Source: Gammaproteobacteria bacterium RIFCSPHIGHO2_12_FULL_63_22 (GTDB lineage: Bacteria; Pseudomonadota; Gammaproteobacteria; Xanthomonadales; Xanthomonadaceae). Taken from it: 64,000 nt of DNA. Positions 1-64,000 of the stretch are shown here, in pieces. Position 1 is the first letter of the stretch. Each line of letters starts with the position of its first letter. Below the pieces are notes generated by a model. That model saw nothing but the letters and a program-made list of their open reading frames with translations, was not told where the DNA came from and did not search any database. The stretch is taken from contig MGYJ01000090.1 in assembly GCA_001801685.1 (NCBI GenBank), positions 1 to 64,000 of the forward strand. The letters are read 5' to 3'. The translations under genes were made by a program, and so were the position numbers.

Positions 1-57
1 CGCGATCACGCCGATCAAGGGCGCGCCCAGGCTCAGCGCCATCACGTAGACGCGCAT
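1..57 (-). CDS. Partial gene, hydrophobic N-terminus only
   Basis: Only the first 19 codons lie in the window (MRVYVMALSLGAPLIGVIA). The ATG at 57 lies one base beyond the stop codon of the cytochrome c gene, so this is very probably the next gene of the same minus-strand operon. The visible residues are hydrophobic and would fit a signal peptide or first membrane helix. The product cannot be named from so little sequence. Confidence 0.5.
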   Translation of the reverse strand, partial: MRVYVMALSLGAPLIGVIA

Positions 58-58
58 G

Positions 59-700
59 TCAGTTGCTCCCTTGCAGGAATGCGAGGATGTCGCGGGCCGT
101 CTGGCCTTCCAGGCCGGCGCGCAGTCGCATATGGGTGACCACGATCTGCCATCGCCGGTCGGTTTCGGTCTTGGGATCGCGCATGGCATGGCAGCGAGCG
201 CAGTTGTTGGCCCACGCTTGCGCGCCGCGGGCATACGCCGTGCCGCCCGGCGAATCCGCGGCCGCCCCCGCCGACACCGAGGGCATCGCGACAGTCAACG
301 GAGAGGCAGACGCGCCGTTGGCGGCCGACGGTGGCGGTGGGGTCGCGGGAACCGTTCTTAGGTAGTTGACGATGGCCTGCGCATCTTCAGCAGTGAGGAC
401 GGGATTGCCGCCTTTGGCGGGCATCGCCATCGGAGATCCCGGCGTCTGGAACCCGTTGAGGATGTTGGTGACCAGTGCGGCGTCCGACTTGCGCAGGCGG
501 GTGGCCAGGTCGGGCACGCCCGGAATGGCTCCTTTGCCGGTGGGGCCATGGCAGGCGACGCAGGTCGACTCGTACAACGCTTTGCCGTCGGCGGCGATCC
601 CAGCAGCCGGCAGGCTCAGGGTTGCGAGCCCGCAGGCCACCGTCAGGGCGCGCAGTCGCCGTGCAGGGGCGGCTGATTCGCGCAGGGGGAATGTGGTCAT
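59..700 (-). CDS. Secreted diheme cytochrome c
   Basis: The 213-residue product starts with a basic stretch and a hydrophobic segment (about residues 17-37) typical of Sec export. It carries two heme c attachment motifs, CVACH (47-51) and CARCH (167-171). Met-rich MAMP follows the first domain and could supply the axial ligand; M191 is the candidate for the second. An Ala/Pro/Ser-rich linker separates the domains. It should be a periplasmic electron carrier or the electron-accepting subunit of an oxidoreductase; the partner is not visible. AGGAGA lies ahead of the ATG at 700. It sits 11 bases after the porin gene and just before the partial gene at the window edge, so one transcript from the merR promoter is likely. 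Confidence 0.85.
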   Translation of the reverse strand: MTTFPLRESAAPARRLRALTVACGLATLSLPAAGIAADGKALYESTCVACHGPTGKGAIPGVPDLATRLRKSDAALVTNILNGFQTPGSPMAMPAKGGNPVLTAEDAQAIVNYLRTVPATPPPPSAANGASASPLTVAMPSVSAGAAADSPGGTAYARGAQAWANNCARCHAMRDPKTETDRRWQIVVTHMRLRAGLEGQTARDILAFLQGSN

Positions 701-711
701 GGCAGATCTCC

Positions 712-1803
712 TTAGAAGCCGTGGGCCAGTTGCAGCAAGACGCGGTCGGCATCTGCCTCAGCGCTGTCGCTGTCGTTGCGTTCCCAGCTGAGCTTGAGCT
801 GGGTGCCGGGCCGGATCAGATAGTTCAGGCCCAGCGCGGTTTGCTGGAAGGTGGACTCACTGTGCGGCGACTGTGAGTCACCCACGCGCAGCACGGTCTC
901 CCAGCGATCGGCGCCGAAGCGATAGGCGCCCTGTGCGTACCAGGCGCGCCAAGTGCCGCCCTCCGGCGCCACGCTCATCGCCGCGTCGCCCACCCGCTGG
1001 CGGATCCACTCGCCGCGTAACGTCACCGCAAGGCTAGCCTGCCAGGCCACGTCGAGACCCTCGACGTTATAGGTGCGTGCGGGCTCGGCCATGCCGGCAC
1101 CCATCTCCCCAGGGTCGAGCACGACGTCGCCGCGCGTCAGCGAGGCGCCCAGTTCGAGGCGCGGCGACGGCATCCATCCCACGCGGCCGCCCCAGACTCG
1201 TTCGCCATCTCGATTGGTCGATGACCCCTCAACATCCAGGTCCAGACCCTCCATGCCTTCCAAGCCCAGACGCGGGCCGTTGGCGAAGTACAGCGCGTAG
1301 TTGAGACGGTGGCCGCCCGAGAAGGCGTGGCCGCCGCGCAACTGGACACCGACATCGGTCAGGGGCGCTGCTCCCCCGTGGCCAAAGCCGGCGGGCACCG
1401 AAGCGAGTTTGTTGATCCACGACGGATGCAGGTTCTGGAAGAAGTAGCCGACCGGGCTAAGGAACTTCCCGACCACCAGCGCCGAGGAGTCGTTGAGCAA
1501 CCAGCTCGCGGTGGCGTACTCCAGGCCTGCGGCTTTGCCGCCACGGTCATCGGCCTCGAACTCGGCTTCAGCCTCGAACAAGAAACGCTCACCAACTTGG
1601 ATGTGGAAAATCGGCGCGAACGTCACTTCGCCGAGCGATCCGGCCTCACCCTGAGTGTCGGTGAACGTGGCGTCGGCGTAGCCAGCGAAGTGGAAGGTGA
1701 CCTGCGAGTCGTTGGAACCCGGAGCCGCCTTGAGCGGAGCGGCGACGGCCACGGCAGCTGCGAGCAGACTTATCAGCAGCCAGTTGGAGCGATGACCGTT
1801 CAT
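712..1803 (-). CDS. Outer-membrane porin-like beta-barrel protein
   Basis: The 363-residue product has a clear signal peptide (charged start, then an Ala/Leu/Val-rich core ending near APLKAAPG). The remainder alternates short hydrophobic and polar strands, as in outer-membrane barrels, and ends in phenylalanine (AHGF), the usual barrel-assembly signal. Phrases such as FHFAGYADATF and VVGKFLSPVGYFFQNLHPSW resemble phosphate-selective or short-chain porin-like proteins. I chose the ATG at 1803 because it overlaps the upstream stop as ATGA and is followed directly by the signal peptide. The longer open frame to 2172 overlaps two better genes. Substrate unknown; the MerR and DUF5676 neighbours suggest a metal or stress response. 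Confidence 0.75.
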   Translation of the reverse strand: MNGHRSNWLLISLLAAAVAVAAPLKAAPGSNDSQVTFHFAGYADATFTDTQGEAGSLGEVTFAPIFHIQVGERFLFEAEAEFEADDRGGKAAGLEYATASWLLNDSSALVVGKFLSPVGYFFQNLHPSWINKLASVPAGFGHGGAAPLTDVGVQLRGGHAFSGGHRLNYALYFANGPRLGLEGMEGLDLDVEGSSTNRDGERVWGGRVGWMPSPRLELGASLTRGDVVLDPGEMGAGMAEPARTYNVEGLDVAWQASLAVTLRGEWIRQRVGDAAMSVAPEGGTWRAWYAQGAYRFGADRWETVLRVGDSQSPHSESTFQQTALGLNYLIRPGTQLKLSWERNDSDSAEADADRVLLQLAHGF

Positions 1804-2084
1804 CGACCACCTCCGATCCAGCGATGCACGGCGCCGAATAAGGCTCCGGCCACGAAGGCATAGCCGGCGACTGCTAATGTGCCGATCAGCACCGCACCCC
1901 AGCGCAGCTGACCGACGGCGGGTGTGAGCTCGGACAGGCTCAGGCCGTGCACGATCACGCCCAGGCCCGCAGCCAGCGCCCCAGGAGCCCAGGCCACGAC
2001 CAGGGCGCAGCCCACGTATAGCAACGTTGCCGTCACGGCTAGGGACAGCCCACAGCGCAGCGGCGACAAAGAGGCGGTATTCAT
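1800..2084 (-). CDS. DUF5676-type small membrane protein
   Basis: A 94-residue protein with two hydrophobic helices (about residues 13-38 and 60-85). Its pattern of length and helices resembles the DUF5676 family, often found beside heavy-metal regulators and exporters; its molecular role is unknown. The start at 2084 follows GGAGAA and overlaps the MerR stop as ATGA; the stop overlaps the porin start in the same way. These two overlaps imply translational coupling of regulator, membrane protein and porin. Confidence 0.65.
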   Translation of the reverse strand: MNTASLSPLRCGLSLAVTATLLYVGCALVVAWAPGALAAGLGVIVHGLSLSELTPAVGQLRWGAVLIGTLAVAGYAFVAGALFGAVHRWIGGGR

Positions 2085-2593
2085 GATGTTTTCTCCGAAG
2101 TCGCGCGACGACCCAACAGGCGCCGCGGTGTGGTTTTGGCCATGGCCCAAGCCTCGCTGGCCGCGATCGCATCGATTAGCGCACACACGTCGTTACCAGA
2201 CGGCACTGCGTCGGGTAGGCGGGTCCAATGCGCGACGGCTTGTGCCATCCGCTTCTGCAGGGCTAGAAGCTGATCGAGTTGGTCGCGGGTTTCCTTCAGC
2301 CGCCGAGTCATGATTTCGCGCACCAGCGGGCACGGGCTCTTGCGTTGGTGACTGCGCCGCAGGATTTCCTCAATCTCGGTCAGCGTGAAGCCCAGGCGCT
2401 GCGCGGTGCGGATGAAGTGCAGGCGATGCAGTTCCGTCGTAGAGAACAACTGGTAGCCGGCCTCGGTGTGGCTAGCCGCTCGCAGCAGACCGCGGCGCAG
2501 GTAGTTGCGCACCACGTGCACGGTTACGCCGCCTAGTTGCGCCAGGCGCCGCACGGTCATTGGCACATCGGAATTGCACTGATCGGCAGTCAT
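2081..2593 (-). CDS. MerR-family metal-type transcription regulator
   Basis: The 170-residue product begins with a MerR winged-helix (TVRRLAQLGGVTVHVVRNYLR, then YQLFSTTELHRLHFI), followed by a long helix and a C-terminal segment with two cysteines in CPLV and VCALI. Those positions match the metal-binding cysteines used by mercury/lead-type MerR proteins, but a third MerR cysteine is not obvious. The frame is open to a GTG at 2644, but that start lies inside the promoter described separately; ATG 2593 is the best start and ATG 2560 an alternative. It probably controls its own operon (DUF5676, porin, cytochrome c) by untwisting that promoter. The inducer is not certain. Confidence 0.85.
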   Translation of the reverse strand: MTADQCNSDVPMTVRRLAQLGGVTVHVVRNYLRRGLLRAASHTEAGYQLFSTTELHRLHFIRTAQRLGFTLTEIEEILRRSHQRKSPCPLVREIMTRRLKETRDQLDQLLALQKRMAQAVAHWTRLPDAVPSGNDVCALIDAIAASEAWAMAKTTPRRLLGRRATSEKTS

Positions 2594-2620
2594 GGCGTGC
2601 TTCGGCGTGATCTGCAAAGG

Positions 2621-2651
2621 ACCGTAAACCGGTGTGTCGGACACAGGTCAA
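2621..2651 (-). promoter_or_regulatory. MerR-type promoter with 19-bp spacer and dyad
   Basis: On the minus strand, TTGACC (2651-2646) and TACGGT (2626-2621) are 19 bp apart. MerR activators act on overlong spacers of 19-20 bp. Between the hexamers lies TGTGTC-C-GACACA (2645-2633), a perfect 6-bp inverted repeat around one base. The site is 28 bp upstream of the ATG at 2593, so the regulator is most likely autoregulated. Binding is inferred, not shown. Confidence 0.7.
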
Positions 2652-2838
2652 GGCGCTTCGCTGAGCGCAGGGCAGCCGCGATGGGCGGCTTAGAGCGGGG
2701 GGATCCCATGTCATTGGCCTCACACGAACCGCGGCCCGAAGGCGAAGCGGAAGGAATCGGCGGGACAGGCCGCGCACGCGGCGGCTGCACCGAAGCGACC
2801 GATGCCCACAAAGGCACCGGCCCGTCATCGGTGCCGGA

Positions 2839-3252
2839 TCAGATCAACAGGAGGCTGGCGGGGTGGCGCGTAGGTCGGTGCCACGCAGCACGGGGACGCG
2901 CTGCGACTGCGGGGGCAGCGTCAGGCAACCGCAGCTGGGCCAAGACCGGCATCAGCGGCACTTGGCCCAAGGTGGGAACGGACAGTAGCCGCGGGGGGTC
3001 CTTGCTCAAATCGCCCTGGTTACAATGCGACGCGCACATGGCTGCGTCGTCGCTGACCGGCGCGCCATGACAGGGCGGCAGGTTCTGATCAGCGGGCGTG
3101 TGCTGCGCATGATGGGCAGGCTCGAGCGACAAGGACATCGCCGAGATCGCGCAGGCCGGATGAGTGGCGAGCGCCAACTGCGCCCACACCAGCGCCAGCA
3201 TCGCCAGTAGCGAGAGGGGAGTACGCCAGCGGTGGCGGCGGATGCGGTTCAT
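2839..3252 (-). CDS. Secreted Cys/His-rich small protein, copy 1
   Basis: A 137-residue protein with a basic N-terminus and a hydrophobic signal segment (about residues 12-30). The mature part has candidate metal ligands CHGAP and CASHCNQGD and ends in WHRPTRHPASLLLI. The copy at 16715-17110 shares the layout: CH-x-x-P, C-x-x-HC-x-QGD and the same tail. The second copy leads a cusCBA operon, so copper or silver binding in the periplasm is a fair inference. I recognise no named family (a DUF2946-like relation is possible). The start at 3252 was chosen by analogy with the second copy (MNxxRRHR). Here the next gene is merR, not cusC, so it may be a leftover of a lost efflux operon. Confidence 0.7.
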   Translation of the reverse strand: MNRIRRHRWRTPLSLLAMLALVWAQLALATHPACAISAMSLSLEPAHHAQHTPADQNLPPCHGAPVSDDAAMCASHCNQGDLSKDPPRLLSVPTLGQVPLMPVLAQLRLPDAAPAVAARPRAAWHRPTRHPASLLLI

Positions 3253-3289
3253 CGTCAGGCACACCATATCGCGCGTCTCGAGAGCGGCG

Positions 3290-3305
3290 TTTGACCTGAG
3301 TCAAA
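3290..3305. promoter_or_regulatory. FNR/CRP-type dyad upstream of Cys/His-rich gene
   Basis: TTTGAC-CTGA-GTCAAA is a perfect inverted repeat matching the TTGA-N6-TCAA core of the FNR/Anr/Dnr/FixK group. It begins 39 nt upstream of the ATG at 3252. If it is a class II site centred at -41.5, transcription would start near 3256 and the -10 would fall exactly on TATGGT (3268-3263, minus strand). A matching site precedes the paralogue at 17110. The regulator is not in the window. Confidence 0.6.
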
Positions 3306-3365
3306 AGACGTAGTGCTTCGACCCGGAAATTTCGTCTTCACGAGGATACGCCCGCAGCCTATGGG

Positions 3366-3995
3366 TCAAGTCTGGCACGCTGGCGATTCACGATGCGGCC
3401 CGGGCCTGGGAGGACGACGTGCCAACGCCCACGCGATCGCCACGGCCAGCCCAACGATCAGGACCGTCGCCACCGCGATCGGCAATCGCAGGTTGGCGCC
3501 CTGAGACAGTATGCCGCCCAGCAGCGGCCCCGCGAATCCACCCAACAGCGCCGCCCGCGATGCGCGCGCGACGGCCCTGCCGTACGCTGCTGGCGGACAC
3601 TTTCGCGCGGCCAAGGTCAGCAGTGCGGGTACCGCAGCTGCCCCGACAGGGCCCTGCAGGGCACGGATCAATATCAGCGTGGTCAGCGATGGCGGCCACC
3701 ACTGGGCCAATTGCACAAGGCCCTGTCCCACCAAGCCAATCAGCAGCAGCCAGCGCGCCGGGAATCGGTCCAGAAGCCAACCCTACACTGGCGCGAAGCA
3801 ACCACCGTCGCTAGTGTGTAGGCCGCCATCAACGCCCCGTCGCGGTGGCCACGCCGCCTCGGGAGTACCTAGCAGGGCTGGCAGCACCGGCAACACCAAT
3901 CCGTACGCGGTCGCGACCACGAACAACGCCAGTAGCGGCCCGCGTAGAACGCCGAGCACGGATGCGGTCGCGTCGGAATCAATTAGGCGGCACAC
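3366..3995 (-). pseudogene. Decayed MFS transporter, N-terminal half
   Basis: The readable residues belong to a major facilitator: GPLLALFVVATAYGLVLPVLPALL, then WLLDRFPARWLLLIGLVGQGL (the helix 2-3 loop motif), then helices to about position 3400. The frame is broken. Residues continuous with the family (GALMAAYTLATVVAS) lie in another frame between about 3845 and 3800, after which the first frame resumes. A TAG also stands at 3783-3785 just before GWLLDRF. Only about six helices (some 210 codons) remain of the usual twelve. It follows the ABC exporter operon and is most likely a dead relic. Sequencing error could explain one indel but not the missing half. Confidence 0.75.
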
Positions 3996-4260
3996 ATGGT
4001 CCCTGGGTTCCTTTGGAAGCCGTGCGCTGCGCCTGTGATGCTGGCGCGAACGTCCTTCCGGGCGGGTCGCGGGGCGTGCTCGAACGGAAAGGACGGCCGC
4101 TCGCCTTGTAGGGCTTCGTCGCGGGCGCGGAAGCCATCACTACCTAGCGTATGGCGTGCGAGGAATCGATACGAGTCCCGGTCGTGCAGTCGCTGGACGG
4201 TCGGCGCTAGTCCACGCGTCAAGGGCCGGTGCGAGTGTGGCGGGGGGCGTGGTTCATCGC

Positions 4261-5376
4261 CTAGCCTAGGTTGCGCCGAAACACTGCCGCCGCCGCCACG
4301 AACAGAGCCAAACCGATGCCCGCCATGGCCGAAGCTTGCGGCCACAACTCGGCCCAGCCGGTGCCTTTGAGGAAGATGCCCAGCAACACTTCCATGTAGT
4401 AGCGCAGCGGGCTGAGCAGCGACGCAGCCTGCAGCACCGGCGGCATCGATTCGATCGGCGTCATCGTGCCCGACAGGAACAGCACCGGGAACAGCGCGAA
4501 GAACGCAAGCAGCAGCGCCTGCTGCAAGGTGCGGGTCACGGCGGCCACGAACACACCCATCGCGATGGCACTGAGCTGGAAGAGCGCCGCGAGCACCATC
4601 AGCGTCACCAGGCTGCCGCGCTGGGGCACGTCGAACGCCGCCACGATCAGCAGCGCCGGGAAGATCGCCAGCAGATTCACGGCCACGGTCGGGATGGTCT
4701 TGGCGGCGAACAGCTCCAGCGGGGTGATCGGGGTCACCAGCAATTGCTCGATGGTCCCGTGTTCCTTCTCGCGCACGATCGACGCCGCCGGGATCATAAC
4801 CCCGACCAGCATCGCGGCCAGGGCCAGCATCGAGAGCACCATGAAGTTTTTGGTCTCTTGCTCGGGGTTGTACCAGACCCGGGGCACGGCCACGGCCTGG
4901 CCGGGGCTCGTCCTCACCCCCACCTGCAGCGGGGGACGATCGCCTTCAAACCGCCGCACCACCTGCATGGCGTAGTGACGGGCATTCTCAGCGACATTGG
5001 AGTTGGTGCCATCGAGCAGCAGTTGCAGGGTTGGCCGGGTGCCGCGCTGGTAGGCCTGCTCAAAGCCCGGCGGAATGACCCAGACCATGGCCACACGTCC
5101 GGCCTGCAGGGCCTGTTCCCCCCGACGGGGTTGGTCGCTCACCTCGCGCAGTTCAAAGGTCTCGGTCGCCTTCAGCAAGGCCACCAGGTGCCGGCTGGCC
5201 ACGCTCTGGTCCTGGTCCACCACCGCCACCGGAAGTTCGCGAATCTCGAAGGTCAATGCCAGCGTGCACATCACCGCTTCGACGGTGTACAGGAACAGAA
5301 TCAGGAACAGCACAGTGCGGTCACGCAACACTTGCGTCACTTCCTTGCGCAGCAGGCCGACAAACCGCCCGCTCAC
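4261..5376 (-). CDS. ABC-2 type transporter permease (YhhJ/YbhR-like), distal
   Basis: A 371-residue integral membrane protein of the ABC-2 permease class: one N-terminal helix (FLILFLYTVEAVMCTLAL), a long periplasmic domain (roughly residues 40-170), then five C-terminal helices. IVREKEHGTIEQLLVTP is the cytoplasmic coupling signature of this class. The GTG at 5376 overlaps the previous stop as GTGA, fitting the chain of overlaps through this operon. With its partner permease, the double ATPase and HlyD it should form an efflux complex. It is the last intact gene of the operon. Confidence 0.9.
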   Translation of the reverse strand: MSGRFVGLLRKEVTQVLRDRTVLFLILFLYTVEAVMCTLALTFEIRELPVAVVDQDQSVASRHLVALLKATETFELREVSDQPRRGEQALQAGRVAMVWVIPPGFEQAYQRGTRPTLQLLLDGTNSNVAENARHYAMQVVRRFEGDRPPLQVGVRTSPGQAVAVPRVWYNPEQETKNFMVLSMLALAAMLVGVMIPAASIVREKEHGTIEQLLVTPITPLELFAAKTIPTVAVNLLAIFPALLIVAAFDVPQRGSLVTLMVLAALFQLSAIAMGVFVAAVTRTLQQALLLAFFALFPVLFLSGTMTPIESMPPVLQAASLLSPLRYYMEVLLGIFLKGTGWAELWPQASAMAGIGLALFVAAAAVFRRNLG

Positions 5377-6470
5377 GACGCCACCTTTTGGCGCAGCCGC
5401 CACGCCGCGAAGACAAACACCACCGCCGTGTACAGTGCCAGCCACGCTAGGTTGGGCGCCAGCGCCACCAACCCAGCATCCTTGAGCACCACGTCGCGCG
5501 AGATTTCGACGAAATAGCTCGCCGGCACCAGAGTGCTGTAGAGCTGCAGCATCAGCGGCATCGTGAACACCGGGAACAGGAAGCCCGAGAACAGGAACGA
5601 CGGCATCAGGCTGACGATCAGCGCCACCAGCATGGCGCTGAGCTGGGTCCTGGTCACGGTCGAGACCAGCAAGCCGATGCCGACGGTGGTGAGCACGTAC
5701 ACCGCCGACGCGGCCGCCAGCAAGGCCGGGCTGCCGGCGAACGGCACGTCGAACCACACGATGCCCACGCCCACCAGCAGCGCCATTTCCAGCAGCGCGA
5801 CCCCGGCATAGGGCAGGAGCTTGGCCAGCACGAATTCCGCTGAGGTCACCGGCGAGGCATAGATCTGCTCGATCGTGCCCGACTCCTTCTCGCGCACGAT
5901 CGCCAACGCCGTGAGCAGGGGCGGGAACGCCATCAGGATCACGGCAAACAGCCCCGGCACGACGAAGTTCGCGCTGCGCAGGCCAGGGTTGTACCAGACC
6001 CGGACTTGGGTCTCGATACGTTGGCGCGGCGCCGCTGGGTAGCTGGCGACGATGGCTTCGGCGTAGCCCAAGGCCAGCGCGGCACTGGAGGCGAACGCGC
6101 CGTCCACCAGCAACTGCACCGGCGCCTCCTCGCCGCGCAGCAAGGCCCGCTGGAAGCGGCGCGGGACAACCAGCACCACCCGGACCTGGCCACGCTGCAG
6201 CGCCTGCTCGGCCTGGCGCGTTGTGTCGAACGCGTGGCTTTGCTCAAAGTAGCCCGTGGCCGTGAACCGATCCACCAGTTCCCGGCTCGCCGGGGACCGG
6301 TCTTCGTCCAGGACGCCCAGGCGGATGTTGTTGACATCCAAGGTGACGGCATAGCCGAACAGAAACAGCATCACCAGCGGCATCAGGATCGCCAGGCCGA
6401 TGGTCAGCGGATCGCGCGCCAACTCCCGGCACTCTTTGCCCATCAGCGCCAGGACGCGCCGGCGGTTCAT
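5373..6470 (-). CDS. ABC-2 type transporter permease (YbhS/YhiI-like), proximal
   Basis: A 365-residue permease with the same plan as its neighbour: N-terminal helix (LTIGLAILMPLVMLFLFGYAVTL), large external domain, and five C-terminal helices beginning near VVPGLFAVILMAF. The coupling motif IVREKESGTIEQIYASPVT is present. Start ATG 6470 overlaps the ATPase stop as ATGA. The two permeases differ enough to suggest a heterodimeric channel. Exported substrate unknown; related systems export drugs or hydrophobic compounds. Confidence 0.9.
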   Translation of the reverse strand: MNRRRVLALMGKECRELARDPLTIGLAILMPLVMLFLFGYAVTLDVNNIRLGVLDEDRSPASRELVDRFTATGYFEQSHAFDTTRQAEQALQRGQVRVVLVVPRRFQRALLRGEEAPVQLLVDGAFASSAALALGYAEAIVASYPAAPRQRIETQVRVWYNPGLRSANFVVPGLFAVILMAFPPLLTALAIVREKESGTIEQIYASPVTSAEFVLAKLLPYAGVALLEMALLVGVGIVWFDVPFAGSPALLAAASAVYVLTTVGIGLLVSTVTRTQLSAMLVALIVSLMPSFLFSGFLFPVFTMPLMLQLYSTLVPASYFVEISRDVVLKDAGLVALAPNLAWLALYTAVVFVFAAWRLRQKVAS

Positions 6471-8155
6471 GCGGCGGCTCCGGTCTGCGCCGTGGCGTGG
6501 GCGATGGCCTGCACGAACACCGTCTCCACCGAGGCGTCCGCCGACTGACCTGTCTGGGCGCGCAAGGCGTCGAGCGTGCCCCAGCCGATCAGCGCGCCCT
6601 GGTGCATCAGGCCGATGCGGTCGCAGTAGGCCGCCTCGTCCAGGTAGTGGGTGGTGACCAGGATGCACATGCCGCCCTGGGCCAAGCGCCGGATCAGCCA
6701 CCAGAACCGGTAGCGCGCCAAGGGGTCCACACCGGAAGTCGGCTCGTCCAGGAACAGCACCGCCGGCTGGTGCAGGATGGCGCAGGCCAAGGCCAGCCGC
6801 TGGCGCTCGGCCCCGGACAGCGCCGCGACGAGTCGCTCCGACTCCAGGGTCAGTCCAAGTTGCGCGGTCGCCTGCGCGATCGCGTGGCGGGCCCGTTCAC
6901 CGCGTAGGCCGTAGGCGCTGGCGAAGAAATCGAGGTTCTCCTGCGCCGTCAGGTCCAGGTAGAGCGAAAAGCGTTGGGACATGTAGCCGATGCGCTCGCG
7001 CACAGCGGCGATTTGGCCGGGCAGCGACAAGCCTGCGACCTGCGCATGGCCTTCGGCGAAGGGCACCAGGCCACAAAGGCCCCGGATCAAGGTGGTCTTG
7101 CCGGCGCCGTTGGGCCCGAGTAGGGCGAGCAACTCGCCCGGCTGGATCGACAGCGACACCCGATTCACGGCCCGGAAGCCCCCAAACACGACCGACACGT
7201 CGCGGGTCGCCAGGCCGGGGCCGGACGCCGCAAGGGTCACCGGCGGCAACGTCGCCGGTGTTTCGGGTTCCATCGCCGTGTCATGCAGGACGAACACGTC
7301 CTCGAGCACAGGCTCCGCCGGCCGACTGCCAGGGACCGACGGCGCGGCGGGATCGCGGGATTGGAAACGGGCCCGGTCGGGCAAGACCTGCAGGCCGCGG
7401 ACCTGCGGGTGGGCGCGCAACGCAGGCAAGCGCTGCGCGAGGTCGGCCCCCCGCACCTCGTAGACGCGACCCGCCGCTTGGGCCCGTAGACCTGCCGGCG
7501 TGTCCAACGCGAGAGACTGGCCGTCGCGAAGCAGCAGGACCCGGTCGCAGCGCTCGGCTTCGTCCATGTAGGACGTCGCCACAATCGTGGTCACGCCGGT
7601 CGCGCGGTACTGGGCGAGCATTGTCCACAGTTCCCGCCGCGACAGCGGGTCCACGCCCAGCCCCGGTTCATCGAGGATCAGCAGCTGCGGGGAGTGGATC
7701 AGGTTCGTACACAGCGACAACTTCTTGCGCATACCGCCCGAGAGCTTGCCCGACAGGCGCTCAGTGAACCGGGCGAGACCGGCCATGGCCAGCAACTGCG
7801 CCCGGCGCGGACCGTAGTCGGCGTCGCTGACGCCCCGCAGCGTGGCCGCCAGCCGCAGGTTCTCCTCGACGGTCAGGCGGTCGTACAGGGTGAAGCCCTG
7901 GGTCATGTACCCCAGGCCCGCAGCGATGCGCTTGCTGTCCCGGCGCGAATCGCCGCCCAGGACCGTGCAGGACCCCTCACTGGGATCCAGGATGGCCGCG
8001 AACATCTGCAGCAGCGTGGTCTTGCCGGCGCCATCGGCGCCGACGACCCCCAAGGTCTCGCCCGGGACCAGCGACAGGGTGATGCCCCGCACCGCCCAAC
8101 GCGGGCCAAACCGCCGGCCCAGGCCCTGAGCGACGAGGCGAGCGTCCGGCGTCAC
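6467..8155 (-). CDS. ABC transporter ATPase, two fused nucleotide-binding domains
   Basis: A 562-residue cytoplasmic ATPase of the YbhF/RbbA-like arrangement. Domain 1 has Walker A GADGAGKTT, signature LSGGMRKK and Walker B LLILDEPGLGVDP. Domain 2 has GPNGAGKTT, the less canonical signature LSGAERQ and VLFLDEPTSGVDP. The domains are joined by a linker of about 80 residues. GTG 8155 overlaps the HlyD stop as GTGA and matches the spacing elsewhere in the operon; an earlier in-frame GTG at 8182 lies within hlyD. It powers the two permeases encoded next. The altered second signature may mean unequal ATP sites. Confidence 0.92.
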   Translation of the reverse strand: MTPDARLVAQGLGRRFGPRWAVRGITLSLVPGETLGVVGADGAGKTTLLQMFAAILDPSEGSCTVLGGDSRRDSKRIAAGLGYMTQGFTLYDRLTVEENLRLAATLRGVSDADYGPRRAQLLAMAGLARFTERLSGKLSGGMRKKLSLCTNLIHSPQLLILDEPGLGVDPLSRRELWTMLAQYRATGVTTIVATSYMDEAERCDRVLLLRDGQSLALDTPAGLRAQAAGRVYEVRGADLAQRLPALRAHPQVRGLQVLPDRARFQSRDPAAPSVPGSRPAEPVLEDVFVLHDTAMEPETPATLPPVTLAASGPGLATRDVSVVFGGFRAVNRVSLSIQPGELLALLGPNGAGKTTLIRGLCGLVPFAEGHAQVAGLSLPGQIAAVRERIGYMSQRFSLYLDLTAQENLDFFASAYGLRGERARHAIAQATAQLGLTLESERLVAALSGAERQRLALACAILHQPAVLFLDEPTSGVDPLARYRFWWLIRRLAQGGMCILVTTHYLDEAAYCDRIGLMHQGALIGWGTLDALRAQTGQSADASVETVFVQAIAHATAQTGAAA

Positions 8156-9114
8156 TGCGGCACGCGCAACGGCGTGGGCCACGGCGCCTGCTCGTCCCAG
8201 CGTATCCAGGCATCCGCCGGCATGCCCGGCTTGAGCTGCTGCTCGGCGTTGTCGATCATCAGCGTCACGCCATAGACCATCTGTGCCCGCTCATCGGGCA
8301 CGTGGATATCGCGCGGGGTGAACTGGGCATAGGGATCAACCCGGGCGACGGTCGCCGGAAACGTCTGGTCCGGGTAGGCATCGACCCGCACCTGCGCGGT
8401 GTGGCCGAGCTTGACCCGGCCCGCGTCGTTGGCGGCCAAATACACCTTGAGCTCGATGCGTCGCAGATCCGCCAGCAGCGCCAAGGGCTGGCCTGGCTGG
8501 ATCACCTCTCCGATCTCGACGCCGCGCACCAGCACGGTGCCGTTCTGCGGCGCCTTGACCTCGGTGCGGCTGACGTTGGTCTGGGCCAGCCGCACCCGCG
8601 ACTCCACGCTGCTCACTTGCGCCTGCAGGCTCGCCCGCTGTGCCCGCAGCCGCCCCAATTCGCCTTCGGCCTGGTTGACCGCATCGTTGGCGCTATCGAG
8701 TTCCCGGGCCGTCGCAATCTGGGTGGTGACCAGGCGCTCGATCCGCGCGCGTTGCTGGCGGGTCGTCTCGACGTGGTGCCGCCAGGAGATGATCTGGGCC
8801 TCTAGCGCCGCCACACTGGCCCGGATCGCCTGCGCCTCCTCCTGCACGCTGCTGAGCTGGTCCTGTGTGGTCACCGGATCGATCACCAGCAACACGTCTC
8901 CGGCCTGGACCGGTTGCCCCTCCACCAGCCGCTGCTGGACCACCCGGCCGCCGGTCTCGGCGGCCAGGCGCACTTCCGTGGCTTCCACGTGGCCGCTGGC
9001 GTACGCAAACCCGGTCGGTAAGGGCGGCACCCGCAGCCACTGATAGGCGAGCGCGGCGCCTCCTGCCAGAACGACCACGGCCAACAGACTCCAAACGATT
9101 CGACGTCGCATCAT
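8152..9114 (-). CDS. HlyD-family membrane fusion (periplasmic adaptor) protein
   Basis: A 320-residue adaptor: N-terminal membrane anchor (IVWSLLAVVVLAGGAALAY), biotinyl-lipoyl half (ETGGRVVQQRLVEGQPVQAGDVLL), a helical hairpin of about 100 residues rich in Gln/Ala/Glu, the second lipoyl half (VKAPQNGTVL) and beta-barrel domains. It would link the inner-membrane ABC permeases to an outer-membrane channel. No TolC gene lies in this operon, so it may use the cusC product or a chromosomal TolC. AAGGAGG lies 5 nt upstream of ATG 9114; ATG 9111 is also possible. It is 37 nt after the YtkA-like gene. Confidence 0.92.
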   Translation of the reverse strand: MMRRRIVWSLLAVVVLAGGAALAYQWLRVPPLPTGFAYASGHVEATEVRLAAETGGRVVQQRLVEGQPVQAGDVLLVIDPVTTQDQLSSVQEEAQAIRASVAALEAQIISWRHHVETTRQQRARIERLVTTQIATARELDSANDAVNQAEGELGRLRAQRASLQAQVSSVESRVRLAQTNVSRTEVKAPQNGTVLVRGVEIGEVIQPGQPLALLADLRRIELKVYLAANDAGRVKLGHTAQVRVDAYPDQTFPATVARVDPYAQFTPRDIHVPDERAQMVYGVTLMIDNAEQQLKPGMPADAWIRWDEQAPWPTPLRVPQ

Positions 9115-9151
9115 GCGGCCCTCCTTGGATGGCCCAGGGCACGGCGGTCCA

Positions 9152-9655
9152 TCACGGACCGCTGTGTAGGTTGTCGTACACCACGTCGAACCGCTCGACG
9201 CGCTCCCCTCTTCGCACCTCAATGCGGAAGCGATGATGGCGACCTTTCGCGATGACGAAGGTCGTCCCGAACGACAGCGCGTCTCCCAACGGCATCGGCT
9301 CGAGCACCTTGCTCATCGCCACGCCCTTGGGCGGGGTATGCCGTACGGTCACCGTGGCCTGCGTGATGCGCTGGCCGGTCGGAGTATCAAACAGCGCGAC
9401 AACCAGGTGGTGGGTGTCGGACGCGGGGCGGGCCGCGCCGTGCACTTCCGGCGCGGGCGGGTGCGCCGCGAGGGTGGCTTGGGACAGCACAGCGGGGACC
9501 ACGCCGTAGTAGAGCGTGATCCGCTCGTTCTGCTGACGCTGGTCCGTGGGCGCCGCCTGGGCCGCCCCTGCGACCGCCACCGCCACCGCCACCGCTCCCA
9601 TCACGGCCCACCTCAGGCGCCGAGCGTGGCCACCCGCTCCGCGCGCCTGGCTCAT
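9152..9655 (-). CDS. Secreted YtkA-like protein of unknown function
   Basis: A 167-residue protein with an Ala/Val-rich signal segment ending near GAAQAAPT. The mature part reads like an immunoglobulin-fold YtkA-like domain: THHLVVALFDTPTGQRI, TQATVTVRHTPP, KVLEPMPLGDALSFG and HHRFRIEVRRG. Such domains accompany metal-transport and copper proteins, but the role here is unproven. The ATG at 9655 overlaps the methyltransferase stop as ATGA. A later ATG would trim the basic n-region and is less likely. Confidence 0.65.
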   Translation of the reverse strand: MSQARGAGGHARRLRWAVMGAVAVAVAVAGAAQAAPTDQRQQNERITLYYGVVPAVLSQATLAAHPPAPEVHGAARPASDTHHLVVALFDTPTGQRITQATVTVRHTPPKGVAMSKVLEPMPLGDALSFGTTFVIAKGRHHRFRIEVRRGERVERFDVVYDNLHSGP

Positions 9656-10299
9656 GCGGACACCGCCTGCCGGCGCCGGGCCGGAATGAACGCCGGTGTC
9701 GACGCCAGGTAGCGCGAATAGGACTGACCGAAACGAGCCAGGCTGTCGCCCTCCTCCGCCTTGGACAGACGCCAGTAGGCGATAACCAGGATCGGGAACA
9801 TCGCCAGCGTGATCAGGGTCGGCCACTGAAGCAGGAAGCCGAACATGATCAGCACGAAAGCGACGTACTGCGGATGGCGGATGCGGGCGTAGGGCCCGGT
9901 GGCGGCCATCTCGCCCAACCGCTGGGCGCGGTAGAGCACCGCCCAGGCGCTGGACAGCAGCCAGAACCCCCAGACGATGAACACCATGCTCAGGATGTGG
10001 AATGGTCCGAAGTGCGGATTGGCTCGCCAGCCCAACATCATCTCGAACAGGTGGCCGGCGTCATGCGAGAGCCAGTTCACCTCCGGGAAGCGGCTGCTCA
10101 ACCAGCCCGACAGGAAATACAGCGACAGCGGAAAGCCGTACATCTCGGCAAACAGCGCGACGATGAACGCGGAGTACATCCCGAAGCTGTGCCAATCGCG
10201 GCGCGTCGACGGGGTGTAGAAGGTGTAGGCGAAGAAGATGAAGAGCGCGGCATTGAGGACCGCCAAGGTCCACAAGCCATAACCGGATCCACTGGACAT
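9652..10299 (-). CDS. Isoprenylcysteine carboxyl methyltransferase-like membrane protein
   Basis: A 215-residue membrane protein with about five helices. The C-terminal half has the ICMT/phospholipid-methyltransferase signature GPYARIRHPQYVAF, followed by hydrophobic stretches and an AEEGDSLARFG-type segment, which together bind S-adenosylmethionine. Bacterial members rarely methylate isoprenylcysteine; many sit beside heavy-metal genes with unknown substrates. The ATG at 10299 follows GAGGAGACAGTT; a start at 10317 would include the ribosome site. It is the second gene of the ABC-exporter operon, 14 nt after the DUF2933 gene. Confidence 0.85.
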   Translation of the reverse strand: MSSGSGYGLWTLAVLNAALFIFFAYTFYTPSTRRDWHSFGMYSAFIVALFAEMYGFPLSLYFLSGWLSSRFPEVNWLSHDAGHLFEMMLGWRANPHFGPFHILSMVFIVWGFWLLSSAWAVLYRAQRLGEMAATGPYARIRHPQYVAFVLIMFGFLLQWPTLITLAMFPILVIAYWRLSKAEEGDSLARFGQSYSRYLASTPAFIPARRRQAVSA

Positions 10300-10313
10300 A
10301 ACTGTCTCCTCGT

Positions 10314-10625
10314 TCAATGTGGGTGGCCGCCACGCGGGCGGTCGTCGGGGGTGGGCGCGGGGCGATCGGGCGTCGGTGCGGGTGCCGGTGGCTCCGGCGA
10401 CTCACCATGGCGGTGACCGCCGTGGCGATGGCCTGCGTGCATGCCCAGGTGCAGGGCGAAGAACGCGCCGATCAGGACGTAGGGCAGGGTGCCAAACAGA
10501 TGCGTGCCGTGCTCGACGAGCAGGAAAAAGCCGGCAATGGCCAGGAAGCCCAAAAAGGCCAGCCGTATCCACCATGGCGCAGGGGAGCGCAGAGGTGGGT
10601 GAGGGTGCGGGTCGTGACGAGACAT
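10314..10625 (-). CDS. DUF2933-type small membrane protein with His-rich tail
   Basis: A 103-residue protein. Residues about 19-60 hold two membrane helices with the DUF2933 pattern (LAFLGFLAIAGFFLLVEHGTHL, LPYVLIGAFFALHLGMH). The tail contains HAGHRHGGHRHGE and a Pro-rich stretch ending GGHPH, and could bind divalent metal. Start ATG 10625 follows CAGGAG. It is the first gene of the ABC-exporter operon; I could not recognise a promoter in the 200 bp upstream. Function of DUF2933 unknown, though it often occurs with metal-resistance genes. Confidence 0.75.
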   Translation of the reverse strand: MSRHDPHPHPPLRSPAPWWIRLAFLGFLAIAGFFLLVEHGTHLFGTLPYVLIGAFFALHLGMHAGHRHGGHRHGESPEPPAPAPTPDRPAPTPDDRPRGGHPH

Positions 10626-10834
10626 GGCGAACTCCTGGCGCGAGATGGAAAGCACCTGAGGCAGGGGAACACGGGAGCCGCCCGCCGTCCCTGGCGACCT
10701 GCCCGGGCGGCGAGACAGCCCCCGGCATCGGCAACGCACACAGTCCGGCCGTCGCCACGCGGCGCGGGCTGCCGAGGGTGAAGGAAACCTAACGCCGCGT
10801 GTTGCCCGCGGGTCGAGGGCGTCGCACCGGCCGC

Positions 10835-13800
10835 TCATCGCGCCCGCTCTTGTGCGGCCGCGGACACCGCATGTGACCCCACTAGTTCCCGGCGCTTGAC
10901 CAGCGCATAAATCACCGGAATCACCACCAGGGTCAGGATTGTGGACGACACCATGCCGCCGACCATCGGGGCGGCGATGCGGCGCATGACTTCCGACCCG
11001 GTTCCGGTGCTCCACATGATAGGCAGCAGGCCGGCCATGATCGCCGTCACCGTCATCAGCTTGGGCCGGACGCGCTCCACCGCGCCTTCGACGATGGCCG
11101 CCTGGAGATCGTCCAGACCCAGGTCCTTGCCCTGTGCCTTACGCTTTTCGGAAAGCGCAACCAACGCGTGATCAAGATAGATCAGCATGATCACGCCGGT
11201 CTCGGCGGCGACGCCGGCCAGCGCGATAAAGCCCACCGCGACGGCGACGCTCAGGTTGTAGTCCAGCGCCCACATCAACCAAACGCCGCCGACCAGGGCG
11301 AACGGCACTGAAAGCATCACGATCAGCGATTCGGTGACGCGTCGAAAGTTGAGATAGAGCAGCAGGAAGATCAAAGCCAGCGTTACTGGCACGACCACCT
11401 TCATTTTCGCGATCGCCCGCTGCATGTACTCGTACTGGCCGCTCCAGGTCGCGTAGTAACCGGGTGGAAAGGTGACCGACTTGGCGACGGCGTCCTGCGC
11501 CGCCCGTACATACGCGCCCAGATCGCTGTTGCGGGTATCCACGTAGATGTAGGCCGACAGCAGCGCATTCTCGGTGCGAATCGATGGCGCGCCCTTGCGC
11601 ACCGAGACCGTGGCCAATTCACCCAAGGGCACCTGCGCGCCGGCCATGGTCGAAACCAGAACATCCCGGGCGATGGCTTGCGGGTCGTCACGCAGCTCCC
11701 GCGGATAACGCACGATCACGCCAAAGCGCTCTCGGCCTTCCACCGTGGTGGTCACCATCTCGCCGCCCAACGACGCGGCGATCACGTCCTGCACTTCGCC
11801 CACAGTCAGGCCGTAGCGTGCCAGCTGCCGCAGGTCGGGTTCGACGTCGAGGTAATAGCCGCCAGTCAAGCGCTCGGCATAGGCGCTGGTCGTGCCCGGC
11901 ACCGCGCGCACGGCGCTTTCGATCTGTTTGGCGAGGCGCTCCATCTCCGCCAGGTCGGTGCCGAATACCTTGATGCCGATCGGTGTTCGAATACCGGTCG
12001 AGAGCATGTCGGTGCGCGCCTTGATCGGCATCGTCCACGCATTTGCCACCCCGGGAAACTGCAGCGCCGTATCCATTTCGGCGATCAGCTTGTCGACGCT
12101 CATGCCGTCGCGCCATTCGGACTCGGGTTTGAGGTTGATGACCGTCTCGAACATTTCCAGTGGCGCCGGATCCGTTGCGGTCAGCGCGCGTCCGGCCTTG
12201 CCAAACACCGATTCGACTTCGGGAAAGGATTTGATGATGCGATCCTGTTGCTGCAGCAATTCGGCCGCCTTGGTCACCGACATGCCCGGTAGCGAGGCCG
12301 GCATGTAGAGCAGTGTGCCTTCGTTGAGCGTGGGCATGAATTCGCTGCCCAGGCGGGATGCCGGCCACAGGCTGAGCAGCAGGACCAGCGCCGCCGCGCC
12401 CAGGGTCACGCGCTTGTGCCTGAGCACGAACGCAATCACCGGCCGATACAGCGCGATCAAGAATCGGTTCACGGGATTTTTTTGTTCCGGCAGGATCTTG
12501 CCGCGCACGAACAGCAGCATCAGCACCGGCACTAGCGTCACCGAGAGCAGGGCACCGCCGGCCATCGAGAAGGTCTTGGTGAAGGCCAGCGGGCGGAACA
12601 AGCGACCCTCCTGGGCTTCCAGGGCGAATACCGGCAGGAAGGACACGGTGATGATCAACAGGCTGAAGAACAGCGCCGGACCAACCTCGCGGCAGGAATC
12701 GATGATCAACTGGAGCCGCGATCGGCTACCGTCGTCGCGTTCGATGTGCTTGTGTGCATTCTCGATCATGACGATCGCTGCATCGACCATCGCGCCGATG
12801 GCAATCGCGATGCCGCCCAGGCTCATGATGTTGGAGTTCATGCCGAGCGCGCGCATCGCGATGAACGCAATCAGCACGCCGATTGGCAGCATGACGATGG
12901 CGACCAGCGCGCTGCGGGCGTGAAAAAGGAAGATCATGCAAACCAGCGCGACAATGATGCTTTCCTCGATCAAGGTCTTGCGCAGCGTAGCGATGGCGCG
13001 ATGGATCAAGTCGGATCGATCGTAGACCGGTCGCATGCTGACGCCCGCCGGTAGCCCCGCCTGGATGTCGGCAATTTTCTGCTTGAGGCCATGGATGACT
13101 GACAAAGCATTCTCGCCGTAACGGGCAATAGCGATGCCAGCGACGGTCTCGCCTTCGCCGTTGAGTTCAGCGATCCCGCGGCGCTCATCGGGGACCAGCT
13201 CGACGTGGGCGATGTCACCGATTAGCACCGGGGTGCCGCTCTCTGACTTGAGGACCAGGTTTTCGATGTCGCCGATGCCTTTCAGGTAGCCGCGGCCACG
13301 GACCATGTATTCGGTCTCAGTCATCTCGATAACGCGGCCGCCGACATCGCGATTGCTTTGCGCGATCACTTCCGAGATGCGCGACAGCGGCACGCCGTAC
13401 TGGCGCAGCTTGCCCGGGTCCACGGTGACCGAGTACTGGCGCACGAAGCCACCGACGCTGGCGACTTCGGCAACGCCGGGCGCCTTGGTCAGCTGGTAGC
13501 GAACATACCAGTCCTGGATTGCGCGCAATTCGTCGAGGGATTTTTGCTTGCCTTCAAGCGCGTACTGATAGACCCAGCCCACGCCCGTGGCGTCCGGCCC
13601 GAGCGTTGGCGTCACTCCCTCTGGCAGCTTCTTGGAGGCGAAATTGAGGTATTCCAGCACGCGCGATCGTGCCCAGTAGACGTCCGTGCCGTCTTCGAAG
13701 ATCACATACACAAACGAGGCGCCGAAGAACGAGAAACCGCGGACGACCTTGGAGCGCGGCACCGCCAGCATGGCCGTGGTTAGCGGGTAGGTGACCTGGT

Positions 13801-13987
13801 CTTCAACCACCTGTGGCGCCTGGCCCGGCACTTCGGTGAACACGATGACCTGCACGTCGGACAGGTCGGGCAGCGCATCCAACGGCGTGTTGACGACGGC
13901 GTAGATGCCGCCGGCCGTGATGGCGGTCGCCATCACCAGCACGAGGAAGACATTGCGCACCGACCATTCGATCAATCGCGACAGCAT
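10835..13987 (-). CDS. cusA: CusA-type heavy-metal RND efflux pump
   Basis: A 1050-residue inner-membrane RND transporter of the heavy-metal (HME) class. It has the N-terminal helix, ALPDLSDVQV, the first porter domain, GMNSNIMSLGGIAIAIGAMVDAAIVMIENAHK (helix 4 proton-relay region), a second porter domain with LPGMS and WTMPIKART where Cus pumps place metal-shuttling methionines, and the final helices AGVAAETGVIMLIYLDHAL. It should export Cu(I) or Ag(I) by proton exchange. Start ATG 13987 lies one base after the cusB stop; the longer frame to 14041 overlaps cusB. Complete and of normal length. Confidence 0.93.
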   Translation of the reverse strand: MLSRLIEWSVRNVFLVLVMATAITAGGIYAVVNTPLDALPDLSDVQVIVFTEVPGQAPQVVEDQVTYPLTTAMLAVPRSKVVRGFSFFGASFVYVIFEDGTDVYWARSRVLEYLNFASKKLPEGVTPTLGPDATGVGWVYQYALEGKQKSLDELRAIQDWYVRYQLTKAPGVAEVASVGGFVRQYSVTVDPGKLRQYGVPLSRISEVIAQSNRDVGGRVIEMTETEYMVRGRGYLKGIGDIENLVLKSESGTPVLIGDIAHVELVPDERRGIAELNGEGETVAGIAIARYGENALSVIHGLKQKIADIQAGLPAGVSMRPVYDRSDLIHRAIATLRKTLIEESIIVALVCMIFLFHARSALVAIVMLPIGVLIAFIAMRALGMNSNIMSLGGIAIAIGAMVDAAIVMIENAHKHIERDDGSRSRLQLIIDSCREVGPALFFSLLIITVSFLPVFALEAQEGRLFRPLAFTKTFSMAGGALLSVTLVPVLMLLFVRGKILPEQKNPVNRFLIALYRPVIAFVLRHKRVTLGAAALVLLLSLWPASRLGSEFMPTLNEGTLLYMPASLPGMSVTKAAELLQQQDRIIKSFPEVESVFGKAGRALTATDPAPLEMFETVINLKPESEWRDGMSVDKLIAEMDTALQFPGVANAWTMPIKARTDMLSTGIRTPIGIKVFGTDLAEMERLAKQIESAVRAVPGTTSAYAERLTGGYYLDVEPDLRQLARYGLTVGEVQDVIAASLGGEMVTTTVEGRERFGVIVRYPRELRDDPQAIARDVLVSTMAGAQVPLGELATVSVRKGAPSIRTENALLSAYIYVDTRNSDLGAYVRAAQDAVAKSVTFPPGYYATWSGQYEYMQRAIAKMKVVVPVTLALIFLLLYLNFRRVTESLIVMLSVPFALVGGVWLMWALDYNLSVAVAVGFIALAGVAAETGVIMLIYLDHALVALSEKRKAQGKDLGLDDLQAAIVEGAVERVRPKLMTVTAIMAGLLPIMWSTGTGSEVMRRIAAPMVGGMVSSTILTLVVIPVIYALVKRRELVGSHAVSAAAQERAR

Positions 13988-13988
13988 G

Positions 13989-15302
13989 TCAACGCTCCGC
14001 CTGGTTTTTGGCCGCAGCGGGCTTTGCAGGCGTGGCCGCATGGCCCTGGTGTGCGCTTAGGCCCTGCAACGCCGACTGCAGGTTGCTCTCGGCATCGATC
14101 AGAAAGTTGGCCGAGACCACCACGCGTTCGCCTTCCCGGACACCATCGCGAATTTCGATCAGGTCTCCCGCGCGTTCACCGATCACAACCGACCGCGGTT
14201 CGAAGCGGCCCTCGGCTACTTGCACCAGCACCAATTGCCGCTTGCCACTGTCGAGTACGGCCGAACGGGGCACGGTCAACACCGCCGGGGACGCGTCCCG
14301 CGTCACCGTGAGATCACCAAACAAGCCGGGACGCAGCAAGCCGTCGGGATTGGGTAGTTCAACTCGCACCGCCAACGTCCGCGTTATCGCGTCGATGACC
14401 GGCTGCACGAAGGTCACCTTGCCTTCAAAGGATCGCCCGGGCAGGGTCGACGACTGGAATGTCGCGGGCTGGCCGATGGCGACTGCGGCGGCGCTCGAAG
14501 CGGGCACGTTGGCGATTAACCACACGCTGGACAGGTCAGCCAGCCGCAGTATGGTTTCGCCGGGCGCGAAGCGAGCGCCCTGGGTGACCAGCTTTTCCAT
14601 TACCACCGCATCAGCAGGAGCAGTGAGCACGAGGTTGCCCGCGCTGTCCGAATTCCCGGCGCGCGTCGATTGCGCGGCAACGACATCCCAATTACGCAAT
14701 CGTGCCTGGGCCGCATCGCGCAGGTTGCGCATCATTGCGGCGCTGGCCGGATCGCTCGCTGCGAGTTTGCGGGCAGCGGCGTCGGCGACGCGATACTCGT
14801 TCTGCGCCGCGATCAGCTGCGGACTATAGATCGACAGCAAGGGCTGGCCTCGCCGCACCGACATGCCGGTTTGATTGGCGTACAGGCGCTCGACCCAGCC
14901 CTCGAACTTCGGCGCGATCGCATATTGGCGAGTTTCATCGACCTGCACCGTAGCGCTGGCGCGTAGCGACGGCGACAGCCCGCGTAGGCGCACCGGTTGG
15001 GTGCGGACGCCGAGTTTCTGGATCTTTTCCGGGGACAGGGCCACCGTTCCGGGCGTCGCGGGCGCTTCGCCGCCCTCGAAAACGGCGATGTAGTCCATGC
15101 CCATGGCGTCTTTCTTCGGTACCGGCGAGTTATCGGCAAGCCCCATCGGGTTGCGGTAGTACAACACCTTACGTGCTTGCTCGACGGGAGCGGTCGAAGG
15201 TGAGCTTTCGGCGCTGGATCGCGTGCTGCGGCCGACGATCCAACCCGCGGTCAGCGCCAGTAGCACCAGCGCGGATACGACAAGCCAGTGGCGAGCTTTC
15301 AT
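13989..15302 (-). CDS. cusB: CusB-type efflux adaptor with heavy-metal-binding domain
   Basis: A 437-residue periplasmic adaptor. An N-terminal anchor (LVVSALVLLALTAGWIVG) precedes a heavy-metal-binding module with YYRNPMG, PVPKKDAMGMDY, the Met-rich region that hands Cu(I)/Ag(I) to CusA. Lipoyl, helical hairpin and barrel domains follow (KFEGWVERLYANQTG ... PADAVVMEKLVTQGARF). The tail is Ala/Lys/Pro-rich with HQGH. The ATG at 15302 overlaps the cusC stop as ATGA. It joins CusA to CusC across the periplasm. Confidence 0.93.
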   Translation of the reverse strand: MKARHWLVVSALVLLALTAGWIVGRSTRSSAESSPSTAPVEQARKVLYYRNPMGLADNSPVPKKDAMGMDYIAVFEGGEAPATPGTVALSPEKIQKLGVRTQPVRLRGLSPSLRASATVQVDETRQYAIAPKFEGWVERLYANQTGMSVRRGQPLLSIYSPQLIAAQNEYRVADAAARKLAASDPASAAMMRNLRDAAQARLRNWDVVAAQSTRAGNSDSAGNLVLTAPADAVVMEKLVTQGARFAPGETILRLADLSSVWLIANVPASSAAAVAIGQPATFQSSTLPGRSFEGKVTFVQPVIDAITRTLAVRVELPNPDGLLRPGLFGDLTVTRDASPAVLTVPRSAVLDSGKRQLVLVQVAEGRFEPRSVVIGERAGDLIEIRDGVREGERVVVSANFLIDAESNLQSALQGLSAHQGHAATPAKPAAAKNQAER

Positions 15303-16576
15303 TGCGTGTCTCCGTTGATGGCGCGAACTTCGGCCGCACCCATGAGTTCGTCGCGAAGCGCATCCACGCGCGCGAGGTCGGCACCCTGCCATTCGCGCAA
15401 GGCATCGAGCAGTGTTCCGAAGTCGACTTCGCCGACCTGGTAACTCGCCAACGCCGATCGGAAATTCGCATCCGCCTGTGTGAGCAGCGTTGTCTCGATC
15501 AACTGTCGCTGTTCGCGGGCACCGGTCCAGCGCGCCCAGGCGGCGCCCAGGTTGGCCGCGAGGTCTCGGCGCACGCCATCGGAGCGGGCAAGCGCCGCGT
15601 CTTCGAGCAGGCGCGATTCCCGTTCGCGCTCGCGACGGGCGCGCTGCTGGAACGGGATTTCCACTTCGAACATCAACTCGTAACTGTCTAACTTGTCGCC
15701 GCGCTGCATAGCGCCGACGCCGACGGTGAGGTCCGGAAAACGGTTGCGACGTTGCAGCTCGACGTTTCGATTGGCCGCAGCGGCTATCGCCGCGCTAGCT
15801 TGCACGGCGGGGTGGGTGCCGCGCTCAAGCGTCTGCAATGCCGTCGTCAGGCTGCCGTCTTCGACCGGGAGTACGGGTGCACCACCAGGCTCAGCAAGCG
15901 GCGCATTGGCGCGGCGTCCGAGCACGGCATTCAAGGCCGCCATCGCCTGCCGCCGCTGGGCCAGCCTTTCGATGCGTTCGCGCTGCATCACCGTGCGTTC
16001 GACCTGCGCCCGGATCGAATCCTGCTGGGCCGCCATGCCCAAGGCGTAGCGAACGCCGGCGACGTCCTGCACCTGTTCGAGCAACGCGATCACGCGGTCG
16101 ATCACGGTGACGGCTTCGCGGCCGTGCCAGTAACGCACGTAGCCCTGTTCCGCCTGGGCCAGCAGTTCCAGCGCCGTGGCGTCGCGCTCGAAGCGCAGCG
16201 ACTCGGCTTCGCGGCGGGCGACATCGCGAGACAACTCGCGCTTGCCCCAGAGTGGAAAGCGCTGTTTCACCTGATAAGTAGTCGAGCCGACATTGCCCGG
16301 CAGGAAAAATCGCTGATCGGGATCGATTTCGCGTAGTTCAATCGAGGCCATCGGGTCGGGCAGGGCGCCGGCAGGCAGCACGCGTGCCTCGGCAGCGTCT
16401 GCGTCGAATTGCATGGCGCGCAATTTGGGGTTGTTCGCGACTAGCCATTCCCTGATCGAGGCGAGATCCTTGCCTGGATAGGGCTCAGCCGCTTGGGTGT
16501 CTTGAGGCCCCGCAAGCGACCAGGCGAGCACCAGGCCGAGAAGCACGCGAACCGCTGGAATTGCTGAAAATGCCAT
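15299..16576 (-). CDS. cusC: CusC/TolC-type outer-membrane efflux protein
   Basis: A 425-residue outer-membrane factor. The signal peptide is followed by two repeated helical regions: VKQRFPLWGKRELSRDVARREAE is the typical helix-hairpin entry, and ADANFRSALASYQVGEVDFGTLLDAL is typical of the second repeat. No lipobox cysteine is seen. It forms the outer-membrane exit channel for the CusAB pump. Start ATG 16576 follows AAGAGAT; the frame upstream to 16693 is unsupported. The first gene of the transcript is probably the small Cys/His-rich gene 138 bp upstream. Confidence 0.9.
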   Translation of the reverse strand: MAFSAIPAVRVLLGLVLAWSLAGPQDTQAAEPYPGKDLASIREWLVANNPKLRAMQFDADAAEARVLPAGALPDPMASIELREIDPDQRFFLPGNVGSTTYQVKQRFPLWGKRELSRDVARREAESLRFERDATALELLAQAEQGYVRYWHGREAVTVIDRVIALLEQVQDVAGVRYALGMAAQQDSIRAQVERTVMQRERIERLAQRRQAMAALNAVLGRRANAPLAEPGGAPVLPVEDGSLTTALQTLERGTHPAVQASAAIAAAANRNVELQRRNRFPDLTVGVGAMQRGDKLDSYELMFEVEIPFQQRARRERERESRLLEDAALARSDGVRRDLAANLGAAWARWTGAREQRQLIETTLLTQADANFRSALASYQVGEVDFGTLLDALREWQGADLARVDALRDELMGAAEVRAINGDTQ

Positions 16577-16714
16577 ATCTCTTGCCTTGCACGGCCCGCC
16601 AATCGAAACGACGGCGGAGCAACTGCGGGAAGGGCGGCAAGCCGTGCACAGACGGCCGAGCCGATGCAGGAATTGGCAGGCGCTGCAAGGCACCCGCCAA
16701 ACATCGGTCAGGGA

Positions 16715-17110
16715 TTAAATCAACAACAGGTGGGCAGGATGCACTGTAGGTCGATGCCACGAGATTGGCGGCGGCAGCTCAGCGCAACTAGCGCGCCCGA
16801 CGTCCAAACGCACGACTGCCGAGCACGCAAAAACCGACGCGGCCGCCATGAAAGGGACGGGAGGAACTCGCCCCACGTCGTTGCTCTGGTCGCCCTGGCT
16901 GCAATGCGCATCGCACGCGCTTGACTGCTTGACCGGCGGTACGGCGTGGCAATCGTGCTCGACGGCCGTCGAAACGGGGGCCTTCGCCAAGGCCAAATTG
17001 CCTATCGAACAAATCGAATGACTGGCCAGGATGGCCTGCGACCAGAGCAGCGCAACGATCACGACAATCGAAAGTCGGAAGCGCAGACGGTGGCGGCGGA
17101 ATACGTTCAT
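16715..17110 (-). CDS. Secreted Cys/His-rich small protein, copy 2 (cus leader)
   Basis: A 131-residue paralogue of the protein at 2839-3252. It shares the basic start MNVFRRHR, the signal segment (VVIVALLWSQAILASHSIC), a DCHAVPP motif, CDAHCSQGDQS and the tail WHRPTVHPAHLLLI. It precedes cusC on the same strand, so a periplasmic copper/silver-binding accessory role is likely but not demonstrated. The start was chosen by alignment with copy 1. The usual ribosome-site spacing is lacking (AAGGAG lies too far upstream), and if the dyad at 17148 is a class II site the mRNA would be almost leaderless. Confidence 0.7.
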   Translation of the reverse strand: MNVFRRHRLRFRLSIVVIVALLWSQAILASHSICSIGNLALAKAPVSTAVEHDCHAVPPVKQSSACDAHCSQGDQSNDVGRVPPVPFMAAASVFACSAVVRLDVGRASCAELPPPISWHRPTVHPAHLLLI

Positions 17111-17147
17111 GGCAAGGTAAAGACTACACTCCTTGAGGATGAGTTCC

Positions 17148-17161
17148 CTGATCTGGATCAA
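17148..17161. promoter_or_regulatory. FNR/CRP-type dyad upstream of cus operon
   Basis: On the minus strand this reads TTGAT-CCAG-ATCAG, one base from a perfect FNR/Anr box. It begins 38 nt upstream of the ATG at 17110, almost the same offset as at the paralogous gene. A TAGTCT at 17126-17121 lies near the predicted -10. The dyad is also 77 nt upstream of the divergent ATP-grasp gene at 17238 and could serve both. Confidence 0.55.
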
Positions 17162-17237
17162 ATCCTAGCGGGGCGGCGACCGGCGACTTGACCCGGAGTA
17201 GAGTAGCCGTTGACGGCGAGAGAGGCCCTGATTGTCC

Positions 17238-18557
17238 ATGAACCCGCACCCGGTCCCGATAAAACCGAACCCTTGCTCGAACAGTTGTGCGCCCAATTCC
17301 TCGGCCGAGGCGTTAAATCGCGATTGTTTTTGCCTGGCAGTGGACCCGCGGGAGTTGCACAAGGAACTGGAAGCTGTACTCGGCGCGCACGGCGTGCCGG
17401 TATCCCTGGCCGACTCGCATCCACATTTGTTCTCGGCGCTACCATTCTACGTATCGAGTCAGCACATTACGCAGACAGCGGAAGTCGTTGCTGCGATCGA
17501 GGAAGTGGTTGCTGCCAGCGATTACCAGTCCACCGTCATGTCATGGGCTCCCGCGATTGCCCAGTTCGATCCGGGGTCGCCAGGAGGGCTGCTGGGATTG
17601 GACTTTCATCTCGGGATCAGCGGGCCACGGCTAATCGAAATCAACACGAACCCGGGGGGCGTGCTCCTCAATGCCATTCTCGGTCAGGCCCAACATGCCT
17701 GCATGCCCGATCTGACGGTTCCACCGAATGACTCGGAGCACGTCGAAGAAGCAGTTCTACAAGCAGTACTGACCGAATGGCAACTGCAACGCGGTTCGAT
17801 CCCGCTGCGATTCATCGCCATCGTCGATGAAGCGCCGAAGCGGCAATACCTTTACCCGGAATTCGTATTGTTTCGAGAGCTCTTTCTTCGCCACGGCTAC
17901 AGCGCCGAAATTTGCGGTCCGGAGGAACTGAGCCGCAAGGAGAATCGATTGTGGTTACGCGATCATCCGGTTGATTTTGTCTACAACAGGCTGACGGATT
18001 TTGCCTTGCAGCAGACCGCCAGCGAAGTGCTGCGAGCCGCCTACCTGAGCGCCGAGGTTGCATTGAGCCCGCATCCACGCTCCCACGCGCTGTATGCGGA
18101 CAAGCGAAACCTGAGCGTGCTTGGCAACCGCGATCTTCTTCAGGCTTTTGGGGCCAGCCAGGCAGCCATCGACATCCTGATGGCTGCGATCCCGCTGACT
18201 CAATTGCTGACACCTGAGAATCGCGAGGCGATGTGGGGCAATCGTCGTCGGCTATTCTTCAAACCCGCCGCGGGATTTGGCAGCAAGGCCAGCTACCGCG
18301 GCGACAAGCTGACCCGTCGGGTATGGGAAGAGATCGCAGCCGGCGCCTACGTTGCTCAGGAAATCGTGGCGCCGAGCGAACGCCACGTCGCATCCGGCGC
18401 GGATCCGCTCAAGGTCGATATCCGCTGCTATGCCTATCGGGGCAAGGTGCTGCTGTATGCCGCGCGGATGTATCAGGGACAGACTACGAACTTCCGGACG
18501 GTTGGCGGCGGGTTCGCACCCGTGCTCACGAGTCGGGAAGGGCGGGTCCAGGATTGA
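17238..18557 (+). CDS. ATP-grasp-like protein of unknown function
   Basis: A 439-residue cytoplasmic protein transcribed away from the cus operon. LIEINTNPGGVLLN and FFKPAAGFGSKASY resemble the metal-binding and phosphate-binding loops of ATP-grasp ligases. EIVAPSERHV and KVDIRCYAYRGKVLLYAARMYQGQTTNF resemble the adenine-binding and C-terminal catalytic strands. The order suggests a permuted or glutathionylspermidine-synthase-like fold, so a peptide or amine ligase is plausible; the substrate is unknown. ATG 17238 is preferred over the TTG two codons earlier. A link to metal stress is only suggested by its place beside cus. Confidence 0.6.
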   Translation: MNPHPVPIKPNPCSNSCAPNSSAEALNRDCFCLAVDPRELHKELEAVLGAHGVPVSLADSHPHLFSALPFYVSSQHITQTAEVVAAIEEVVAASDYQSTVMSWAPAIAQFDPGSPGGLLGLDFHLGISGPRLIEINTNPGGVLLNAILGQAQHACMPDLTVPPNDSEHVEEAVLQAVLTEWQLQRGSIPLRFIAIVDEAPKRQYLYPEFVLFRELFLRHGYSAEICGPEELSRKENRLWLRDHPVDFVYNRLTDFALQQTASEVLRAAYLSAEVALSPHPRSHALYADKRNLSVLGNRDLLQAFGASQAAIDILMAAIPLTQLLTPENREAMWGNRRRLFFKPAAGFGSKASYRGDKLTRRVWEEIAAGAYVAQEIVAPSERHVASGADPLKVDIRCYAYRGKVLLYAARMYQGQTTNFRTVGGGFAPVLTSREGRVQD

Positions 18558-18729
18558 GCTCATGGCTATATCCGCAGCACGATTGCTCTTGCTGGATCGG
18601 CGAGCATCCGAACGAGCCGACAACACGCAGCAGTCACCGTGGTCGATTGTGGTGAACTGGGCACTGCTTCTTTACGGGTTTCGGTCTTCCCAGATGAAGC
18701 ATCCGATTTCCCGTTCACCGTTCACCGTG

Positions 18730-20067
18730 CTACTCGGCAGCTCGAAAGCGGACAAGGTCAGCGACTTGCTGACGCCTTATTGTCAGGTCGACGAATAGCG
18801 TCCGATCCGGTACGAATATCGTGCCGAGTTCGTTGGGCGCGATTTTGACGCTGCCGATGTCGTCATAGGCGATCGTGGAATAGCCGACCGAGCCGGTGTC
18901 GCGGATCTCGGGACTGGCTGTGATGCTCAGGTGCAGAGGCCGCAATTGGTCTAGCAACAGCGAATGCAGTGCATCGCAGTTGAACTTCAAGCTGCGGCAT
19001 GCCGGGTTGATCTGGTTGGTATGCACACTGGTGAGGACCTCGCGCTGGATTATTTCGGTCAGAGCCTTATCTTCGCTGTCGCTATTCAACCTTTTGGCGA
19101 ACGCTTCGAAGAAGTAGTCGCCGACATTGCTGTGCTGATCGTCCCTAACCCAGAGCACTGTGTTCTGGTAGCCCTGGGTGTAACTGGCTTTTGCCTCATC
19201 TCTTCGATACTCGGCGTTTCGTTGGGCGAGCGTCGCGCCGTACGCCACGAAACCATTGTCTTCGACGGTCAGGGCTGAGCGCATCATCTCCAAGGCGTCG
19301 GGGTGCTTCGGGCCGCTATCCTTGCAAGCGATTGTGCTGTGGTTGTCCCCCGGCACCCGGCAGAACGCAGTCTCGCCGTTAGCTGCCAAGTGCATAGGCA
19401 CTGGTTTCCTCGCGTCCGTCGCGAAGTCGAGCGCCAGTAGACCGGGATTTAGGTTTGCAGATGAGACCAGTACAGTTCCGTCTGAACCCGGCGTATTGGC
19501 GGCAGCGGCGATGCCCGAGTAGCCCCTCGTGCCTACCAGCACGGTCGCCAGGACGCGACCCGGGCCGTACCAGCGATTGGCCGGGTCGAATCGGTCGATC
19601 ATCGCCAACCGGCGAGTAAAGGGGCTTGCTAGTTCCAATCCGCGCAAGATCTGTTTGCCGGTGTGAAACACCCGCTTCGACTTGTACCCTTTGGCGATAC
19701 GACCCAGAAAGCTGATGCCCTTATGCGCCAAGGGCGAGCCAAAGTTGGCGGGAGCCAACATCAGCAACCGATGCAGCGGGTTGGTTTCCGGTTTGAAGAA
19801 GCGCGTCATCCAGGACCGCGCCACCAAGGCGCCAGTACTGTGCACGATCATGTCAACCGATCGCGGTGTGCGGGGCAACCTGGCCTCATTCCAAGCCCGG
19901 TCCATCGCCCGAATGATGTCGTCGAAAGTGACATCGTCGTCCATAGTGACGTAGTCGCCCAAATAAATTGGCCTGATCGGCCCGGGCAAGTTCAGGGCGC
20001 GCAGCCGTTTGGTCAACGTCTGGAACGAGCGCGATTCGTCGCTCCAACCATGCAGGATGACAATCAT
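18730..20067 (-). CDS. Alpha/beta-hydrolase (lipase/esterase-like)
   Basis: A 445-residue protein without a signal peptide. The N-terminal half shows the fold: ILHGWSDES (oxyanion loop), DMIVHSTGALVARSWM (nucleophile Ser in H-S-T-G, a variant of GxSxG) and GDNHSTI, a candidate catalytic His. The C-terminal 150 residues have no recognised family and could be a sensor or substrate domain. Strong GGGGAGG precedes ATG 20067. It is the last of a same-strand series headed by the WYL regulator, 111 bp after the DUF2235 gene. A lipase or phospholipase acting as toxin or defence effector is a reasonable inference. Confidence 0.7.
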   Translation of the reverse strand: MIVILHGWSDESRSFQTLTKRLRALNLPGPIRPIYLGDYVTMDDDVTFDDIIRAMDRAWNEARLPRTPRSVDMIVHSTGALVARSWMTRFFKPETNPLHRLLMLAPANFGSPLAHKGISFLGRIAKGYKSKRVFHTGKQILRGLELASPFTRRLAMIDRFDPANRWYGPGRVLATVLVGTRGYSGIAAAANTPGSDGTVLVSSANLNPGLLALDFATDARKPVPMHLAANGETAFCRVPGDNHSTIACKDSGPKHPDALEMMRSALTVEDNGFVAYGATLAQRNAEYRRDEAKASYTQGYQNTVLWVRDDQHSNVGDYFFEAFAKRLNSDSEDKALTEIIQREVLTSVHTNQINPACRSLKFNCDALHSLLLDQLRPLHLSITASPEIRDTGSVGYSTIAYDDIGSVKIAPNELGTIFVPDRTLFVDLTIRRQQVADLVRFRAAE

Positions 20068-20178
20068 GAGCCTCCCCTCGAAGCAGAAATTCCCGGGCGA
20101 TTCGGAGGCACGTCCGGCTCAGGTTAGTGCCGTAGCTCAAAGCCTGGGAATTATCAGAGCATACTTTGCTGACTGCGA

Positions 20179-21612
20179 CTAGGCGCCATAGAAGCGCTTG
20201 ACTGCTTCCACATTTTGGAGCGACTTCGGGCGGTATGGCTCAACACTCGAACAGTGCTTTACCGAGCCAAGTTCGAATCGTTCGATGACTGACGGATGCA
20301 ATTTCGCACCGGGATCAATCTTTCGAGGTGCGGCCTTCCACCCAACCCAGCGGTTCAGCCGTCCCAGTCGATCACTCCTAGCATTAACTTCGCAGTGCTG
20401 CAGGCCATCGGCTCGAGGAAACAAGTGAAGTTTTCGCGTATCAATCGCCATGGGAAACGGAATGGCAGTAGCTTCATCGATCATCCATTTCAACGCGATA
20501 TCAGACAGTCGAGACTCATTTTCCGAGTAGCTTCCGCCGATATCCGAGTGATTTCCCGCAAACCAAACTTGCTTGAGCCACACGATGGGGTCATTTGCAT
20601 GGGCCAGCACATCGGCACTGTGTCCCCAACCAACTTGAGCGAAGTCAACGCGCGTCTCGTCGATGGCAAGCGCCTGCCGCGCATACCCTGTGCGCGGGTC
20701 CAACGACCGATCATAGTTACGCAGTCGCCAATTCGCATAGTGGGTACGTGCCTTGATCCCAGAATCCAGCGCGTCAAACACCTTTCGTCGAGCTCGCAAA
20801 AGTCGAAACGCAGTCCAGGCCATAACCGATAGGATTGCTCCAACGAAAAGTGGGATCCAAGCCACGCCAACAACGACACCAACAATCCGCGCTAACACAA
20901 GCGATCCGAAGAGCGCAACGGCCGCAATCAATGCAATGAATAGGATGCGACGCCTGCCTGAGCTGCCGAGTGCGGCCACTGTGTCGAACACACCAATGAA
21001 TTCTGGGGCGACATTGCCGCGCTCACTTGAACCCGGCGGAACGCCGATCTCTTCCGATTGATACTCAACCCGAAAGCGCCGAGCCAGTTCTTCGCGCTCG
21101 GGTTCAAAATCCTCACGTTTATGCCCAGCGCCGTGTTCATAGACGTGCCGAACCGCGCGCTCGGCAATCTTTCTCAAAGCCTTGCCGCCAGCCGGCAAAA
21201 CGCCGCCATGCTTGATCGAGGGTGGCACGCCGCACAGGTTCAGGACATTGGCCAAACTTCGGATGGTGTAGGCACCCCGACTGAATCCGAAGAGATAGAT
21301 TCGATCGCCCGGTTCGTACAGTTGAAGTAGGGCTTCGTAGCAATCGATGATGTTCTCAGTAATGCCCGAGCCCGCGAGACTGCCCAACCCCTGCAGCACG
21401 CGATCTAGCAGTTTTATTCTTAGACCTGATGCCTCGCTTTGCGTGCCCAAACCTGGATCGTAGAAGGCGACTTGCTCGGCAGGATCGATCTCGTTTTCAA
21501 CGCTCACCCGAGTTGCCCTGTACAGCTTGTAGACGTTACTCAAGTTCTGGTCCGGCCGTATTCCGCCGGCTTGGCCCGTTCCATCTGAAAAGATCAAGAT
21601 ATTCTTGGGCAT
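20179..21612 (-). CDS. DUF2235 (Tle1-like) hydrolase with internal membrane helices
   Basis: A 477-residue protein. It begins NILIFSDGTGQAGG and carries YLFGFSRGAYTIRSLA, the GxSxG nucleophile region of DUF2235, a family that includes type VI secretion phospholipases. EFIGVFDTVAALG and WFAGNHSDIGGSY supply the expected Asp and His regions. Between them two helices (about residues 225-275) would anchor it in a membrane, which is unusual for Tle1 effectors. No type VI structural gene or PAAR/VgrG is visible, so a cell-internal effector is more likely than a secreted one. Start ATG 21612 has AGGA upstream. The DNA here is visibly more AT-rich than the flanking genes. Confidence 0.8.
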   Translation of the reverse strand: MPKNILIFSDGTGQAGGIRPDQNLSNVYKLYRATRVSVENEIDPAEQVAFYDPGLGTQSEASGLRIKLLDRVLQGLGSLAGSGITENIIDCYEALLQLYEPGDRIYLFGFSRGAYTIRSLANVLNLCGVPPSIKHGGVLPAGGKALRKIAERAVRHVYEHGAGHKREDFEPEREELARRFRVEYQSEEIGVPPGSSERGNVAPEFIGVFDTVAALGSSGRRRILFIALIAAVALFGSLVLARIVGVVVGVAWIPLFVGAILSVMAWTAFRLLRARRKVFDALDSGIKARTHYANWRLRNYDRSLDPRTGYARQALAIDETRVDFAQVGWGHSADVLAHANDPIVWLKQVWFAGNHSDIGGSYSENESRLSDIALKWMIDEATAIPFPMAIDTRKLHLFPRADGLQHCEVNARSDRLGRLNRWVGWKAAPRKIDPGAKLHPSVIERFELGSVKHCSSVEPYRPKSLQNVEAVKRFYGA

Positions 21613-21680
21613 ATCATCCAGTCCTAAATGTTTGTCCAGACGTGTAATGGTTGCGCGGACCGAGCGCGCGGAGGAGGTCG

Positions 21681-22439
21681 CTAGTCTTTCGCGGCCCCCA
21701 CTAAGGCCCACACATAGAAGGGATCAGCATCAGGCGTGGGCATGAGCGTGACCGAATTGACGAGAACCTTGGAATCGCGGGGGAGGCGCCCAGCTTGATA
21801 TTCGGCTGCGGTTTCCGGTCGGTAGCCCCATGGCGGGTCGAGGATGCGGTTGCATCGTTGTGCCGGCACCGCCGCCCCATAACCGGATACGAGTAGCGAA
21901 AGTTCCTTCGTAGTGATGATGTAATCACCCTTGTCGGGGATCGGTGACTTCTGTCCTCCGCTCGCTGGAAGCCGGAATCCAGGCGGAAGCTCATAGTTGG
22001 ACCGCGACTTGCTGAAGCGTCCAAGATAGATCCACGCCAGGTTGCACGGAAGTTCGCTTCGAGTGACTGCGTGCCCGCCGTCGTCAGTGCTCGTCCTGTC
22101 TTGAAAGAACGCGAACGCAAGAACGACTACCAAGCTGATAACCGTGGGTACGAGTGTATCTCGCCAGCCCGTTGACTTTGCCGCAGCCGAACCGCGGCCA
22201 GGGCGCTTGGGCGCTACGACCCGTCGTGCCCAAATCAGGCCCAGAACGAGTCCCACCGGATATGCCCACTTGGATGGACCGGCGCCCTCCATGAAGAGAA
22301 TCGGGGTACCTCCCAAGGCCGCGCCGATAACCTGGAGCATGCCGCGCACAGTAGGCTTTGAGGAGACCTTTACCGTAAGGCTAAGCAGAAATCCTACAAA
22401 TCCGCCGAGGAAGAGTATTCCGACGTAGGCAAAATTCAT
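21681..22439 (-). CDS. Membrane protein of unknown function
   Basis: A 252-residue protein with about four helices in the first 125 residues (VGILFLGGFVGFLLSL; MLQVIGAALGGTPILFM; YPVGLVLGLIWA; TVISLVVVLAFAF). A soluble tail of about 125 residues contains LPCNLAWIYLGRF, PDKGDYIITTKELSLL and SVTLMPTPDADPFY. I recognise no family. It lies 25 bp downstream of the WYL regulator and 68 bp upstream of the DUF2235 gene on the same strand, so all probably share a transcript. It could be a partner, anchor or inhibitor of the DUF2235 hydrolase. Confidence 0.55.
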   Translation of the reverse strand: MNFAYVGILFLGGFVGFLLSLTVKVSSKPTVRGMLQVIGAALGGTPILFMEGAGPSKWAYPVGLVLGLIWARRVVAPKRPGRGSAAAKSTGWRDTLVPTVISLVVVLAFAFFQDRTSTDDGGHAVTRSELPCNLAWIYLGRFSKSRSNYELPPGFRLPASGGQKSPIPDKGDYIITTKELSLLVSGYGAAVPAQRCNRILDPPWGYRPETAAEYQAGRLPRDSKVLVNSVTLMPTPDADPFYVWALVGAAKD

Positions 22440-22464
22440 GATGGGTCTCGCTCATAGTCCGTCT

Positions 22465-23358
22465 TCATGCAGGCTCCTTCGTCGCTCCAAACGTTGCGCG
22501 TACCAGTTCCAATTCGCTACGGTTTTGCAACACGATTTGTCGACGCCACACCGGCAGCAAGTCGGTCGGGAGGTCGAGGCCATAGTGGCGCTCGAAGTAG
22601 TGGGTCATACACAATCGCATCGATATGCCAATGACCCCGTCGGTCATGCCATAGTCCATTTCGATTGCTTGGCGTTGCGTTTCCGAAAGCTCGGGATGTG
22701 GCGCCAATGTAATTGTGAAACACTCTTGCCACTGCCGATCTAGCGTTGCATCTATTCCAGATAGGCGTGTTTCTCCGATCGACAAAATGCGTGCCAGTAC
22801 AAAGTCGCTGAAAACGGAACGGTTATAGCACCAGCTTCTGGCGTGCCATCGCGCGCCATCGTAGACGAGCGAATGCGGCGCGATCCAGCGGAGGGTAGGT
22901 TGGGGTGCCGTCATGGATTGGTAGCGAATTTCAATCGCGCGTCGTTGGTTCATTGCCGTGACAATCGGTCGCAGGGTGTGCGGGTCCATTCGTCGCCGCA
23001 CCCTGGGCATGGCCGCGTGCGCCGGAATCGCTCCCAACCAGGAGTCGCCCGAGTCGATCGCGTCGTCGGCGAGTAGCAACAGTTGCGTCAAATAGTGGCG
23101 AGCGTTGGGGACGATGAAGCGCGGCGCGAAATTGCTGGTGGCGACATAAACCTTTCGGCTTCGATCAAATTCCACATTGCCGGGTGCCAAGCCCATGTAG
23201 TTCGCGACGTCATCCGAGGCTTGCGGCGCTGAAATTGCAAAGCGTCGCATCAAATCGGATCGACTGATGGCGCCTTCCCAATACAGTCGCTGTTCGAGAA
23301 ACCCGTAGCGCTGGCGCTGACTCCAGCGGGTCGTGGCGGGCAGGGATTGGTCACTCAT
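22465..23358 (-). CDS. CapW/BrxR-type WYL-domain transcription regulator
   Basis: A 297-residue protein. An N-terminal winged helix (RYGFLEQRLYWEGAISRSDLMRRFAISAPQAS) is followed by the WYL domain (AIEIRYQSMTAPQP; LRWIAPHSLVYDGARWHARSW) and a WCX-like C-terminal part ending WRRQIVLQNR. This order and length match the CapW/BrxR repressors that control CBASS, BREX and other phage-defence loci. It is transcribed away from the SLATT/CD-NTase genes, the usual CapW arrangement. Unusually, a second candidate effector operon lies 25 bp downstream on its own strand. A ligand released in infection is thought to relieve repression in this family. Confidence 0.85.
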   Translation of the reverse strand: MSDQSLPATTRWSQRQRYGFLEQRLYWEGAISRSDLMRRFAISAPQASDDVANYMGLAPGNVEFDRSRKVYVATSNFAPRFIVPNARHYLTQLLLLADDAIDSGDSWLGAIPAHAAMPRVRRRMDPHTLRPIVTAMNQRRAIEIRYQSMTAPQPTLRWIAPHSLVYDGARWHARSWCYNRSVFSDFVLARILSIGETRLSGIDATLDRQWQECFTITLAPHPELSETQRQAIEMDYGMTDGVIGISMRLCMTHYFERHYGLDLPTDLLPVWRRQIVLQNRSELELVRATFGATKEPA

Positions 23359-23398
23359 GGCGAACCTTCATCTGGCATGGGCGGATTATTTATGAACG

Positions 23399-23416
23399 AA
23401 CTATAAATGTAAAGTT
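23399..23416. promoter_or_regulatory. Candidate CapW operator dyad
   Basis: AACTATA-AATG-TAAAGTT is an imperfect 18-bp palindrome (7-bp arms, one mismatch), 41 bp upstream of the capW-like start and 188 bp upstream of the SLATT start. A second dyad, CTTAA-N6-TTAAG, follows at 23418-23433. The 245-bp intergenic region is AT-rich against its surroundings and must hold both divergent promoters. Binding is inferred only. Confidence 0.45.
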
Positions 23417-23603
23417 TCTTAATCTCGGTTAAGGTAGTATGCGTACTTGGCAGTCGTTATGCCTGAGTGCTAATGTACATCAAACACTAGCGCTGGGCCA
23501 TTCCCGCTCACGGGGAACCACATCTTGGGCTCGAGGTTCGCGCTGTCACCTGTGTTCTCTGCGCCGGGGTCAGGCGGGAACCCATCGTCAATGGAGAGGC
23601 TGC

Positions 23604-24167
23604 ATGTCGGATTTTTCGTCGCTCGAGGACCAGATCCGCGAATGTTTCGGGCGGGTTGTATACACGCACAAGACGCACGAAAAGATGGCGGAGCTATGCT
23701 CGAGCAAGTTGACCTACTACAAAATAGGTCAAATCGTTGCCTCCGCGCTAACGACCTCGGGCATTTTGGTCGTTGTCCTGGCAGCCCAGCCGCCTGTGTA
23801 CATAAAAATTGCGACGGCGCTTCTTTCTGTGGCAACGCTCTGCCTTTCGGGCTACATGAAAGGCTTCGATCCAGGCGGAACCGCGCAGAAGCATCGCGAC
23901 GCCGCCGCGAGCCTGTGGCCGATCCGGGAGTCGTACCTTTCGTTGCTGACTGAACTACGGTTGGGCTCGGTTGACTTGCCGGCCGTGTTAGAACGCCGAG
24001 ACGCGTTGCAGGCCGAACTCGCTGCCGTCTACAAGGGCGCGCCGCAAACCAGCGGCAAGGCGTACGGCCTCGCACAGACGGCACTGAAGAAGAACGAGGA
24101 ATACACCTTCTCCGATGCGGAGATCGATGCCTTTGTGCCGATCTCGCTGCGCAAGAGCAAGCCGTGA
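23604..24167 (+). CDS. SLATT-family two-TM effector (CBASS-associated)
   Basis: A 187-residue protein. Residues about 35-80 form two close membrane helices (IGQIVASALTTSGILVVVLA and IATALLSVATLCLSGYM), preceded and followed by helical soluble parts, the plan of SLATT proteins (SMODS- and SLOG-associated two-TM effectors). AQKHRDAAASLWPIRESYLSLLTEL is typical of the conserved C-terminal helix. In known systems such proteins breach the inner membrane when they sense the nucleotide made by the neighbouring CD-NTase. GGAGAGG precedes ATG 23604. It is 31 bp upstream of the first CD-NTase gene. Confidence 0.85.
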   Translation: MSDFSSLEDQIRECFGRVVYTHKTHEKMAELCSSKLTYYKIGQIVASALTTSGILVVVLAAQPPVYIKIATALLSVATLCLSGYMKGFDPGGTAQKHRDAAASLWPIRESYLSLLTELRLGSVDLPAVLERRDALQAELAAVYKGAPQTSGKAYGLAQTALKKNEEYTFSDAEIDAFVPISLRKSKP

Positions 24168-24198
24168 TCGAGTTCAACAAAATCGCCGGGAGTTGATC

Positions 24199-25491
24199 GT
24201 GAGCCAGGCAAGCCTGTTCAAGGAATTTCGCGCCAACCTCACGGTGGCCAATGCGGAAGCGATCTCGATCAGCTACAACAACATCACTGCGCGTTTGAAC
24301 AAGGATTACTGGGATTCCGAATCCGACGTCTACCACAGCATGAAGATCGGGTCCTGGGGCCGGCATACAGCCATCAACGGCGTCAGCGACCTTGACATGG
24401 TGTTCGAGATTCCGGAAGACGACTACAACCGTTACAAGAACCTGCAGGGCAATGGCCCATCGACCATGCTGCGCGAGGTCAAGGAGTGCCTGCAGGCGCG
24501 TTATCCGACGACGTTGATCAAGGCGGACGGCCAGATCGTCGGTGTCTTCTTCAAAGACTACCGCGTCGAGGTCCTGCCGGCGTTTCGTGACGCCGATGAC
24601 AACTACGTCCACGGCGATACGAACAACGGCGGCACTTGGAAGACCACCAAGCCACGGCCGGAAATCGCGGCCGTCAATGCCCTGGACAAGCTGGCCAATG
24701 GCAACCTCAAGCAGGTCTGCAAGATGCTGCGTGCCTGGAAAAACCAGAACGGCGTTGGCATCGGCGGATTGCTCGTCGATACTTTCGCTTACAACTTCTT
24801 CGTCGAAAACGATGAGTATCACTCGGCTGCTTTCTCGAACTATCCGGACTTGATGGTGTCGGTGTTCGCCTATCTTGGCGGACTGCCGTTCCAGGACTAC
24901 TGGTACGCACCCGGCAGCAACCAACGCGTCAAATGCAAAACCAAGTTCCAGGCCAAGGCGCGAAAAGCGGCGGCCAAATCCGAACTTGCCAGCAAAGCAG
25001 AGGATGAGGTCGAGCAGTCGAAGTTGTGGCGGCAGATTTTCGGCCCGCTCTTTCCGAAGGTGGAAGCCGTCGCCAAGAGCGCTGTACTGGCCGAAAGCAT
25101 CGTCGACCACGAGGAATTCATCGAGGACACGGCCCCGCTGGATATCCGCTACGACATTGAGATCGACTGCGAGGTCAAGCAGGCCAACGTCTTGACCGAT
25201 TTGCTGCGGACGATGCGAAAGTCGGGTAAGCGCTTGCCGACTGGGCGCCACTTGCGGTTCTTCGTCCGCAGCTCGGACGTGCCGCCGCCGTATCTGCTCA
25301 AGTGGAAGGTGCGCAATCGCGGCGCGGAAGCCCGGCGCAGGAACATGCTTCGCGGCGAAATTTCGCCTGACGGCGGCCAATCGCAGCGGCTCGAGAGCAC
25401 CAGCTTTGCTGGCGACCACTATGTCGAGGTGTATGCGATCAAGGACGGCTACACCGTTGCGCGGGACAGGATTTCGGTGCCGATCGAGTAG
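24199..25491 (+). CDS. CD-NTase (SMODS) with AGS-C-like sensor domain
   Basis: A 430-residue nucleotidyltransferase. The catalytic core shows GSWG (51-54), DLD (Asp64, Asp66) and the third acidic residue Glu124 in RVEVLPAF, with NNGGTWKTTKPRPE in the nucleotide-binding region. The C-terminal part (about 330-430) reads LRFFVRSSDVPPPYLLKWKVRNRG and FAGDHYVEVYAIKDGYTVARDRI, the AGS-C sensor pattern. It should make a cyclic di- or trinucleotide in response to infection. The start is the GTG at 24199, with GGGAG upstream. Product identity cannot be read from sequence. Confidence 0.9.
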   Translation: MSQASLFKEFRANLTVANAEAISISYNNITARLNKDYWDSESDVYHSMKIGSWGRHTAINGVSDLDMVFEIPEDDYNRYKNLQGNGPSTMLREVKECLQARYPTTLIKADGQIVGVFFKDYRVEVLPAFRDADDNYVHGDTNNGGTWKTTKPRPEIAAVNALDKLANGNLKQVCKMLRAWKNQNGVGIGGLLVDTFAYNFFVENDEYHSAAFSNYPDLMVSVFAYLGGLPFQDYWYAPGSNQRVKCKTKFQAKARKAAAKSELASKAEDEVEQSKLWRQIFGPLFPKVEAVAKSAVLAESIVDHEEFIEDTAPLDIRYDIEIDCEVKQANVLTDLLRTMRKSGKRLPTGRHLRFFVRSSDVPPPYLLKWKVRNRGAEARRRNMLRGEISPDGGQSQRLESTSFAGDHYVEVYAIKDGYTVARDRISVPIE

Positions 25492-25573
25492 TTCTGGCAG
25501 GCGCCCGTCGGCGCGGATGTAGTACAGCCACAAGTAGACCACTGCGGAGTCCCCGTTCAACCAAAGGCAGCCC

Positions 25574-26455
25574 ATGTCGATCGCGGACTGGTTTCAGACG
25601 TTCTGCCGGAAGTTGCAGGTCTCCAACGGAGCGGCGATTTCCAGGCGCTACCAGAACATCACGCAACGGCTGAACACGGATTTCTGGAGCACGACTTCCG
25701 AGACGGCGCACAGCCTCTATGTCGGTTCTTATGGCCGCAACACCGCCATTGACGGCTTCAGCGACCTGGACATGATTTTCCATCTTCCGTCCTCGTTGTA
25801 CGAAAAGTACGACAAGTACACCGTTAACGGTCAATCCGCCTTGCTGCAGGCAGTCAAGACGTCGATCGAAAGAACCTACTCGACCACCAGTATTCGAGCC
25901 GATGGGCAAGTCATCGTCGTGCCGTTCACGGATGGAATGTACTTCGAGGTCGTGCCTGGATTCGACAACGTCGGTGGCACCTTCACCTATCCCGACGCCA
26001 ACAACGGAGGGGTGTGGCGCACCACCGATCCCAAACCCGAGATCAAGGCTATTCGGGACCGGAACGGGGAAACGAATGGCAACCTGGTTTGGCTATGTCG
26101 AATGGCCCGGCAGTGGAAGCAGGAATGGTCGGTACCGATTGGCGGATTGCTCATCGACACCCTGGCCTATCAGTTCATCGAGAGCTGGGCTTACAAGGAC
26201 AAGTCGTTCTTCTACTACGACTATCTGTGCCGCGACTTCTTTGCCTGGCTGGCCAACCAGAGCCTGGAGCAGGAGTACTGGCGCGCACCAGGAAGCGGTC
26301 AGCGCGTGCACGGAAAAGGTCTGTTCCAACACAAGGCAAAGCGCTGTTACAACCTTGCCCTCGAAGCCATCGCCCACGAAACAGCGAAACCATCGCGGGA
26401 ATGGTCGGCCAAGCAAAAGTGGCGCGAAATATTCGGAACCACCTTTCCAGATTGA
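25574..26455 (+). CDS. Second CD-NTase (SMODS), catalytic core only
   Basis: A 293-residue paralogue collinear with the first enzyme: GSYG at 51-54, Asp64 and Asp66 in DLD, Glu125 in YFEVVPGF, then NNGGVWRTTDPKPE. All catalytic residues are present, so it should be active. It ends at KWREIFGTTFPD and lacks the AGS-C tail. It begins 82 bp after the first CD-NTase, with AAGGCAG before ATG 25574, and no effector gene follows on the strand. It may make a different nucleotide, form a heterodimer with the first enzyme, or be left from a second system. Confidence 0.88.
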   Translation: MSIADWFQTFCRKLQVSNGAAISRRYQNITQRLNTDFWSTTSETAHSLYVGSYGRNTAIDGFSDLDMIFHLPSSLYEKYDKYTVNGQSALLQAVKTSIERTYSTTSIRADGQVIVVPFTDGMYFEVVPGFDNVGGTFTYPDANNGGVWRTTDPKPEIKAIRDRNGETNGNLVWLCRMARQWKQEWSVPIGGLLIDTLAYQFIESWAYKDKSFFYYDYLCRDFFAWLANQSLEQEYWRAPGSGQRVHGKGLFQHKAKRCYNLALEAIAHETAKPSREWSAKQKWREIFGTTFPD

Positions 26456-26558
26456 GGACGGCCTCGTAGGGACAGGCCAGCACGCGATGCGCATCGAACA
26501 GGAGCTACAGCCGCTGACGCTGCCCGGCTGACGAGATCCCGATCTGAAAGCGGATCGC

Positions 26559-26729
26559 TCAGTGCAGACGACCGCAGGGGCGGTCCGTCGCATCCGTGGT
26601 GTGAAACCGATAGTCGATGACCATGCGCGTGTATGGATTGATCCTGACCTCCATCCACACGCACAGTTCGCGGCCGGCGTCGTCGAACACCGGCTGGGGC
26701 AGGGCAGTCACATACCGCTCGACGTCCAT
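26559..26729 (-). CDS. Small conserved-looking protein, unknown
   Basis: A 56-residue frame starting MDVERYVTALPQPVFDDAG and containing MEVRINPYTRMVIDYRFH. Its composition and alternating hydrophobic pattern look like a real small beta-rich protein rather than a shadow frame. The frame continues upstream to 26780. It lies 109 bp after the end of the four-gene operon on the same strand and converges with the second CD-NTase. No family recognised. Confidence 0.4.
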   Translation of the reverse strand: MDVERYVTALPQPVFDDAGRELCVWMEVRINPYTRMVIDYRFHTTDATDRPCGRLH

Positions 26730-26838
26730 GGGACATGCTAAACCTTCGCTACACGGCTTGGCACGGTTTGCTCCAATCAATTTGGCCGCAAATAGTTCGG
26801 GCCCACGCCGGAGAGCAAACGCCCGCGTGCGTCCTGCG

Positions 26839-27861
26839 TCAAATCGATTGAACCTTCGATGCCTTCGGATCGACCGGCGGCAGCCCCAGCCGGGTACGCA
26901 GCACCAGCTTCAGCGCTTGCATCGCGGTTTCATTCGCGCTGGCCAGCTCCTCGGTCTTTACGCCCGTATGAACCAGCTTGCCGCGAAGGTCGTAGGCCGC
27001 CACCACTTGCTTCGCGAAATGCTCACGTTCCGGCTCCTTCAGGCTTGGCTGGTCCAGGATCAACTGGCGGATGCGCCGGCGAATCGAATGCTCCTTGCGA
27101 AAGTCCAGCTCTCGATGCAACGACTGCAGCGCATCACGCGCATCAGCATCCGCCTCGGTGGCCAGTTGCCCGTCAACATCGGCTTGCAGCTTCTCCAGGA
27201 GTTTCACGGCCGCCGTGTGCTTGGACGTACGCGGGGCCAGCACCTCGAGCGCGATCATTCGTGTCAGGAAGCACGCCCGCGGCGCAGTTTCGTAAAAGCT
27301 GCCCAAGTACAGTTCGATGGCAACAGCCAAGTCCGTTTCATCCGCGTTGGCCGGCAGCACGGCGCCGTCAATGCCCTTGATCAGCGCCGGTGCGATGGTT
27401 TGCCACCCGAGCATCACTTTCCCGGTGAGGTATCCAGAGATGGCTTTCACCTTCTGGCCGCGAGGGTAAACGCAGTAGCCTGGCTCTTGCGTGAACCCCT
27501 TGGTGATCGTCTGCAGTTTCAACTCGGGAAGAAATGCAATCTGGTGCTCCAAGGCCAAGTTCCACAGTCCGGCCAGCAGCCGCGGCAGGAACGCGAGCGC
27601 GTCCTCGGGCGAGGGGAAGTCCCCCGCCTCGACGACCAAATGGCCGACCGAGTCACTCAGGGTGATTTCGCGGCTTGCGGCAGTGAAGCGGGGCTCGTCG
27701 CGCAGATTGAAAATCGGCTCGGCCACGCGCGTTGCCACGGACACGCGCAGCACGAACGATTCCGCCGAGGCGGCCGCGCTCAGTGAAGGCGAGCGACGTC
27801 GCCTGGGTGCCGTGGCCAGGCGAGCGGGACGTCGAGCCAACTGCAGCCGGCGGCGCGTCAT
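26839..27861 (-). CDS. HEPN-like (Apea-type) protein, fourth gene of unknown operon
   Basis: A 340-residue protein whose helical C-terminus contains YDLRGKLVHTG, an R-x4-H pair (Arg293, His298) as in HEPN ribonucleases and Apea-like domains. The middle is helical (LDFRKEHSIRRRIRQLILDQ), and the N-terminal 40 residues are Arg/Ala/Ser-rich and poorly ordered. ATG 27861 overlaps the preceding stop as ATGA, so it is translationally coupled to the 450-residue protein. If active it would cut RNA; in a defence operon such a protein is often the toxic effector. The fold call rests on one motif. Confidence 0.55.
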   Translation of the reverse strand: MTRRRLQLARRPARLATAPRRRRSPSLSAAASAESFVLRVSVATRVAEPIFNLRDEPRFTAASREITLSDSVGHLVVEAGDFPSPEDALAFLPRLLAGLWNLALEHQIAFLPELKLQTITKGFTQEPGYCVYPRGQKVKAISGYLTGKVMLGWQTIAPALIKGIDGAVLPANADETDLAVAIELYLGSFYETAPRACFLTRMIALEVLAPRTSKHTAAVKLLEKLQADVDGQLATEADADARDALQSLHRELDFRKEHSIRRRIRQLILDQPSLKEPEREHFAKQVVAAYDLRGKLVHTGVKTEELASANETAMQALKLVLRTRLGLPPVDPKASKVQSI

Positions 27862-29210
27862 GCCGGTGGCCTACGAAAGTCCGCCGTCGCCGGATCGACA
27901 TCGGCAAAGCCGAATTCGAGCCAGTCATCGTCTTCATCGCCACCGGGCAACACCGAGGCCGACGTCAGCAACTGGCCGCGCTCCAGCGCCCGCGCGAAGG
28001 GATTGGGCTCGGAGCGCTCAGATTCCGGATGCCATCCGTAAATTCGCTGGAACTCTTCGGCCGAAATCCGTCCTGCCAGGAGGTCAAGCACGACACGCGC
28101 GGAAAGACTCACGGATTTGTGGTTCATGCGGATTCCTAAAGTGCCCGTGCCCGTGCCCGGAGCGGGGAGCGAGGCGCGCAGCGAAGCGTTGTGGGGGTCG
28201 AGCACGGGAACGGGCAGATGGGCGAGGGCCCGTTCCAGGTACTGGCGAAGCGCGGCACCGGCTTCGACGGTCCGTCGTGTTCCGGGCTGTGCGGGAGCGC
28301 CTGCGATCCGCGCTCGCAGCTCGTGGCGACGATCGTGTGGATCCAGCGGATTGAGGCGCTCAGGGCTGACGATCAGCACCAGGTCGATGGCGGAGGACTT
28401 GCGCAGGAACTGGCCGACGATCTCCTCGGCCGACATCGAGGTGGACAGCTGCGAGCGCTGCATCGCCTGGCACCCCGCATCGCACAAGATCACCACGCGC
28501 AAGGAATCTGGAGGCGCGCCGCTAAGCTGTTTTTCCTTCTTGCTCAGCTGAGTGTAAATTGGGTTGCGGATGGGCGAAGTGAATGAGGTGTACGCGGCGT
28601 GCCCGCCGCCACCGAATTGCTGCCGCATGTCGTAGGAAATCGTGACGTCGGCGTCGTCGACACGGATTTCCAACTTGCCGGTCGCGTCGCCCGTTCGGGC
28701 CAGGGCTCGCAGAAAGGGCACGACGTGCTGTTTGAGGAAGCCTTGGAGTTCAGCCCGCGACGGGAGCTTTAGCACCGTGCGGGTCTTGGGGTATTCGCCT
28801 TCGATCCGGTGGCCGACCTGGTACTTGAAGTGGTTCGGATTCAGCTTGGCGACGCGGGCGAGCCGGACCAGTTCGTTCCAAAATTGCTGAATCGGGTTGG
28901 TCTCGTGCAGGCCCCGGTCCGACGCGCAGGTAATGTCGCCGACCACATTCACGACCCCGCCCGCTATAGGCAGGCTAAAGCTGAAATCCGGGCTCTTGCC
29001 GGTGACCAAGGGCCGTTCGTGGTCGAACGGTCCGACTTGACCCAGCGCATGCAGCCACACCGCTTCCCACATGGCGGGCAACCGCCCGGTGCCGGATTGA
29101 TTTAGCCGGCCCAGCAGGTCATCCAATGCCTTCGCGCTAAGCTGCGCCGACAAGGCGTCCAGCCGTTGCTGCAGCGCTCGCCGGGAAAAGATGAGCAGCT
29201 TCACTCGCAT
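27858..29210 (-). CDS. Unknown 450-residue protein with nuclease-like motif series
   Basis: I recognise no family. Near the N-terminus it has WE (48-49), LHA (53-55), SPDF (73-76) and GDIT (91-94). The same series appears in the upstream protein at 29953-30996 and resembles the E...PD...(D/E)x(K/T) layout of restriction-endonuclease-like folds. Later parts include YDMRQQFGGGGHAAYTSF, VVILCDAGCQAM (a Rossmann-like strand) and an Asp/Glu-rich end. Start ATG 29210. It is 72 bp after the IEFK protein and overlaps the HEPN-like gene by four bases. Probably one part of a multi-gene defence system. Confidence 0.6.
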   Translation of the reverse strand: MRVKLLIFSRRALQQRLDALSAQLSAKALDDLLGRLNQSGTGRLPAMWEAVWLHALGQVGPFDHERPLVTGKSPDFSFSLPIAGGVVNVVGDITCASDRGLHETNPIQQFWNELVRLARVAKLNPNHFKYQVGHRIEGEYPKTRTVLKLPSRAELQGFLKQHVVPFLRALARTGDATGKLEIRVDDADVTISYDMRQQFGGGGHAAYTSFTSPIRNPIYTQLSKKEKQLSGAPPDSLRVVILCDAGCQAMQRSQLSTSMSAEEIVGQFLRKSSAIDLVLIVSPERLNPLDPHDRRHELRARIAGAPAQPGTRRTVEAGAALRQYLERALAHLPVPVLDPHNASLRASLPAPGTGTGTLGIRMNHKSVSLSARVVLDLLAGRISAEEFQRIYGWHPESERSEPNPFARALERGQLLTSASVLPGGDEDDDWLEFGFADVDPATADFRRPPA

Positions 29211-29282
29211 GCCGGCTCGGCTGACTCCGTCGCGCGAAGGACGGGCACGCGCGGTGGCGGGGTGGACACGGTAGCCATGGGT

Positions 29283-29873
29283 TCAGCGCTTGAAACCTGG
29301 ACGAGGCACGGGCTTAGGTTCACTGGGCAGCTGCTGCGCCTGCATCAGGTGGGGGAACAAGGCTCTGGCGTAGGCCTTCAAACTTATGACGTGCACGATC
29401 TTATTGGACGTATTCAGCCCCAGCACCGTGGCGTAGTCCGAGAGAGCGATCGCCCCTGATCCTCGCTTGTGCCTCTTTCGAAGCGCCAGCAGCTGCAGCA
29501 GATACTTCGAAAAAGGCTTCGGCGGCAAGCCCAGGGGTAGGGATTCAGAGATATTCACTGGGTGTCTGGCGAAATATCGGCGCGCCTTCAGGTCAAAGCC
29601 ATTCGTGGATGTCTCACCGTAGACCAGCAGGTGGTGCTCGTCCGAGCCCTTCAGCAGCTCTTCGGCCTGTTCGTAGCGGACAAATTTCTTCATCTCCGAA
29701 TCCAGTTTCGACTCCTCCGCCTTGAACTCGATGAGCAGCAAACCGGACAGGTGGCCGAAAATGGCGTCGCCCGCGATTTCATGCGTGCCTGCCAGGGGCG
29801 CGCCGAAGTCGGCTAGGTTGTTTCTGACGACCCTGGCGACAAACGCGTATTCGACCGTCTTTTCCCACATCAT
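29283..29873 (-). CDS. PD-(D/E)xK-like nuclease domain protein
   Basis: A 196-residue protein. WEKTVEYAF at the start is followed by GDA (Asp36) and LLIEFK (Glu49, Lys51), the D...ExK spacing of the PD-(D/E)xK nuclease fold. HHLLVYGET could be the next core strand. The C-terminal half is basic and helical (YLLQLLALRKRHKRG). AAAGGAG precedes ATG 29873; ATG 29870 is the alternative. It lies between two other proteins with related motif series, 79 bp after the first. A DNA- or RNA-cutting role is inferred, not proven. Confidence 0.6.
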   Translation of the reverse strand: MMWEKTVEYAFVARVVRNNLADFGAPLAGTHEIAGDAIFGHLSGLLLIEFKAEESKLDSEMKKFVRYEQAEELLKGSDEHHLLVYGETSTNGFDLKARRYFARHPVNISESLPLGLPPKPFSKYLLQLLALRKRHKRGSGAIALSDYATVLGLNTSNKIVHVISLKAYARALFPHLMQAQQLPSEPKPVPRPGFKR

Positions 29874-29952
29874 TGGGCTTGCTCCTTTTCGATACAGCCA
29901 CGAGCACCATGGCCTGGCCGCGCGATCCCGCAGCCGCCAAGTCCGACTCGCA

Positions 29953-30996
29953 TTACCCGCGCCCCTGGGCACGATCGACTTCGTCTCTCGACGAGAGCGT
30001 AATCAGCGAGCGCATTAGCAAGAAATCATCCGGCCCGACCTCTTCCACCGTGCCATCGCCGCGCACGAGAAACTGCGCCAGTCGTTCGTGGGCAAACACC
30101 TCTGGGGTCAACGGATGCGCGGCGAACGGGTTGTGGAGCACGTACAGCCCGTCGAGCAGGTGCTCGACATACACTGACTTCGGGGTCTTGCGGATCTGCG
30201 GAATCAATTCCGAGGAGGAAGGGTGCAAGGTGGTGAACCAGATGCCCTTGTCGGGCGCATCGGCCAAGGCGCGCAGCTTGCCCCAGGTCGCCAATGGACC
30301 GTAGATCACGGCCGAGACTTCTGCGTAATCGGGGTTCGTGAAGAAGCCCACCGGCACGTCGGCGGTCGCGTGCTTGGGAACTGCGTCGATGTCGTAGTTC
30401 ACCACGGCGTCCGTCTGGCCGGCGATCGTCGCCTCCTCGTCGAAATACACCCCGTACAGCGCGGCAATGATCGGGCGGTTGGCCGCCAGATGGGCCTGGG
30501 GGCGATCGAAGGGCGCGATGGCGATGACGAAAGGACGCTCCTTGGCCTGCGGCAAGGTCGCGTAGTACTCCCGATAACGTTTGGCCTTGGCGGTGAAGCT
30601 GTTGCACAGGCGCACGATCGCCTGGCGGTTGAACTCGTTCAGATCCCCGGGCAGTTGCGGTGGATCGGCCCCAAAGGCCAGCGCACCGCCTTGGGCCGGG
30701 CTGGCGATGGTCGCCTCCAGCACCAGCGGCGTGGGTGCGGTGACCACGAAATCCGGTGAGGCGAACGCACCATCCACGGTCAGGCCCAGCGCCTTGAGGG
30801 TCGCATGCAGGTACAGCTCCCAGAAGCTGGACTCAAAGGTCGTCTGGAACTCCTGCACGAACTTGCCGTCCCGGTCTTGGAAGCCGGTTGCCCATTCGGT
30901 GAGGACGGCGCGCTCGGGGGTGTTGTCGGTCGCCAGCAACATCCGGAAGATCGGATGCTGGCGCTCGGCGGGCACGATGGGAGTGAAAAGGTCCAC
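29953..30996 (-). CDS. Unknown protein with nuclease-like motif series, first gene of operon
   Basis: With GTG 30996 as start the product is 347 residues (MDLFTPIVPAERQHP). A TTG at 31029 is an alternative and neither has a strong ribosome site, so the start is uncertain. FE (54-55), WE (59-60), LHA (63-65), SPDF (80-83) and LEAT (93-96) form the same series as in the 450-residue protein downstream. FVIAIAPFDRP and VSAVIYGPL are probable core strands. No family recognised. It heads the four-gene operon, 195 bp after the cyclodeaminase-like gene. Confidence 0.6.
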   Translation of the reverse strand: MDLFTPIVPAERQHPIFRMLLATDNTPERAVLTEWATGFQDRDGKFVQEFQTTFESSFWELYLHATLKALGLTVDGAFASPDFVVTAPTPLVLEATIASPAQGGALAFGADPPQLPGDLNEFNRQAIVRLCNSFTAKAKRYREYYATLPQAKERPFVIAIAPFDRPQAHLAANRPIIAALYGVYFDEEATIAGQTDAVVNYDIDAVPKHATADVPVGFFTNPDYAEVSAVIYGPLATWGKLRALADAPDKGIWFTTLHPSSSELIPQIRKTPKSVYVEHLLDGLYVLHNPFAAHPLTPEVFAHERLAQFLVRGDGTVEEVGPDDFLLMRSLITLSSRDEVDRAQGRG

Positions 30997-31223
30997 GAAC
31001 GGGCGCCTGTAGGAAGTCGTTCTAATCAACGTGGGGACCGCGGCGCGGGCGGACAAGGGCGCGCTACCCCTCGATGATGGCCGCCAGGCCGGGCGCACCC
31101 TGACCCTTGAACGCGGCGATGTTCGCCGAGGAATGGATACCCATCGCGTGATCGACTTGCTGCACTCGGAAAGCTGGGCCGTCGGGTATCCTACCGGTGC
31201 GCGGCCGGGGCAAGGGCCCGCGA

Positions 31224-31910
31224 TTAGGGTTCGCCGCCGACGGCGGGCTGCTCCCGGGCGATCGCTTCGTTTTGTAGCCGCACGATGCGCTCGAGCAGCC
31301 CCGCCTGCAGGTGTTGCGCGCGCAGAGACAGTTCGTCGGCCTTCTTTCGCGTCTGGACCGCCCACTCACTGCCCTTGAAGCTGGTCAGGTTGAGGTAAAC
31401 GATCGAGATGGCGCCGGTGGCGCCGGCCAGGGCGGCACTGATCGCCACGCCCGAGTCGCCGCGGGCGGCCTTGAACCCCAGGTCGAACACCAGCATGGCG
31501 CGATCGGCCAGATGCAGGCAGGTTTCGGCGATGCGGATCGGAATCTCGGTGGCGGTGCGCAACTCATGCAGTGCCTGTTCGGCCAGGTGGCGTTTTTTGA
31601 CCTTATCCTTTTCGTTGTTGCGCTGGTTGCGAAGGGTAATGACGCGATCAAACTGGTCGGAGTCTTCCTGCACGGTCGCCAGCAAGAACGGCTCGACGTC
31701 ATCTAGGATGTCCTGGTTGGCCAGGGTGAGCTGCGCTTCGACGCCTTGGTATTGGTCACGCCCAGCCGACAAAGTGACCACCGTCTGGATGAGCTTGCAG
31801 GCGACCAGCCCAAGCAAGGCGGCGGCACTGCCGGAGCCTGGCTTGTGACCGCCCGCTCCCAGCTTGGTCAGCAACTGGTCGGTTGGCAGCTTGATCAGTT
31901 CTTGTGGCAT
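31224..31910 (-). CDS. Cyclodeaminase/cyclohydrolase-family protein
   Basis: A 228-residue all-helical protein. KPGSGSAAALLGLVACKL is the glycine-rich N-terminal signature of the formiminotransferase-cyclodeaminase and methenyl-THF cyclohydrolase family, and ATEIPIRIAETC matches its second conserved segment. Such enzymes process one-carbon folates. No folate or histidine-degradation gene is nearby, and its place ahead of a nuclease-like operon is odd. Start ATG 31910. Either a cargo metabolic gene or a family member reused in a conflict system. Confidence 0.75.
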   Translation of the reverse strand: MPQELIKLPTDQLLTKLGAGGHKPGSGSAAALLGLVACKLIQTVVTLSAGRDQYQGVEAQLTLANQDILDDVEPFLLATVQEDSDQFDRVITLRNQRNNEKDKVKKRHLAEQALHELRTATEIPIRIAETCLHLADRAMLVFDLGFKAARGDSGVAISAALAGATGAISIVYLNLTSFKGSEWAVQTRKKADELSLRAQHLQAGLLERIVRLQNEAIAREQPAVGGEP

Positions 31911-32004
31911 AGGCGACCCCGGGCGAGGAGCCAACGCTACCGCAGCCGGACCGCTGTTGCCGACAATCCGTTCGCGGACGTAAATAATTCACACCTCGCG
32001 GCGG

Positions 32005-32361
32005 CTATTTCTTGGTCACGTCATCCCCAGCCTCGGGCAGTGCCGACGTCATGCTTGTGGTGAATTTCTTGTCGAAGTGGTTCAGGAAGGTTTCCATCAG
32101 ATGCCCGTGGTAGTAACCGTATACGGGCACCGTCACCGACTTGTCCTTGGGCCGAATGATGTTGAACGTCAGTCGATCCTTGCCGACGCTCGGCTTGAAG
32201 TAGGCCTTTGACTTCCAATCAGCCGCCTTGTGGGTGTAGTGCTTGCCGTCCTCCAGTTTCTCCCAGGTCGTGATCTTGCCTTCGGCTTCGGTCTGGTGGA
32301 TGCGCGCGTCGAACTCCTTGAGCAGGCTGGCGGGATCGGGTGTGAGGAAGTGAATGGCCAT
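32005..32361 (-). CDS. Small hypothetical protein
   Basis: A 118-residue soluble protein, MAIHFLTPDPASLLKEFD at the start and rich in Lys and aromatic residues, with LTFNIIRPKDKSVTVPVYGYYHGHLMETF in the middle. It reads like a compact alpha/beta protein with no signal or membrane helix. No family recognised. It stands alone, 94 bp upstream of the cyclodeaminase-like gene on the same strand. Confidence 0.6.
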   Translation of the reverse strand: MAIHFLTPDPASLLKEFDARIHQTEAEGKITTWEKLEDGKHYTHKAADWKSKAYFKPSVGKDRLTFNIIRPKDKSVTVPVYGYYHGHLMETFLNHFDKKFTTSMTSALPEAGDDVTKK

Positions 32362-32698
32362 CGTTGCTTGTCCTAGTCACTGATTTGAGGGGTGGAGTGA
32401 CCTGCATGTATGCGCGCGCAAACGAATTCAAGCCCCGCGCGAGGAGGGATGGACGCCTAGCTGGCCACGGACATGGGTGGGCCCCTGAAGGGGACTGCGC
32501 CGGTATGAATCGCACGCTGGCTGGGCTATCGGGTGCGGCCCGAGGCCGTCCAGGCTGCCTGGGCGGGGGCGCTAGTGGGCATTGCGCGGGCGTTGCAAGC
32601 ACTGGCCAACGCGGTGCAGCCGGAGATCGTCAGGCGCGACAGGAGGTCACGCAGGTCAGGTGGCAATCGTCAATCGAAAGGCGTCTGGGGCCGAGACT
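32362..32698. other. 337-bp stretch without a supported gene
   Basis: The segment between the small hypothetical gene and tcmP holds short open frames with Arg/Pro/Ala-rich products that look like shadows of high-GC DNA. GCCCCTGAAGGGG near 32480 forms a small hairpin without a T-run. I see no RNA gene, repeat or promoter that I could defend. Confidence 0.5.
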
Positions 32699-33982
32699 CT
32701 ATCCGGCGTTGAACAGCTTTGTCTGCCGGCTGGTCGTAAGCCGATCACCATCGGTCAGCGTCGAGGACTTCAGGCGGCGCGCGCCTTCGGGCGAGAACGC
32801 ATCGATCTCCTTGAGCTCGATCAGGCGCCCCAAGGCATCCTTGTACTTGCTGCTGTCGGCCGGCGAGGTGTTGCAGGTGGTGGAGAACAGCTCGCCGAAG
32901 GTCAGGCCCACGTCGTGCGCGTGGATGCGCCGCGGCAGCTGTTCCATCAGCGCCTTGACGCTCGCCTCCCCGGCGGGATCGTCGAAGCCGAAGGGCAGGG
33001 CGCTCTGGCCGAGGAAACCGTCATCCTTGCGTGTCTGGTAGCCCAGGACCGCGCCCTGGAACATGTCGATGCCGGCGCCGCCGTAGTGCAGGAAATCGTT
33101 GTTGCTGCGCCAGTGCACGCCGGTCATGACGTCGCGAGCCCGCGGATGCTGCGACAGGTGCACCAGCCAGTAGTCGCCGTGACCGGTCGTGCGGATGAAG
33201 AAGACCGTGTAGAACTGCGCGCCGGTCGCATCGATCAGGCTGCGGTACAGGCTACTCTGGATGAACAGGCGGAACTCGGGCTCGCTGGCCTTGATCTCGC
33301 GCACTGAGCGACCCTGGAAGACATTGGGGATGCCCATGGCCTGCAGGGTCTTGCGCGACTGCGGGGTGTCGCTGACGAAGTTGATGAAGGAGTCCACCGC
33401 GAAGGTCAGGATGACCTCCGAACGCGGCAACTCGCTCAGGATGTTGCGGATCAGCGGCAGCGGCACGTCCTTGTAGCCGTACTGATCGAGCAGGAAGAGC
33501 GAGCGACCACTGCGCGGGCTCTTGCCCTTGATGAACTGGATGATCGACTGGGCGTGATCTTCGAAGCCGCCCGGGTGCAGGTGAATGTCGGCCCCGAACC
33601 GATCGCCGAAGCCTTCTGCGCGCAGCGTCTTCTGCAGGGATGCGAAGCCGTCGCGGTTCTTCTCCACAAAGATGTAGTCCACCAGCATCTTCAGCGGCTT
33701 GGTGCGCGCCAGGCCCATCAGCGCTTCGGCTTCGCGCACGGTGTTGAGGAACGCGAAGGGGGAGCCGAGCACGCGCTCGCCGGTGTCCTCGTGACTGTAG
33801 ACGCCGCCGCCGGCGAAGCCGTCAACCAGCGTGACGCGCATGGCGTCCTGGTGCGGCGAGCTGACCAGCGTCTGCAGGTACTCGAGCAGGTAGGCCTTGA
33901 GGACCTCGTGCTTGGCCACGCTGTGCTGGGCGATTTGCGCGGGGGCGCCGTCGGCCTTCCACTCGTAGGCTTTCTTGACCAC
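32699..33982 (-). CDS. tcmP: Three-Cys-motif partner protein TcmP
   Basis: A 427-residue protein with VTLVDGFAGGGVY near the start, YIFVEKNRDGFASLQ, SLFLLDQYGYKDVPLP and VILTFAVDSFINF. These are the conserved segments of TcmP proteins, whose fold resembles methyltransferases. It is always found beside a three-Cys-motif protein, and here the DUF5131 gene lies 83 bp upstream on the same strand. Joint function unknown; the pair travels on mobile DNA and has been suspected of a defence role. Start ATG 33982. Confidence 0.85.
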   Translation of the reverse strand: MVKKAYEWKADGAPAQIAQHSVAKHEVLKAYLLEYLQTLVSSPHQDAMRVTLVDGFAGGGVYSHEDTGERVLGSPFAFLNTVREAEALMGLARTKPLKMLVDYIFVEKNRDGFASLQKTLRAEGFGDRFGADIHLHPGGFEDHAQSIIQFIKGKSPRSGRSLFLLDQYGYKDVPLPLIRNILSELPRSEVILTFAVDSFINFVSDTPQSRKTLQAMGIPNVFQGRSVREIKASEPEFRLFIQSSLYRSLIDATGAQFYTVFFIRTTGHGDYWLVHLSQHPRARDVMTGVHWRSNNDFLHYGGAGIDMFQGAVLGYQTRKDDGFLGQSALPFGFDDPAGEASVKALMEQLPRRIHAHDVGLTFGELFSTTCNTSPADSSKYKDALGRLIELKEIDAFSPEGARRLKSSTLTDGDRLTTSRQTKLFNAG

Positions 33983-34065
33983 CGACCGTCCTGTTCCCCG
34001 GAATCTGGCTTGAGCTTACGCGCCCGGGCGGGAAATCGGGAAAAGCCGGCGTTTTGGCTCGGCCC

Positions 34066-34815
34066 TCAGGCCATCGCCGCAACCGCGGCCGGCATCTCAT
34101 CCCAGGTGCGCCCGTTGAGCAGTCGGCCGTTTTTCGCCTTTGCGCGGCGCTGCCCGTCGGCGCCCCAGCCGCCCCATTGCTTGAAGAAGAACGCGACCTC
34201 CTGAGCCTGGCACTGCAGTCGGACCGATTCGGCCCACTCCGGCGCCATGGGTCGCGCCTTGGGCCCGGACTCGCCGCCCACGATCACCCAATGGATGCCA
34301 CTTAGGTCGAGCGCGCCCACGTCTTCCAGCAACGGTTCGACCGACAAAAAGCGGATGCCGGCGTTGATGGTGCGCAGGTAGTCAATGCGAGGCACGCCGT
34401 GACGGCAGTTCTCCACGGACACGCCGAGCCACACATTGGCCGGCACGGGACGCGTGCGGAAGAAGCGCGCCATGCGCGCCGCGCGCTTGGTCAATACTTG
34501 GTAGGAGTGCTGCGGCGTTGCGGCCATTACCGCGACAATTTGCTCGATGTAGCTGTCCGGCACCTTCTCGTGGAACAGGTCCGACATGGAGTTGACGAAG
34601 TAGGTGGTGGGCTTCTTGCGCTTGAGCGGCTCCTCGAGCCGGTTGGGTAGCAACGTCAAGGCAAAGCCGTTCTCATAGCCGGCGGTGCCCATCGCCTTCA
34701 GGCGCCGCGACAGAGTTTCGGCATAGCAGTGCTTGCAGCCGGCCGAGATCTTGGTGCAGCCGACGATCGGATTCCAGGTCTGCTCGGTCCATTCGATTTT
34801 CGAGGTAGTCGTCAT
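34066..34815 (-). CDS. DUF5131 / phage Gp37-Gp68-like three-Cys-motif protein
   Basis: A 249-residue protein opening IEWTEQTWNPIVGCTKISAGCKHCYA. The three cysteines (CxxxxxGCxxCY) resemble a radical-SAM iron-sulfur cluster site, and the barrel-like remainder contains NSMSDLFH, WLGVSVEN, RFLSVEPLLE and HWVIVGGESG, all DUF5131 signatures. It is the partner of the adjacent tcmP gene. ATG 34815. Reaction unknown. Confidence 0.88.
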   Translation of the reverse strand: MTTTSKIEWTEQTWNPIVGCTKISAGCKHCYAETLSRRLKAMGTAGYENGFALTLLPNRLEEPLKRKKPTTYFVNSMSDLFHEKVPDSYIEQIVAVMAATPQHSYQVLTKRAARMARFFRTRPVPANVWLGVSVENCRHGVPRIDYLRTINAGIRFLSVEPLLEDVGALDLSGIHWVIVGGESGPKARPMAPEWAESVRLQCQAQEVAFFFKQWGGWGADGQRRAKAKNGRLLNGRTWDEMPAAVAAMA

Positions 34816-34900
34816 GCGCTGGCCCTGTCCTTCATGGTGTCGATGGCATGTCCCAAGCGCTGAGACGGCGCGTGAAGTGTAGCTAGCCGCTCGAAACCGG

Positions 34901-35986
34901 TCACGAGCCGTTCTCGAGAAGTCGTGCGGCCGGATTGCTCGCCGCGCTGCCCGACTGGAAATAGCCGATCGCCTGCGCGACCGAGCGGTGCTCGGTGAGC
35001 GCCATCAGGGCGGGCAGGGCGACCCCTTGTCGACCGCCTTCGGTGATAAAGCCCGAGCGCAGGCTGTGACCGGCGAAATTCCCGCTCAGACCTGCCCGGG
35101 CGGCCCGCCGTTGCACGATGCTGGCAACCGCTTTCGGCGACAGCGCCGGGCCGATCCGGTTGCCCCACAGCCGGCGGAAGAGGGCGCCCTCGCTGATCTT
35201 CGAAGCCGCCAGCCACGCGGCAAGCGCGACGCCGGCCGCGCCCAGCACGGGCTTGTCGGGCGTGGCGGTCGCGCTCGGCCCGGCCTGCTGGGTCTTGCTG
35301 TGTTCCAGGCGGTAGATGAAGTCAGTGTCTTGCGTGCAGCGCAGGTCCTGCCAGTCGGCCGCGGCGATCTCGCTGCGTCGGCGGCCGCCGCTGGCAAAAC
35401 CGAATAGCAGCAGGGCGCGATCGCGTAGGCCTTTCAGGGAGTCGTCGCAGGTCGCCACCATGGCCGTCAGTTCGGCCTTGGCGATCGCGGACTTCTTCGT
35501 CGGCCGTTCGCCGCGCTTGACGGTCGCCCGGCGACCGCGCGCAAGCAGATGCCGCACGGCGGGCGACTCGCAGGGGTTGTCGGCGTTGTGGGCGCGGTGC
35601 GCCGCCGACAGCACCGCGACGCGATGGATGATGGTGCTGAGTTTGTAGGGACCGAGGCGCTGTTTGAGGCCGGCGTCGATCAGCTGCTGATCCAGGGACG
35701 CCGGCAGTTCCCACGCCAGCGGACCGCCCTCGGAGCGCCGCGCCAGGTGGTCGACGATGAACTGGACGACAGTGGCGTCCGGCACCGGCAGCGCGATCGG
35801 CTGGCCGTACCGGCCCTGGAACCACGCCGCCCAGTAGCGCAGGGCGCTGTCATAGCTGCGCGTGGTGTTGGCCGACGCCGCCTCGGCCAGCAGCTCGCGC
35901 ACGGCTTCGGCGGCCTGCGCCGCCAGCCGGTCCGGGGCGAGCGTCGCAATCGTCGCCGGCGAGGGTGGAGAAGTGATAGGTTTCAT
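34901..35986 (-). CDS. Tyrosine recombinase (integrase)
   Basis: A 361-residue site-specific recombinase. The N-terminal SAM-like domain (NTTRSYDSALRYWAAWFQG) is followed by the catalytic domain with Arg in GGRRRSEI, HSLRSG (H-x-x-R), the second His in TEHRS and nucleophile Tyr in IGYFQSG, so all key residues are present. ATG 35986 lies in an AT-rich segment with an 8-bp dyad. It may have moved this element or part of it, but it sits about 15 kb from the recJ junction and no attachment site could be identified. Confidence 0.9.
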   Translation of the reverse strand: MKPITSPPSPATIATLAPDRLAAQAAEAVRELLAEAASANTTRSYDSALRYWAAWFQGRYGQPIALPVPDATVVQFIVDHLARRSEGGPLAWELPASLDQQLIDAGLKQRLGPYKLSTIIHRVAVLSAAHRAHNADNPCESPAVRHLLARGRRATVKRGERPTKKSAIAKAELTAMVATCDDSLKGLRDRALLLFGFASGGRRRSEIAAADWQDLRCTQDTDFIYRLEHSKTQQAGPSATATPDKPVLGAAGVALAAWLAASKISEGALFRRLWGNRIGPALSPKAVASIVQRRAARAGLSGNFAGHSLRSGFITEGGRQGVALPALMALTEHRSVAQAIGYFQSGSAASNPAARLLENGS

Positions 35987-36013
35987 ATGTCGTATGTATG
36001 AGTCTATATGAAA
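35981..36013. promoter_or_regulatory. Inverted repeat across the integrase start
   Basis: TTTCATAT (35981-35988) and ATATGAAA (36006-36013) are perfect 8-bp inverted arms with a 17-bp spacer, one arm covering the integrase ATG. This suits a repressor or recombination-accessory site controlling the integrase. No regulator is assigned. Confidence 0.45.
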
Positions 36014-36021
36014 TAGAACGT

Positions 36022-36054
36022 CTACTACCGATAACTATCTATTATCGGCAGTAG
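36022..36054. promoter_or_regulatory. Long inverted repeat upstream of kfrA-like gene
   Basis: CTACTACCGATAA (36022-36034) and TTATCGGCAGTAG (36042-36054) form 13-bp arms with one mismatch and a 7-base centre, 45 bp upstream of the KfrA-like start. KfrA proteins bind repeats in their own promoter, so autoregulation is a fair inference. The position between divergent genes would let it also affect the integrase. Confidence 0.55.
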
Positions 36055-36098
36055 AGAATCAACCGGGCAGAGCGCCCGCGTCGCACAGGAGAATGACC

Positions 36099-36947
36099 AT
36101 GGCTCGAGGGGTTTCCGCAGAAGAATTTGCCGCCGCCGCCGACACGTTGCTCGCCGCGGGCGAGCGACCCACGGTCGAACGCGTGCGCTTGGCGCTCGGA
36201 CGCGGATCGCCGAACACCCTCGGCCCGATGCTCGACACCTGGTGGGCCGGTCTGGCTCGGCGCCTTCGCACCCAACTGGCCTTGCCGGGCGTGCCTGAGG
36301 AATTGGGCGGGGCCTTTGCGCAGTTGTGGGCACAGGCCCTCATGGCCGGCCAGGCCCATGCCGAAGGCCTGGTGGCCCCCGAGCGCGCTGCCCTGGCCGA
36401 GGTCGTCACCCGCGCCGACGCCGAAGTCGCGGCCGCCCAAGGGCGCGTCACCGCGCTGGAATCGCGCCTGGCCCAGGCCGAGGCCGCGACCAAGGAGCAG
36501 TACCACGCGTGGCTCGTCAGCGATCAGCAGGTCGGCCACCTCGGACGCCAAGTAGCGGCCCTCGAGGCCCAGCGGCAAGACCTCACGGTCCGTCGCGATG
36601 CGCTGGACGCCCGGTTGCTGCATGCCATGCGCCAAGCCGAAGCCGAACGCGTCGCCGCCGCGACCGAGCGTGATGCCCTCCAAGCCCATCTGCGTCAGGT
36701 TGAGGATCGCGCCTACACCGAGGTCGATCGCACCCGACAGGAACTAAAAGCGCTCAAGGCACAGCTCACCGCGCAAGCGCGCGAGCACGCGACCGTCCAG
36801 CGCACCCACGAGCAGGCACGACGCGCGGCGGACGCAGCGCTGGCCAAGGCCGGGCGCGAAAACGCGGCCTTGCTGGCGCGGTTGGCGAAGGTGCAACCAC
36901 CCAAGTCACCGGCTGCGCGGGCGTCCCCTCGGCGCCCAAAGACGTAA
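36099..36947 (+). CDS. KfrA-like DNA-binding coiled-coil protein
   Basis: A 282-residue protein. The first 60 residues (EEFAAAADTLLAAGERPTVERVRLALGRGSPNTL) match the KfrA N-terminal helix-turn-helix, and most of the remainder is a long Ala/Glu/Gln/Arg coiled coil (about 100-260). KfrA is an autoregulated plasmid protein linked to segregation. ATG 36099 has AGGAG at good spacing; the ATG two codons earlier is too close to it. Its presence suggests plasmid or ICE ancestry for this part of the island. Confidence 0.8.
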   Translation: MARGVSAEEFAAAADTLLAAGERPTVERVRLALGRGSPNTLGPMLDTWWAGLARRLRTQLALPGVPEELGGAFAQLWAQALMAGQAHAEGLVAPERAALAEVVTRADAEVAAAQGRVTALESRLAQAEAATKEQYHAWLVSDQQVGHLGRQVAALEAQRQDLTVRRDALDARLLHAMRQAEAERVAAATERDALQAHLRQVEDRAYTEVDRTRQELKALKAQLTAQAREHATVQRTHEQARRAADAALAKAGRENAALLARLAKVQPPKSPAARASPRRPKT

Positions 36948-36979
36948 CGTCGATACCCGTAGATGCCTGGTTGGATGTC

Positions 36980-37003
36980 ATCGATCCATCGATCCATTGA
37001 TCG
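36980..37003 (+). repeat. Short tandem 8-bp repeat
   Basis: ATCGATCC ATCGATCC ATTGATCG, three tandem octamers with the third degenerate, lies just after the kfrA-like gene. It might be a binding array or chance; TGGAT...ATCCA around it can also form a weak hairpin, so a terminator role is possible. Confidence 0.3.
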
Positions 37004-37088
37004 GTGGGTCCGTGGGCACGCGGATGGCCGAAAACGGCGTTGCCAGGCGGCCCCTCTCCGTCCAACGGTAGTTGCGCGGAACGCGTGG

Positions 37089-37535
37089 CTACTTCTTGGG
37101 GATTAAGCGAGCTTCACCGGCGGCCCGTTCAAGATCTTTCATGCATTCGGCGGGCAACACACCCATCTTGGGTGTGGCTGCGCGTAATCCACCGGCCAAG
37201 GGCGCCGGATAAAACCAGTGCTCGGTGTAGTCGAGCACGACGACATTGGTCAGGGAAAACCGGGTTTCGTCCGCCAGGCCGGCTTGGAGCAGATGCGCAG
37301 GACGCGATATCAGGAATTGCCCTCGACCCACGGGCCGCGGCTTTTGCGTGGTCCCGTAGGCGACCCGCAAGCGCGGCGGGTCGGTCTCATCCATCACCGA
37401 CAGCACCAATGCGGGTCGTTCCTTCATCGTTTTGTCTTTGGGATTGGCGTTTGGAAAATGACACCAAACGATGTCGCCCGGCGAGGGCAAGGCGCCGGGC
37501 AACGCGCCAGGCAACGCGTCGGGCACGTCCTCCAT
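37089..37535 (-). CDS. PemK/MazF-type toxin
   Basis: A 148-residue protein with PGDIVWCHFPN, KERPALVLSV and LTNVVVLDYTEH, the opening strands of the MazF/PemK endoribonuclease barrel. The N-terminus is extended by a repetitive ALPGALPGALPSPG stretch encoded by 12-bp tandem repeats, and the C-terminus adds LPAECMKDLERA. It is longer than the usual 110 residues. The start lies 3 nt after the antitoxin stop. Toxicity would come from mRNA cleavage when the labile antitoxin is lost. Confidence 0.75.
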   Translation of the reverse strand: MEDVPDALPGALPGALPSPGDIVWCHFPNANPKDKTMKERPALVLSVMDETDPPRLRVAYGTTQKPRPVGRGQFLISRPAHLLQAGLADETRFSLTNVVVLDYTEHWFYPAPLAGGLRAATPKMGVLPAECMKDLERAAGEARLIPKK

Positions 37536-37538
37536 GGA

Positions 37539-37805
37539 CTACAGACCCTGGATCAGCGATCGCGTGGGGACGTAGTCGTCCTGGTTGACCTGTGCACGGA
37601 CAGAGGCGATCGCCTTTTCCGACAGGTCGGGGGCGTCCGCCAGATAGGCGGGAATGACCTGCTCACGCAGGCGCGCCAGCGCATACATCGTTACCTGGGT
37701 TTCGTTGAAGCCCATCGTCTCGGCCAGCAGTTTGACGGTCTGGCGCGTGACCGTGTTTCGCGTTTCTCCGGCATTGAACTTGATCAGCAGGGCATCGGCG
37801 GCCAT
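37539..37805 (-). CDS. Antitoxin of PemK-type pair
   Basis: An 88-residue protein just upstream of the toxin. FNAGETRNTVTRQTVKLLAETMGFNETQVTMYALARLREQVIP reads as a DNA-binding strand followed by helices of an RHH-like antitoxin, with an acidic C-terminus to bind the toxin. AGGAG precedes ATG 37805. A palindrome in its promoter suggests autorepression. Confidence 0.7.
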   Translation of the reverse strand: MAADALLIKFNAGETRNTVTRQTVKLLAETMGFNETQVTMYALARLREQVIPAYLADAPDLSEKAIASVRAQVNQDDYVPTRSLIQGL

Positions 37806-37820
37806 GGGGCATCTCCTAGA

Positions 37821-37837
37821 TATAGATTAATTCTATA
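37821..37837. promoter_or_regulatory. Palindrome in toxin-antitoxin promoter
   Basis: TATAGA-TTAAT-TCTATA, a 17-bp dyad, lies 16 bp upstream of the antitoxin start and overlaps the likely -10 region. This is the usual place for antitoxin autoregulation. Confidence 0.5.
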
Positions 37838-37890
37838 CTGGCCGCGGCTGATTGCAAGTGACCCACCCGACAATTGATCGCCCGGTCAGG

Positions 37891-37920
37891 TTGACAGGCG
37901 ACATCTTTTAGAGGTTAAAT
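37891..37920 (+). promoter_or_regulatory. Sigma70-like promoter
   Basis: TTGACA (37891-37896) and TTAAAT (37915-37920) are separated by 18 bp, a near-consensus pair 35 bp upstream of the start at 37956. It should drive the two overlapping genes downstream. Confidence 0.6.
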
Positions 37921-37955
37921 TCGGCCAGGCGACAACTACCATAAGGAAAGGCCGG

Positions 37956-38594
37956 ATGAGCGGTACCGAAAAGATCGGGGAAATGTTGTCGTCCCACATC
38001 CCCAAGGACTTCCTGTTGAGCGTAGACGCTCGGTTCCATGCGGCGCTGGATCAGGCCACCGCCCAGGGCCAATCCTTCGCCCCGGGCCACCGTAGCAACG
38101 TTACCGGAGTCTGCCGACACTTCAAGCTGAACGAAGCACTGGACGATGCCTTCACCGAGTTCGACATCACGCACCGTCCGCTGCGCGGCAACGCGATCGT
38201 CGCTGGCGATTTCGGGCCTGTCGCAATCGCCCGGTTCCACAAGAACAAGGGCCCGTGGAATAACTCGCGCCGCAGTGCCGGCAAGCTGGGCCTGTGCCGC
38301 AAGAACAACGTAGCGGAATATCTGGTGCAGCCCGATTTTCTGCGCGAAGAGAACGCTGCGCTCACGGAGTTGACGTGCTTTCTGGTCACCGAGCACGACG
38401 GGCGCCCCGACGAGTCGGGCGAAATTTACCTGGTCGTGCCGGACACGGACATGGACCTGAAGAATTTGCTTTTCCAGGAATCGCTCACGCAGTTCATGCA
38501 ACGCTACCAGAAGGTCCAGGCGCTAGCTGACCGCGCGGTGCCGACCCTCAAGCCGGGCGTCAAGCGCCAGCAGCCGCGCGAGGACCGTTCGTGA
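37956..38594 (+). CDS. Unknown protein coupled to ImmA/IrrE gene
   Basis: A 212-residue soluble protein with no recognised family. It contains HFKLNEALDDAFTEF, GPVAIARFHKNKGPWNNSRRS, LTCFLVTEHDGRPDESGEIYLVVPDTD and a helical end. AAGGAAAGG precedes ATG 37956. Its stop overlaps the next start as GTGA, so it is made in step with the XRE-ImmA protein. ImmA/IrrE proteases usually cut a repressor or antitoxin-like partner, so this may be their target or the toxin they hold in check. Confidence 0.6.
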   Translation: MSGTEKIGEMLSSHIPKDFLLSVDARFHAALDQATAQGQSFAPGHRSNVTGVCRHFKLNEALDDAFTEFDITHRPLRGNAIVAGDFGPVAIARFHKNKGPWNNSRRSAGKLGLCRKNNVAEYLVQPDFLREENAALTELTCFLVTEHDGRPDESGEIYLVVPDTDMDLKNLLFQESLTQFMQRYQKVQALADRAVPTLKPGVKRQQPREDRS

Positions 38595-40054
38595 CCAAGG
38601 TTATCGCCAATTTTGAACCGGCGCGCTTGGACCAGGCACTTAGCGCTCGCGGTTTGACGGCCGTGGAATTCGCTGCACGCGTGGGCGTCACGCCCACGAC
38701 CGTGAGCCGCTGGCGCAACCGCGCCCAGCTGCCCAGCGGCGAACAACTGTCCAAGGCGGCCAGCGAACTGCGCGTGTCAGCGCAATGGCTCACCCGTCCC
38801 GTGAGCCAGGCCTTGGCCAAACCGTATTTCCGGGGCTCCATCGCACCGATGAAATTCGATCGCGCGATGCTCGGTATCCGCGTGGAATGGCTGGCGGAAG
38901 TCGCCGGTCAGCTCGAGGCGTATGTGGACTATCCACCGGTCAATGTTCCGCGCTTTGGGTTTGCCAAGGCGAGTGAAATTTCCGACGCAGATATCGAGAC
39001 CGCAGCGCAAGCGTGCCGTGAAGCCTGGGGATTGAAAGACGGCCCCATTGCCGATGTGGTGCTGGTGCTGGAAAACGCCGGCGTGATCGTCGCCCGCGAA
39101 GAAACCGGTTTGGCGCGCATTGAAGGCTTGTCGACCTGGAATCAAGACGGCCGGCCCTTCGTATTGTTGTGCGCGGACAAAGCCAATGGCTTTCGCAGTC
39201 GGTTCGATGCGGCGCACGAATTGGGACATCTGGTCCTGCACAGGAACATTAGCGCGCCAGCCGATGCAGCCACGCACAAGCTCATGGAGCACCAGGCGCA
39301 TCGCTTTGCCGGGGCTTTTTTGCTGCCAGCCAAGAGTTTTTGCGCCGAGGTCAGCTTGCCTGTTTCGTTGCAAGGCCTGCTGCTACTTAAGCGGCGCTGG
39401 GGCGTGTCCGTTGCGGCCATGATCATGCGCCTGGTCGCCGTTGGCATGGTCGGAGACGCCGACTACTTGCGATTAATCAAGCTGCGATCGGCCAAGTGGG
39501 GCAACAAGCAGGAACCCAAGGACGACGAGCTCTCGCCTGAGATGCCTCGATTGCTGCGCCGGACGGCGGAGCTTTTGTTTGCCAATGGTGTGCTGTCGCA
39601 GGCAGCGCTGCCGGAGGTTATCGGCATTTCTCTGGCCGATTTGGAAAGTTTGATGGGGTTTGATTGGGGTGTGCTGACTCGGCCTGCTGCAGACGTGGTG
39701 ACACTACCGGTGCCAATGCCGGCCAGCTGGCCGCTCCAAACCAGGTCGATAGCTTCAGAACCTAGCTTTGTTGCACGGCGTGCCGCAGGCACGTCGCTTC
39801 GTCTTGTAGAGGAGTCGGTGATGAGCAGGAAAGATATCCATGTAGTTACCCACGATGGCGACTGGGCGGTTCGACGCGAAGGCGCTGAACGCGCCAGTTC
39901 CGTACACGGCACAAAGGCCGAAGCGATGGAGCGGGCCCGAGATTTGGGGCGTCGCGACCACGTCGAAGTCGTTGAACACGGGCGTAATGGCCAGATCCAA
40001 GGCTCCAACAGCTACGGAAACGACCCCAATCCGCCCAAAGATCGCAAGCCCTGA
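38591..40054 (+). CDS. XRE-ImmA/IrrE metallopeptidase fused in frame to DUF2188
   Basis: A 487-residue protein. Residues 12-55 form a Cro/XRE helix-turn-helix (ALSARGLTAVEFAARVGVTPTTVSRW). The middle has the zinc-protease site HELGHLVLH (HExxH) and FAGAFLLP, typical of ImmA/IrrE. From residue 411 the frame continues into DUF2188 (HVVTHDGDWAVRREGAERASSVHGTKAEAMERA), normally a free protein of about 70 residues. GTG 38591 is the start, overlapping the upstream stop. Such proteins sense stress and cut a repressor. The DUF2188 part also has its own ribosome site (separate entry). Confidence 0.85.
   Translation: MTKVIANFEPARLDQALSARGLTAVEFAARVGVTPTTVSRWRNRAQLPSGEQLSKAASELRVSAQWLTRPVSQALAKPYFRGSIAPMKFDRAMLGIRVEWLAEVAGQLEAYVDYPPVNVPRFGFAKASEISDADIETAAQACREAWGLKDGPIADVVLVLENAGVIVAREETGLARIEGLSTWNQDGRPFVLLCADKANGFRSRFDAAHELGHLVLHRNISAPADAATHKLMEHQAHRFAGAFLLPAKSFCAEVSLPVSLQGLLLLKRRWGVSVAAMIMRLVAVGMVGDADYLRLIKLRSAKWGNKQEPKDDELSPEMPRLLRRTAELLFANGVLSQAALPEVIGISLADLESLMGFDWGVLTRPAADVVTLPVPMPASWPLQTRSIASEPSFVARRAAGTSLRLVEESVMSRKDIHVVTHDGDWAVRREGAERASSVHGTKAEAMERARDLGRRDHVEVVEHGRNGQIQGSNSYGNDPNPPKDRKP
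39821..40054 (+). CDS. Possible separate DUF2188 protein from internal start
   Basis: AGAGGAG stands 8 nt ahead of an in-frame ATG at 39821, exactly where the DUF2188 domain begins (MSRKDIHVVTHDG). Internal initiation would give a normal-sized 77-residue DUF2188 protein besides the fusion. The join (about residues 380-410, Pro/Ala/Arg-rich) looks like unselected linker, as if a stop codon between two genes had been lost. Confidence 0.5.
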   Translation: MSRKDIHVVTHDGDWAVRREGAERASSVHGTKAEAMERARDLGRRDHVEVVEHGRNGQIQGSNSYGNDPNPPKDRKP

Positions 40055-40150
40055 AAGCTTTGAGCTGACAATGATTCGAAGAGCGGTGCTACAGCACCCG
40101 GGCGACGATTGCCCGATCCCGTAAACCGTCCTCCGGGTAAGCTTTGCTGC

Positions 40151-40600
40151 ATGACTTTCACCGTTAGGCCCGCACACATCGCCGACGCAGCCATGCTCTA
40201 CGAGCTGCACGTTGCCACAATGCGCCAGGCCATCGAGGCCACGTGGGGATGGGACGACACATGGCAACAACAGGACTTCCGCGCCCGTTTTTTACCAGAA
40301 GGAACACAAATCATTCTGGTCGCTGGCGAGGTTGTCGGCGTGCTCGAGACGGAAGTACGGCCCGAAGCGTTCTTCGTAGTTAACATCAAGATCAAGCCAG
40401 ACCGCCAATCCACCGGCATTGGCACGAGTGTGCTGCGCTGGGTGATGGCGACTGCCGCGTCCCAGCACATTCCAGTGCGGTTGCAGGTGCTGTTAGCCAA
40501 TGTCCGAGCTCGTCAGTTTTACGAACGACTGGGGTTTCAGGCAACCGAGCAAACTGCCACTTACTTGCACCTGCAGTACCACACCCCAGCTAGCCGATAA
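40151..40600 (+). CDS. GNAT-family N-acetyltransferase
   Basis: A 149-residue protein with FTVRPAHIADAAMLYELH, the beta-strand VVNIKIKPDRQSTGIGTSVLRWVM (acetyl-CoA pyrophosphate loop Q/R-x-x-G-x-G/A) and NVRARQFYERLGFQ, the classic GNAT C-terminal motif. The acceptor is unknown. Start ATG 40151. Could be a cargo gene or a modifier of an amine toxin. Confidence 0.88.
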   Translation: MTFTVRPAHIADAAMLYELHVATMRQAIEATWGWDDTWQQQDFRARFLPEGTQIILVAGEVVGVLETEVRPEAFFVVNIKIKPDRQSTGIGTSVLRWVMATAASQHIPVRLQVLLANVRARQFYERLGFQATEQTATYLHLQYHTPASR

Positions 40601-40612
40601 CCGAGGTACTAC

Positions 40613-40861
40613 ATGACGTTTGACGAATTCATCAATGTCATCACGCAACCCTACGTCGATGCGCTCGATCAAGAAAAGGCAATGGCTTTTATCCAGAGTG
40701 CTGACAGCAAAACGCTGCTTGCAGCGTTGGGAACAAATGGTGTGATGCCTACGTTTAAGACAGCCATTCAGAAGGCGTTGGAAGGCAAGGTTCCGCAAGA
40801 GAACATTGACGCCGCCCTGGCGCGCATTACCGAAGCGGCATCAAAACCGAAGGGACCGTAG
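40613..40861 (+). CDS. Small helical hypothetical protein
   Basis: An 82-residue protein, MTFDEFINVITQPYVDALDQEK at the start, wholly helical in character, with no membrane segment. CCGAGG precedes ATG 40613, 12 bp after the acetyltransferase, so the two probably share a transcript. No family recognised. Confidence 0.6.
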   Translation: MTFDEFINVITQPYVDALDQEKAMAFIQSADSKTLLAALGTNGVMPTFKTAIQKALEGKVPQENIDAALARITEAASKPKGP

Positions 40862-40900
40862 GGTCGGTCCACAATCTGGGGCAAGGCGTTGCCCGGCCAA

Positions 40901-40931
40901 AACGCCGACGGCTCACACAGCCGTTGGCGTT
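40901..40931 (-). terminator. Stem-loop, probable terminator
   Basis: AACGCCGACGGCT and AGCCGTTGGCGTT pair over 13 bp (one G-U) round a CACAC loop. On the minus strand the stem ends in TTTT, on the plus strand only in TT. It lies 40 bp after the small helical gene and probably ends that transcript, or insulates the KAP gene. Confidence 0.5.
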
Positions 40932-41008
40932 GCGCGGCGTAGGATTTTGACGCGGGATAATCTCGGGCCATGCACAGAACACACGGCAGCAATATCAGGA
41001 GCGACACC

Positions 41009-43282
41009 ATGGGGATGTGGGCAAGACTAAGTGGGTGGTGGAACGGGCAGCCGTCGGCCGTACCGCAGCAACCCGCGCAGGGACTTGCTCTAATAGCAGT
41101 CGACGCATCGAGGCTTGATCGAAGCTATTCGACCGATTTGCCGATCCAATCGAGCGCCCAGGATCGTTTTTCGCGAGCCACGTTTGCCGAACGTATCGCC
41201 GATACCATTGTCTCGCGCGCAGACACGGCCGGGCTGGTGTTGGGCTTGTATGGGCCCTGGGGAGACGGTAAGACCTCGGTGCTCCACATGATCGAAGAGC
41301 ACCTTAACAAACGAGTCGACGTTGTGGTGACACGCTTCAACCCGTGGCAATTCACGTCGGAAGAACAGCTTCTGCGTGGCTTTTTCAACACCTTGGCTTC
41401 GGCCATCGGCGCCCGACTGACCTCCAGGCAGGAAGAAATCGGCGAGGCCTTGAAAAAGTACGGGAAGCTGCTGTCGATCGTGAGCGGCGGTGAGGCGGCC
41501 ACTACCTTGGGCGAAGCCTTGTCCACGACGACACTGGACCAACTCAAAGCACGAGTGGAAGGCTTCTTGGCCGACGGCAATGTGCGAGTGGTGGTGTTAA
41601 TCGATGACATCGATCGACTGGACCGGGCCGAAACGCACCTGATCTTCAAGCTCGTCAAACTGTCTGCGGGGTTCGCGCGCACGACCTATCTTTTGGCGTT
41701 CGACGACGCGGTCGTGGCCGCCGCCTTGGGGGAGCGTTACGGCGCCGGCGGCGATGCCGCCGGACGGGCCTTCCTGGAAAAAATAATCCAGGTACCTCTG
41801 CATTTGCCCTCGGCGGAGCCCGTCGCCCTGCGAGCGCTCGTCTTCGAGGGTATCGACCTCGCACTTGCGCAGGCCGACATCCATCTGCCACGTCCGCAAG
41901 TCGATGCCTTCGTCCTGCACTTCGGCAGCGTCGAGGAGAGTCTCACTACGCCACGTCAAGCACATCTGTACGCCAATTCGCTGTTGTTCGCTTTGCCGTT
42001 GGTCAAGGGTGAAGTAAACATCGTCGAATTCATGCTCATCGAGGCCCTGCGTTTGTTCCATCCCAAGCTGCACCGGGTCTTGCGCGATAACGCCTCTTTG
42101 CTACTCCGCGCTCGGGACCAGGACCGTGAGCAGCGCCAAAAGCAGATCAGGGACCTGATCGAGGAGGCGACGCCGGAGTTGACCCCTGAGCGGCGCCAGC
42201 ACCTGTTTTCGGGCCTGCTCAGTGCCTTGTTTCCCCGGATGAGCCAGATGGGTTACGACTCGGCATGGGAAGCACAATGGGCGCGCGAACAACGGGTGTG
42301 CTCCAGCACGTACTTCCACAAGTTTTTTGCGTACGGTGTCTCCGTCAGTCATATCTCCGACCGCGTCATCCAGGGCTTTCTGGACGCGCTGAGCGATCAA
42401 ACTGAGGAGGAACAAGATGCCGCCTTGCGCGCCTTGGCCACGCCTGAAGCCGTTGCCTCCCTCGTGCAACGCTTGCGTCAGCGAGAATCCCAGGTGCCCG
42501 GGAATGCCGGTCCGCCACTGGCCAAGCTCTTCGCTCGCAACGGTGCGCTCTTTCCGTTCGAGCGCGGAGCGCTTTCCTCGGGCGGGCCGCGCACGCAGGC
42601 GGCCATCGTCGTGTATCACTTGATCAAATCGGTACCGTTTACGCCGCCGAGATTGGATCTGGCCACCGACGCGTTGCGTCATGCGCAACCGGTGACCTTT
42701 GCCGTCGAATGCCTTCACTGGCTAGCGCCCAGCCCAAACAAGGCTGAAAGTGAGTGGGTATTTGACCAGGCAGACTTTGATCAATTGCGTGAACTCGTGG
42801 TGCGCGAGGTGATCGTTCCTGCCGACGCGCAGGAACCTTTGTATCGTCAGTTCGGATCGGAATGCACAACCTTGTATTGGCGGTGGCAAGAAGTCGACGC
42901 CACCGGTGTGTCTCTGCGTTTGCGTGCCTGCCTGGACGCCGGGCCGGAGGAGATCGACATCTTTCTTGACGCGTTCGTAGGCGAGGCGTGGGAACTGGGC
43001 ACGGGCTTGTCGCATCGCACGGACTTGGATCGGGGCGTGTACAACGAGCTTGGGAGACTGGTCGACCCGACGGATATCGCCCGCCGCTTACGGGAACGAC
43101 ACGGCGAACAGCTGGATGATCCGCAGTTTCGCCAAGGCAAAGACGTTGCCTTGGGGACCCGCATCGCCCATCAGTTTGCCTACCTGCATGTTCGAGCGCT
43201 CGCCGAGGCGCGCGAGCGCGCGGCAGCGGCGGCGCCGAGACGCGCGGACGAAGCGGACGACAACAGGTCCTCGTTCGCGTAA
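41009..43282 (+). CDS. KAP-family P-loop NTPase
   Basis: A 757-residue STAND-like ATPase. It has Walker A LGLYGPWGDGKTS, the KAP motif RFNPWQF, Walker B VVVLIDDIDRLD, and LLAFDDAVVAAAL as sensor region. No membrane helices were seen within the ATPase core, unlike many KAP proteins. The C-terminal 350 residues are helical and unassigned. ATG 41009 has AGGAG at 7 nt; the upstream in-frame ATG at 40970 lacks one. Plasmid PifA, which excludes phage T7, is a KAP protein, so an antiviral role is plausible. Confidence 0.85.
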   Translation: MGMWARLSGWWNGQPSAVPQQPAQGLALIAVDASRLDRSYSTDLPIQSSAQDRFSRATFAERIADTIVSRADTAGLVLGLYGPWGDGKTSVLHMIEEHLNKRVDVVVTRFNPWQFTSEEQLLRGFFNTLASAIGARLTSRQEEIGEALKKYGKLLSIVSGGEAATTLGEALSTTTLDQLKARVEGFLADGNVRVVVLIDDIDRLDRAETHLIFKLVKLSAGFARTTYLLAFDDAVVAAALGERYGAGGDAAGRAFLEKIIQVPLHLPSAEPVALRALVFEGIDLALAQADIHLPRPQVDAFVLHFGSVEESLTTPRQAHLYANSLLFALPLVKGEVNIVEFMLIEALRLFHPKLHRVLRDNASLLLRARDQDREQRQKQIRDLIEEATPELTPERRQHLFSGLLSALFPRMSQMGYDSAWEAQWAREQRVCSSTYFHKFFAYGVSVSHISDRVIQGFLDALSDQTEEEQDAALRALATPEAVASLVQRLRQRESQVPGNAGPPLAKLFARNGALFPFERGALSSGGPRTQAAIVVYHLIKSVPFTPPRLDLATDALRHAQPVTFAVECLHWLAPSPNKAESEWVFDQADFDQLRELVVREVIVPADAQEPLYRQFGSECTTLYWRWQEVDATGVSLRLRACLDAGPEEIDIFLDAFVGEAWELGTGLSHRTDLDRGVYNELGRLVDPTDIARRLRERHGEQLDDPQFRQGKDVALGTRIAHQFAYLHVRALAEARERAAAAAPRRADEADDNRSSFA

Positions 43283-43522
43283 GTCGCCGCTGGCCGGTAA
43301 TGTTGGCGGGGTGGCTGGGTCGTAAAACGTAATTTATCCAATTCCGCGGCCGAAGCAAGCGCGTCGCTTGCGTTCGCTGCCAACTTGCGCGACGCTTGCA
43401 AACAGGGGTTTTACCGCCTTGATTCGATCAGCGACCGACGCGGCGGGTGCGGTCGCAGCGCATCGAGTGCGTTAACGGGAAGAGTAGCGGAGGTAGTTCG
43501 CTACTGCGATGCGAGAAGCTTG

Positions 43523-44578
43523 ATGCGCAAGCTTGCTTGTTGTGCCCGGGTTTTGTCCCGGCGACGTCACGACACCGTTCCCGCCGCGTGGCCACGCCCG
43601 CTGGCGATTCTTTCGTTCGTCGCCGCCACGTTGATCGCGCCGCCACTCGCCGCGCAGACGATGGCGTTGGCGCGCGTTCCCGTCGACTGCGAAGGCAAGC
43701 CCAGCTGCGGTGACGACCCAAAACTCCGAGCCGTGCTCAAGCGCCATAAGGCGGTGATGCTGGCTGGGACGCCGCTGGAAGCCAACATCAATTTGAATCG
43801 CTGCGACGCCATGCGCGCCGACACCCCCGACTGGGGCCCGGCCGATGCCGTGGCGGGCGGTCACGCCGCCATTGAACAACTGAAAGCCGAAGCCCGCCTC
43901 GGCGTTCCGACCGACGGCACGCTGACCGTCGAGACCACCGCGTCCAGCACCAAGGAGCGCCATTTGGCGCGATGCTCGGTGACGCAGATCGGCGAGGCCT
44001 TCGGCCCGCCACGCGATTGCGTGACCATGGCCATCTTGACCCGCGACAAGGATTGGGTTCGCGGCTCCGAGCCTCCGCCACCACCCGAGCCAGGAGACGA
44101 GGACTTCCTGATGTGCCCAACCGCGGGCCACTTCCGGCAAGGCGGCGCCATTCAAATCGACTACGACGTGAAATCGCCCGGACCCCTCTTGCCCATGGCC
44201 AAAGCGATCCAGCGCGCCCTGGAAACCAAGCTGGGCTTGTCGGTGGAAATGGAGCAGGAACGAAACGCCGACTACGTCTCGCTGGTCGCGGCCAGCGGCA
44301 TGCACAACTCCAAGGTCCTGGCCACCGGCTGGCGCGAGATCATGGATTTCGATGTCTTCTTGGAATCGGACGAGGACACGCAGGTGGTTTCTGTGTCAGG
44401 CCGTTCGCACCTGCTGGTATGCCGCCAAGCCGTGTCGGACATGAGCAGCTACCACGGCCTGAGCGATGCCCAGCGCGCGATCTACCTGCGGTACCTGGAC
44501 ACTCTCGTTGCCGAGTCGATCGCCACCATTTGCCCCCGATTTCGGCGCATCGATGACAAGACACTTTCCTGCCACTAA
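43523..44578 (+). CDS. Secreted protein of unknown function, first of M6/SGNH cluster
   Basis: A 351-residue protein. After an Arg-rich start comes a hydrophobic segment and a signal cleavage region (LAILSFVAATLIAPPLAAQT). The mature part has scattered Cys pairs (CEGKPSC, RCDAM, RDC, LMC, LVC, TIC) suggesting disulfides, and no recognised domain. GAGAAG precedes ATG 43523; upstream open frame to 43385 looks noncoding. It is 12 bp upstream of a membrane-protein gene and probably opens a seven-gene transcript. Confidence 0.6.
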   Translation: MRKLACCARVLSRRRHDTVPAAWPRPLAILSFVAATLIAPPLAAQTMALARVPVDCEGKPSCGDDPKLRAVLKRHKAVMLAGTPLEANINLNRCDAMRADTPDWGPADAVAGGHAAIEQLKAEARLGVPTDGTLTVETTASSTKERHLARCSVTQIGEAFGPPRDCVTMAILTRDKDWVRGSEPPPPPEPGDEDFLMCPTAGHFRQGGAIQIDYDVKSPGPLLPMAKAIQRALETKLGLSVEMEQERNADYVSLVAASGMHNSKVLATGWREIMDFDVFLESDEDTQVVSVSGRSHLLVCRQAVSDMSSYHGLSDAQRAIYLRYLDTLVAESIATICPRFRRIDDKTLSCH

Positions 44579-44590
44579 GGACCGCCCACC

Positions 44591-45034
44591 ATGACTCTGG
44601 ATGCGGCACGCAAATGGTTGATCCTGGCTAATCTGGTGGTGATCGGCGCGCAGTTGGTGTTCCTCTTCCTCGCGCCGGCGCTGGGCTATCCGTTGCAAAG
44701 CCCGAAGAACCTCGAGCTGCTGCAGATCATCACCCCTGTGTTTGTTGGCTACCTGGGCGCGGCCGCCCACTTTGTCTTCAAGCATCCCACGCCAGCCCTC
44801 CGGGCCAAGAACCAATACCTTGGGCTTCTGATCAAGGGACCTTTCATCGTCTACGGCCTGGCGGCGGTGGCGATCTTTGTCAATTTCGGCTTGAGCAACC
44901 GGGCGGATGCGCAGATTGGCGAAGGCATGTCGATCGAAGCGCTCACGGGTTCGATGACCTTGTGCTTGGCCGTGCTCACCGGTGTTACCGGCGTTCTCAA
45001 CGCCTACCTATTCGCCAGTCCTCAACAAACTTGA
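44591..45034 (+). CDS. Four-helix membrane protein, unknown
   Basis: A 147-residue protein with four membrane helices (WLILANLVVIGAQLVFLFLA; IITPVFVGYLGAAAHFVF; LLIKGPFIVYGLAAVAIFVNF; TGSMTLCLAVLTGVTGVLNAYLF). No family recognised. It follows the secreted protein by 12 bp and precedes the M6 protease gene by 27 bp. It may anchor the system in the inner membrane. Confidence 0.65.
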   Translation: MTLDAARKWLILANLVVIGAQLVFLFLAPALGYPLQSPKNLELLQIITPVFVGYLGAAAHFVFKHPTPALRAKNQYLGLLIKGPFIVYGLAAVAIFVNFGLSNRADAQIGEGMSIEALTGSMTLCLAVLTGVTGVLNAYLFASPQQT

Positions 45035-45061
45035 ACTCGTCAGCCGTCGGGAGGAATCGTC

Positions 45062-46516
45062 ATGTTGATCAGCCGCAAGCCCATTCGCACCCATTCGTGC
45101 ACTCACGCCAAGTGCAAGGTGCCGCCCTCGCCAGAACTCATGGCCAAGCTGCTCGAGCGCTATCACGAGTTGCTCGAGCAAGACCGGGTCCCGAAAAACC
45201 TGACGTTCAAGCAGTTCTTCGATGTCTGGGCGTCGCGCCGACGCGGCGAGGATGTTATCGGCTTGGACGATGGCAGCCTCAAATCGGGTCCGGCCGCGGC
45301 CGTCCAGCTCATCGATCGACCGAAGAAGGAACTGCGCGGCACGGTGCGCACCTTGGTGTTGTTGGTGGACTTTCCAGACGCTGAGCACAACGCCGTCAAT
45401 TCGCTCGCGCACTACAAGCGCATGCTCTTCGGCCTGGATGGCCAGTTCCCCACCGGCTCGATGCGCGAGTACTACCGCGCCATCAGCAACTACAAGCCCA
45501 ACGCGACCGCCTCCAAGGTCAAAGGCATCGACATCGATGGCGAAGTCTACGGCTGGTTCCGACTGCCGCAAAAGCTGTCCTATTACGCCGGCGACTCGTC
45601 GGGCATGGCCGAAGCCTACCCACGCAACGCCCAAGGTATGGCCGAAGACGCCATTGCCGCGGCGAAAGAAGCCGGCGTGGACTTCACCGACTACGACGCG
45701 CTCGGTGAAAAAGTGGTCACGGCGCTTTTTATCATCCACGCAGGCGCCGGCGCCGAAGAGTCCGGCGAAACGTCCGATATCTGGAGCCACAAGTGGACCC
45801 TGCACAAGGACATCACCGTCGCCACGGGCATAAAGGTGAAGACCTACCTAACGGTACCGGAAGATTGTCGCGTCGGCGTGTGCGCACACGAATGGGGGCA
45901 TTTGGCCGCTCGCTGGGCCGACTACTACGATACCGGCGATATCAAGAATATGACCTCCAATGGCCTGGGTAGTTACTGCCTGATGGCAGGTGGCTCGTGG
46001 GCCAACGGCGGCACGACGCCAGCGCTCCCCAACGGCATGCTGCGGATGTTCCATTCATGGATCGCCCCGCGAGTGCTCGCCAAGAGCGCCAAGGGCCTTG
46101 AGCTCAAGCCGGCAGCAGAAGGCGGCGACTGCCTGATCGTGGCCAAAGCCAAAGGGCTGAAGAACGGCCAGTACGTCCTGATCGAGTACCGGCGGCGGCG
46201 GCGGCAAGACACGTATCTGCCCGACGAAGGGGTGGCGATCTACGTCGTCGATGAATCCATCAAGGACGTCAACGACGAAGGCCATCTGGCCATCGAGCTG
46301 CTACAGGCTGATGGCAAGCGGGACCTGGCCGCGATCTTCAACCAAGGCAACTCAGGCGACGCCGGTGATTTATACCCCTCCGACGCGGCCTCCCAGATCG
46401 GACAAAAGTCGGTCCCGCCGCTGAACACCCCGCAAGGCAAATGGAGTGGTGTGTCCATCAAGGTGCTGGGCACCCCCGGTGCAGCCACCATGAAGCTCGA
46501 CGTGACCATAGCCTGA
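45062..46516 (+). CDS. M6-type (immune inhibitor A-like) metalloprotease
   Basis: A 484-residue protein. VRTLVLLVDFPD and MREYYRAISNYK are M6 peptidase hallmarks, and VCAHEWGHLAARWADYYD carries the zinc site (His276, Glu277, His280). SYCLMAGGSWAN matches the Met-turn region and the C-terminus is beta-rich. There is no signal peptide, whereas known M6 enzymes are secreted, so it either acts in the cytoplasm or leaves by another route. The Cys/His-rich start (THSCTHAKC) is unusual. SD GGGAGG precedes ATG 45062. Confidence 0.85.
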   Translation: MLISRKPIRTHSCTHAKCKVPPSPELMAKLLERYHELLEQDRVPKNLTFKQFFDVWASRRRGEDVIGLDDGSLKSGPAAAVQLIDRPKKELRGTVRTLVLLVDFPDAEHNAVNSLAHYKRMLFGLDGQFPTGSMREYYRAISNYKPNATASKVKGIDIDGEVYGWFRLPQKLSYYAGDSSGMAEAYPRNAQGMAEDAIAAAKEAGVDFTDYDALGEKVVTALFIIHAGAGAEESGETSDIWSHKWTLHKDITVATGIKVKTYLTVPEDCRVGVCAHEWGHLAARWADYYDTGDIKNMTSNGLGSYCLMAGGSWANGGTTPALPNGMLRMFHSWIAPRVLAKSAKGLELKPAAEGGDCLIVAKAKGLKNGQYVLIEYRRRRRQDTYLPDEGVAIYVVDESIKDVNDEGHLAIELLQADGKRDLAAIFNQGNSGDAGDLYPSDAASQIGQKSVPPLNTPQGKWSGVSIKVLGTPGAATMKLDVTIA

Positions 46517-46542
46517 TTTTCCGCACACTGTTGGAGAACGAA

Positions 46543-47496
46543 ATGGCAAGCAAGCCCGGTGCAGCGCGTGCGATCAAGTTGGGAAAAGACCTGGCAGCCG
46601 AGGCGCTCGCACGCCGGCGCGGCGCCGAGAAAACCCGCAAGGCCGCGGTAGCCCGCTTGGTCCCGCCGGGTCCGGGCAAGGCCGCGCCCCCCAAGGCCAC
46701 ACGGGGCAAGCTCGCGGCGACGCTGGCGATGCGAGCGCCCGCGCGCTCGGCGGGCACGCTGATCTGCGAGGGCGACTCCTGGTTTGACTATCCGTTCCAC
46801 GACGTGCTCAAGCAGCTGGAGGATGGGTACGCCTACGAGATCGAGACCGTCGCGCACAAGGGCGATTGCGTGGAGGAGATGGCTTATAGCGGTGGCCAGC
46901 TAGACGATTTCACCCGGCGCGTGGCGAAGGTGCTGCGCTCGGGCGTGAGTCCCAAGGCAATCTTGCTGTCCGGTGGCGGCAACGATATCGCGGGCGATGA
47001 GTTCGCGATATTGCTCAATCACGCGGCCTCCGGAACGCCCGGGTTAAACGAATCCATCGTCACCGGCGTGATTGACGAGCGCCTGTTCGACGCCTACGTG
47101 GCGATCTTGTCGGCCGTCAACACCATCTGCAAGCACATGGTGGGTCGCGTGGTGCCGGTGGTCCTGCACGGCTATGACTATCCTGTTCCTGACGGGCGGG
47201 GCTTCGGCGGCGGATTCGGACCCTTGCCCGGACCGTGGCTGGAGCCCGGGTTCCGGGTCAAGGGCTACGCGGCGATGGACGAGCGCAAGACCCACATCAA
47301 CAGCCTGATCGATCGCTTCAATGTGATGGTCGGGCGCGTGGTCAAGCTGCCGGCTTTTACCAACGCCACCCATCTGGACTTGCGCAAGACCTTGTCCAAT
47401 GGCACGGACTACAAGAATTGGTGGGCGAATGAGCTGCACCCCACCAAGAAGGGCTTTGACCTGGTGGCGGCCAGGTACGCCGCCGTCATAGGCTAG
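46543..47496 (+). CDS. SGNH/GDSL-type hydrolase
   Basis: A 317-residue protein. A basic Ala/Lys/Arg-rich N-terminal 70 residues precedes the hydrolase: ICEGDSWFDYP (nucleophile Ser79), ILLSGGGNDIAGDEF (block III Gly and Asn) and WWANELHPTKKGFDLVA (catalytic His; the usual Asp of DxxH reads Asn here). GGAG precedes ATG 46543, 26 bp after the protease stop. No signal peptide. It could be an esterase acting on lipid or cell-wall acyl groups. The constant pairing with the M6 gene here suggests joint action. Confidence 0.85.
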   Translation: MASKPGAARAIKLGKDLAAEALARRRGAEKTRKAAVARLVPPGPGKAAPPKATRGKLAATLAMRAPARSAGTLICEGDSWFDYPFHDVLKQLEDGYAYEIETVAHKGDCVEEMAYSGGQLDDFTRRVAKVLRSGVSPKAILLSGGGNDIAGDEFAILLNHAASGTPGLNESIVTGVIDERLFDAYVAILSAVNTICKHMVGRVVPVVLHGYDYPVPDGRGFGGGFGPLPGPWLEPGFRVKGYAAMDERKTHINSLIDRFNVMVGRVVKLPAFTNATHLDLRKTLSNGTDYKNWWANELHPTKKGFDLVAARYAAVIG

Positions 47497-47534
47497 CCTG
47501 GCTCGGGCTCGGTTCAACCTTCAGGAGAAACGCC

Positions 47535-47846
47535 ATGCCTACCGCGCTTTCACCCCGAACTCAGATCACGATCGCCGTGATCGGCGCCGTAGGCGCCTTG
47601 CTAGTCGCACTCGTCGCCAAGTGGCCCTTCGGTGGATCGGATGCCGCAGCATCGGCCGCCGAACGGCAAGTCAGTGCGTGCGCCGATGCCAATAGCGACA
47701 TCACGGCTGCCGCCAACGCCACGGTCGTGAACTGTGCGGCGGTGGGCGGGGACATGACCGTGGGCGCATCGCCAAAACCTGAGCCCGCCGCCGCGCCAGC
47801 GGCCAAGGATGCCAATGCGCCACCCCCACAAGCTCCGCAGCCCTAG
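47535..47846 (+). CDS. Small membrane-anchored Ala/Pro-rich protein
   Basis: A 103-residue protein with one helix (ITIAVIGAVGALLVALVAKW), then a periplasmic or cytoplasmic Ala-rich tail with two Cys (SACADANSD; VVNCAAVGG) and a Pro/Ala-rich end. AGGAG precedes ATG 47535. Its 3' end overlaps the following lipoprotein gene by about 35 bp. No family recognised. Confidence 0.6.
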   Translation: MPTALSPRTQITIAVIGAVGALLVALVAKWPFGGSDAAASAAERQVSACADANSDITAAANATVVNCAAVGGDMTVGASPKPEPAAAPAAKDANAPPPQAPQP

Positions 47847-48693
47847 CATTACTTGCGCTGCCGTTCTGGTGGCCCTGGCAGGCTGTTCGAAGCCGGAGAC
47901 GCCCGCACCCGAGTCGGTGGTGGTTCACGCCGGGCCATGCTCGATCGTGCTGACCAACCCCAAGGTCGGCCGCAACCTGAAAGTTGACAACCACTGCACA
48001 GTGCCGGAAGAGCGCGCCATCGTCGAAGATCTTTTCACGCTGCCCTTCGCGCAAAACTGCGGCTACTACTATCCCAAGCTATGGCACGTGGTGGAAGGTT
48101 CCCCGGAATTCTCGCTCCACATCGAGCCACCGCGCGGCAATTACTTTTCTAAATATCACTTCGGTTTCGAGGCCTCGCCGCGCAGCACCAGTTGGTACGA
48201 AGAACTGTTCTTGAATGCGACCAGCGATGACGTGGACTATGAGCAGCACGTCAAGCCGATGGGAGTTTCCAAGGAGACCTTCGCACAACTAAAAGCCTTG
48301 CGTGAGGCCCACCCGGGCAGCTTTTTCACGCCGGATTTCATGGCCCGCGTTAATCAGTCCCCCAATGAGCCGACCTCAGAGACCTTATTGGGGACCTTGC
48401 CCGTGCGCACGATCCTGCAATACGAAGACGGGACCGAGACAGAAGCGGGTGATGTGCCGATCTACCGTGATGAAGAGGGCGGTCTCCACGTCGCGGTGGT
48501 TATTTTCCCCGAGATCCAGGCGTATCCCGATCTCAGCTCCGAGTACCGAACCCGAGGCGATTCCTTTACGTGCACGGCCGATGCGGGGATGGATAAGGCG
48601 GTTTTCTCGGACCTTTGTGCCGGGCTCATCGAACGAACCACCCTGAGCGACAACTACGATCAGAAGAGTGCCTGTTTCGATCGGGAAGAGTAA
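47809..48693 (+). CDS. Lipoprotein of unknown function
   Basis: A 294-residue protein. The N-terminus ends in VLVALAGC, a lipobox, so it should be a lipid-anchored protein of the inner or outer membrane. The mature part contains CSIVLTNPKVG, NHCTVPEERAIVEDLF, PFAQNCGYYY and an ESxT region, with several Cys but no known domain. Start 47809 or 47815 overlaps the previous gene. It belongs to the M6/SGNH cluster by spacing. Confidence 0.65.
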   Translation: MPMRHPHKLRSPSITCAAVLVALAGCSKPETPAPESVVVHAGPCSIVLTNPKVGRNLKVDNHCTVPEERAIVEDLFTLPFAQNCGYYYPKLWHVVEGSPEFSLHIEPPRGNYFSKYHFGFEASPRSTSWYEELFLNATSDDVDYEQHVKPMGVSKETFAQLKALREAHPGSFFTPDFMARVNQSPNEPTSETLLGTLPVRTILQYEDGTETEAGDVPIYRDEEGGLHVAVVIFPEIQAYPDLSSEYRTRGDSFTCTADAGMDKAVFSDLCAGLIERTTLSDNYDQKSACFDREE

Positions 48694-48735
48694 GCTTTGG
48701 CGCGTGTCTTTCGTCCCCAGTTCGATCGAGTCGCT

Positions 48736-49260
48736 ATGGAACTTCGTTGCGCCATGACAGGCAAGGTGTTGGATGATCCCTCCGACGGCATCTACGACGA
48801 TGGCGAGTGGATCCATTGGGACTGGATCAACGGGCAAATCGAAGACCAGGAACTGCGAGCGGAATTTCCCCATGCCGACATTGAGCTGATTCATTCCTTC
48901 GAATTGCTCGTTTCCGCCGCGGTGTCGTACAGGGACTTGACGGGTCGCTATTTGCAGATCTGGGGCGAGTTGGGCGAGTTCTATGCCGAGATCAAGTATG
49001 GCCTTCGGCGCCACAAGCCTCACGCGCCCGGTTCCGACGGCAAGATTGGCAATGCCTTCGTGGAAGTAAAGACCATTTCACCGGAAAAGGGCACCGGATC
49101 GGTGCAGGTCAAGCGCGCCGGCAACTTCGGTCAGCTCATCGTGGTAAAGATCTCGCCTGACTTTGAATTCGAAGCACGCTTGGTCGAGCGCAAGAACTTG
49201 CGCAAGGGCACGGGCAAACACGCTCGTTTGCGCTGGGACGACGCCCCGGCAGCGAAATAG
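48736..49260 (+). CDS. Possible PD-(D/E)xK-fold protein
   Basis: A 174-residue protein beginning MELRCAMTGKVLDDPSDG. GSDGKIGNAFVEVKTISP (Asp ... Glu-x-Lys) followed by VQVKRAGNFGQLIVVKIS resembles a PD-(D/E)xK nuclease core. A TTG at 48697, 3 nt after the lipoprotein stop, is an alternative start that would add 13 residues. It ends the series of closely spaced genes from 43.5 kb. Nuclease activity is a guess from the motif. Confidence 0.55.
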   Translation: MELRCAMTGKVLDDPSDGIYDDGEWIHWDWINGQIEDQELRAEFPHADIELIHSFELLVSAAVSYRDLTGRYLQIWGELGEFYAEIKYGLRRHKPHAPGSDGKIGNAFVEVKTISPEKGTGSVQVKRAGNFGQLIVVKISPDFEFEARLVERKNLRKGTGKHARLRWDDAPAAK

Positions 49261-49355
49261 GACGTCAACGCCCCACGCGGTTGGCCGTCACCTGCGATGC
49301 AGTGGGGCTATCCCCCGCGAGTCGCGTCAAGCTGCGCTTGCGACGCCCCAAGCAC

Positions 49356-50003
49356 CTAGAACGGTAGTTCCTGCCGATCGGCGACTTTCAGAAACCGCAG
49401 TGCACCTTTTGCCCATAGATCTCCGCAACGTGCTGCCCGGGTAACGGCGCCCGGCCCATGGAGATGCCAAGACCAGTGTGGGGTCGGGCGCGTGGTCGCG
49501 ACCTGGGCCAGAATCGATCGAAATCGACTCAAGTTCTCGATCAACGGATCATCGGACGGCAGTTCGGCATCGGCGTGCCAGCGGTGGTGTGCTCGATAGC
49601 GAAGGTACAACGGTAGTGGCGCCGACAGTCCCCAGTTCAGCGGAGGAATGGACGCCGCGTCGAGGCGCGAACTTCGCGGCAAGTAGCTAGGGCCAAGATC
49701 GAGCCTTCGTCCGTCGGCTTCAACCCAAAAATGCGATGGGACGTTGGCCGTCGGCGTGCCAAACCCTTCCATCAGGCTCTGACGGCCGTCTTTGGACACG
49801 CTAAAGCACAAAAAGTCGCCGCTCAAGATTTCCGCGGATTGACCGGCGGCGCGGAGCAGGTCACGTACCCCGAAGGAGGCATACATGCAGCGGGCATCGA
49901 AGTCGTCTGGGAAGGTAACTCTGAGTGCGGCATCGACCGTTGCCAATGTGCGCTCGATCTCAACGTGATCCATTCGGGCCTCCATGAATGGAATGACGAA
50001 CAA
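49356..50003 (-). CDS. Transglutaminase/cysteine-protease-like protein, unknown
   Basis: A 215-residue protein. ARCMYASFGVRDLLRAAG, SHFWVEADGRRLDLGPSYLP contain Cys, His and Asp in the order used by transglutaminase-like proteases. No signal peptide. Several ATGs are possible (50003, 49985, 49973). Alone on its strand between the M6 cluster and a region of small genes. The fold call is tentative. Confidence 0.5.
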   Translation of the reverse strand: MFVIPFMEARMDHVEIERTLATVDAALRVTFPDDFDARCMYASFGVRDLLRAAGQSAEILSGDFLCFSVSKDGRQSLMEGFGTPTANVPSHFWVEADGRRLDLGPSYLPRSSRLDAASIPPLNWGLSAPLPLYLRYRAHHRWHADAELPSDDPLIENLSRFRSILAQVATTRPTPHWSWHLHGPGAVTRAARCGDLWAKGALRFLKVADRQELPF

Positions 50004-50194
50004 AAGTGCTGAGCGCCACGCGATTCAGCACACGAGCATCGTACGTAACTTCAAACCCGCGTGTCGCCTATGCAAACGCCAAGCGAGGAAGGGACCCGAC
50101 GCTCTGCCAATGGAGCAACGAGCGCGCTAAAAGTCGCCCGAATCGCCGACGCCGCCGTGGCTTGTCGCTTGGCGGCGCTATCGCCGCGCTCGAC

Positions 50195-50491
50195 TCAGAC
50201 TCGAGGCCCGCAGGCGGTGGTCAATTGCAGGATCGGAAGGAGCGTGTTCCAGCCGACGGTCTGGCACGCTTCATAAGCCAGAGCACGGCTTGATCTGACA
50301 AATCGCTGCGCTTCGCCCGTGCGCACGAACCCAGCGCGCTGGGTGGAGTTCCACTCGTGCACACGGGCAATCCACTCCAGATGACCAGGCGCCGGCTCCG
50401 GAAGGAAGGCTAGCTCGAGTGCGCCGTGGTCCCAGCGATCGACGTGGGTGATTTCGAGCTGATGGAAGAAGGCACTGGAAATCGAACGCAT
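50195..50491 (-). CDS. Small hypothetical protein
   Basis: A 98-residue frame starting MRSISSAFFHQLEITHVDRW and containing LEWIARVHEWNSTQRAGFV. The composition looks protein-like (aromatic and acidic residues spread evenly), but no family is recognised and the ribosome site is weak. Could be a relic. Confidence 0.4.
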   Translation of the reverse strand: MRSISSAFFHQLEITHVDRWDHGALELAFLPEPAPGHLEWIARVHEWNSTQRAGFVRTGEAQRFVRSSRALAYEACQTVGWNTLLPILQLTTACGPRV

Positions 50492-50738
50492 GGTTGCCTC
50501 GGAGCAGGGGGCATACCGCTATCCGGCACCAGTATGCGCAGTTGTGACTTTCGAGGGCCGACTGCAATGGTTCAGGAACCAGCTAACCCGCCCAGGGGAG
50601 AAGGGCAATCCGTCAGTTGGCCCGACTCCGGGCCACATTGTCCAAGGTAGTTCAATGATCCCGTAGCAGTCCTCGACGTTCAGAACGATACTTCGAACCC
50701 ATCGTTCTGCTGCCCACCACCACTCTAGGAGGAGTTCT

Positions 50739-51020
50739 ATGTCGTCAAGTTGGGACTACAAAGCGCTCGCCGCTGCAGGGGAAGAAGTCATAAGCACTCG
50801 GGAAGCCTATCGGTCTGCTTGCTCGGGACTTTGGCGCGCTGCCCTCGCAGCCCGGCCTCAGCTGGGCCAAATTCAAGTCACAATCGGCTGGACCGACGCG
50901 GGCGCTGCGGACTGGGTTGCCGATTGGCTGGCGGAGCCGATTGAGCCTGGAGATTGGCCAGGATGGTTGGACGACGTATTGCGGCGACTCCGCGGCGCGG
51001 CTGAGGGATTCAATGCCTGA
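50739..51020 (+). CDS. Small hypothetical protein with strong ribosome site
   Basis: A 93-residue protein rich in Trp and Ala (MSSSWDYKALAAAGEEVIS; WPGWLDDVLRRLRGAAEG). AGGAGGAG precedes ATG 50739, the clearest ribosome site in this part of the island, so it is probably expressed. No family recognised. It is the last gene before the junction region. Confidence 0.55.
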   Translation: MSSSWDYKALAAAGEEVISTREAYRSACSGLWRAALAARPQLGQIQVTIGWTDAGAADWVADWLAEPIEPGDWPGWLDDVLRRLRGAAEGFNA

Positions 51021-51413
51021 CTTGACGAGGTCAGTTTCGATGTGAGTTTTCCGGTTTGGGCAGAACTCACATCGATAGTGGTCCAAAACTCACATTGAAC
51101 GTGGTCCCGGGTATAGGCGACTGCCACCGAGGTAGTTCCTCAGAAGCAGTCAGCGAAGCAAATAGGGAATGTCGACGCAGAGGTCCTCACCTTGCGAACC
51201 AATTTGGGAAACCCTAGGCCGACGCTTTTGGCAGAGCTGATTTCTGTTGAATCAGGTACCGAATTGCTTCGGAGGGCTCTGTTCGTGTCCACTTTTCGGA
51301 ATTGCAAAGCTGCGATAAGGTCGGACGAGATGAACATATCCCCCTTCCTGATAGCCATAAAATACCTGAGTCACATTGGCAATTGGCTGTTTTTCTGTCC
51401 AGGTCAGCCTCAC
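51021..51413. other. Island/recJ junction region without a gene
   Basis: This 393-bp segment holds the repeated IS21-like end at 51038-51108 and then about 300 bp with a reading frame open into recJ but no recognisable protein. The recJ-like codons begin only near 51420. No transposase gene is present. Confidence 0.55.
51038..51108. repeat. IS21-like terminal repeat array (IS remnant)
   Basis: AACTCACATCGATAGTGGTCC (from 51064) and AACTCACATTGAACGTGGTCC (from 51087) are tandem copies with a 23-bp period. CGATGTGAGTT (51038-51048) is an 11-bp inverted copy of the repeat head. Multiple repeats of about 20 bp at each end are a feature of IS21-family elements, so this looks like one end of such an element with the rest gone or outside view. 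Family assignment is by pattern only. Confidence 0.45.
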
Positions 51414-52280
51414 ATGTCGCGTGTCAACGCCGCAGGCAGGCTTGAAGACATGGCCGTCGGCATCGAATGCCTGCTGACGGACGACGACACCCGCGCCCGC
51501 GAGCTTGCGCTCGTGCTCGACCGCATCAATGGCGAGAGGCGAGGGCGGCAACAGAGCATGCTCGAAGACGCCGAGGCTTCGCTGCCGCCACTGGCCGAGG
51601 GCGAGCCAATTCCGGCGGCGCTGGTGTTGTTTGACGAAGGTTGGCATCCAGGCGTGGTCGGGCTGGTCGCTTCCAAGATGAAGGATCGCGTCCATCGCCC
51701 CGTGCTCGCGTTCGCGTTGGCAGACCAAGGCAGCGAACTGCTGCGTGGTTCGGCGCGGTCGATCCCGGGCTTCCACGTGCGCGATGCCCTGGCTGCCGTG
51801 GACGCCGCGCATCCCGGCATGATCGAGCGCTTTGGCGGACATGCCATGGCCGCTGGCCTGAGCCTGCCGCGCGATCAACTGGTCGCGTTCCGGCAAGCCT
51901 TCATCGATCACGCACTGCGTTCACTCGACCCAGGCTTGCTCAGCGCCGAGCTGGCTAGCGACGGGCCGCTGGCGCTGGCCGAGATCGATCGGACGTTGGC
52001 GGAAGCCTTGCGCGACGCAGGGCCCTGGGGGCAGGGCTTCCCGCAACCGGTTTTCGACAACCAATTCGTGGTGCGCGACTACCGTGTGCTTGGCGAGCGC
52101 CACCTGAAGCTGTCACTTCAGCATGAGGATGGCGGTCCGCCGATTTCGGCAATCCATTTCGGCGGCTGGACCGGCGAGGCACCGCCCGGGCGGATGCGCG
52201 CCGCGTACCATCTCGCGCTCGACGACTATCGCGGCCGGGAAGGCGTGCAGTTGCTGCTGGTCCACTGGCAGCCCGCCTAG
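51414..52280 (+). pseudogene. recJ: 3' fragment of recJ (single-strand exonuclease)
   Basis: The reading frame matches RecJ only from RVNAAGRLEDMAVGIECLL, which lies in the middle of the family (about residue 280 of some 570). It includes LFDEGWHPGVVGLVASKMKD and ERFGGHAMAAGLSLP (DHHA1 nucleic-acid-binding motif) and the OB-like C-terminus. The N-terminal DHH catalytic domain is missing, so the fragment cannot be a nuclease. An ATG at 51414 could translate 288 residues. The upstream 300 bp is unrelated, which marks the break. In Xanthomonads recJ precedes prfB, as here. Confidence 0.85.
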
Positions 52281-52294
52281 ACGCTGGCGCACGC

Positions 52295-52300
52295 TATAAT
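52295..52300 (+). promoter_or_regulatory. Candidate -10 of prfB promoter
   Basis: A perfect TATAAT stands 33 bp before the prfB start in otherwise GC-rich DNA. No good -35 is seen at 16-18 bp. With recJ broken, this promoter would be needed to express prfB and lysS. Confidence 0.5.
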
Positions 52301-52333
52301 CGCGGCCTGTTTCCCTGCAAGATTCCGGACCCC

Positions 52334-53462
52334 ATGGAACTCAACCTCGACCGCCTACGCATCGCCGACCTCAAGAGCAGACTCGATTCGCTCCGGGGGT
52401 ATCTTTGACTTCGATAGCAAGGTAGAGCGACTCGAGGAAGTCAGCCGGGAGCTGGAAAATCCAGCCATCTGGAACGAACCCGAACGGGCGCAGGCCTTGG
52501 GCAAGGAACGAGCCACGCTGGAAAAGACCGTCAGCGAAATCCGGCTCAACACCGACGGCCTGGTCGAAGCGGCGGAATTGCTCGACATGGCAGAAGCCGA
52601 CGATGACGAAAGCACTGTGCGTGCCGTCATCGAAGACGTGGACAAGATCGCCGGCCGGGTCGAGAAACTCGAGTTCCGGCGGATGTTTTCCGGCGAGCTG
52701 GACAGTTCGAATTGCTTCGTCGACATCCAGGCCGGCGCCGGCGGCACCGAGGCGCAGGACTGGGCCGAGATGTTGTTGCGCATGTACCTGCGCTGGTGCG
52801 AGAACCGCGGCTGGAAGACCGAGCTGATGGAAGTCAGCGGCGGCGATGTCGCTGGCATCAAGAGTGCGACCTTTCGCGTCGAGGGCGACTATGCCTATGG
52901 CTGGCTGAAGACAGAGATCGGCGTGCACCGCCTGGTGCGGAAGTCGCCCTTCGATTCCGACAATCGCCGGCACACGTCCTTCACGTCGGTGTTCGTTTCG
53001 CCCGAGGTGGACGAGGACATCGAGATCGACATCAATCCTGCCGACCTGCGTACCGACGTGTATCGTTCGTCCGGCGCCGGCGGCCAGCACGTCAATAAGA
53101 CCGAATCGGCGGTCCGCATCACGCACATCCCGACCAACACCGTCGTCGCCTGCCAGACCGGCCGCAGCCAGCATGGCAACCGCGACACCGCCATGAAGAT
53201 GCTGAAGGCGAAGTTGTACGAGCTTGAAGTGCAGAAGCGCAACGTCGAGAAGAATGCACTGGAAGCGACCAAGTCGGACATCGGCTGGGGCAGCCAGATC
53301 CGCAATTACGTGCTCGACCAGAGCCGCATCAAGGATTTGCGTACCGGCATCGAACGCACCGATACTCAGAAAGTACTCGACGGCGACATCGATGAATTCG
53401 TCGAGGCGAGCCTCAAGGCCGGCTTGGCCGCCGGCTCAAAACGACTGGACGCTACGGCATGA
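52334..53462 (+). CDS. prfB: Peptide chain release factor 2, programmed +1 frameshift
   Basis: RF2 is encoded in two frames. The first 24 codons from ATG 52334 end at TGA 52406-52408; a +1 shift on CTT-TGA-C continues in the frame ending at 53462. The downstream part has [15 protein letters not shown] (the SPF stop-codon reader) and [16 protein letters not shown] (the GGQ motif that triggers hydrolysis). The full product is about 375 residues, normal for RF2. The stop overlaps the lysS start as ATGA. Confidence 0.95.
52395..52408 (+). promoter_or_regulatory. prfB programmed frameshift signal
   Basis: GGGGG-TAT-CTT-TGA-C: an internal Shine-Dalgarno-like G-run three bases before the slippery CTT and an in-frame UGA followed by C, the poor-termination context. 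This is the widely conserved autoregulatory site: low RF2 promotes the +1 shift. Confidence 0.95.
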
Positions 53463-54967
53463 ATGATTCCGCCCACCACGACGAAAACCAACTCATAGCC
53501 GAGCGGCGTTCGAAGCTGAAGGCGCTGCGCGAGCAGGGCATCGCGTTTCCCAATGACTTCAAGCGTGGCGATTACGCACAGGACCTGCAGGACCAGTTTG
53601 CCGACAAGGACACCTGGACCGCCGAAGCGCTGGAGGCCGATGGCAAGCGCGTGCAGATTGCCGGCCGACTCATGGCCAAGCGTGTGATGGGCAAGGCCAG
53701 TTTCGCCCAGTTGCAGGACATGAGCGGCCGCATCCAGCTGTATCTTTCGGCCGCGGACCTGGGCGAATCGTACGAAGCCTTCAAGGGTTGGGACGTCGGC
53801 GATATCGTCGGCGCCGCCGGCACGCTCACCCGCACGCGCACCGGCGAATTGTCGGTCAAGGCCAGCCAGCTGCGCTTGCTGACCAAGTCGCTGCGACCAC
53901 TGCCTGACAAGTGGCACGGCCTGTCGGATGTCGAGCAGCGCTACCGCCAGCGTTACGTCGACCTGATCGTGAATCCGGAGGCCCGCGAAGTTTTCATCAA
54001 GCGATCGAAGATCGTGTCGGCAATGCGTGGCTGGCTGGATTCCCGGCGCTTCCTGGAAGTGGAAACGCCGATGATGCATTACATCCCCGGTGGCGCCACG
54101 GCCAAGCCCTTCACCACGCACCACAACGCGCTCGGCCTCGACCTGTACCTTCGCGTCGCGCCCGAGTTGTACCTGAAGCGCCTGACCGTTGGCGGCCTCG
54201 AACGCGTCTACGAGATCAATCGCAATTTCCGCAACGAGGGCGTGTCCACGCGGCACAATCCCGAATTCACCATGCTCGAGTTGTACGAGGCCTACGCCAC
54301 CTACGACGAGGTGATGGACCTGACCGAAGGCATGATCCGCGACATCGCCAGCCAGGTGCTCGGCACGACGTCCCTGCATTGGGAAGGGCAGGCGATCGAC
54401 CTCGGTCCGCCGTTCCGTCGTTGGTCGATGACCGAAGCCGTGCTTGAGCACAATCCGGAAATCGCTCGCGGGGAACTGCGCGACCTCGAGGCCATGCGTC
54501 GTCATTGCCAGCGCCTGGGCGTGCGTTTCAAGCCGTCGTACGGCTGGGGCAAGCTGTTGCTCGAAGTATTCGAGAAGACCGTCGAACACACGCTGGTGCA
54601 ACCTACCTTCATCACCGACCATCCGGTGGAAGTCAGCCCGTTGGCGCGCGCCAACGACCTGGATCCGGAACTCACCGATCGCTTCGAACTGTTCGTCGGC
54701 GGCCGCGAACTGGCCAATGGTTTTTCCGAATTGAATGACGCCGAGGACCAGGCGGCACGCTTTGCCTCACAGGTGGAAGCGAAGGAAGGCGGAGACGACG
54801 AGGCGATGCATTTCGATGCCGATTACATTCGCGCACTGGAGGTCGGCTTGCCGCCAACCGGCGGGCTGGGCGTAGGCATCGACCGGCTGGTCATGCTGCT
54901 GACCGACTCGGCGTCCATCCGTGATGTGCTGCTGTTCCCGTACATGAGACCGGAATCCGCAGGCTGA
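53459..54967 (+). CDS. lysS: Lysyl-tRNA synthetase, class II
   Basis: A 502-residue enzyme. The N-terminal OB-fold anticodon-binding domain (about 60-150, [21 protein letters not shown]) is followed by the class II catalytic core with motif 2 ([17 protein letters not shown]) and motif 3 ([14 protein letters not shown]). It charges tRNA-Lys. Complete. Start ATG 53459 overlaps prfB. In Xanthomonas the same gene sits between prfB and rpfG. Confidence 0.96.
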
Positions 54968-55042
54968 ATCACGCTGTGGATGCGCTTGCTGCCGGTTGAT
55001 CGCGCTATGCTGGGTTCGTAGAACGCGTCGGAGGGACCGATC

Positions 55043-56077
55043 ATGAACGTGTTGATCGTGGACGATCAGGCTTCGCAACGAGCGATCGTGCGCCACCTGA
55101 TCCAGGACATCGATGCGGACATCAAGATCAACGAGTTCGCTGATCCGGTGGAAGCGTTGCTGTTCACGCAGCAGGAACCACAGGATATGGTCATCCTCGA
55201 CTACCGGATGCCCAACATGGACGGGCTGGAGTTCGCCCGCCGTTTCCGCCGACCCCTGTCGCAACGCGACGTGCCCGTGATGCTGGTGACAGTGGTCGGC
55301 GATGAGCCCCTGCGCCAGGCGGCACTGGACGCGGGCATCATCGATTTCATGGTCAAGCCCATCCGCCCCCGCGAACTTCGCTCGCGCTGCAAGAACCTGC
55401 TCGACCTTCGCCAGCGGCAGCAGGCCCTGAAATCGCGCACCTACGCGCTCGAGCACAAGCTGCTTTCGGGTACGCATGAAATGGAGCAGCGCGAACTGGC
55501 GCTACTGACGCGGCTCGCGCGACTCGCCAGCCAGCGCGAAGGCGCCGACCTGCGCATCTTCGAGCGGATCTCTGCCCTGAGCGCGGTGCTGGCCGACGGG
55601 ATGGGCTTGGGCGACCAGTACAGTCGCAGCATCGAACACGCGGCGCAGTTGCACGACATCGGCAATATCGGCGTGCCCGACGCCATCCTCAACCAGCCGG
55701 GCCCGTTGCTGCCGGAAGAGCGACTGCTGATGCAGCAGCACACCGTGCTCGGCCACGAAGCCCTGCAAGGTGGCAGTGGCTTGCTGCAACTGAGTGCCGA
55801 GATTGCGCTGGGCCACCACGAGCACTGGAACGGCGCCGGCTATCCGCACGGCCTGGCCGGCGAGCGCATCCCGCTCTCGGCCCGGATCGTTGCGGTCGCG
55901 GACGTGCTGGATGCCTTGCTCAGCGATCGCCCTTATCGCGCCGCATGGCCGATTCGCCAGGCGCTGGACTTTGTGCAATCGCAGGCTGGCCTGCAATTCG
56001 ATCCGGGAATCGTCATGGTCCTGGCCTCTCGCGAGGCTGCCATAATTGCAACCCACCAGGCCTTCGAGTCCGTCTAG
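55043..56077 (+). CDS. rpfG: RpfG: response regulator with HD-GYP phosphodiesterase domain
   Basis: A 344-residue protein. The receiver domain (1-125) has phospho-acceptor Asp53 in VILDYRMPN and DD at 7-8. The C-terminal HD-GYP domain has AAQLHDIGNIGVPDAIL and HHEHWNGAGYPHGL, with metal and substrate residues. It degrades cyclic di-GMP when phosphorylated by RpfC, linking the DSF signal to gene expression. GGAGG precedes ATG 55043. The gap to rpfC is 39 bp, with no rpfH between them. Confidence 0.95.
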   Translation: MNVLIVDDQASQRAIVRHLIQDIDADIKINEFADPVEALLFTQQEPQDMVILDYRMPNMDGLEFARRFRRPLSQRDVPVMLVTVVGDEPLRQAALDAGIIDFMVKPIRPRELRSRCKNLLDLRQRQQALKSRTYALEHKLLSGTHEMEQRELALLTRLARLASQREGADLRIFERISALSAVLADGMGLGDQYSRSIEHAAQLHDIGNIGVPDAILNQPGPLLPEERLLMQQHTVLGHEALQGGSGLLQLSAEIALGHHEHWNGAGYPHGLAGERIPLSARIVAVADVLDALLSDRPYRAAWPIRQALDFVQSQAGLQFDPGIVMVLASREAAIIATHQAFESV

Positions 56078-56116
56078 GCCTTCCTTGCCCCCTGAATCGA
56101 GACCGCGAGCCTGACC

Positions 56117-58264
56117 GTGAAACGGCGCATTGGCATCCTTTTCGAGCGATTCCGCAACCGTGCCGACAGCGAGCACGAGCAAGCCTTGGTGCGCCTCGTC
56201 ATTGCCTCGCTGATCCTGGCTTACCTGTGGGGCTTGAGCCACGTGGGCGGTTCGCGTGGCGAAGACGTGCAGCCGATGTTGCTGGTGATGTTCGCCGAAA
56301 CGCTGGTGGGCGTCGGCCTGGTCGCGTTGATCCTGATCCGTCCTTCCGTCTCACATGCGCGACGGTGGACGGGCATGTTTGCCGACTACGGCACGCTGAC
56401 GGCACTCATGCTGCTGAGCCCGGTTGCACTGGCGCCGCTCTACATCATCGTGTTGTGGGTGACCATCGGCAACGGATTGCGCTATGGCCGGAATTACCTG
56501 GTTGCGGCGACGGCGCTGGCCTTGTCGAGCTTCCTGCTGGTGGTCGTGGAATCACCTTATTGGCGGCAGCAGCCGATGCTGGCGACCGGCCTGCTGATCG
56601 GCCTGGTCGCGATCCCCGTCTACATGGCGTCGCTGCTGCGCGCCCTCGACAGGGCCGTGGAAGAGGCCCGCCGCGCTAATGCGGCGAAGTCCCGTTTCCT
56701 GGCGACGATGAGCCATGAGTTTCGTTCCCCGCTGAACGGCATCATCGGCATGTCCGAACTGCTGCAGGGCACCCGGATGGGACCCGAGCAACGCGAGTAT
56801 GCCGATGTGGTGCACGCCTCGGCGCAGACGCTGCTGCTGATGGTGGACGAAGTGCTCGACATCTCGGCCATCGAGGCGGGCAAGTTGCGCCGCAAGGATG
56901 CCGATTTCAACCTGCACGAACTGGTCGGCAGGGTCGCCACGATGGTGCAACCGCCAGCCCAGGAAAAGGGCCTGCAATTGCGTACGCGGATCGCCGACGA
57001 TGTGCCGGTGCGCCTGCACGGCGACGGGGCGCACCTGACGCAGATCCTGTTGAACCTCATGCATAACGCCGTGAAGTTCACCGAACGTGGGTCGGTCAAC
57101 CTGGTGGTGATGTTGGTCTCGTCGAACGGCCAGGACCTGACCCTGGAATTTTCGGTGCGCGACACGGGAATCGGTATTCCCGCCGCGGACAAGGAACGAA
57201 TCTTCGGCGCCTTCGAACAGGTCGAGAGTGGTCCGGGCAGGCGCTTTGGCGGCACGGGATTGGGTACCACGATCGCCAAGACCCTCACCCAACTGCTTGA
57301 CGGCCGGATAGGCGTGGAAGACAACCCGGGCGGGGGCAGTCATTTCTGGGTGGAGTTGCCGTTCCGTGCGCTGGACTCGGCCGATGTGGTCGAACCTGCG
57401 CGGGCCAGCAAGATCGTGGCCATCGACGATCCCTTCGTGCGCCATCGCGCGCGCGTCCGTTCCTTGCGAATCCTGGTTGCTGACGACCAGCAGGCCAATC
57501 GCACGGTGTTGTGCCGGATACTGGAACGGGCCGGCCATCGCGTGCAGCAGGCCAGCGATGGCGAGCAAGCGCTCGACCTGCTGGAATCGGACGCCATCGA
57601 CCTGGCGATCGTGGACATGCACATGCCGCGGTTCACGGGGTTGGATGTGTTGCGGCAACTTCGCTACATGCAGGCGGGTGGACGGCAGACACCGGTGATC
57701 GTACTCAGCGCCGACGCAACCGCGCAGGCCGAACGCGACGCCATCGAAGCGGGTGCCCCGGCTTTCCTTACCAAGCCGGTGATGGTGGCCCGTTTGCTCG
57801 AGACGATCGCCGACCTGACCAGCCCCGGCAGGCTTGGGCGGGCGCGGCCATCCGTGGAGGCCAGCCGTCCCAGCATGAGCTCCGCCGTGCTCGAGGAACT
57901 TGCAGGCATGCAACTGGGCGATGCCTTCCTTCGCGAATTCGTTGAGCAATGCATCAAGGATGCCGACGCCTGCCTGGTCCAGCTGCGCAGCCAGTCGGCG
58001 GTGCGGGCCTGGGCGGATTGTCGCGAGACGGCGCATGCACTCAAGGGCATTGCCGAGAACCTGGGCGCGCAGATGGTTTCCGAACGCTGCCAGCAAATCA
58101 TGCGCGCGACGGACGAAGCCCTCAGCAGGGAACTGGGCCGTCAGTTGGGTGACCTCGAGGCACAGCTATTGGTGGTTGCGGAGCAAGCGCGCCGCCAGGC
58201 CATCCAGCTGGGTCAGCCGGGCATGGCAAGCCCCGGCGCAGCGCCAGGTCCGGAAATTGCGTAA
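56117..58264 (+). CDS. rpfC: RpfC: hybrid sensor histidine kinase for DSF
   Basis: A 715-residue protein. The first 190 residues hold about five membrane helices that sense the signal. A HisKA domain ([11 protein letters not shown], His200), HATPase ([19 protein letters not shown]), a receiver domain (Asp500 in IVDMHMP) and a C-terminal Hpt domain (His640 in [13 protein letters not shown]) follow. This is the RpfC order, and phosphate passes His-Asp-His to RpfG. Xanthomonas RpfC also binds and restrains RpfF. Start GTG 56117. Confidence 0.95.
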
Positions 58265-58285
58265 CCAGAAGCGTGTGATTCGGAA

Positions 58286-59155
58286 CTAGGCAACACCCGC
58301 GCGTTTTTGCTGCGCGCGAATCAAGCGCTCCATCGTCTTCAGTCCGCGGTCACCCAGGCGCATGGCCGCGTCCACCCATTCGGTGGTAACTGCGAGCAAC
58401 TCATCCAGGCTGACCGGACGGCAGGCCTGGCGCACGGCATTCATCGACCGCAGTGCATTGCCGATGCGCTGGTGCTTCCGGATCTGTTCGCGGGCGGCCA
58501 TCAGGCCCTCGCCACGCGGGACGACCTGGTCCACGACGCCCATTCGCAGCAGCTCCTCGACGGGGTAGATGCGTGCATCGAGCATCATCCGTTCGGCCTG
58601 TATCGGCGTCACCCGACGGGTCAGGAAGGTATAGGCGCCCATGCCGGGGAACAGATCGAACAACACTTCCGGAAAGCCCATGCCACAACCTTCCTCGGCG
58701 ATGATGGTGTGGCAGCACAGCGCGGCCTCGAATCCGCCACCGAGCGCGTCGCCCTGCACGACGGCAATGCTGTGCACGCGATCCTCATAGAGGCGCGAAA
58801 AATTGTAGGCGACCTCGACGCACAGCCGCGCATATTCAAGCAGTCGTCCGCGGTTGCCGCTGCGGATCAGGCTCGCGAACAGCGCCAGGTCGCCGCCGAG
58901 ATTGAACACGGACGCATCCGATGCCAGTACCAGGTGGTGGATGCCGGATTCGCTACCGCTGTCGGCTGCAATTTTTCGCCGGACGCCTTCCTGCGCGCGC
59001 TTCATTTCATGCAGCAGGCGTTCTGAAAAACAGGGGTGGTAGGCCGTGGGGTCGCCGCTGTGCATGAAGCACCAGTCGGTTTGCTGGAGGTTTTCGCCCG
59101 ACAGGCGCACCAGCGGAGCGGAAGCGGGGGCAAACGCAAGATCGACGACAGACAT
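58286..59155 (-). CDS. rpfF: RpfF: DSF synthase of the enoyl-CoA hydratase family
   Basis: A 289-residue crotonase-fold enzyme, the same length as Xanthomonas RpfF. The two catalytic glutamates are visible: Glu143 in GGGFEAAL and Glu163 in MGFPEVLF, with oxyanion residues near them. It makes cis-2-unsaturated fatty acids from acyl-ACP. AGGAG precedes ATG 59155. It is convergent with rpfC (21 bp between stops), the usual arrangement. Confidence 0.95.
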   Translation of the reverse strand: MSVVDLAFAPASAPLVRLSGENLQQTDWCFMHSGDPTAYHPCFSERLLHEMKRAQEGVRRKIAADSGSESGIHHLVLASDASVFNLGGDLALFASLIRSGNRGRLLEYARLCVEVAYNFSRLYEDRVHSIAVVQGDALGGGFEAALCCHTIIAEEGCGMGFPEVLFDLFPGMGAYTFLTRRVTPIQAERMMLDARIYPVEELLRMGVVDQVVPRGEGLMAAREQIRKHQRIGNALRSMNAVRQACRPVSLDELLAVTTEWVDAAMRLGDRGLKTMERLIRAQQKRAGVA

Positions 59156-59258
59156 GGCAGTACTCCTGTGAAGGAATCGGCGAACCATGGCCCGGGGGGC
59201 GGTTCGGCCCGAGTGTACACCTGCGTCGTGAGCCGCCAAGGCGCCGTAGCGCCCACTT

Positions 59259-60941
59259 TCACACAGAAGTTTTTGGAACTTCCCGCAGCTCGCGGCGGAG
59301 GATCTTGCCGACATTGGACTTCGGCAATTCGTCCCTGAACTCGATCACCTTCGGCAGCTTGTAACCGGTCAGGTTTTCCCGACAGAAGGTCTTCACCTGT
59401 TCGGCCGTCAGCCCGGGATCCTTGCGCACGATCACTACCTTCACGGCCTCGCCCGACTTCTCGTCGGGAACCCCGACTGCCGCGACCTCGAGGACGCCCG
59501 GCATCATCGCGATGACATCCTCGATCTCGTTCGGGTACACGTTGAAGCCCGACACCAGGATCATGTCCTTCTTGCGGTCGACCACGTAGAAGAAACCCTG
59601 TGCGTCCATCTTCGCCATGTCGCCGGTATGCAGCCAACCGTCCGCGTCGATGACCTTTGCGGTTTCCTCGGGGCGCTGCCAGTATCCAGCCATCACCTGC
59701 GGGCCCTTGGCGCAGAGTTCGCCCACTTCGCCTTGCGCGACCAGGTTGCCTTCCTCGTCCTTCAGGCAGCAGTCGGTGGAAGGGATGGGCAGGCCGATGG
59801 CGCCGTTGTATTCGGCCAGGTCGAGTGGATTCATGCAGCAGGCAGGCGATGTCTCGGTCAGGCCATAGGCCTCGACCAGGGTGACGCCGGTGACGGCCTT
59901 CCAGCGCTCGGCGACCGCGCGCTGCACGGCCATGCCGCCGCCCAGTGCCAGGTGCACGGTCGAAAAATCGATGTCGGAGAAACCGGGTGTGTTGAGCAGG
60001 CTGTTGAAGAGCGTGTTGACGCCGGTGATGGCCGTGAACCGGCTTGTCGACAGCACCTTCACGAAGTCCTTCATGTTGCGCGGGTCGGTGATCAGTACAT
60101 TGAGCCCGCCGAACTTCATGAACACCAGGCAGTTCGAGGTGAGCGCGAAGATGTGGTACAGCGGCAGCGCGGTGATGATGATTTCCTTGCCCGGCACGCA
60201 GTCCTTGCTGATCCATGCCGAACTCTGCTGCATGTTCGCGACCAGGTTGCGGTGCGTGAGCATCGCGCCCTTGGCCACGCCGGTCGTACCGCCGGTGTAT
60301 TGCAGGAAGGCAATGTCGTCGTGGCGGATGTCCACGACCGGCAAGGTTGAATCCTCGCCGCGGGCGAGGGCCTGCTTGAAGGTGATGGCGCCCGGCAGGT
60401 CATAGTCGGGAATCGCGTTCTTCACGTGGCGAAGGACGAAATTCACGATCTGCCCCTTGGGGAAGGCGAGCAGGTCGCCGATGCAGGTCGTGATGACCTG
60501 CCTGATGGGCGTGTCCTCGATGACTTCGGCCAGTGTGTGGGCGAACATCTCCAGCACCACGATGGCGCTTGCACCCGAGTCCTTCAACTGGTGGCGGAGT
60601 TCGCGCCCGGTGTACATCGGGTTGGTGTTGACCACCGTCAGCCCGGCCCGCAACACGCCGAAGATGGCGATCGGGTATTGCAGGATGTTGGGCATCATCA
60701 GGGCGACGCGGTCGCCCTTCTTCAGCTTCAGGTCGTTGAGCAGGTAGCAGGCAAAGCGCGCGCTGAGCCGGTCGAGGTCCTCGTAGGTCAGCGTGGTGCC
60801 CAAGTTGGTGAACGCGGGGTTTTCGCGGAAGCGATCGCAGGCCTGGTCGAACACCGAGACGATGGACGGGAATTCGTCTACATTGATCTGGGCCGGCACG
60901 AATGCCGGGTAACTGGCCAGCCAGGGTCGTTCGATGCTCAT
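59259..60941 (-). CDS. rpfB: RpfB: long-chain fatty acid-CoA ligase
   Basis: A 560-residue AMP-forming ligase: YTGGTTGVAKGAMLTHRN (P-loop), GGGMAVQRAVAERW, VEAYGLTETSPAC, GWLHTGDMAKMD and YKLPKVIEFRDELPKSNVGKILRREL with the catalytic Lys. RpfB turns over DSF and recycles fatty acids. ATG 60941 starts the protein; the frame to 61193 upstream overlaps the divergent lipoprotein gene. It lies 103 bp upstream of rpfF on the same strand. Confidence 0.95.
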   Translation of the reverse strand: MSIERPWLASYPAFVPAQINVDEFPSIVSVFDQACDRFRENPAFTNLGTTLTYEDLDRLSARFACYLLNDLKLKKGDRVALMMPNILQYPIAIFGVLRAGLTVVNTNPMYTGRELRHQLKDSGASAIVVLEMFAHTLAEVIEDTPIRQVITTCIGDLLAFPKGQIVNFVLRHVKNAIPDYDLPGAITFKQALARGEDSTLPVVDIRHDDIAFLQYTGGTTGVAKGAMLTHRNLVANMQQSSAWISKDCVPGKEIIITALPLYHIFALTSNCLVFMKFGGLNVLITDPRNMKDFVKVLSTSRFTAITGVNTLFNSLLNTPGFSDIDFSTVHLALGGGMAVQRAVAERWKAVTGVTLVEAYGLTETSPACCMNPLDLAEYNGAIGLPIPSTDCCLKDEEGNLVAQGEVGELCAKGPQVMAGYWQRPEETAKVIDADGWLHTGDMAKMDAQGFFYVVDRKKDMILVSGFNVYPNEIEDVIAMMPGVLEVAAVGVPDEKSGEAVKVVIVRKDPGLTAEQVKTFCRENLTGYKLPKVIEFRDELPKSNVGKILRRELREVPKTSV

Positions 60942-61440
60942 GCAAAAATTTCCTCTGTTCGACCCGATTGGAGCACAGGCTCCAAATGCTGGCAAGCCGC
61001 GGTCAAAGGCCTCGAAAGCCATCTTGCTGATGGTCCTTGGCTCGCTCGCCTTCGGCCTGTCCGGCTGCCGGAAGGAGCCGCCCGAGCAAGCGCTGCGCAA
61101 TACGATCGCAGCCATGGAGACGGCCGCCGAGGCGCACGACACCGATGCGTTGTTCGAGCCCATTGCCGACGACTTCGCCGGGTCGGAAGGCATGGACCGG
61201 CAGGCATTCCGCCGCTACGTCACCTTCATGGGCATGCGTTCGAAATCAGTCAGCGTGCAACTGGGCCCGCTGGACGTGAAGTTGTATGACCAGCGCGCCA
61301 CGGTGTCTTTCACCGCGGCGCTGAGTGGTGGCGAGGGCTTGCTGCCGAGCCGTGTCCAGGTCTATGACGTGGACACGGGTTGGCGGCTGGACGACGGCGA
61401 GTGGAAGCTGATATCGGCGAAATGGCAGCCGCAGCTCTAG
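60934..61440 (+). CDS. NTF2-like lipoprotein
   Basis: A 168-residue protein. KAILLMVLGSLAFGLSGC contains a lipobox with Cys at about 45. The mature part (LRNTIAAMETAAEAHDTDALFEPIADDFAG ... RLDDGEWKLISAKWQP) has the length and strand order of NTF2/SnoaL-like domains. Start 60934 or 60940 overlaps the divergent rpfB start, because a start at 61030 would remove the basic n-region. Role unknown; the same kind of gene lies between rpfB and aconitase in related genomes. Confidence 0.7.
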   Translation: MLMQKFPLFDPIGAQAPNAGKPRSKASKAILLMVLGSLAFGLSGCRKEPPEQALRNTIAAMETAAEAHDTDALFEPIADDFAGSEGMDRQAFRRYVTFMGMRSKSVSVQLGPLDVKLYDQRATVSFTAALSGGEGLLPSRVQVYDVDTGWRLDDGEWKLISAKWQPQL

Positions 61441-61443
61441 CGA

Positions 61444-64000
<2,557 letters not shown>

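Follow-up and report, generated by a model that had tools for sequence, protein, structure and literature searches.

Four adjacent genes, here called A to D, lie in a defence neighbourhood, and the question raised by this locus is whether they form one anti-phage system or several separate ones. An earlier note on the window (the whole stretch of 64,000 nucleotides that was analysed) proposed an uncharacterised four-subunit system made of three nuclease-like proteins and one HEPN-like protein. Its description of four adjacent co-directional genes was correct: ORFs of 347, 196, 450 and 340 codons were observed directly, in this order, on the minus strand within positions 26839-30996. The gaps between A and B and between B and C are 79 nt and 72 nt, respectively, and the annotated D overlaps C by 4 nt. 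A weak scan for terminator-like and promoter-like sites on the A-D strand found none. The genes and their neighbours are as follows.

29953..30996, minus strand: gene A, 347 aa, GTG start, PD-T7-5 family
29283..29873, minus strand: gene B, 196 aa, small PD-(D/E)xK nuclease-like protein
27858..29210, minus strand: gene C, 450 aa, unnamed family corresponding to PHROG 33687
26839..27753 (or from a GTG at 27744), minus strand: gene D counted from its probable start, about 304 aa, HEPN-like towards the C-terminus
ATG at 27861, minus strand: gene D as annotated, an ORF of 340 aa, which the residue numbering follows
23439..26455, plus strand: CBASS module (PADLOC) consisting of a 2TM effector and two consecutive cyclases, outside A-D
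32699-33982, minus strand: TcmP, neighbouring module outside A-D, PADLOC candidate PDC-M30/M41 together with DUF5131
34066-34815, minus strand: DUF5131, neighbouring module outside A-D, PADLOC candidate PDC-M30/M41 together with TcmP
34901-35986: integrase/tyrosine recombinase gene

The CBASS module is convergent to gene D. The TcmP/DUF5131 module (32699..34815) matched TIGR04474 in NCBIfam (E 2e-64) and PDC-M30B in PADLOC (E 3e-112), and RmrA and a PifA-like KAP protein are also found in the neighbourhood. The CBASS, TcmP/DUF5131 and PifA-like KAP matches confirm the defence setting described previously; the integrase, TcmP/DUF5131 and CBASS around A-D are ordinary defence-island architecture. 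The GC content is 0.60-0.64 over A-D and 0.55-0.60 over 17-26 kb, compared with 0.65-0.71 where the window begins on the left.

Protein families of genes A, B and C

No Pfam match to A, B, C or D was obtained at E <= 10, and the sole NCBIfam match among the four was to D, at 18.6 bits against a family cut-off of 498 bits. Judged by its PADLOC match, A is a member of an already known defence family. The PD-T7-5 model (PDLC04110) matched residues 1-335 of its 347 residues (model positions 1-342 of 346; E 1.3e-103), and PHROG 8571 matched it at E 1.9e-86. The PD-T7-1 model (PDLC04073) also matched A, at model positions 108-436 (E 3.4e-46), but this model is longer, its first 107 positions were left uncovered, and PD-T7-5 scored far better. 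Relatives of A occur in 104 of 72,556 plasmid records and in 8 viral contigs. E60, P81-D82-F83, E94-A95, R129 and K137 were kept in all rows of an eight-row alignment (five of the eight viral loci, two plasmid loci and the window); these include the PD-(D/E)xK-type residues E60, D82 and E94. The WE, PDF and EA of the motif series were thus kept in 8/8 rows, the S of SPDF in three and the T of LEAT in five. The start of A agrees with relatives beginning with MDLF. Family assignment therefore supports a nuclease-like A, whose activity is putative and which differs from PD-T7-5 as such in being stacked with three other nuclease-type genes. We take PD-T7-5 to be a one-gene system and, presumably, one of the five single-protein putative-DNase systems of a functional selection. 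A table in PMC10952713 places PD-T7-5 under PD(D/E)XK nuclease. The PD-prefixed systems were obtained in the functional selection that PMC9519451 reports. Its main text does not name PD-T7-5; the paper describes five single-protein systems with only a putative DNase domain and calls it unclear how these detect phage.

W3-E4-K5, G35-D36 and I48-E49-F50-K51 of B were all kept in the four rows of its alignment, and the order E, GD, IEFK, as read from the sequence, is the textbook PD-(D/E)xK nuclease series. A nuclease-like B is well supported by this canonical motif in 4/4 rows. Relatives were found in five plasmid records, and the three plasmid loci examined (Vibrio, Cupriavidus and Providencia) carry the B relative without A, C or D. 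Comparison of B with Pfam, NCBIfam, PADLOC and PHROG gave no match at the limits used, a scan of viral contigs gave no relatives, and a sequence search of solved structures gave nothing convincing.

Residues 47-446 of C matched positions 1-397 of the 401 positions of PHROG 33687 (E 1.7e-53), a group of viral proteins without assigned function; the nuclease reading of C comes from the present alignment. No paper was found in a literature search for PHROG 33687 by number. Relatives of C occur in 12 plasmid records and 21 genome loci, the closest being from Dyella lutea (58% identity). Scans of genome contigs with the C sequence alone and of viral contigs with the C alignment gave no relative, and a sequence search of solved structures with the alignment gave nothing convincing; within the family, NCBIfam was run on C and three relatives only. 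The alignment has one row from the window and one from each of 18 of the 21 genome loci; it omits L016, L020 and L029 as well as the plasmid relatives. E49, P74-D75, (D/E)92, K225 and Q228 were kept in all 19 rows, and the layout is E49, P74-D75, (D/E)92-x-T94, D98 and then K225-x2-Q228. The GDIT aspartate is replaced by E in two rows and kept in the other 17, and position 94 is T in 18 and R in one, never K. The active site of C is probably E49/D75/(D/E)92. The third motif, (D/E)xT, differs from the (D/E)xK of PD-(D/E)xK restriction enzymes such as BamHI, and A-D also lack the methyltransferase of such enzymes; T94 stands in place of the usual lysine, which may instead come from K225 in a later helix; this would give K225 a catalytic role. 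A wider reading, which we consider less likely than not, is that C founds an unnamed and widely scattered family of anti-phage nucleases, each encoded by a single gene, in Proteobacteria and, from the PHROG match, some phages, with the third-motif lysine displaced: the third motif would now be (D/E)xT-x2-(S/N)-D, and the lysine would come from the invariant K-x2-Q in the later helix. The PD-T7-5 family has a parallel arrangement, with E-A in the third motif followed by the invariant R129 and K137.

The earlier note had read similar motif series in A and C, with LHA and SPDF in both. The strings read as quoted and most motifs hold up, but two letters of SPDF are not conserved in the C family: the S is private to C of the window (1/19 rows) and the F is in 3/19, and both were rejected as evidence. 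A BLASTP comparison of A with C gave no meaningful match. In hhalign the probability was 0.2%, and the aligned stretch paired WE with WE and PD with PD. As far as the sequences tell, A and C have a real common motif order, and homology between them is not demonstrable. Their LHA-SPDF likeness is partly coincidence, because these letters are incompletely conserved (S, F and, at 13/19 rows, the H of LHA in C; S in A). The description of three nuclease-like proteins thus stands for B, through its canonical motif, and for A, through PD-T7-5; for C it is plausible, as a putative fold.

Gene D and its start

A relative of D is encoded on a Piscinibacter plasmid (E 5e-9), where it is annotated as "HEPN domain-containing protein", and a genome from the same order holds a second (E 1.5e-12). 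Draws of genomes gave D in 1/369, 2/299 and 1/398, each count including the genome of the window and the draws overlapping. No match was found in phages, nor were relatives found in viral contigs scanned with D and with its Piscinibacter relative. Pfam matched neither D nor its plasmid relative, and a sequence search of solved structures with this pair gave nothing convincing.

The HEPN-like reading was previously drawn from R-x4-H in a helical tail. By itself this motif was rejected as evidence, since at least one R-x4-H occurred by chance in 47% of 2000 shuffles of D. What survives is its conservation, on which the argument rests because one R-x4-H is within chance: Y290-x2-R293-x4-H298 was kept in 3/3 family members, the only three sequences found. 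D is like the Apea-like HEPN family (PF18739) and other HEPN RNases in this C-terminal Y-x2-R-x4-H, and unlike the former in giving no Pfam match; a small test also revealed no similarity between the profiles. In that test, hhalign of the three D rows with four HEPN_Apea domains scored 10.3 over 4 columns, against a best of 17.3 in 60 column shuffles; both alignments were thin, and the HEPN_Apea one was visibly poor. These data make it plausible that D is a HEPN-like ribonuclease, and a rare protein.

The overlap of D with its neighbour by ATGA, part of the operon as first described, did not hold up. The first 37 codons of D have a codon-position GC of 0.70/0.76/0.73, compared with 0.67/0.42/0.77 in the remainder, and resemble the non-coding DNA immediately preceding the start of A (0.53/0.77/0.75). 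In addition, homology to the Piscinibacter plasmid relative starts at residue 40. Because the first 37 codons lack a coding signature and homology begins only at residue 40, D probably starts downstream of the ATG, at GTG 27753 or 27744, about 100 nt past the end of C, and the ATGA overlap probably results from the choice of start codon in the annotation.

In structure prediction, one of the checks suggested in the earlier note, the AF2 model of C (pLDDT 81.6, pTM 0.76) gave restriction-enzyme matches that were weak and ranked below unrelated folds, BamHI and PspGI being among the first 20 rows of the fold comparison; Foldseek comparison of the model with viral models gave none at E <= 0.001. 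The single-sequence model of D (pLDDT 47.5) was unusable, and no HEPN entry was prominent in its 50 best fold-comparison rows. Some of the four proteins, mainly C and D, might not be nucleases, C having another fold and the R-x4-H of D being due to chance. We consider this rather unlikely, since E49, PD75 and (D/E)92 are kept in 19/19 rows of C and Y/R/H in 3/3 rows of D, two restriction enzymes appear among the first 20 rows for C, and the helix-strand-strand-helix order around the C motifs in the AF2 model fits the PD-(D/E)xK core.

Occurrence of the four families at other loci

The earlier note had also suggested a search for conserved co-occurrence of all four genes. Profiles of the four families were searched against the six-frame ORFs of 69 loci (E <= 0.01). 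C is present in 27 of these, A in 10, B in 3 and D in 3 (two places, as L036 and L072 are one); the others had been fetched for different reasons, and L018/L020, L041/L042 and L043/L044 look alike. Flanks extended up to 8 kb on each side of C where the contig allowed, 4-5 kb for A and 6 kb for B; for D they were 6 kb at L008 and 18 kb in all at the second place. The window holds one of each family, and none of the 69 loci besides it holds two. Furthermore, when the 27 C loci were searched with A-D by tblastn, only C was found, with no A, B or D. Clustering of neighbours at the C loci (the C ORF of L016 was not picked up) showed that, besides C, only two families touch three loci each, and in both of these two of the three loci are the near-identical L005 and L007. 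A conserved four-gene operon was rejected on these three analyses, the absence of co-occurrence being a direct observation in the loci examined.

A scan of 78 of the 93 C-neighbour proteins, made without a control, matched defence models for AbiEi/AbiEii, MkoA/MkoC, mad2 and a type II methyltransferase among the best 25 of 130 families. Among the best 25 of 67 Pfam families were XamI and TniQ together with non-defence families (transposase, chemotaxis, GMP synthase and beta-lactamase fold), most of these 25 being matched by a single protein. The 78 proteins were chosen by eye; near copies L007 and L020 were omitted, and ORFs of <100 aa and >=1200 aa were left out.

A two-gene pair of C and D, a nuclease with a HEPN partner that came together recently in this lineage while A and B are independent, would agree with the adjacency of the two genes and the ATGA overlap of the annotated ORFs. 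However, the overlap hangs on a start without coding signal, the D relatives (L008 and L072) have no C beside them, D was found at none of the 27 C loci, and D is absent even beside the closest C relative (Dyella lutea, L014); we regard such a pair as improbable. Least probable is one four-gene system, a complex of a HEPN RNase with three PD-(D/E)xK subunits that would sense phage DNA and then cut DNA and RNA. The common strand, the short gaps and the motif order common to A and C speak for it. By the refuting condition set in the earlier note it fails in the loci examined, where the homologues do not occur together (27 C, 10 A and 3 B loci and two D places); A already belongs to a PADLOC family named for its own defence system, and the A-C profile similarity is not significant.

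Probable independent action of the four genes

It is likely that A-D are a stack of independent, mobile single-gene anti-phage modules in an integrase-bearing defence island. The four genes would have been acquired independently. A, B and C would each act alone by cutting nucleic acid during infection, and D, also alone, would cut RNA and so stop growth; from the motifs we infer nuclease activity, and we presume a defence role for B, C and D as well as the separate working of each gene. Against independent modules, the four genes could be co-transcribed, as they run in one direction, the gaps are short and the weak scan showed no terminator- or promoter-like site on their strand. B (three loci) and D (two places) were thinly sampled, so an association in a narrow lineage could have been missed.

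The stack of independent modules replaces a false lead, the four-subunit system, with single genes that can be tested. Two things are mildly new here: the unnamed family of C, in which a lysine may have been displaced, and the rarity of D. The invariant residues of C make point mutants easy to choose, and with its 27 loci C may serve as another family for the question of how single-protein nuclease-type systems sense phage.

CBASS module and neighbouring genes

The defence island contains a CBASS module, detected with PADLOC, with other genes further to the right:

23439-26455, plus strand: CBASS module (PADLOC), in which a 2TM effector gene precedes two oligonucleotide cyclase genes in succession
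32699-34815, minus strand: TcmP paired with DUF5131, classed by PADLOC as candidate defence (PDC-M30/M41)
38591-40054, plus strand: RmrA-type protein with HTH, M78 peptidase and DUF2188 (PADLOC and domain matches)
40970-43282, plus strand: KAP NTPase, fitting the PADLOC PifA model (E 1.9e-69)

Both CBASS cyclases (458 and 293 aa) were strong matches in PADLOC, and cyclases in tandem are unusual. The CBASS genes and a gene for a WYL-domain regulator (22465-23358, minus strand) are transcribed divergently. Where the GC content of the window is lowest, a minus-strand gene (20179-21711) encodes a protein in which a Tle1-like type VI phospholipase effector domain was recognised (E 4.7e-62).

Surroundings of the TcmP/DUF5131 pair

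The pair is adjoined by a tyrosine recombinase gene at 34901-35986. A gene for a formiminotransferase-cyclodeaminase-like FTCD_C protein (31224-31934, minus strand; Pfam, E 6.6e-31) is located in the middle of the defence island, flanked by TcmP and gene A (PD-T7-5 family). Between FTCD_C and TcmP, a 118-aa ORF (32005-32361, minus strand) showed no convincing family match in Pfam, PADLOC, NCBIfam or PHROG.

Bradyrhizobium relatives of gene C

In the near-identical loci L005 and L007, an AbiEii-type gene adjoins the Bradyrhizobium relatives of the nuclease-like gene C. Each of these relatives (approximately 8001-9333) is split in the annotation into two CDS that differ in frame, and the relatives are possibly decayed copies.
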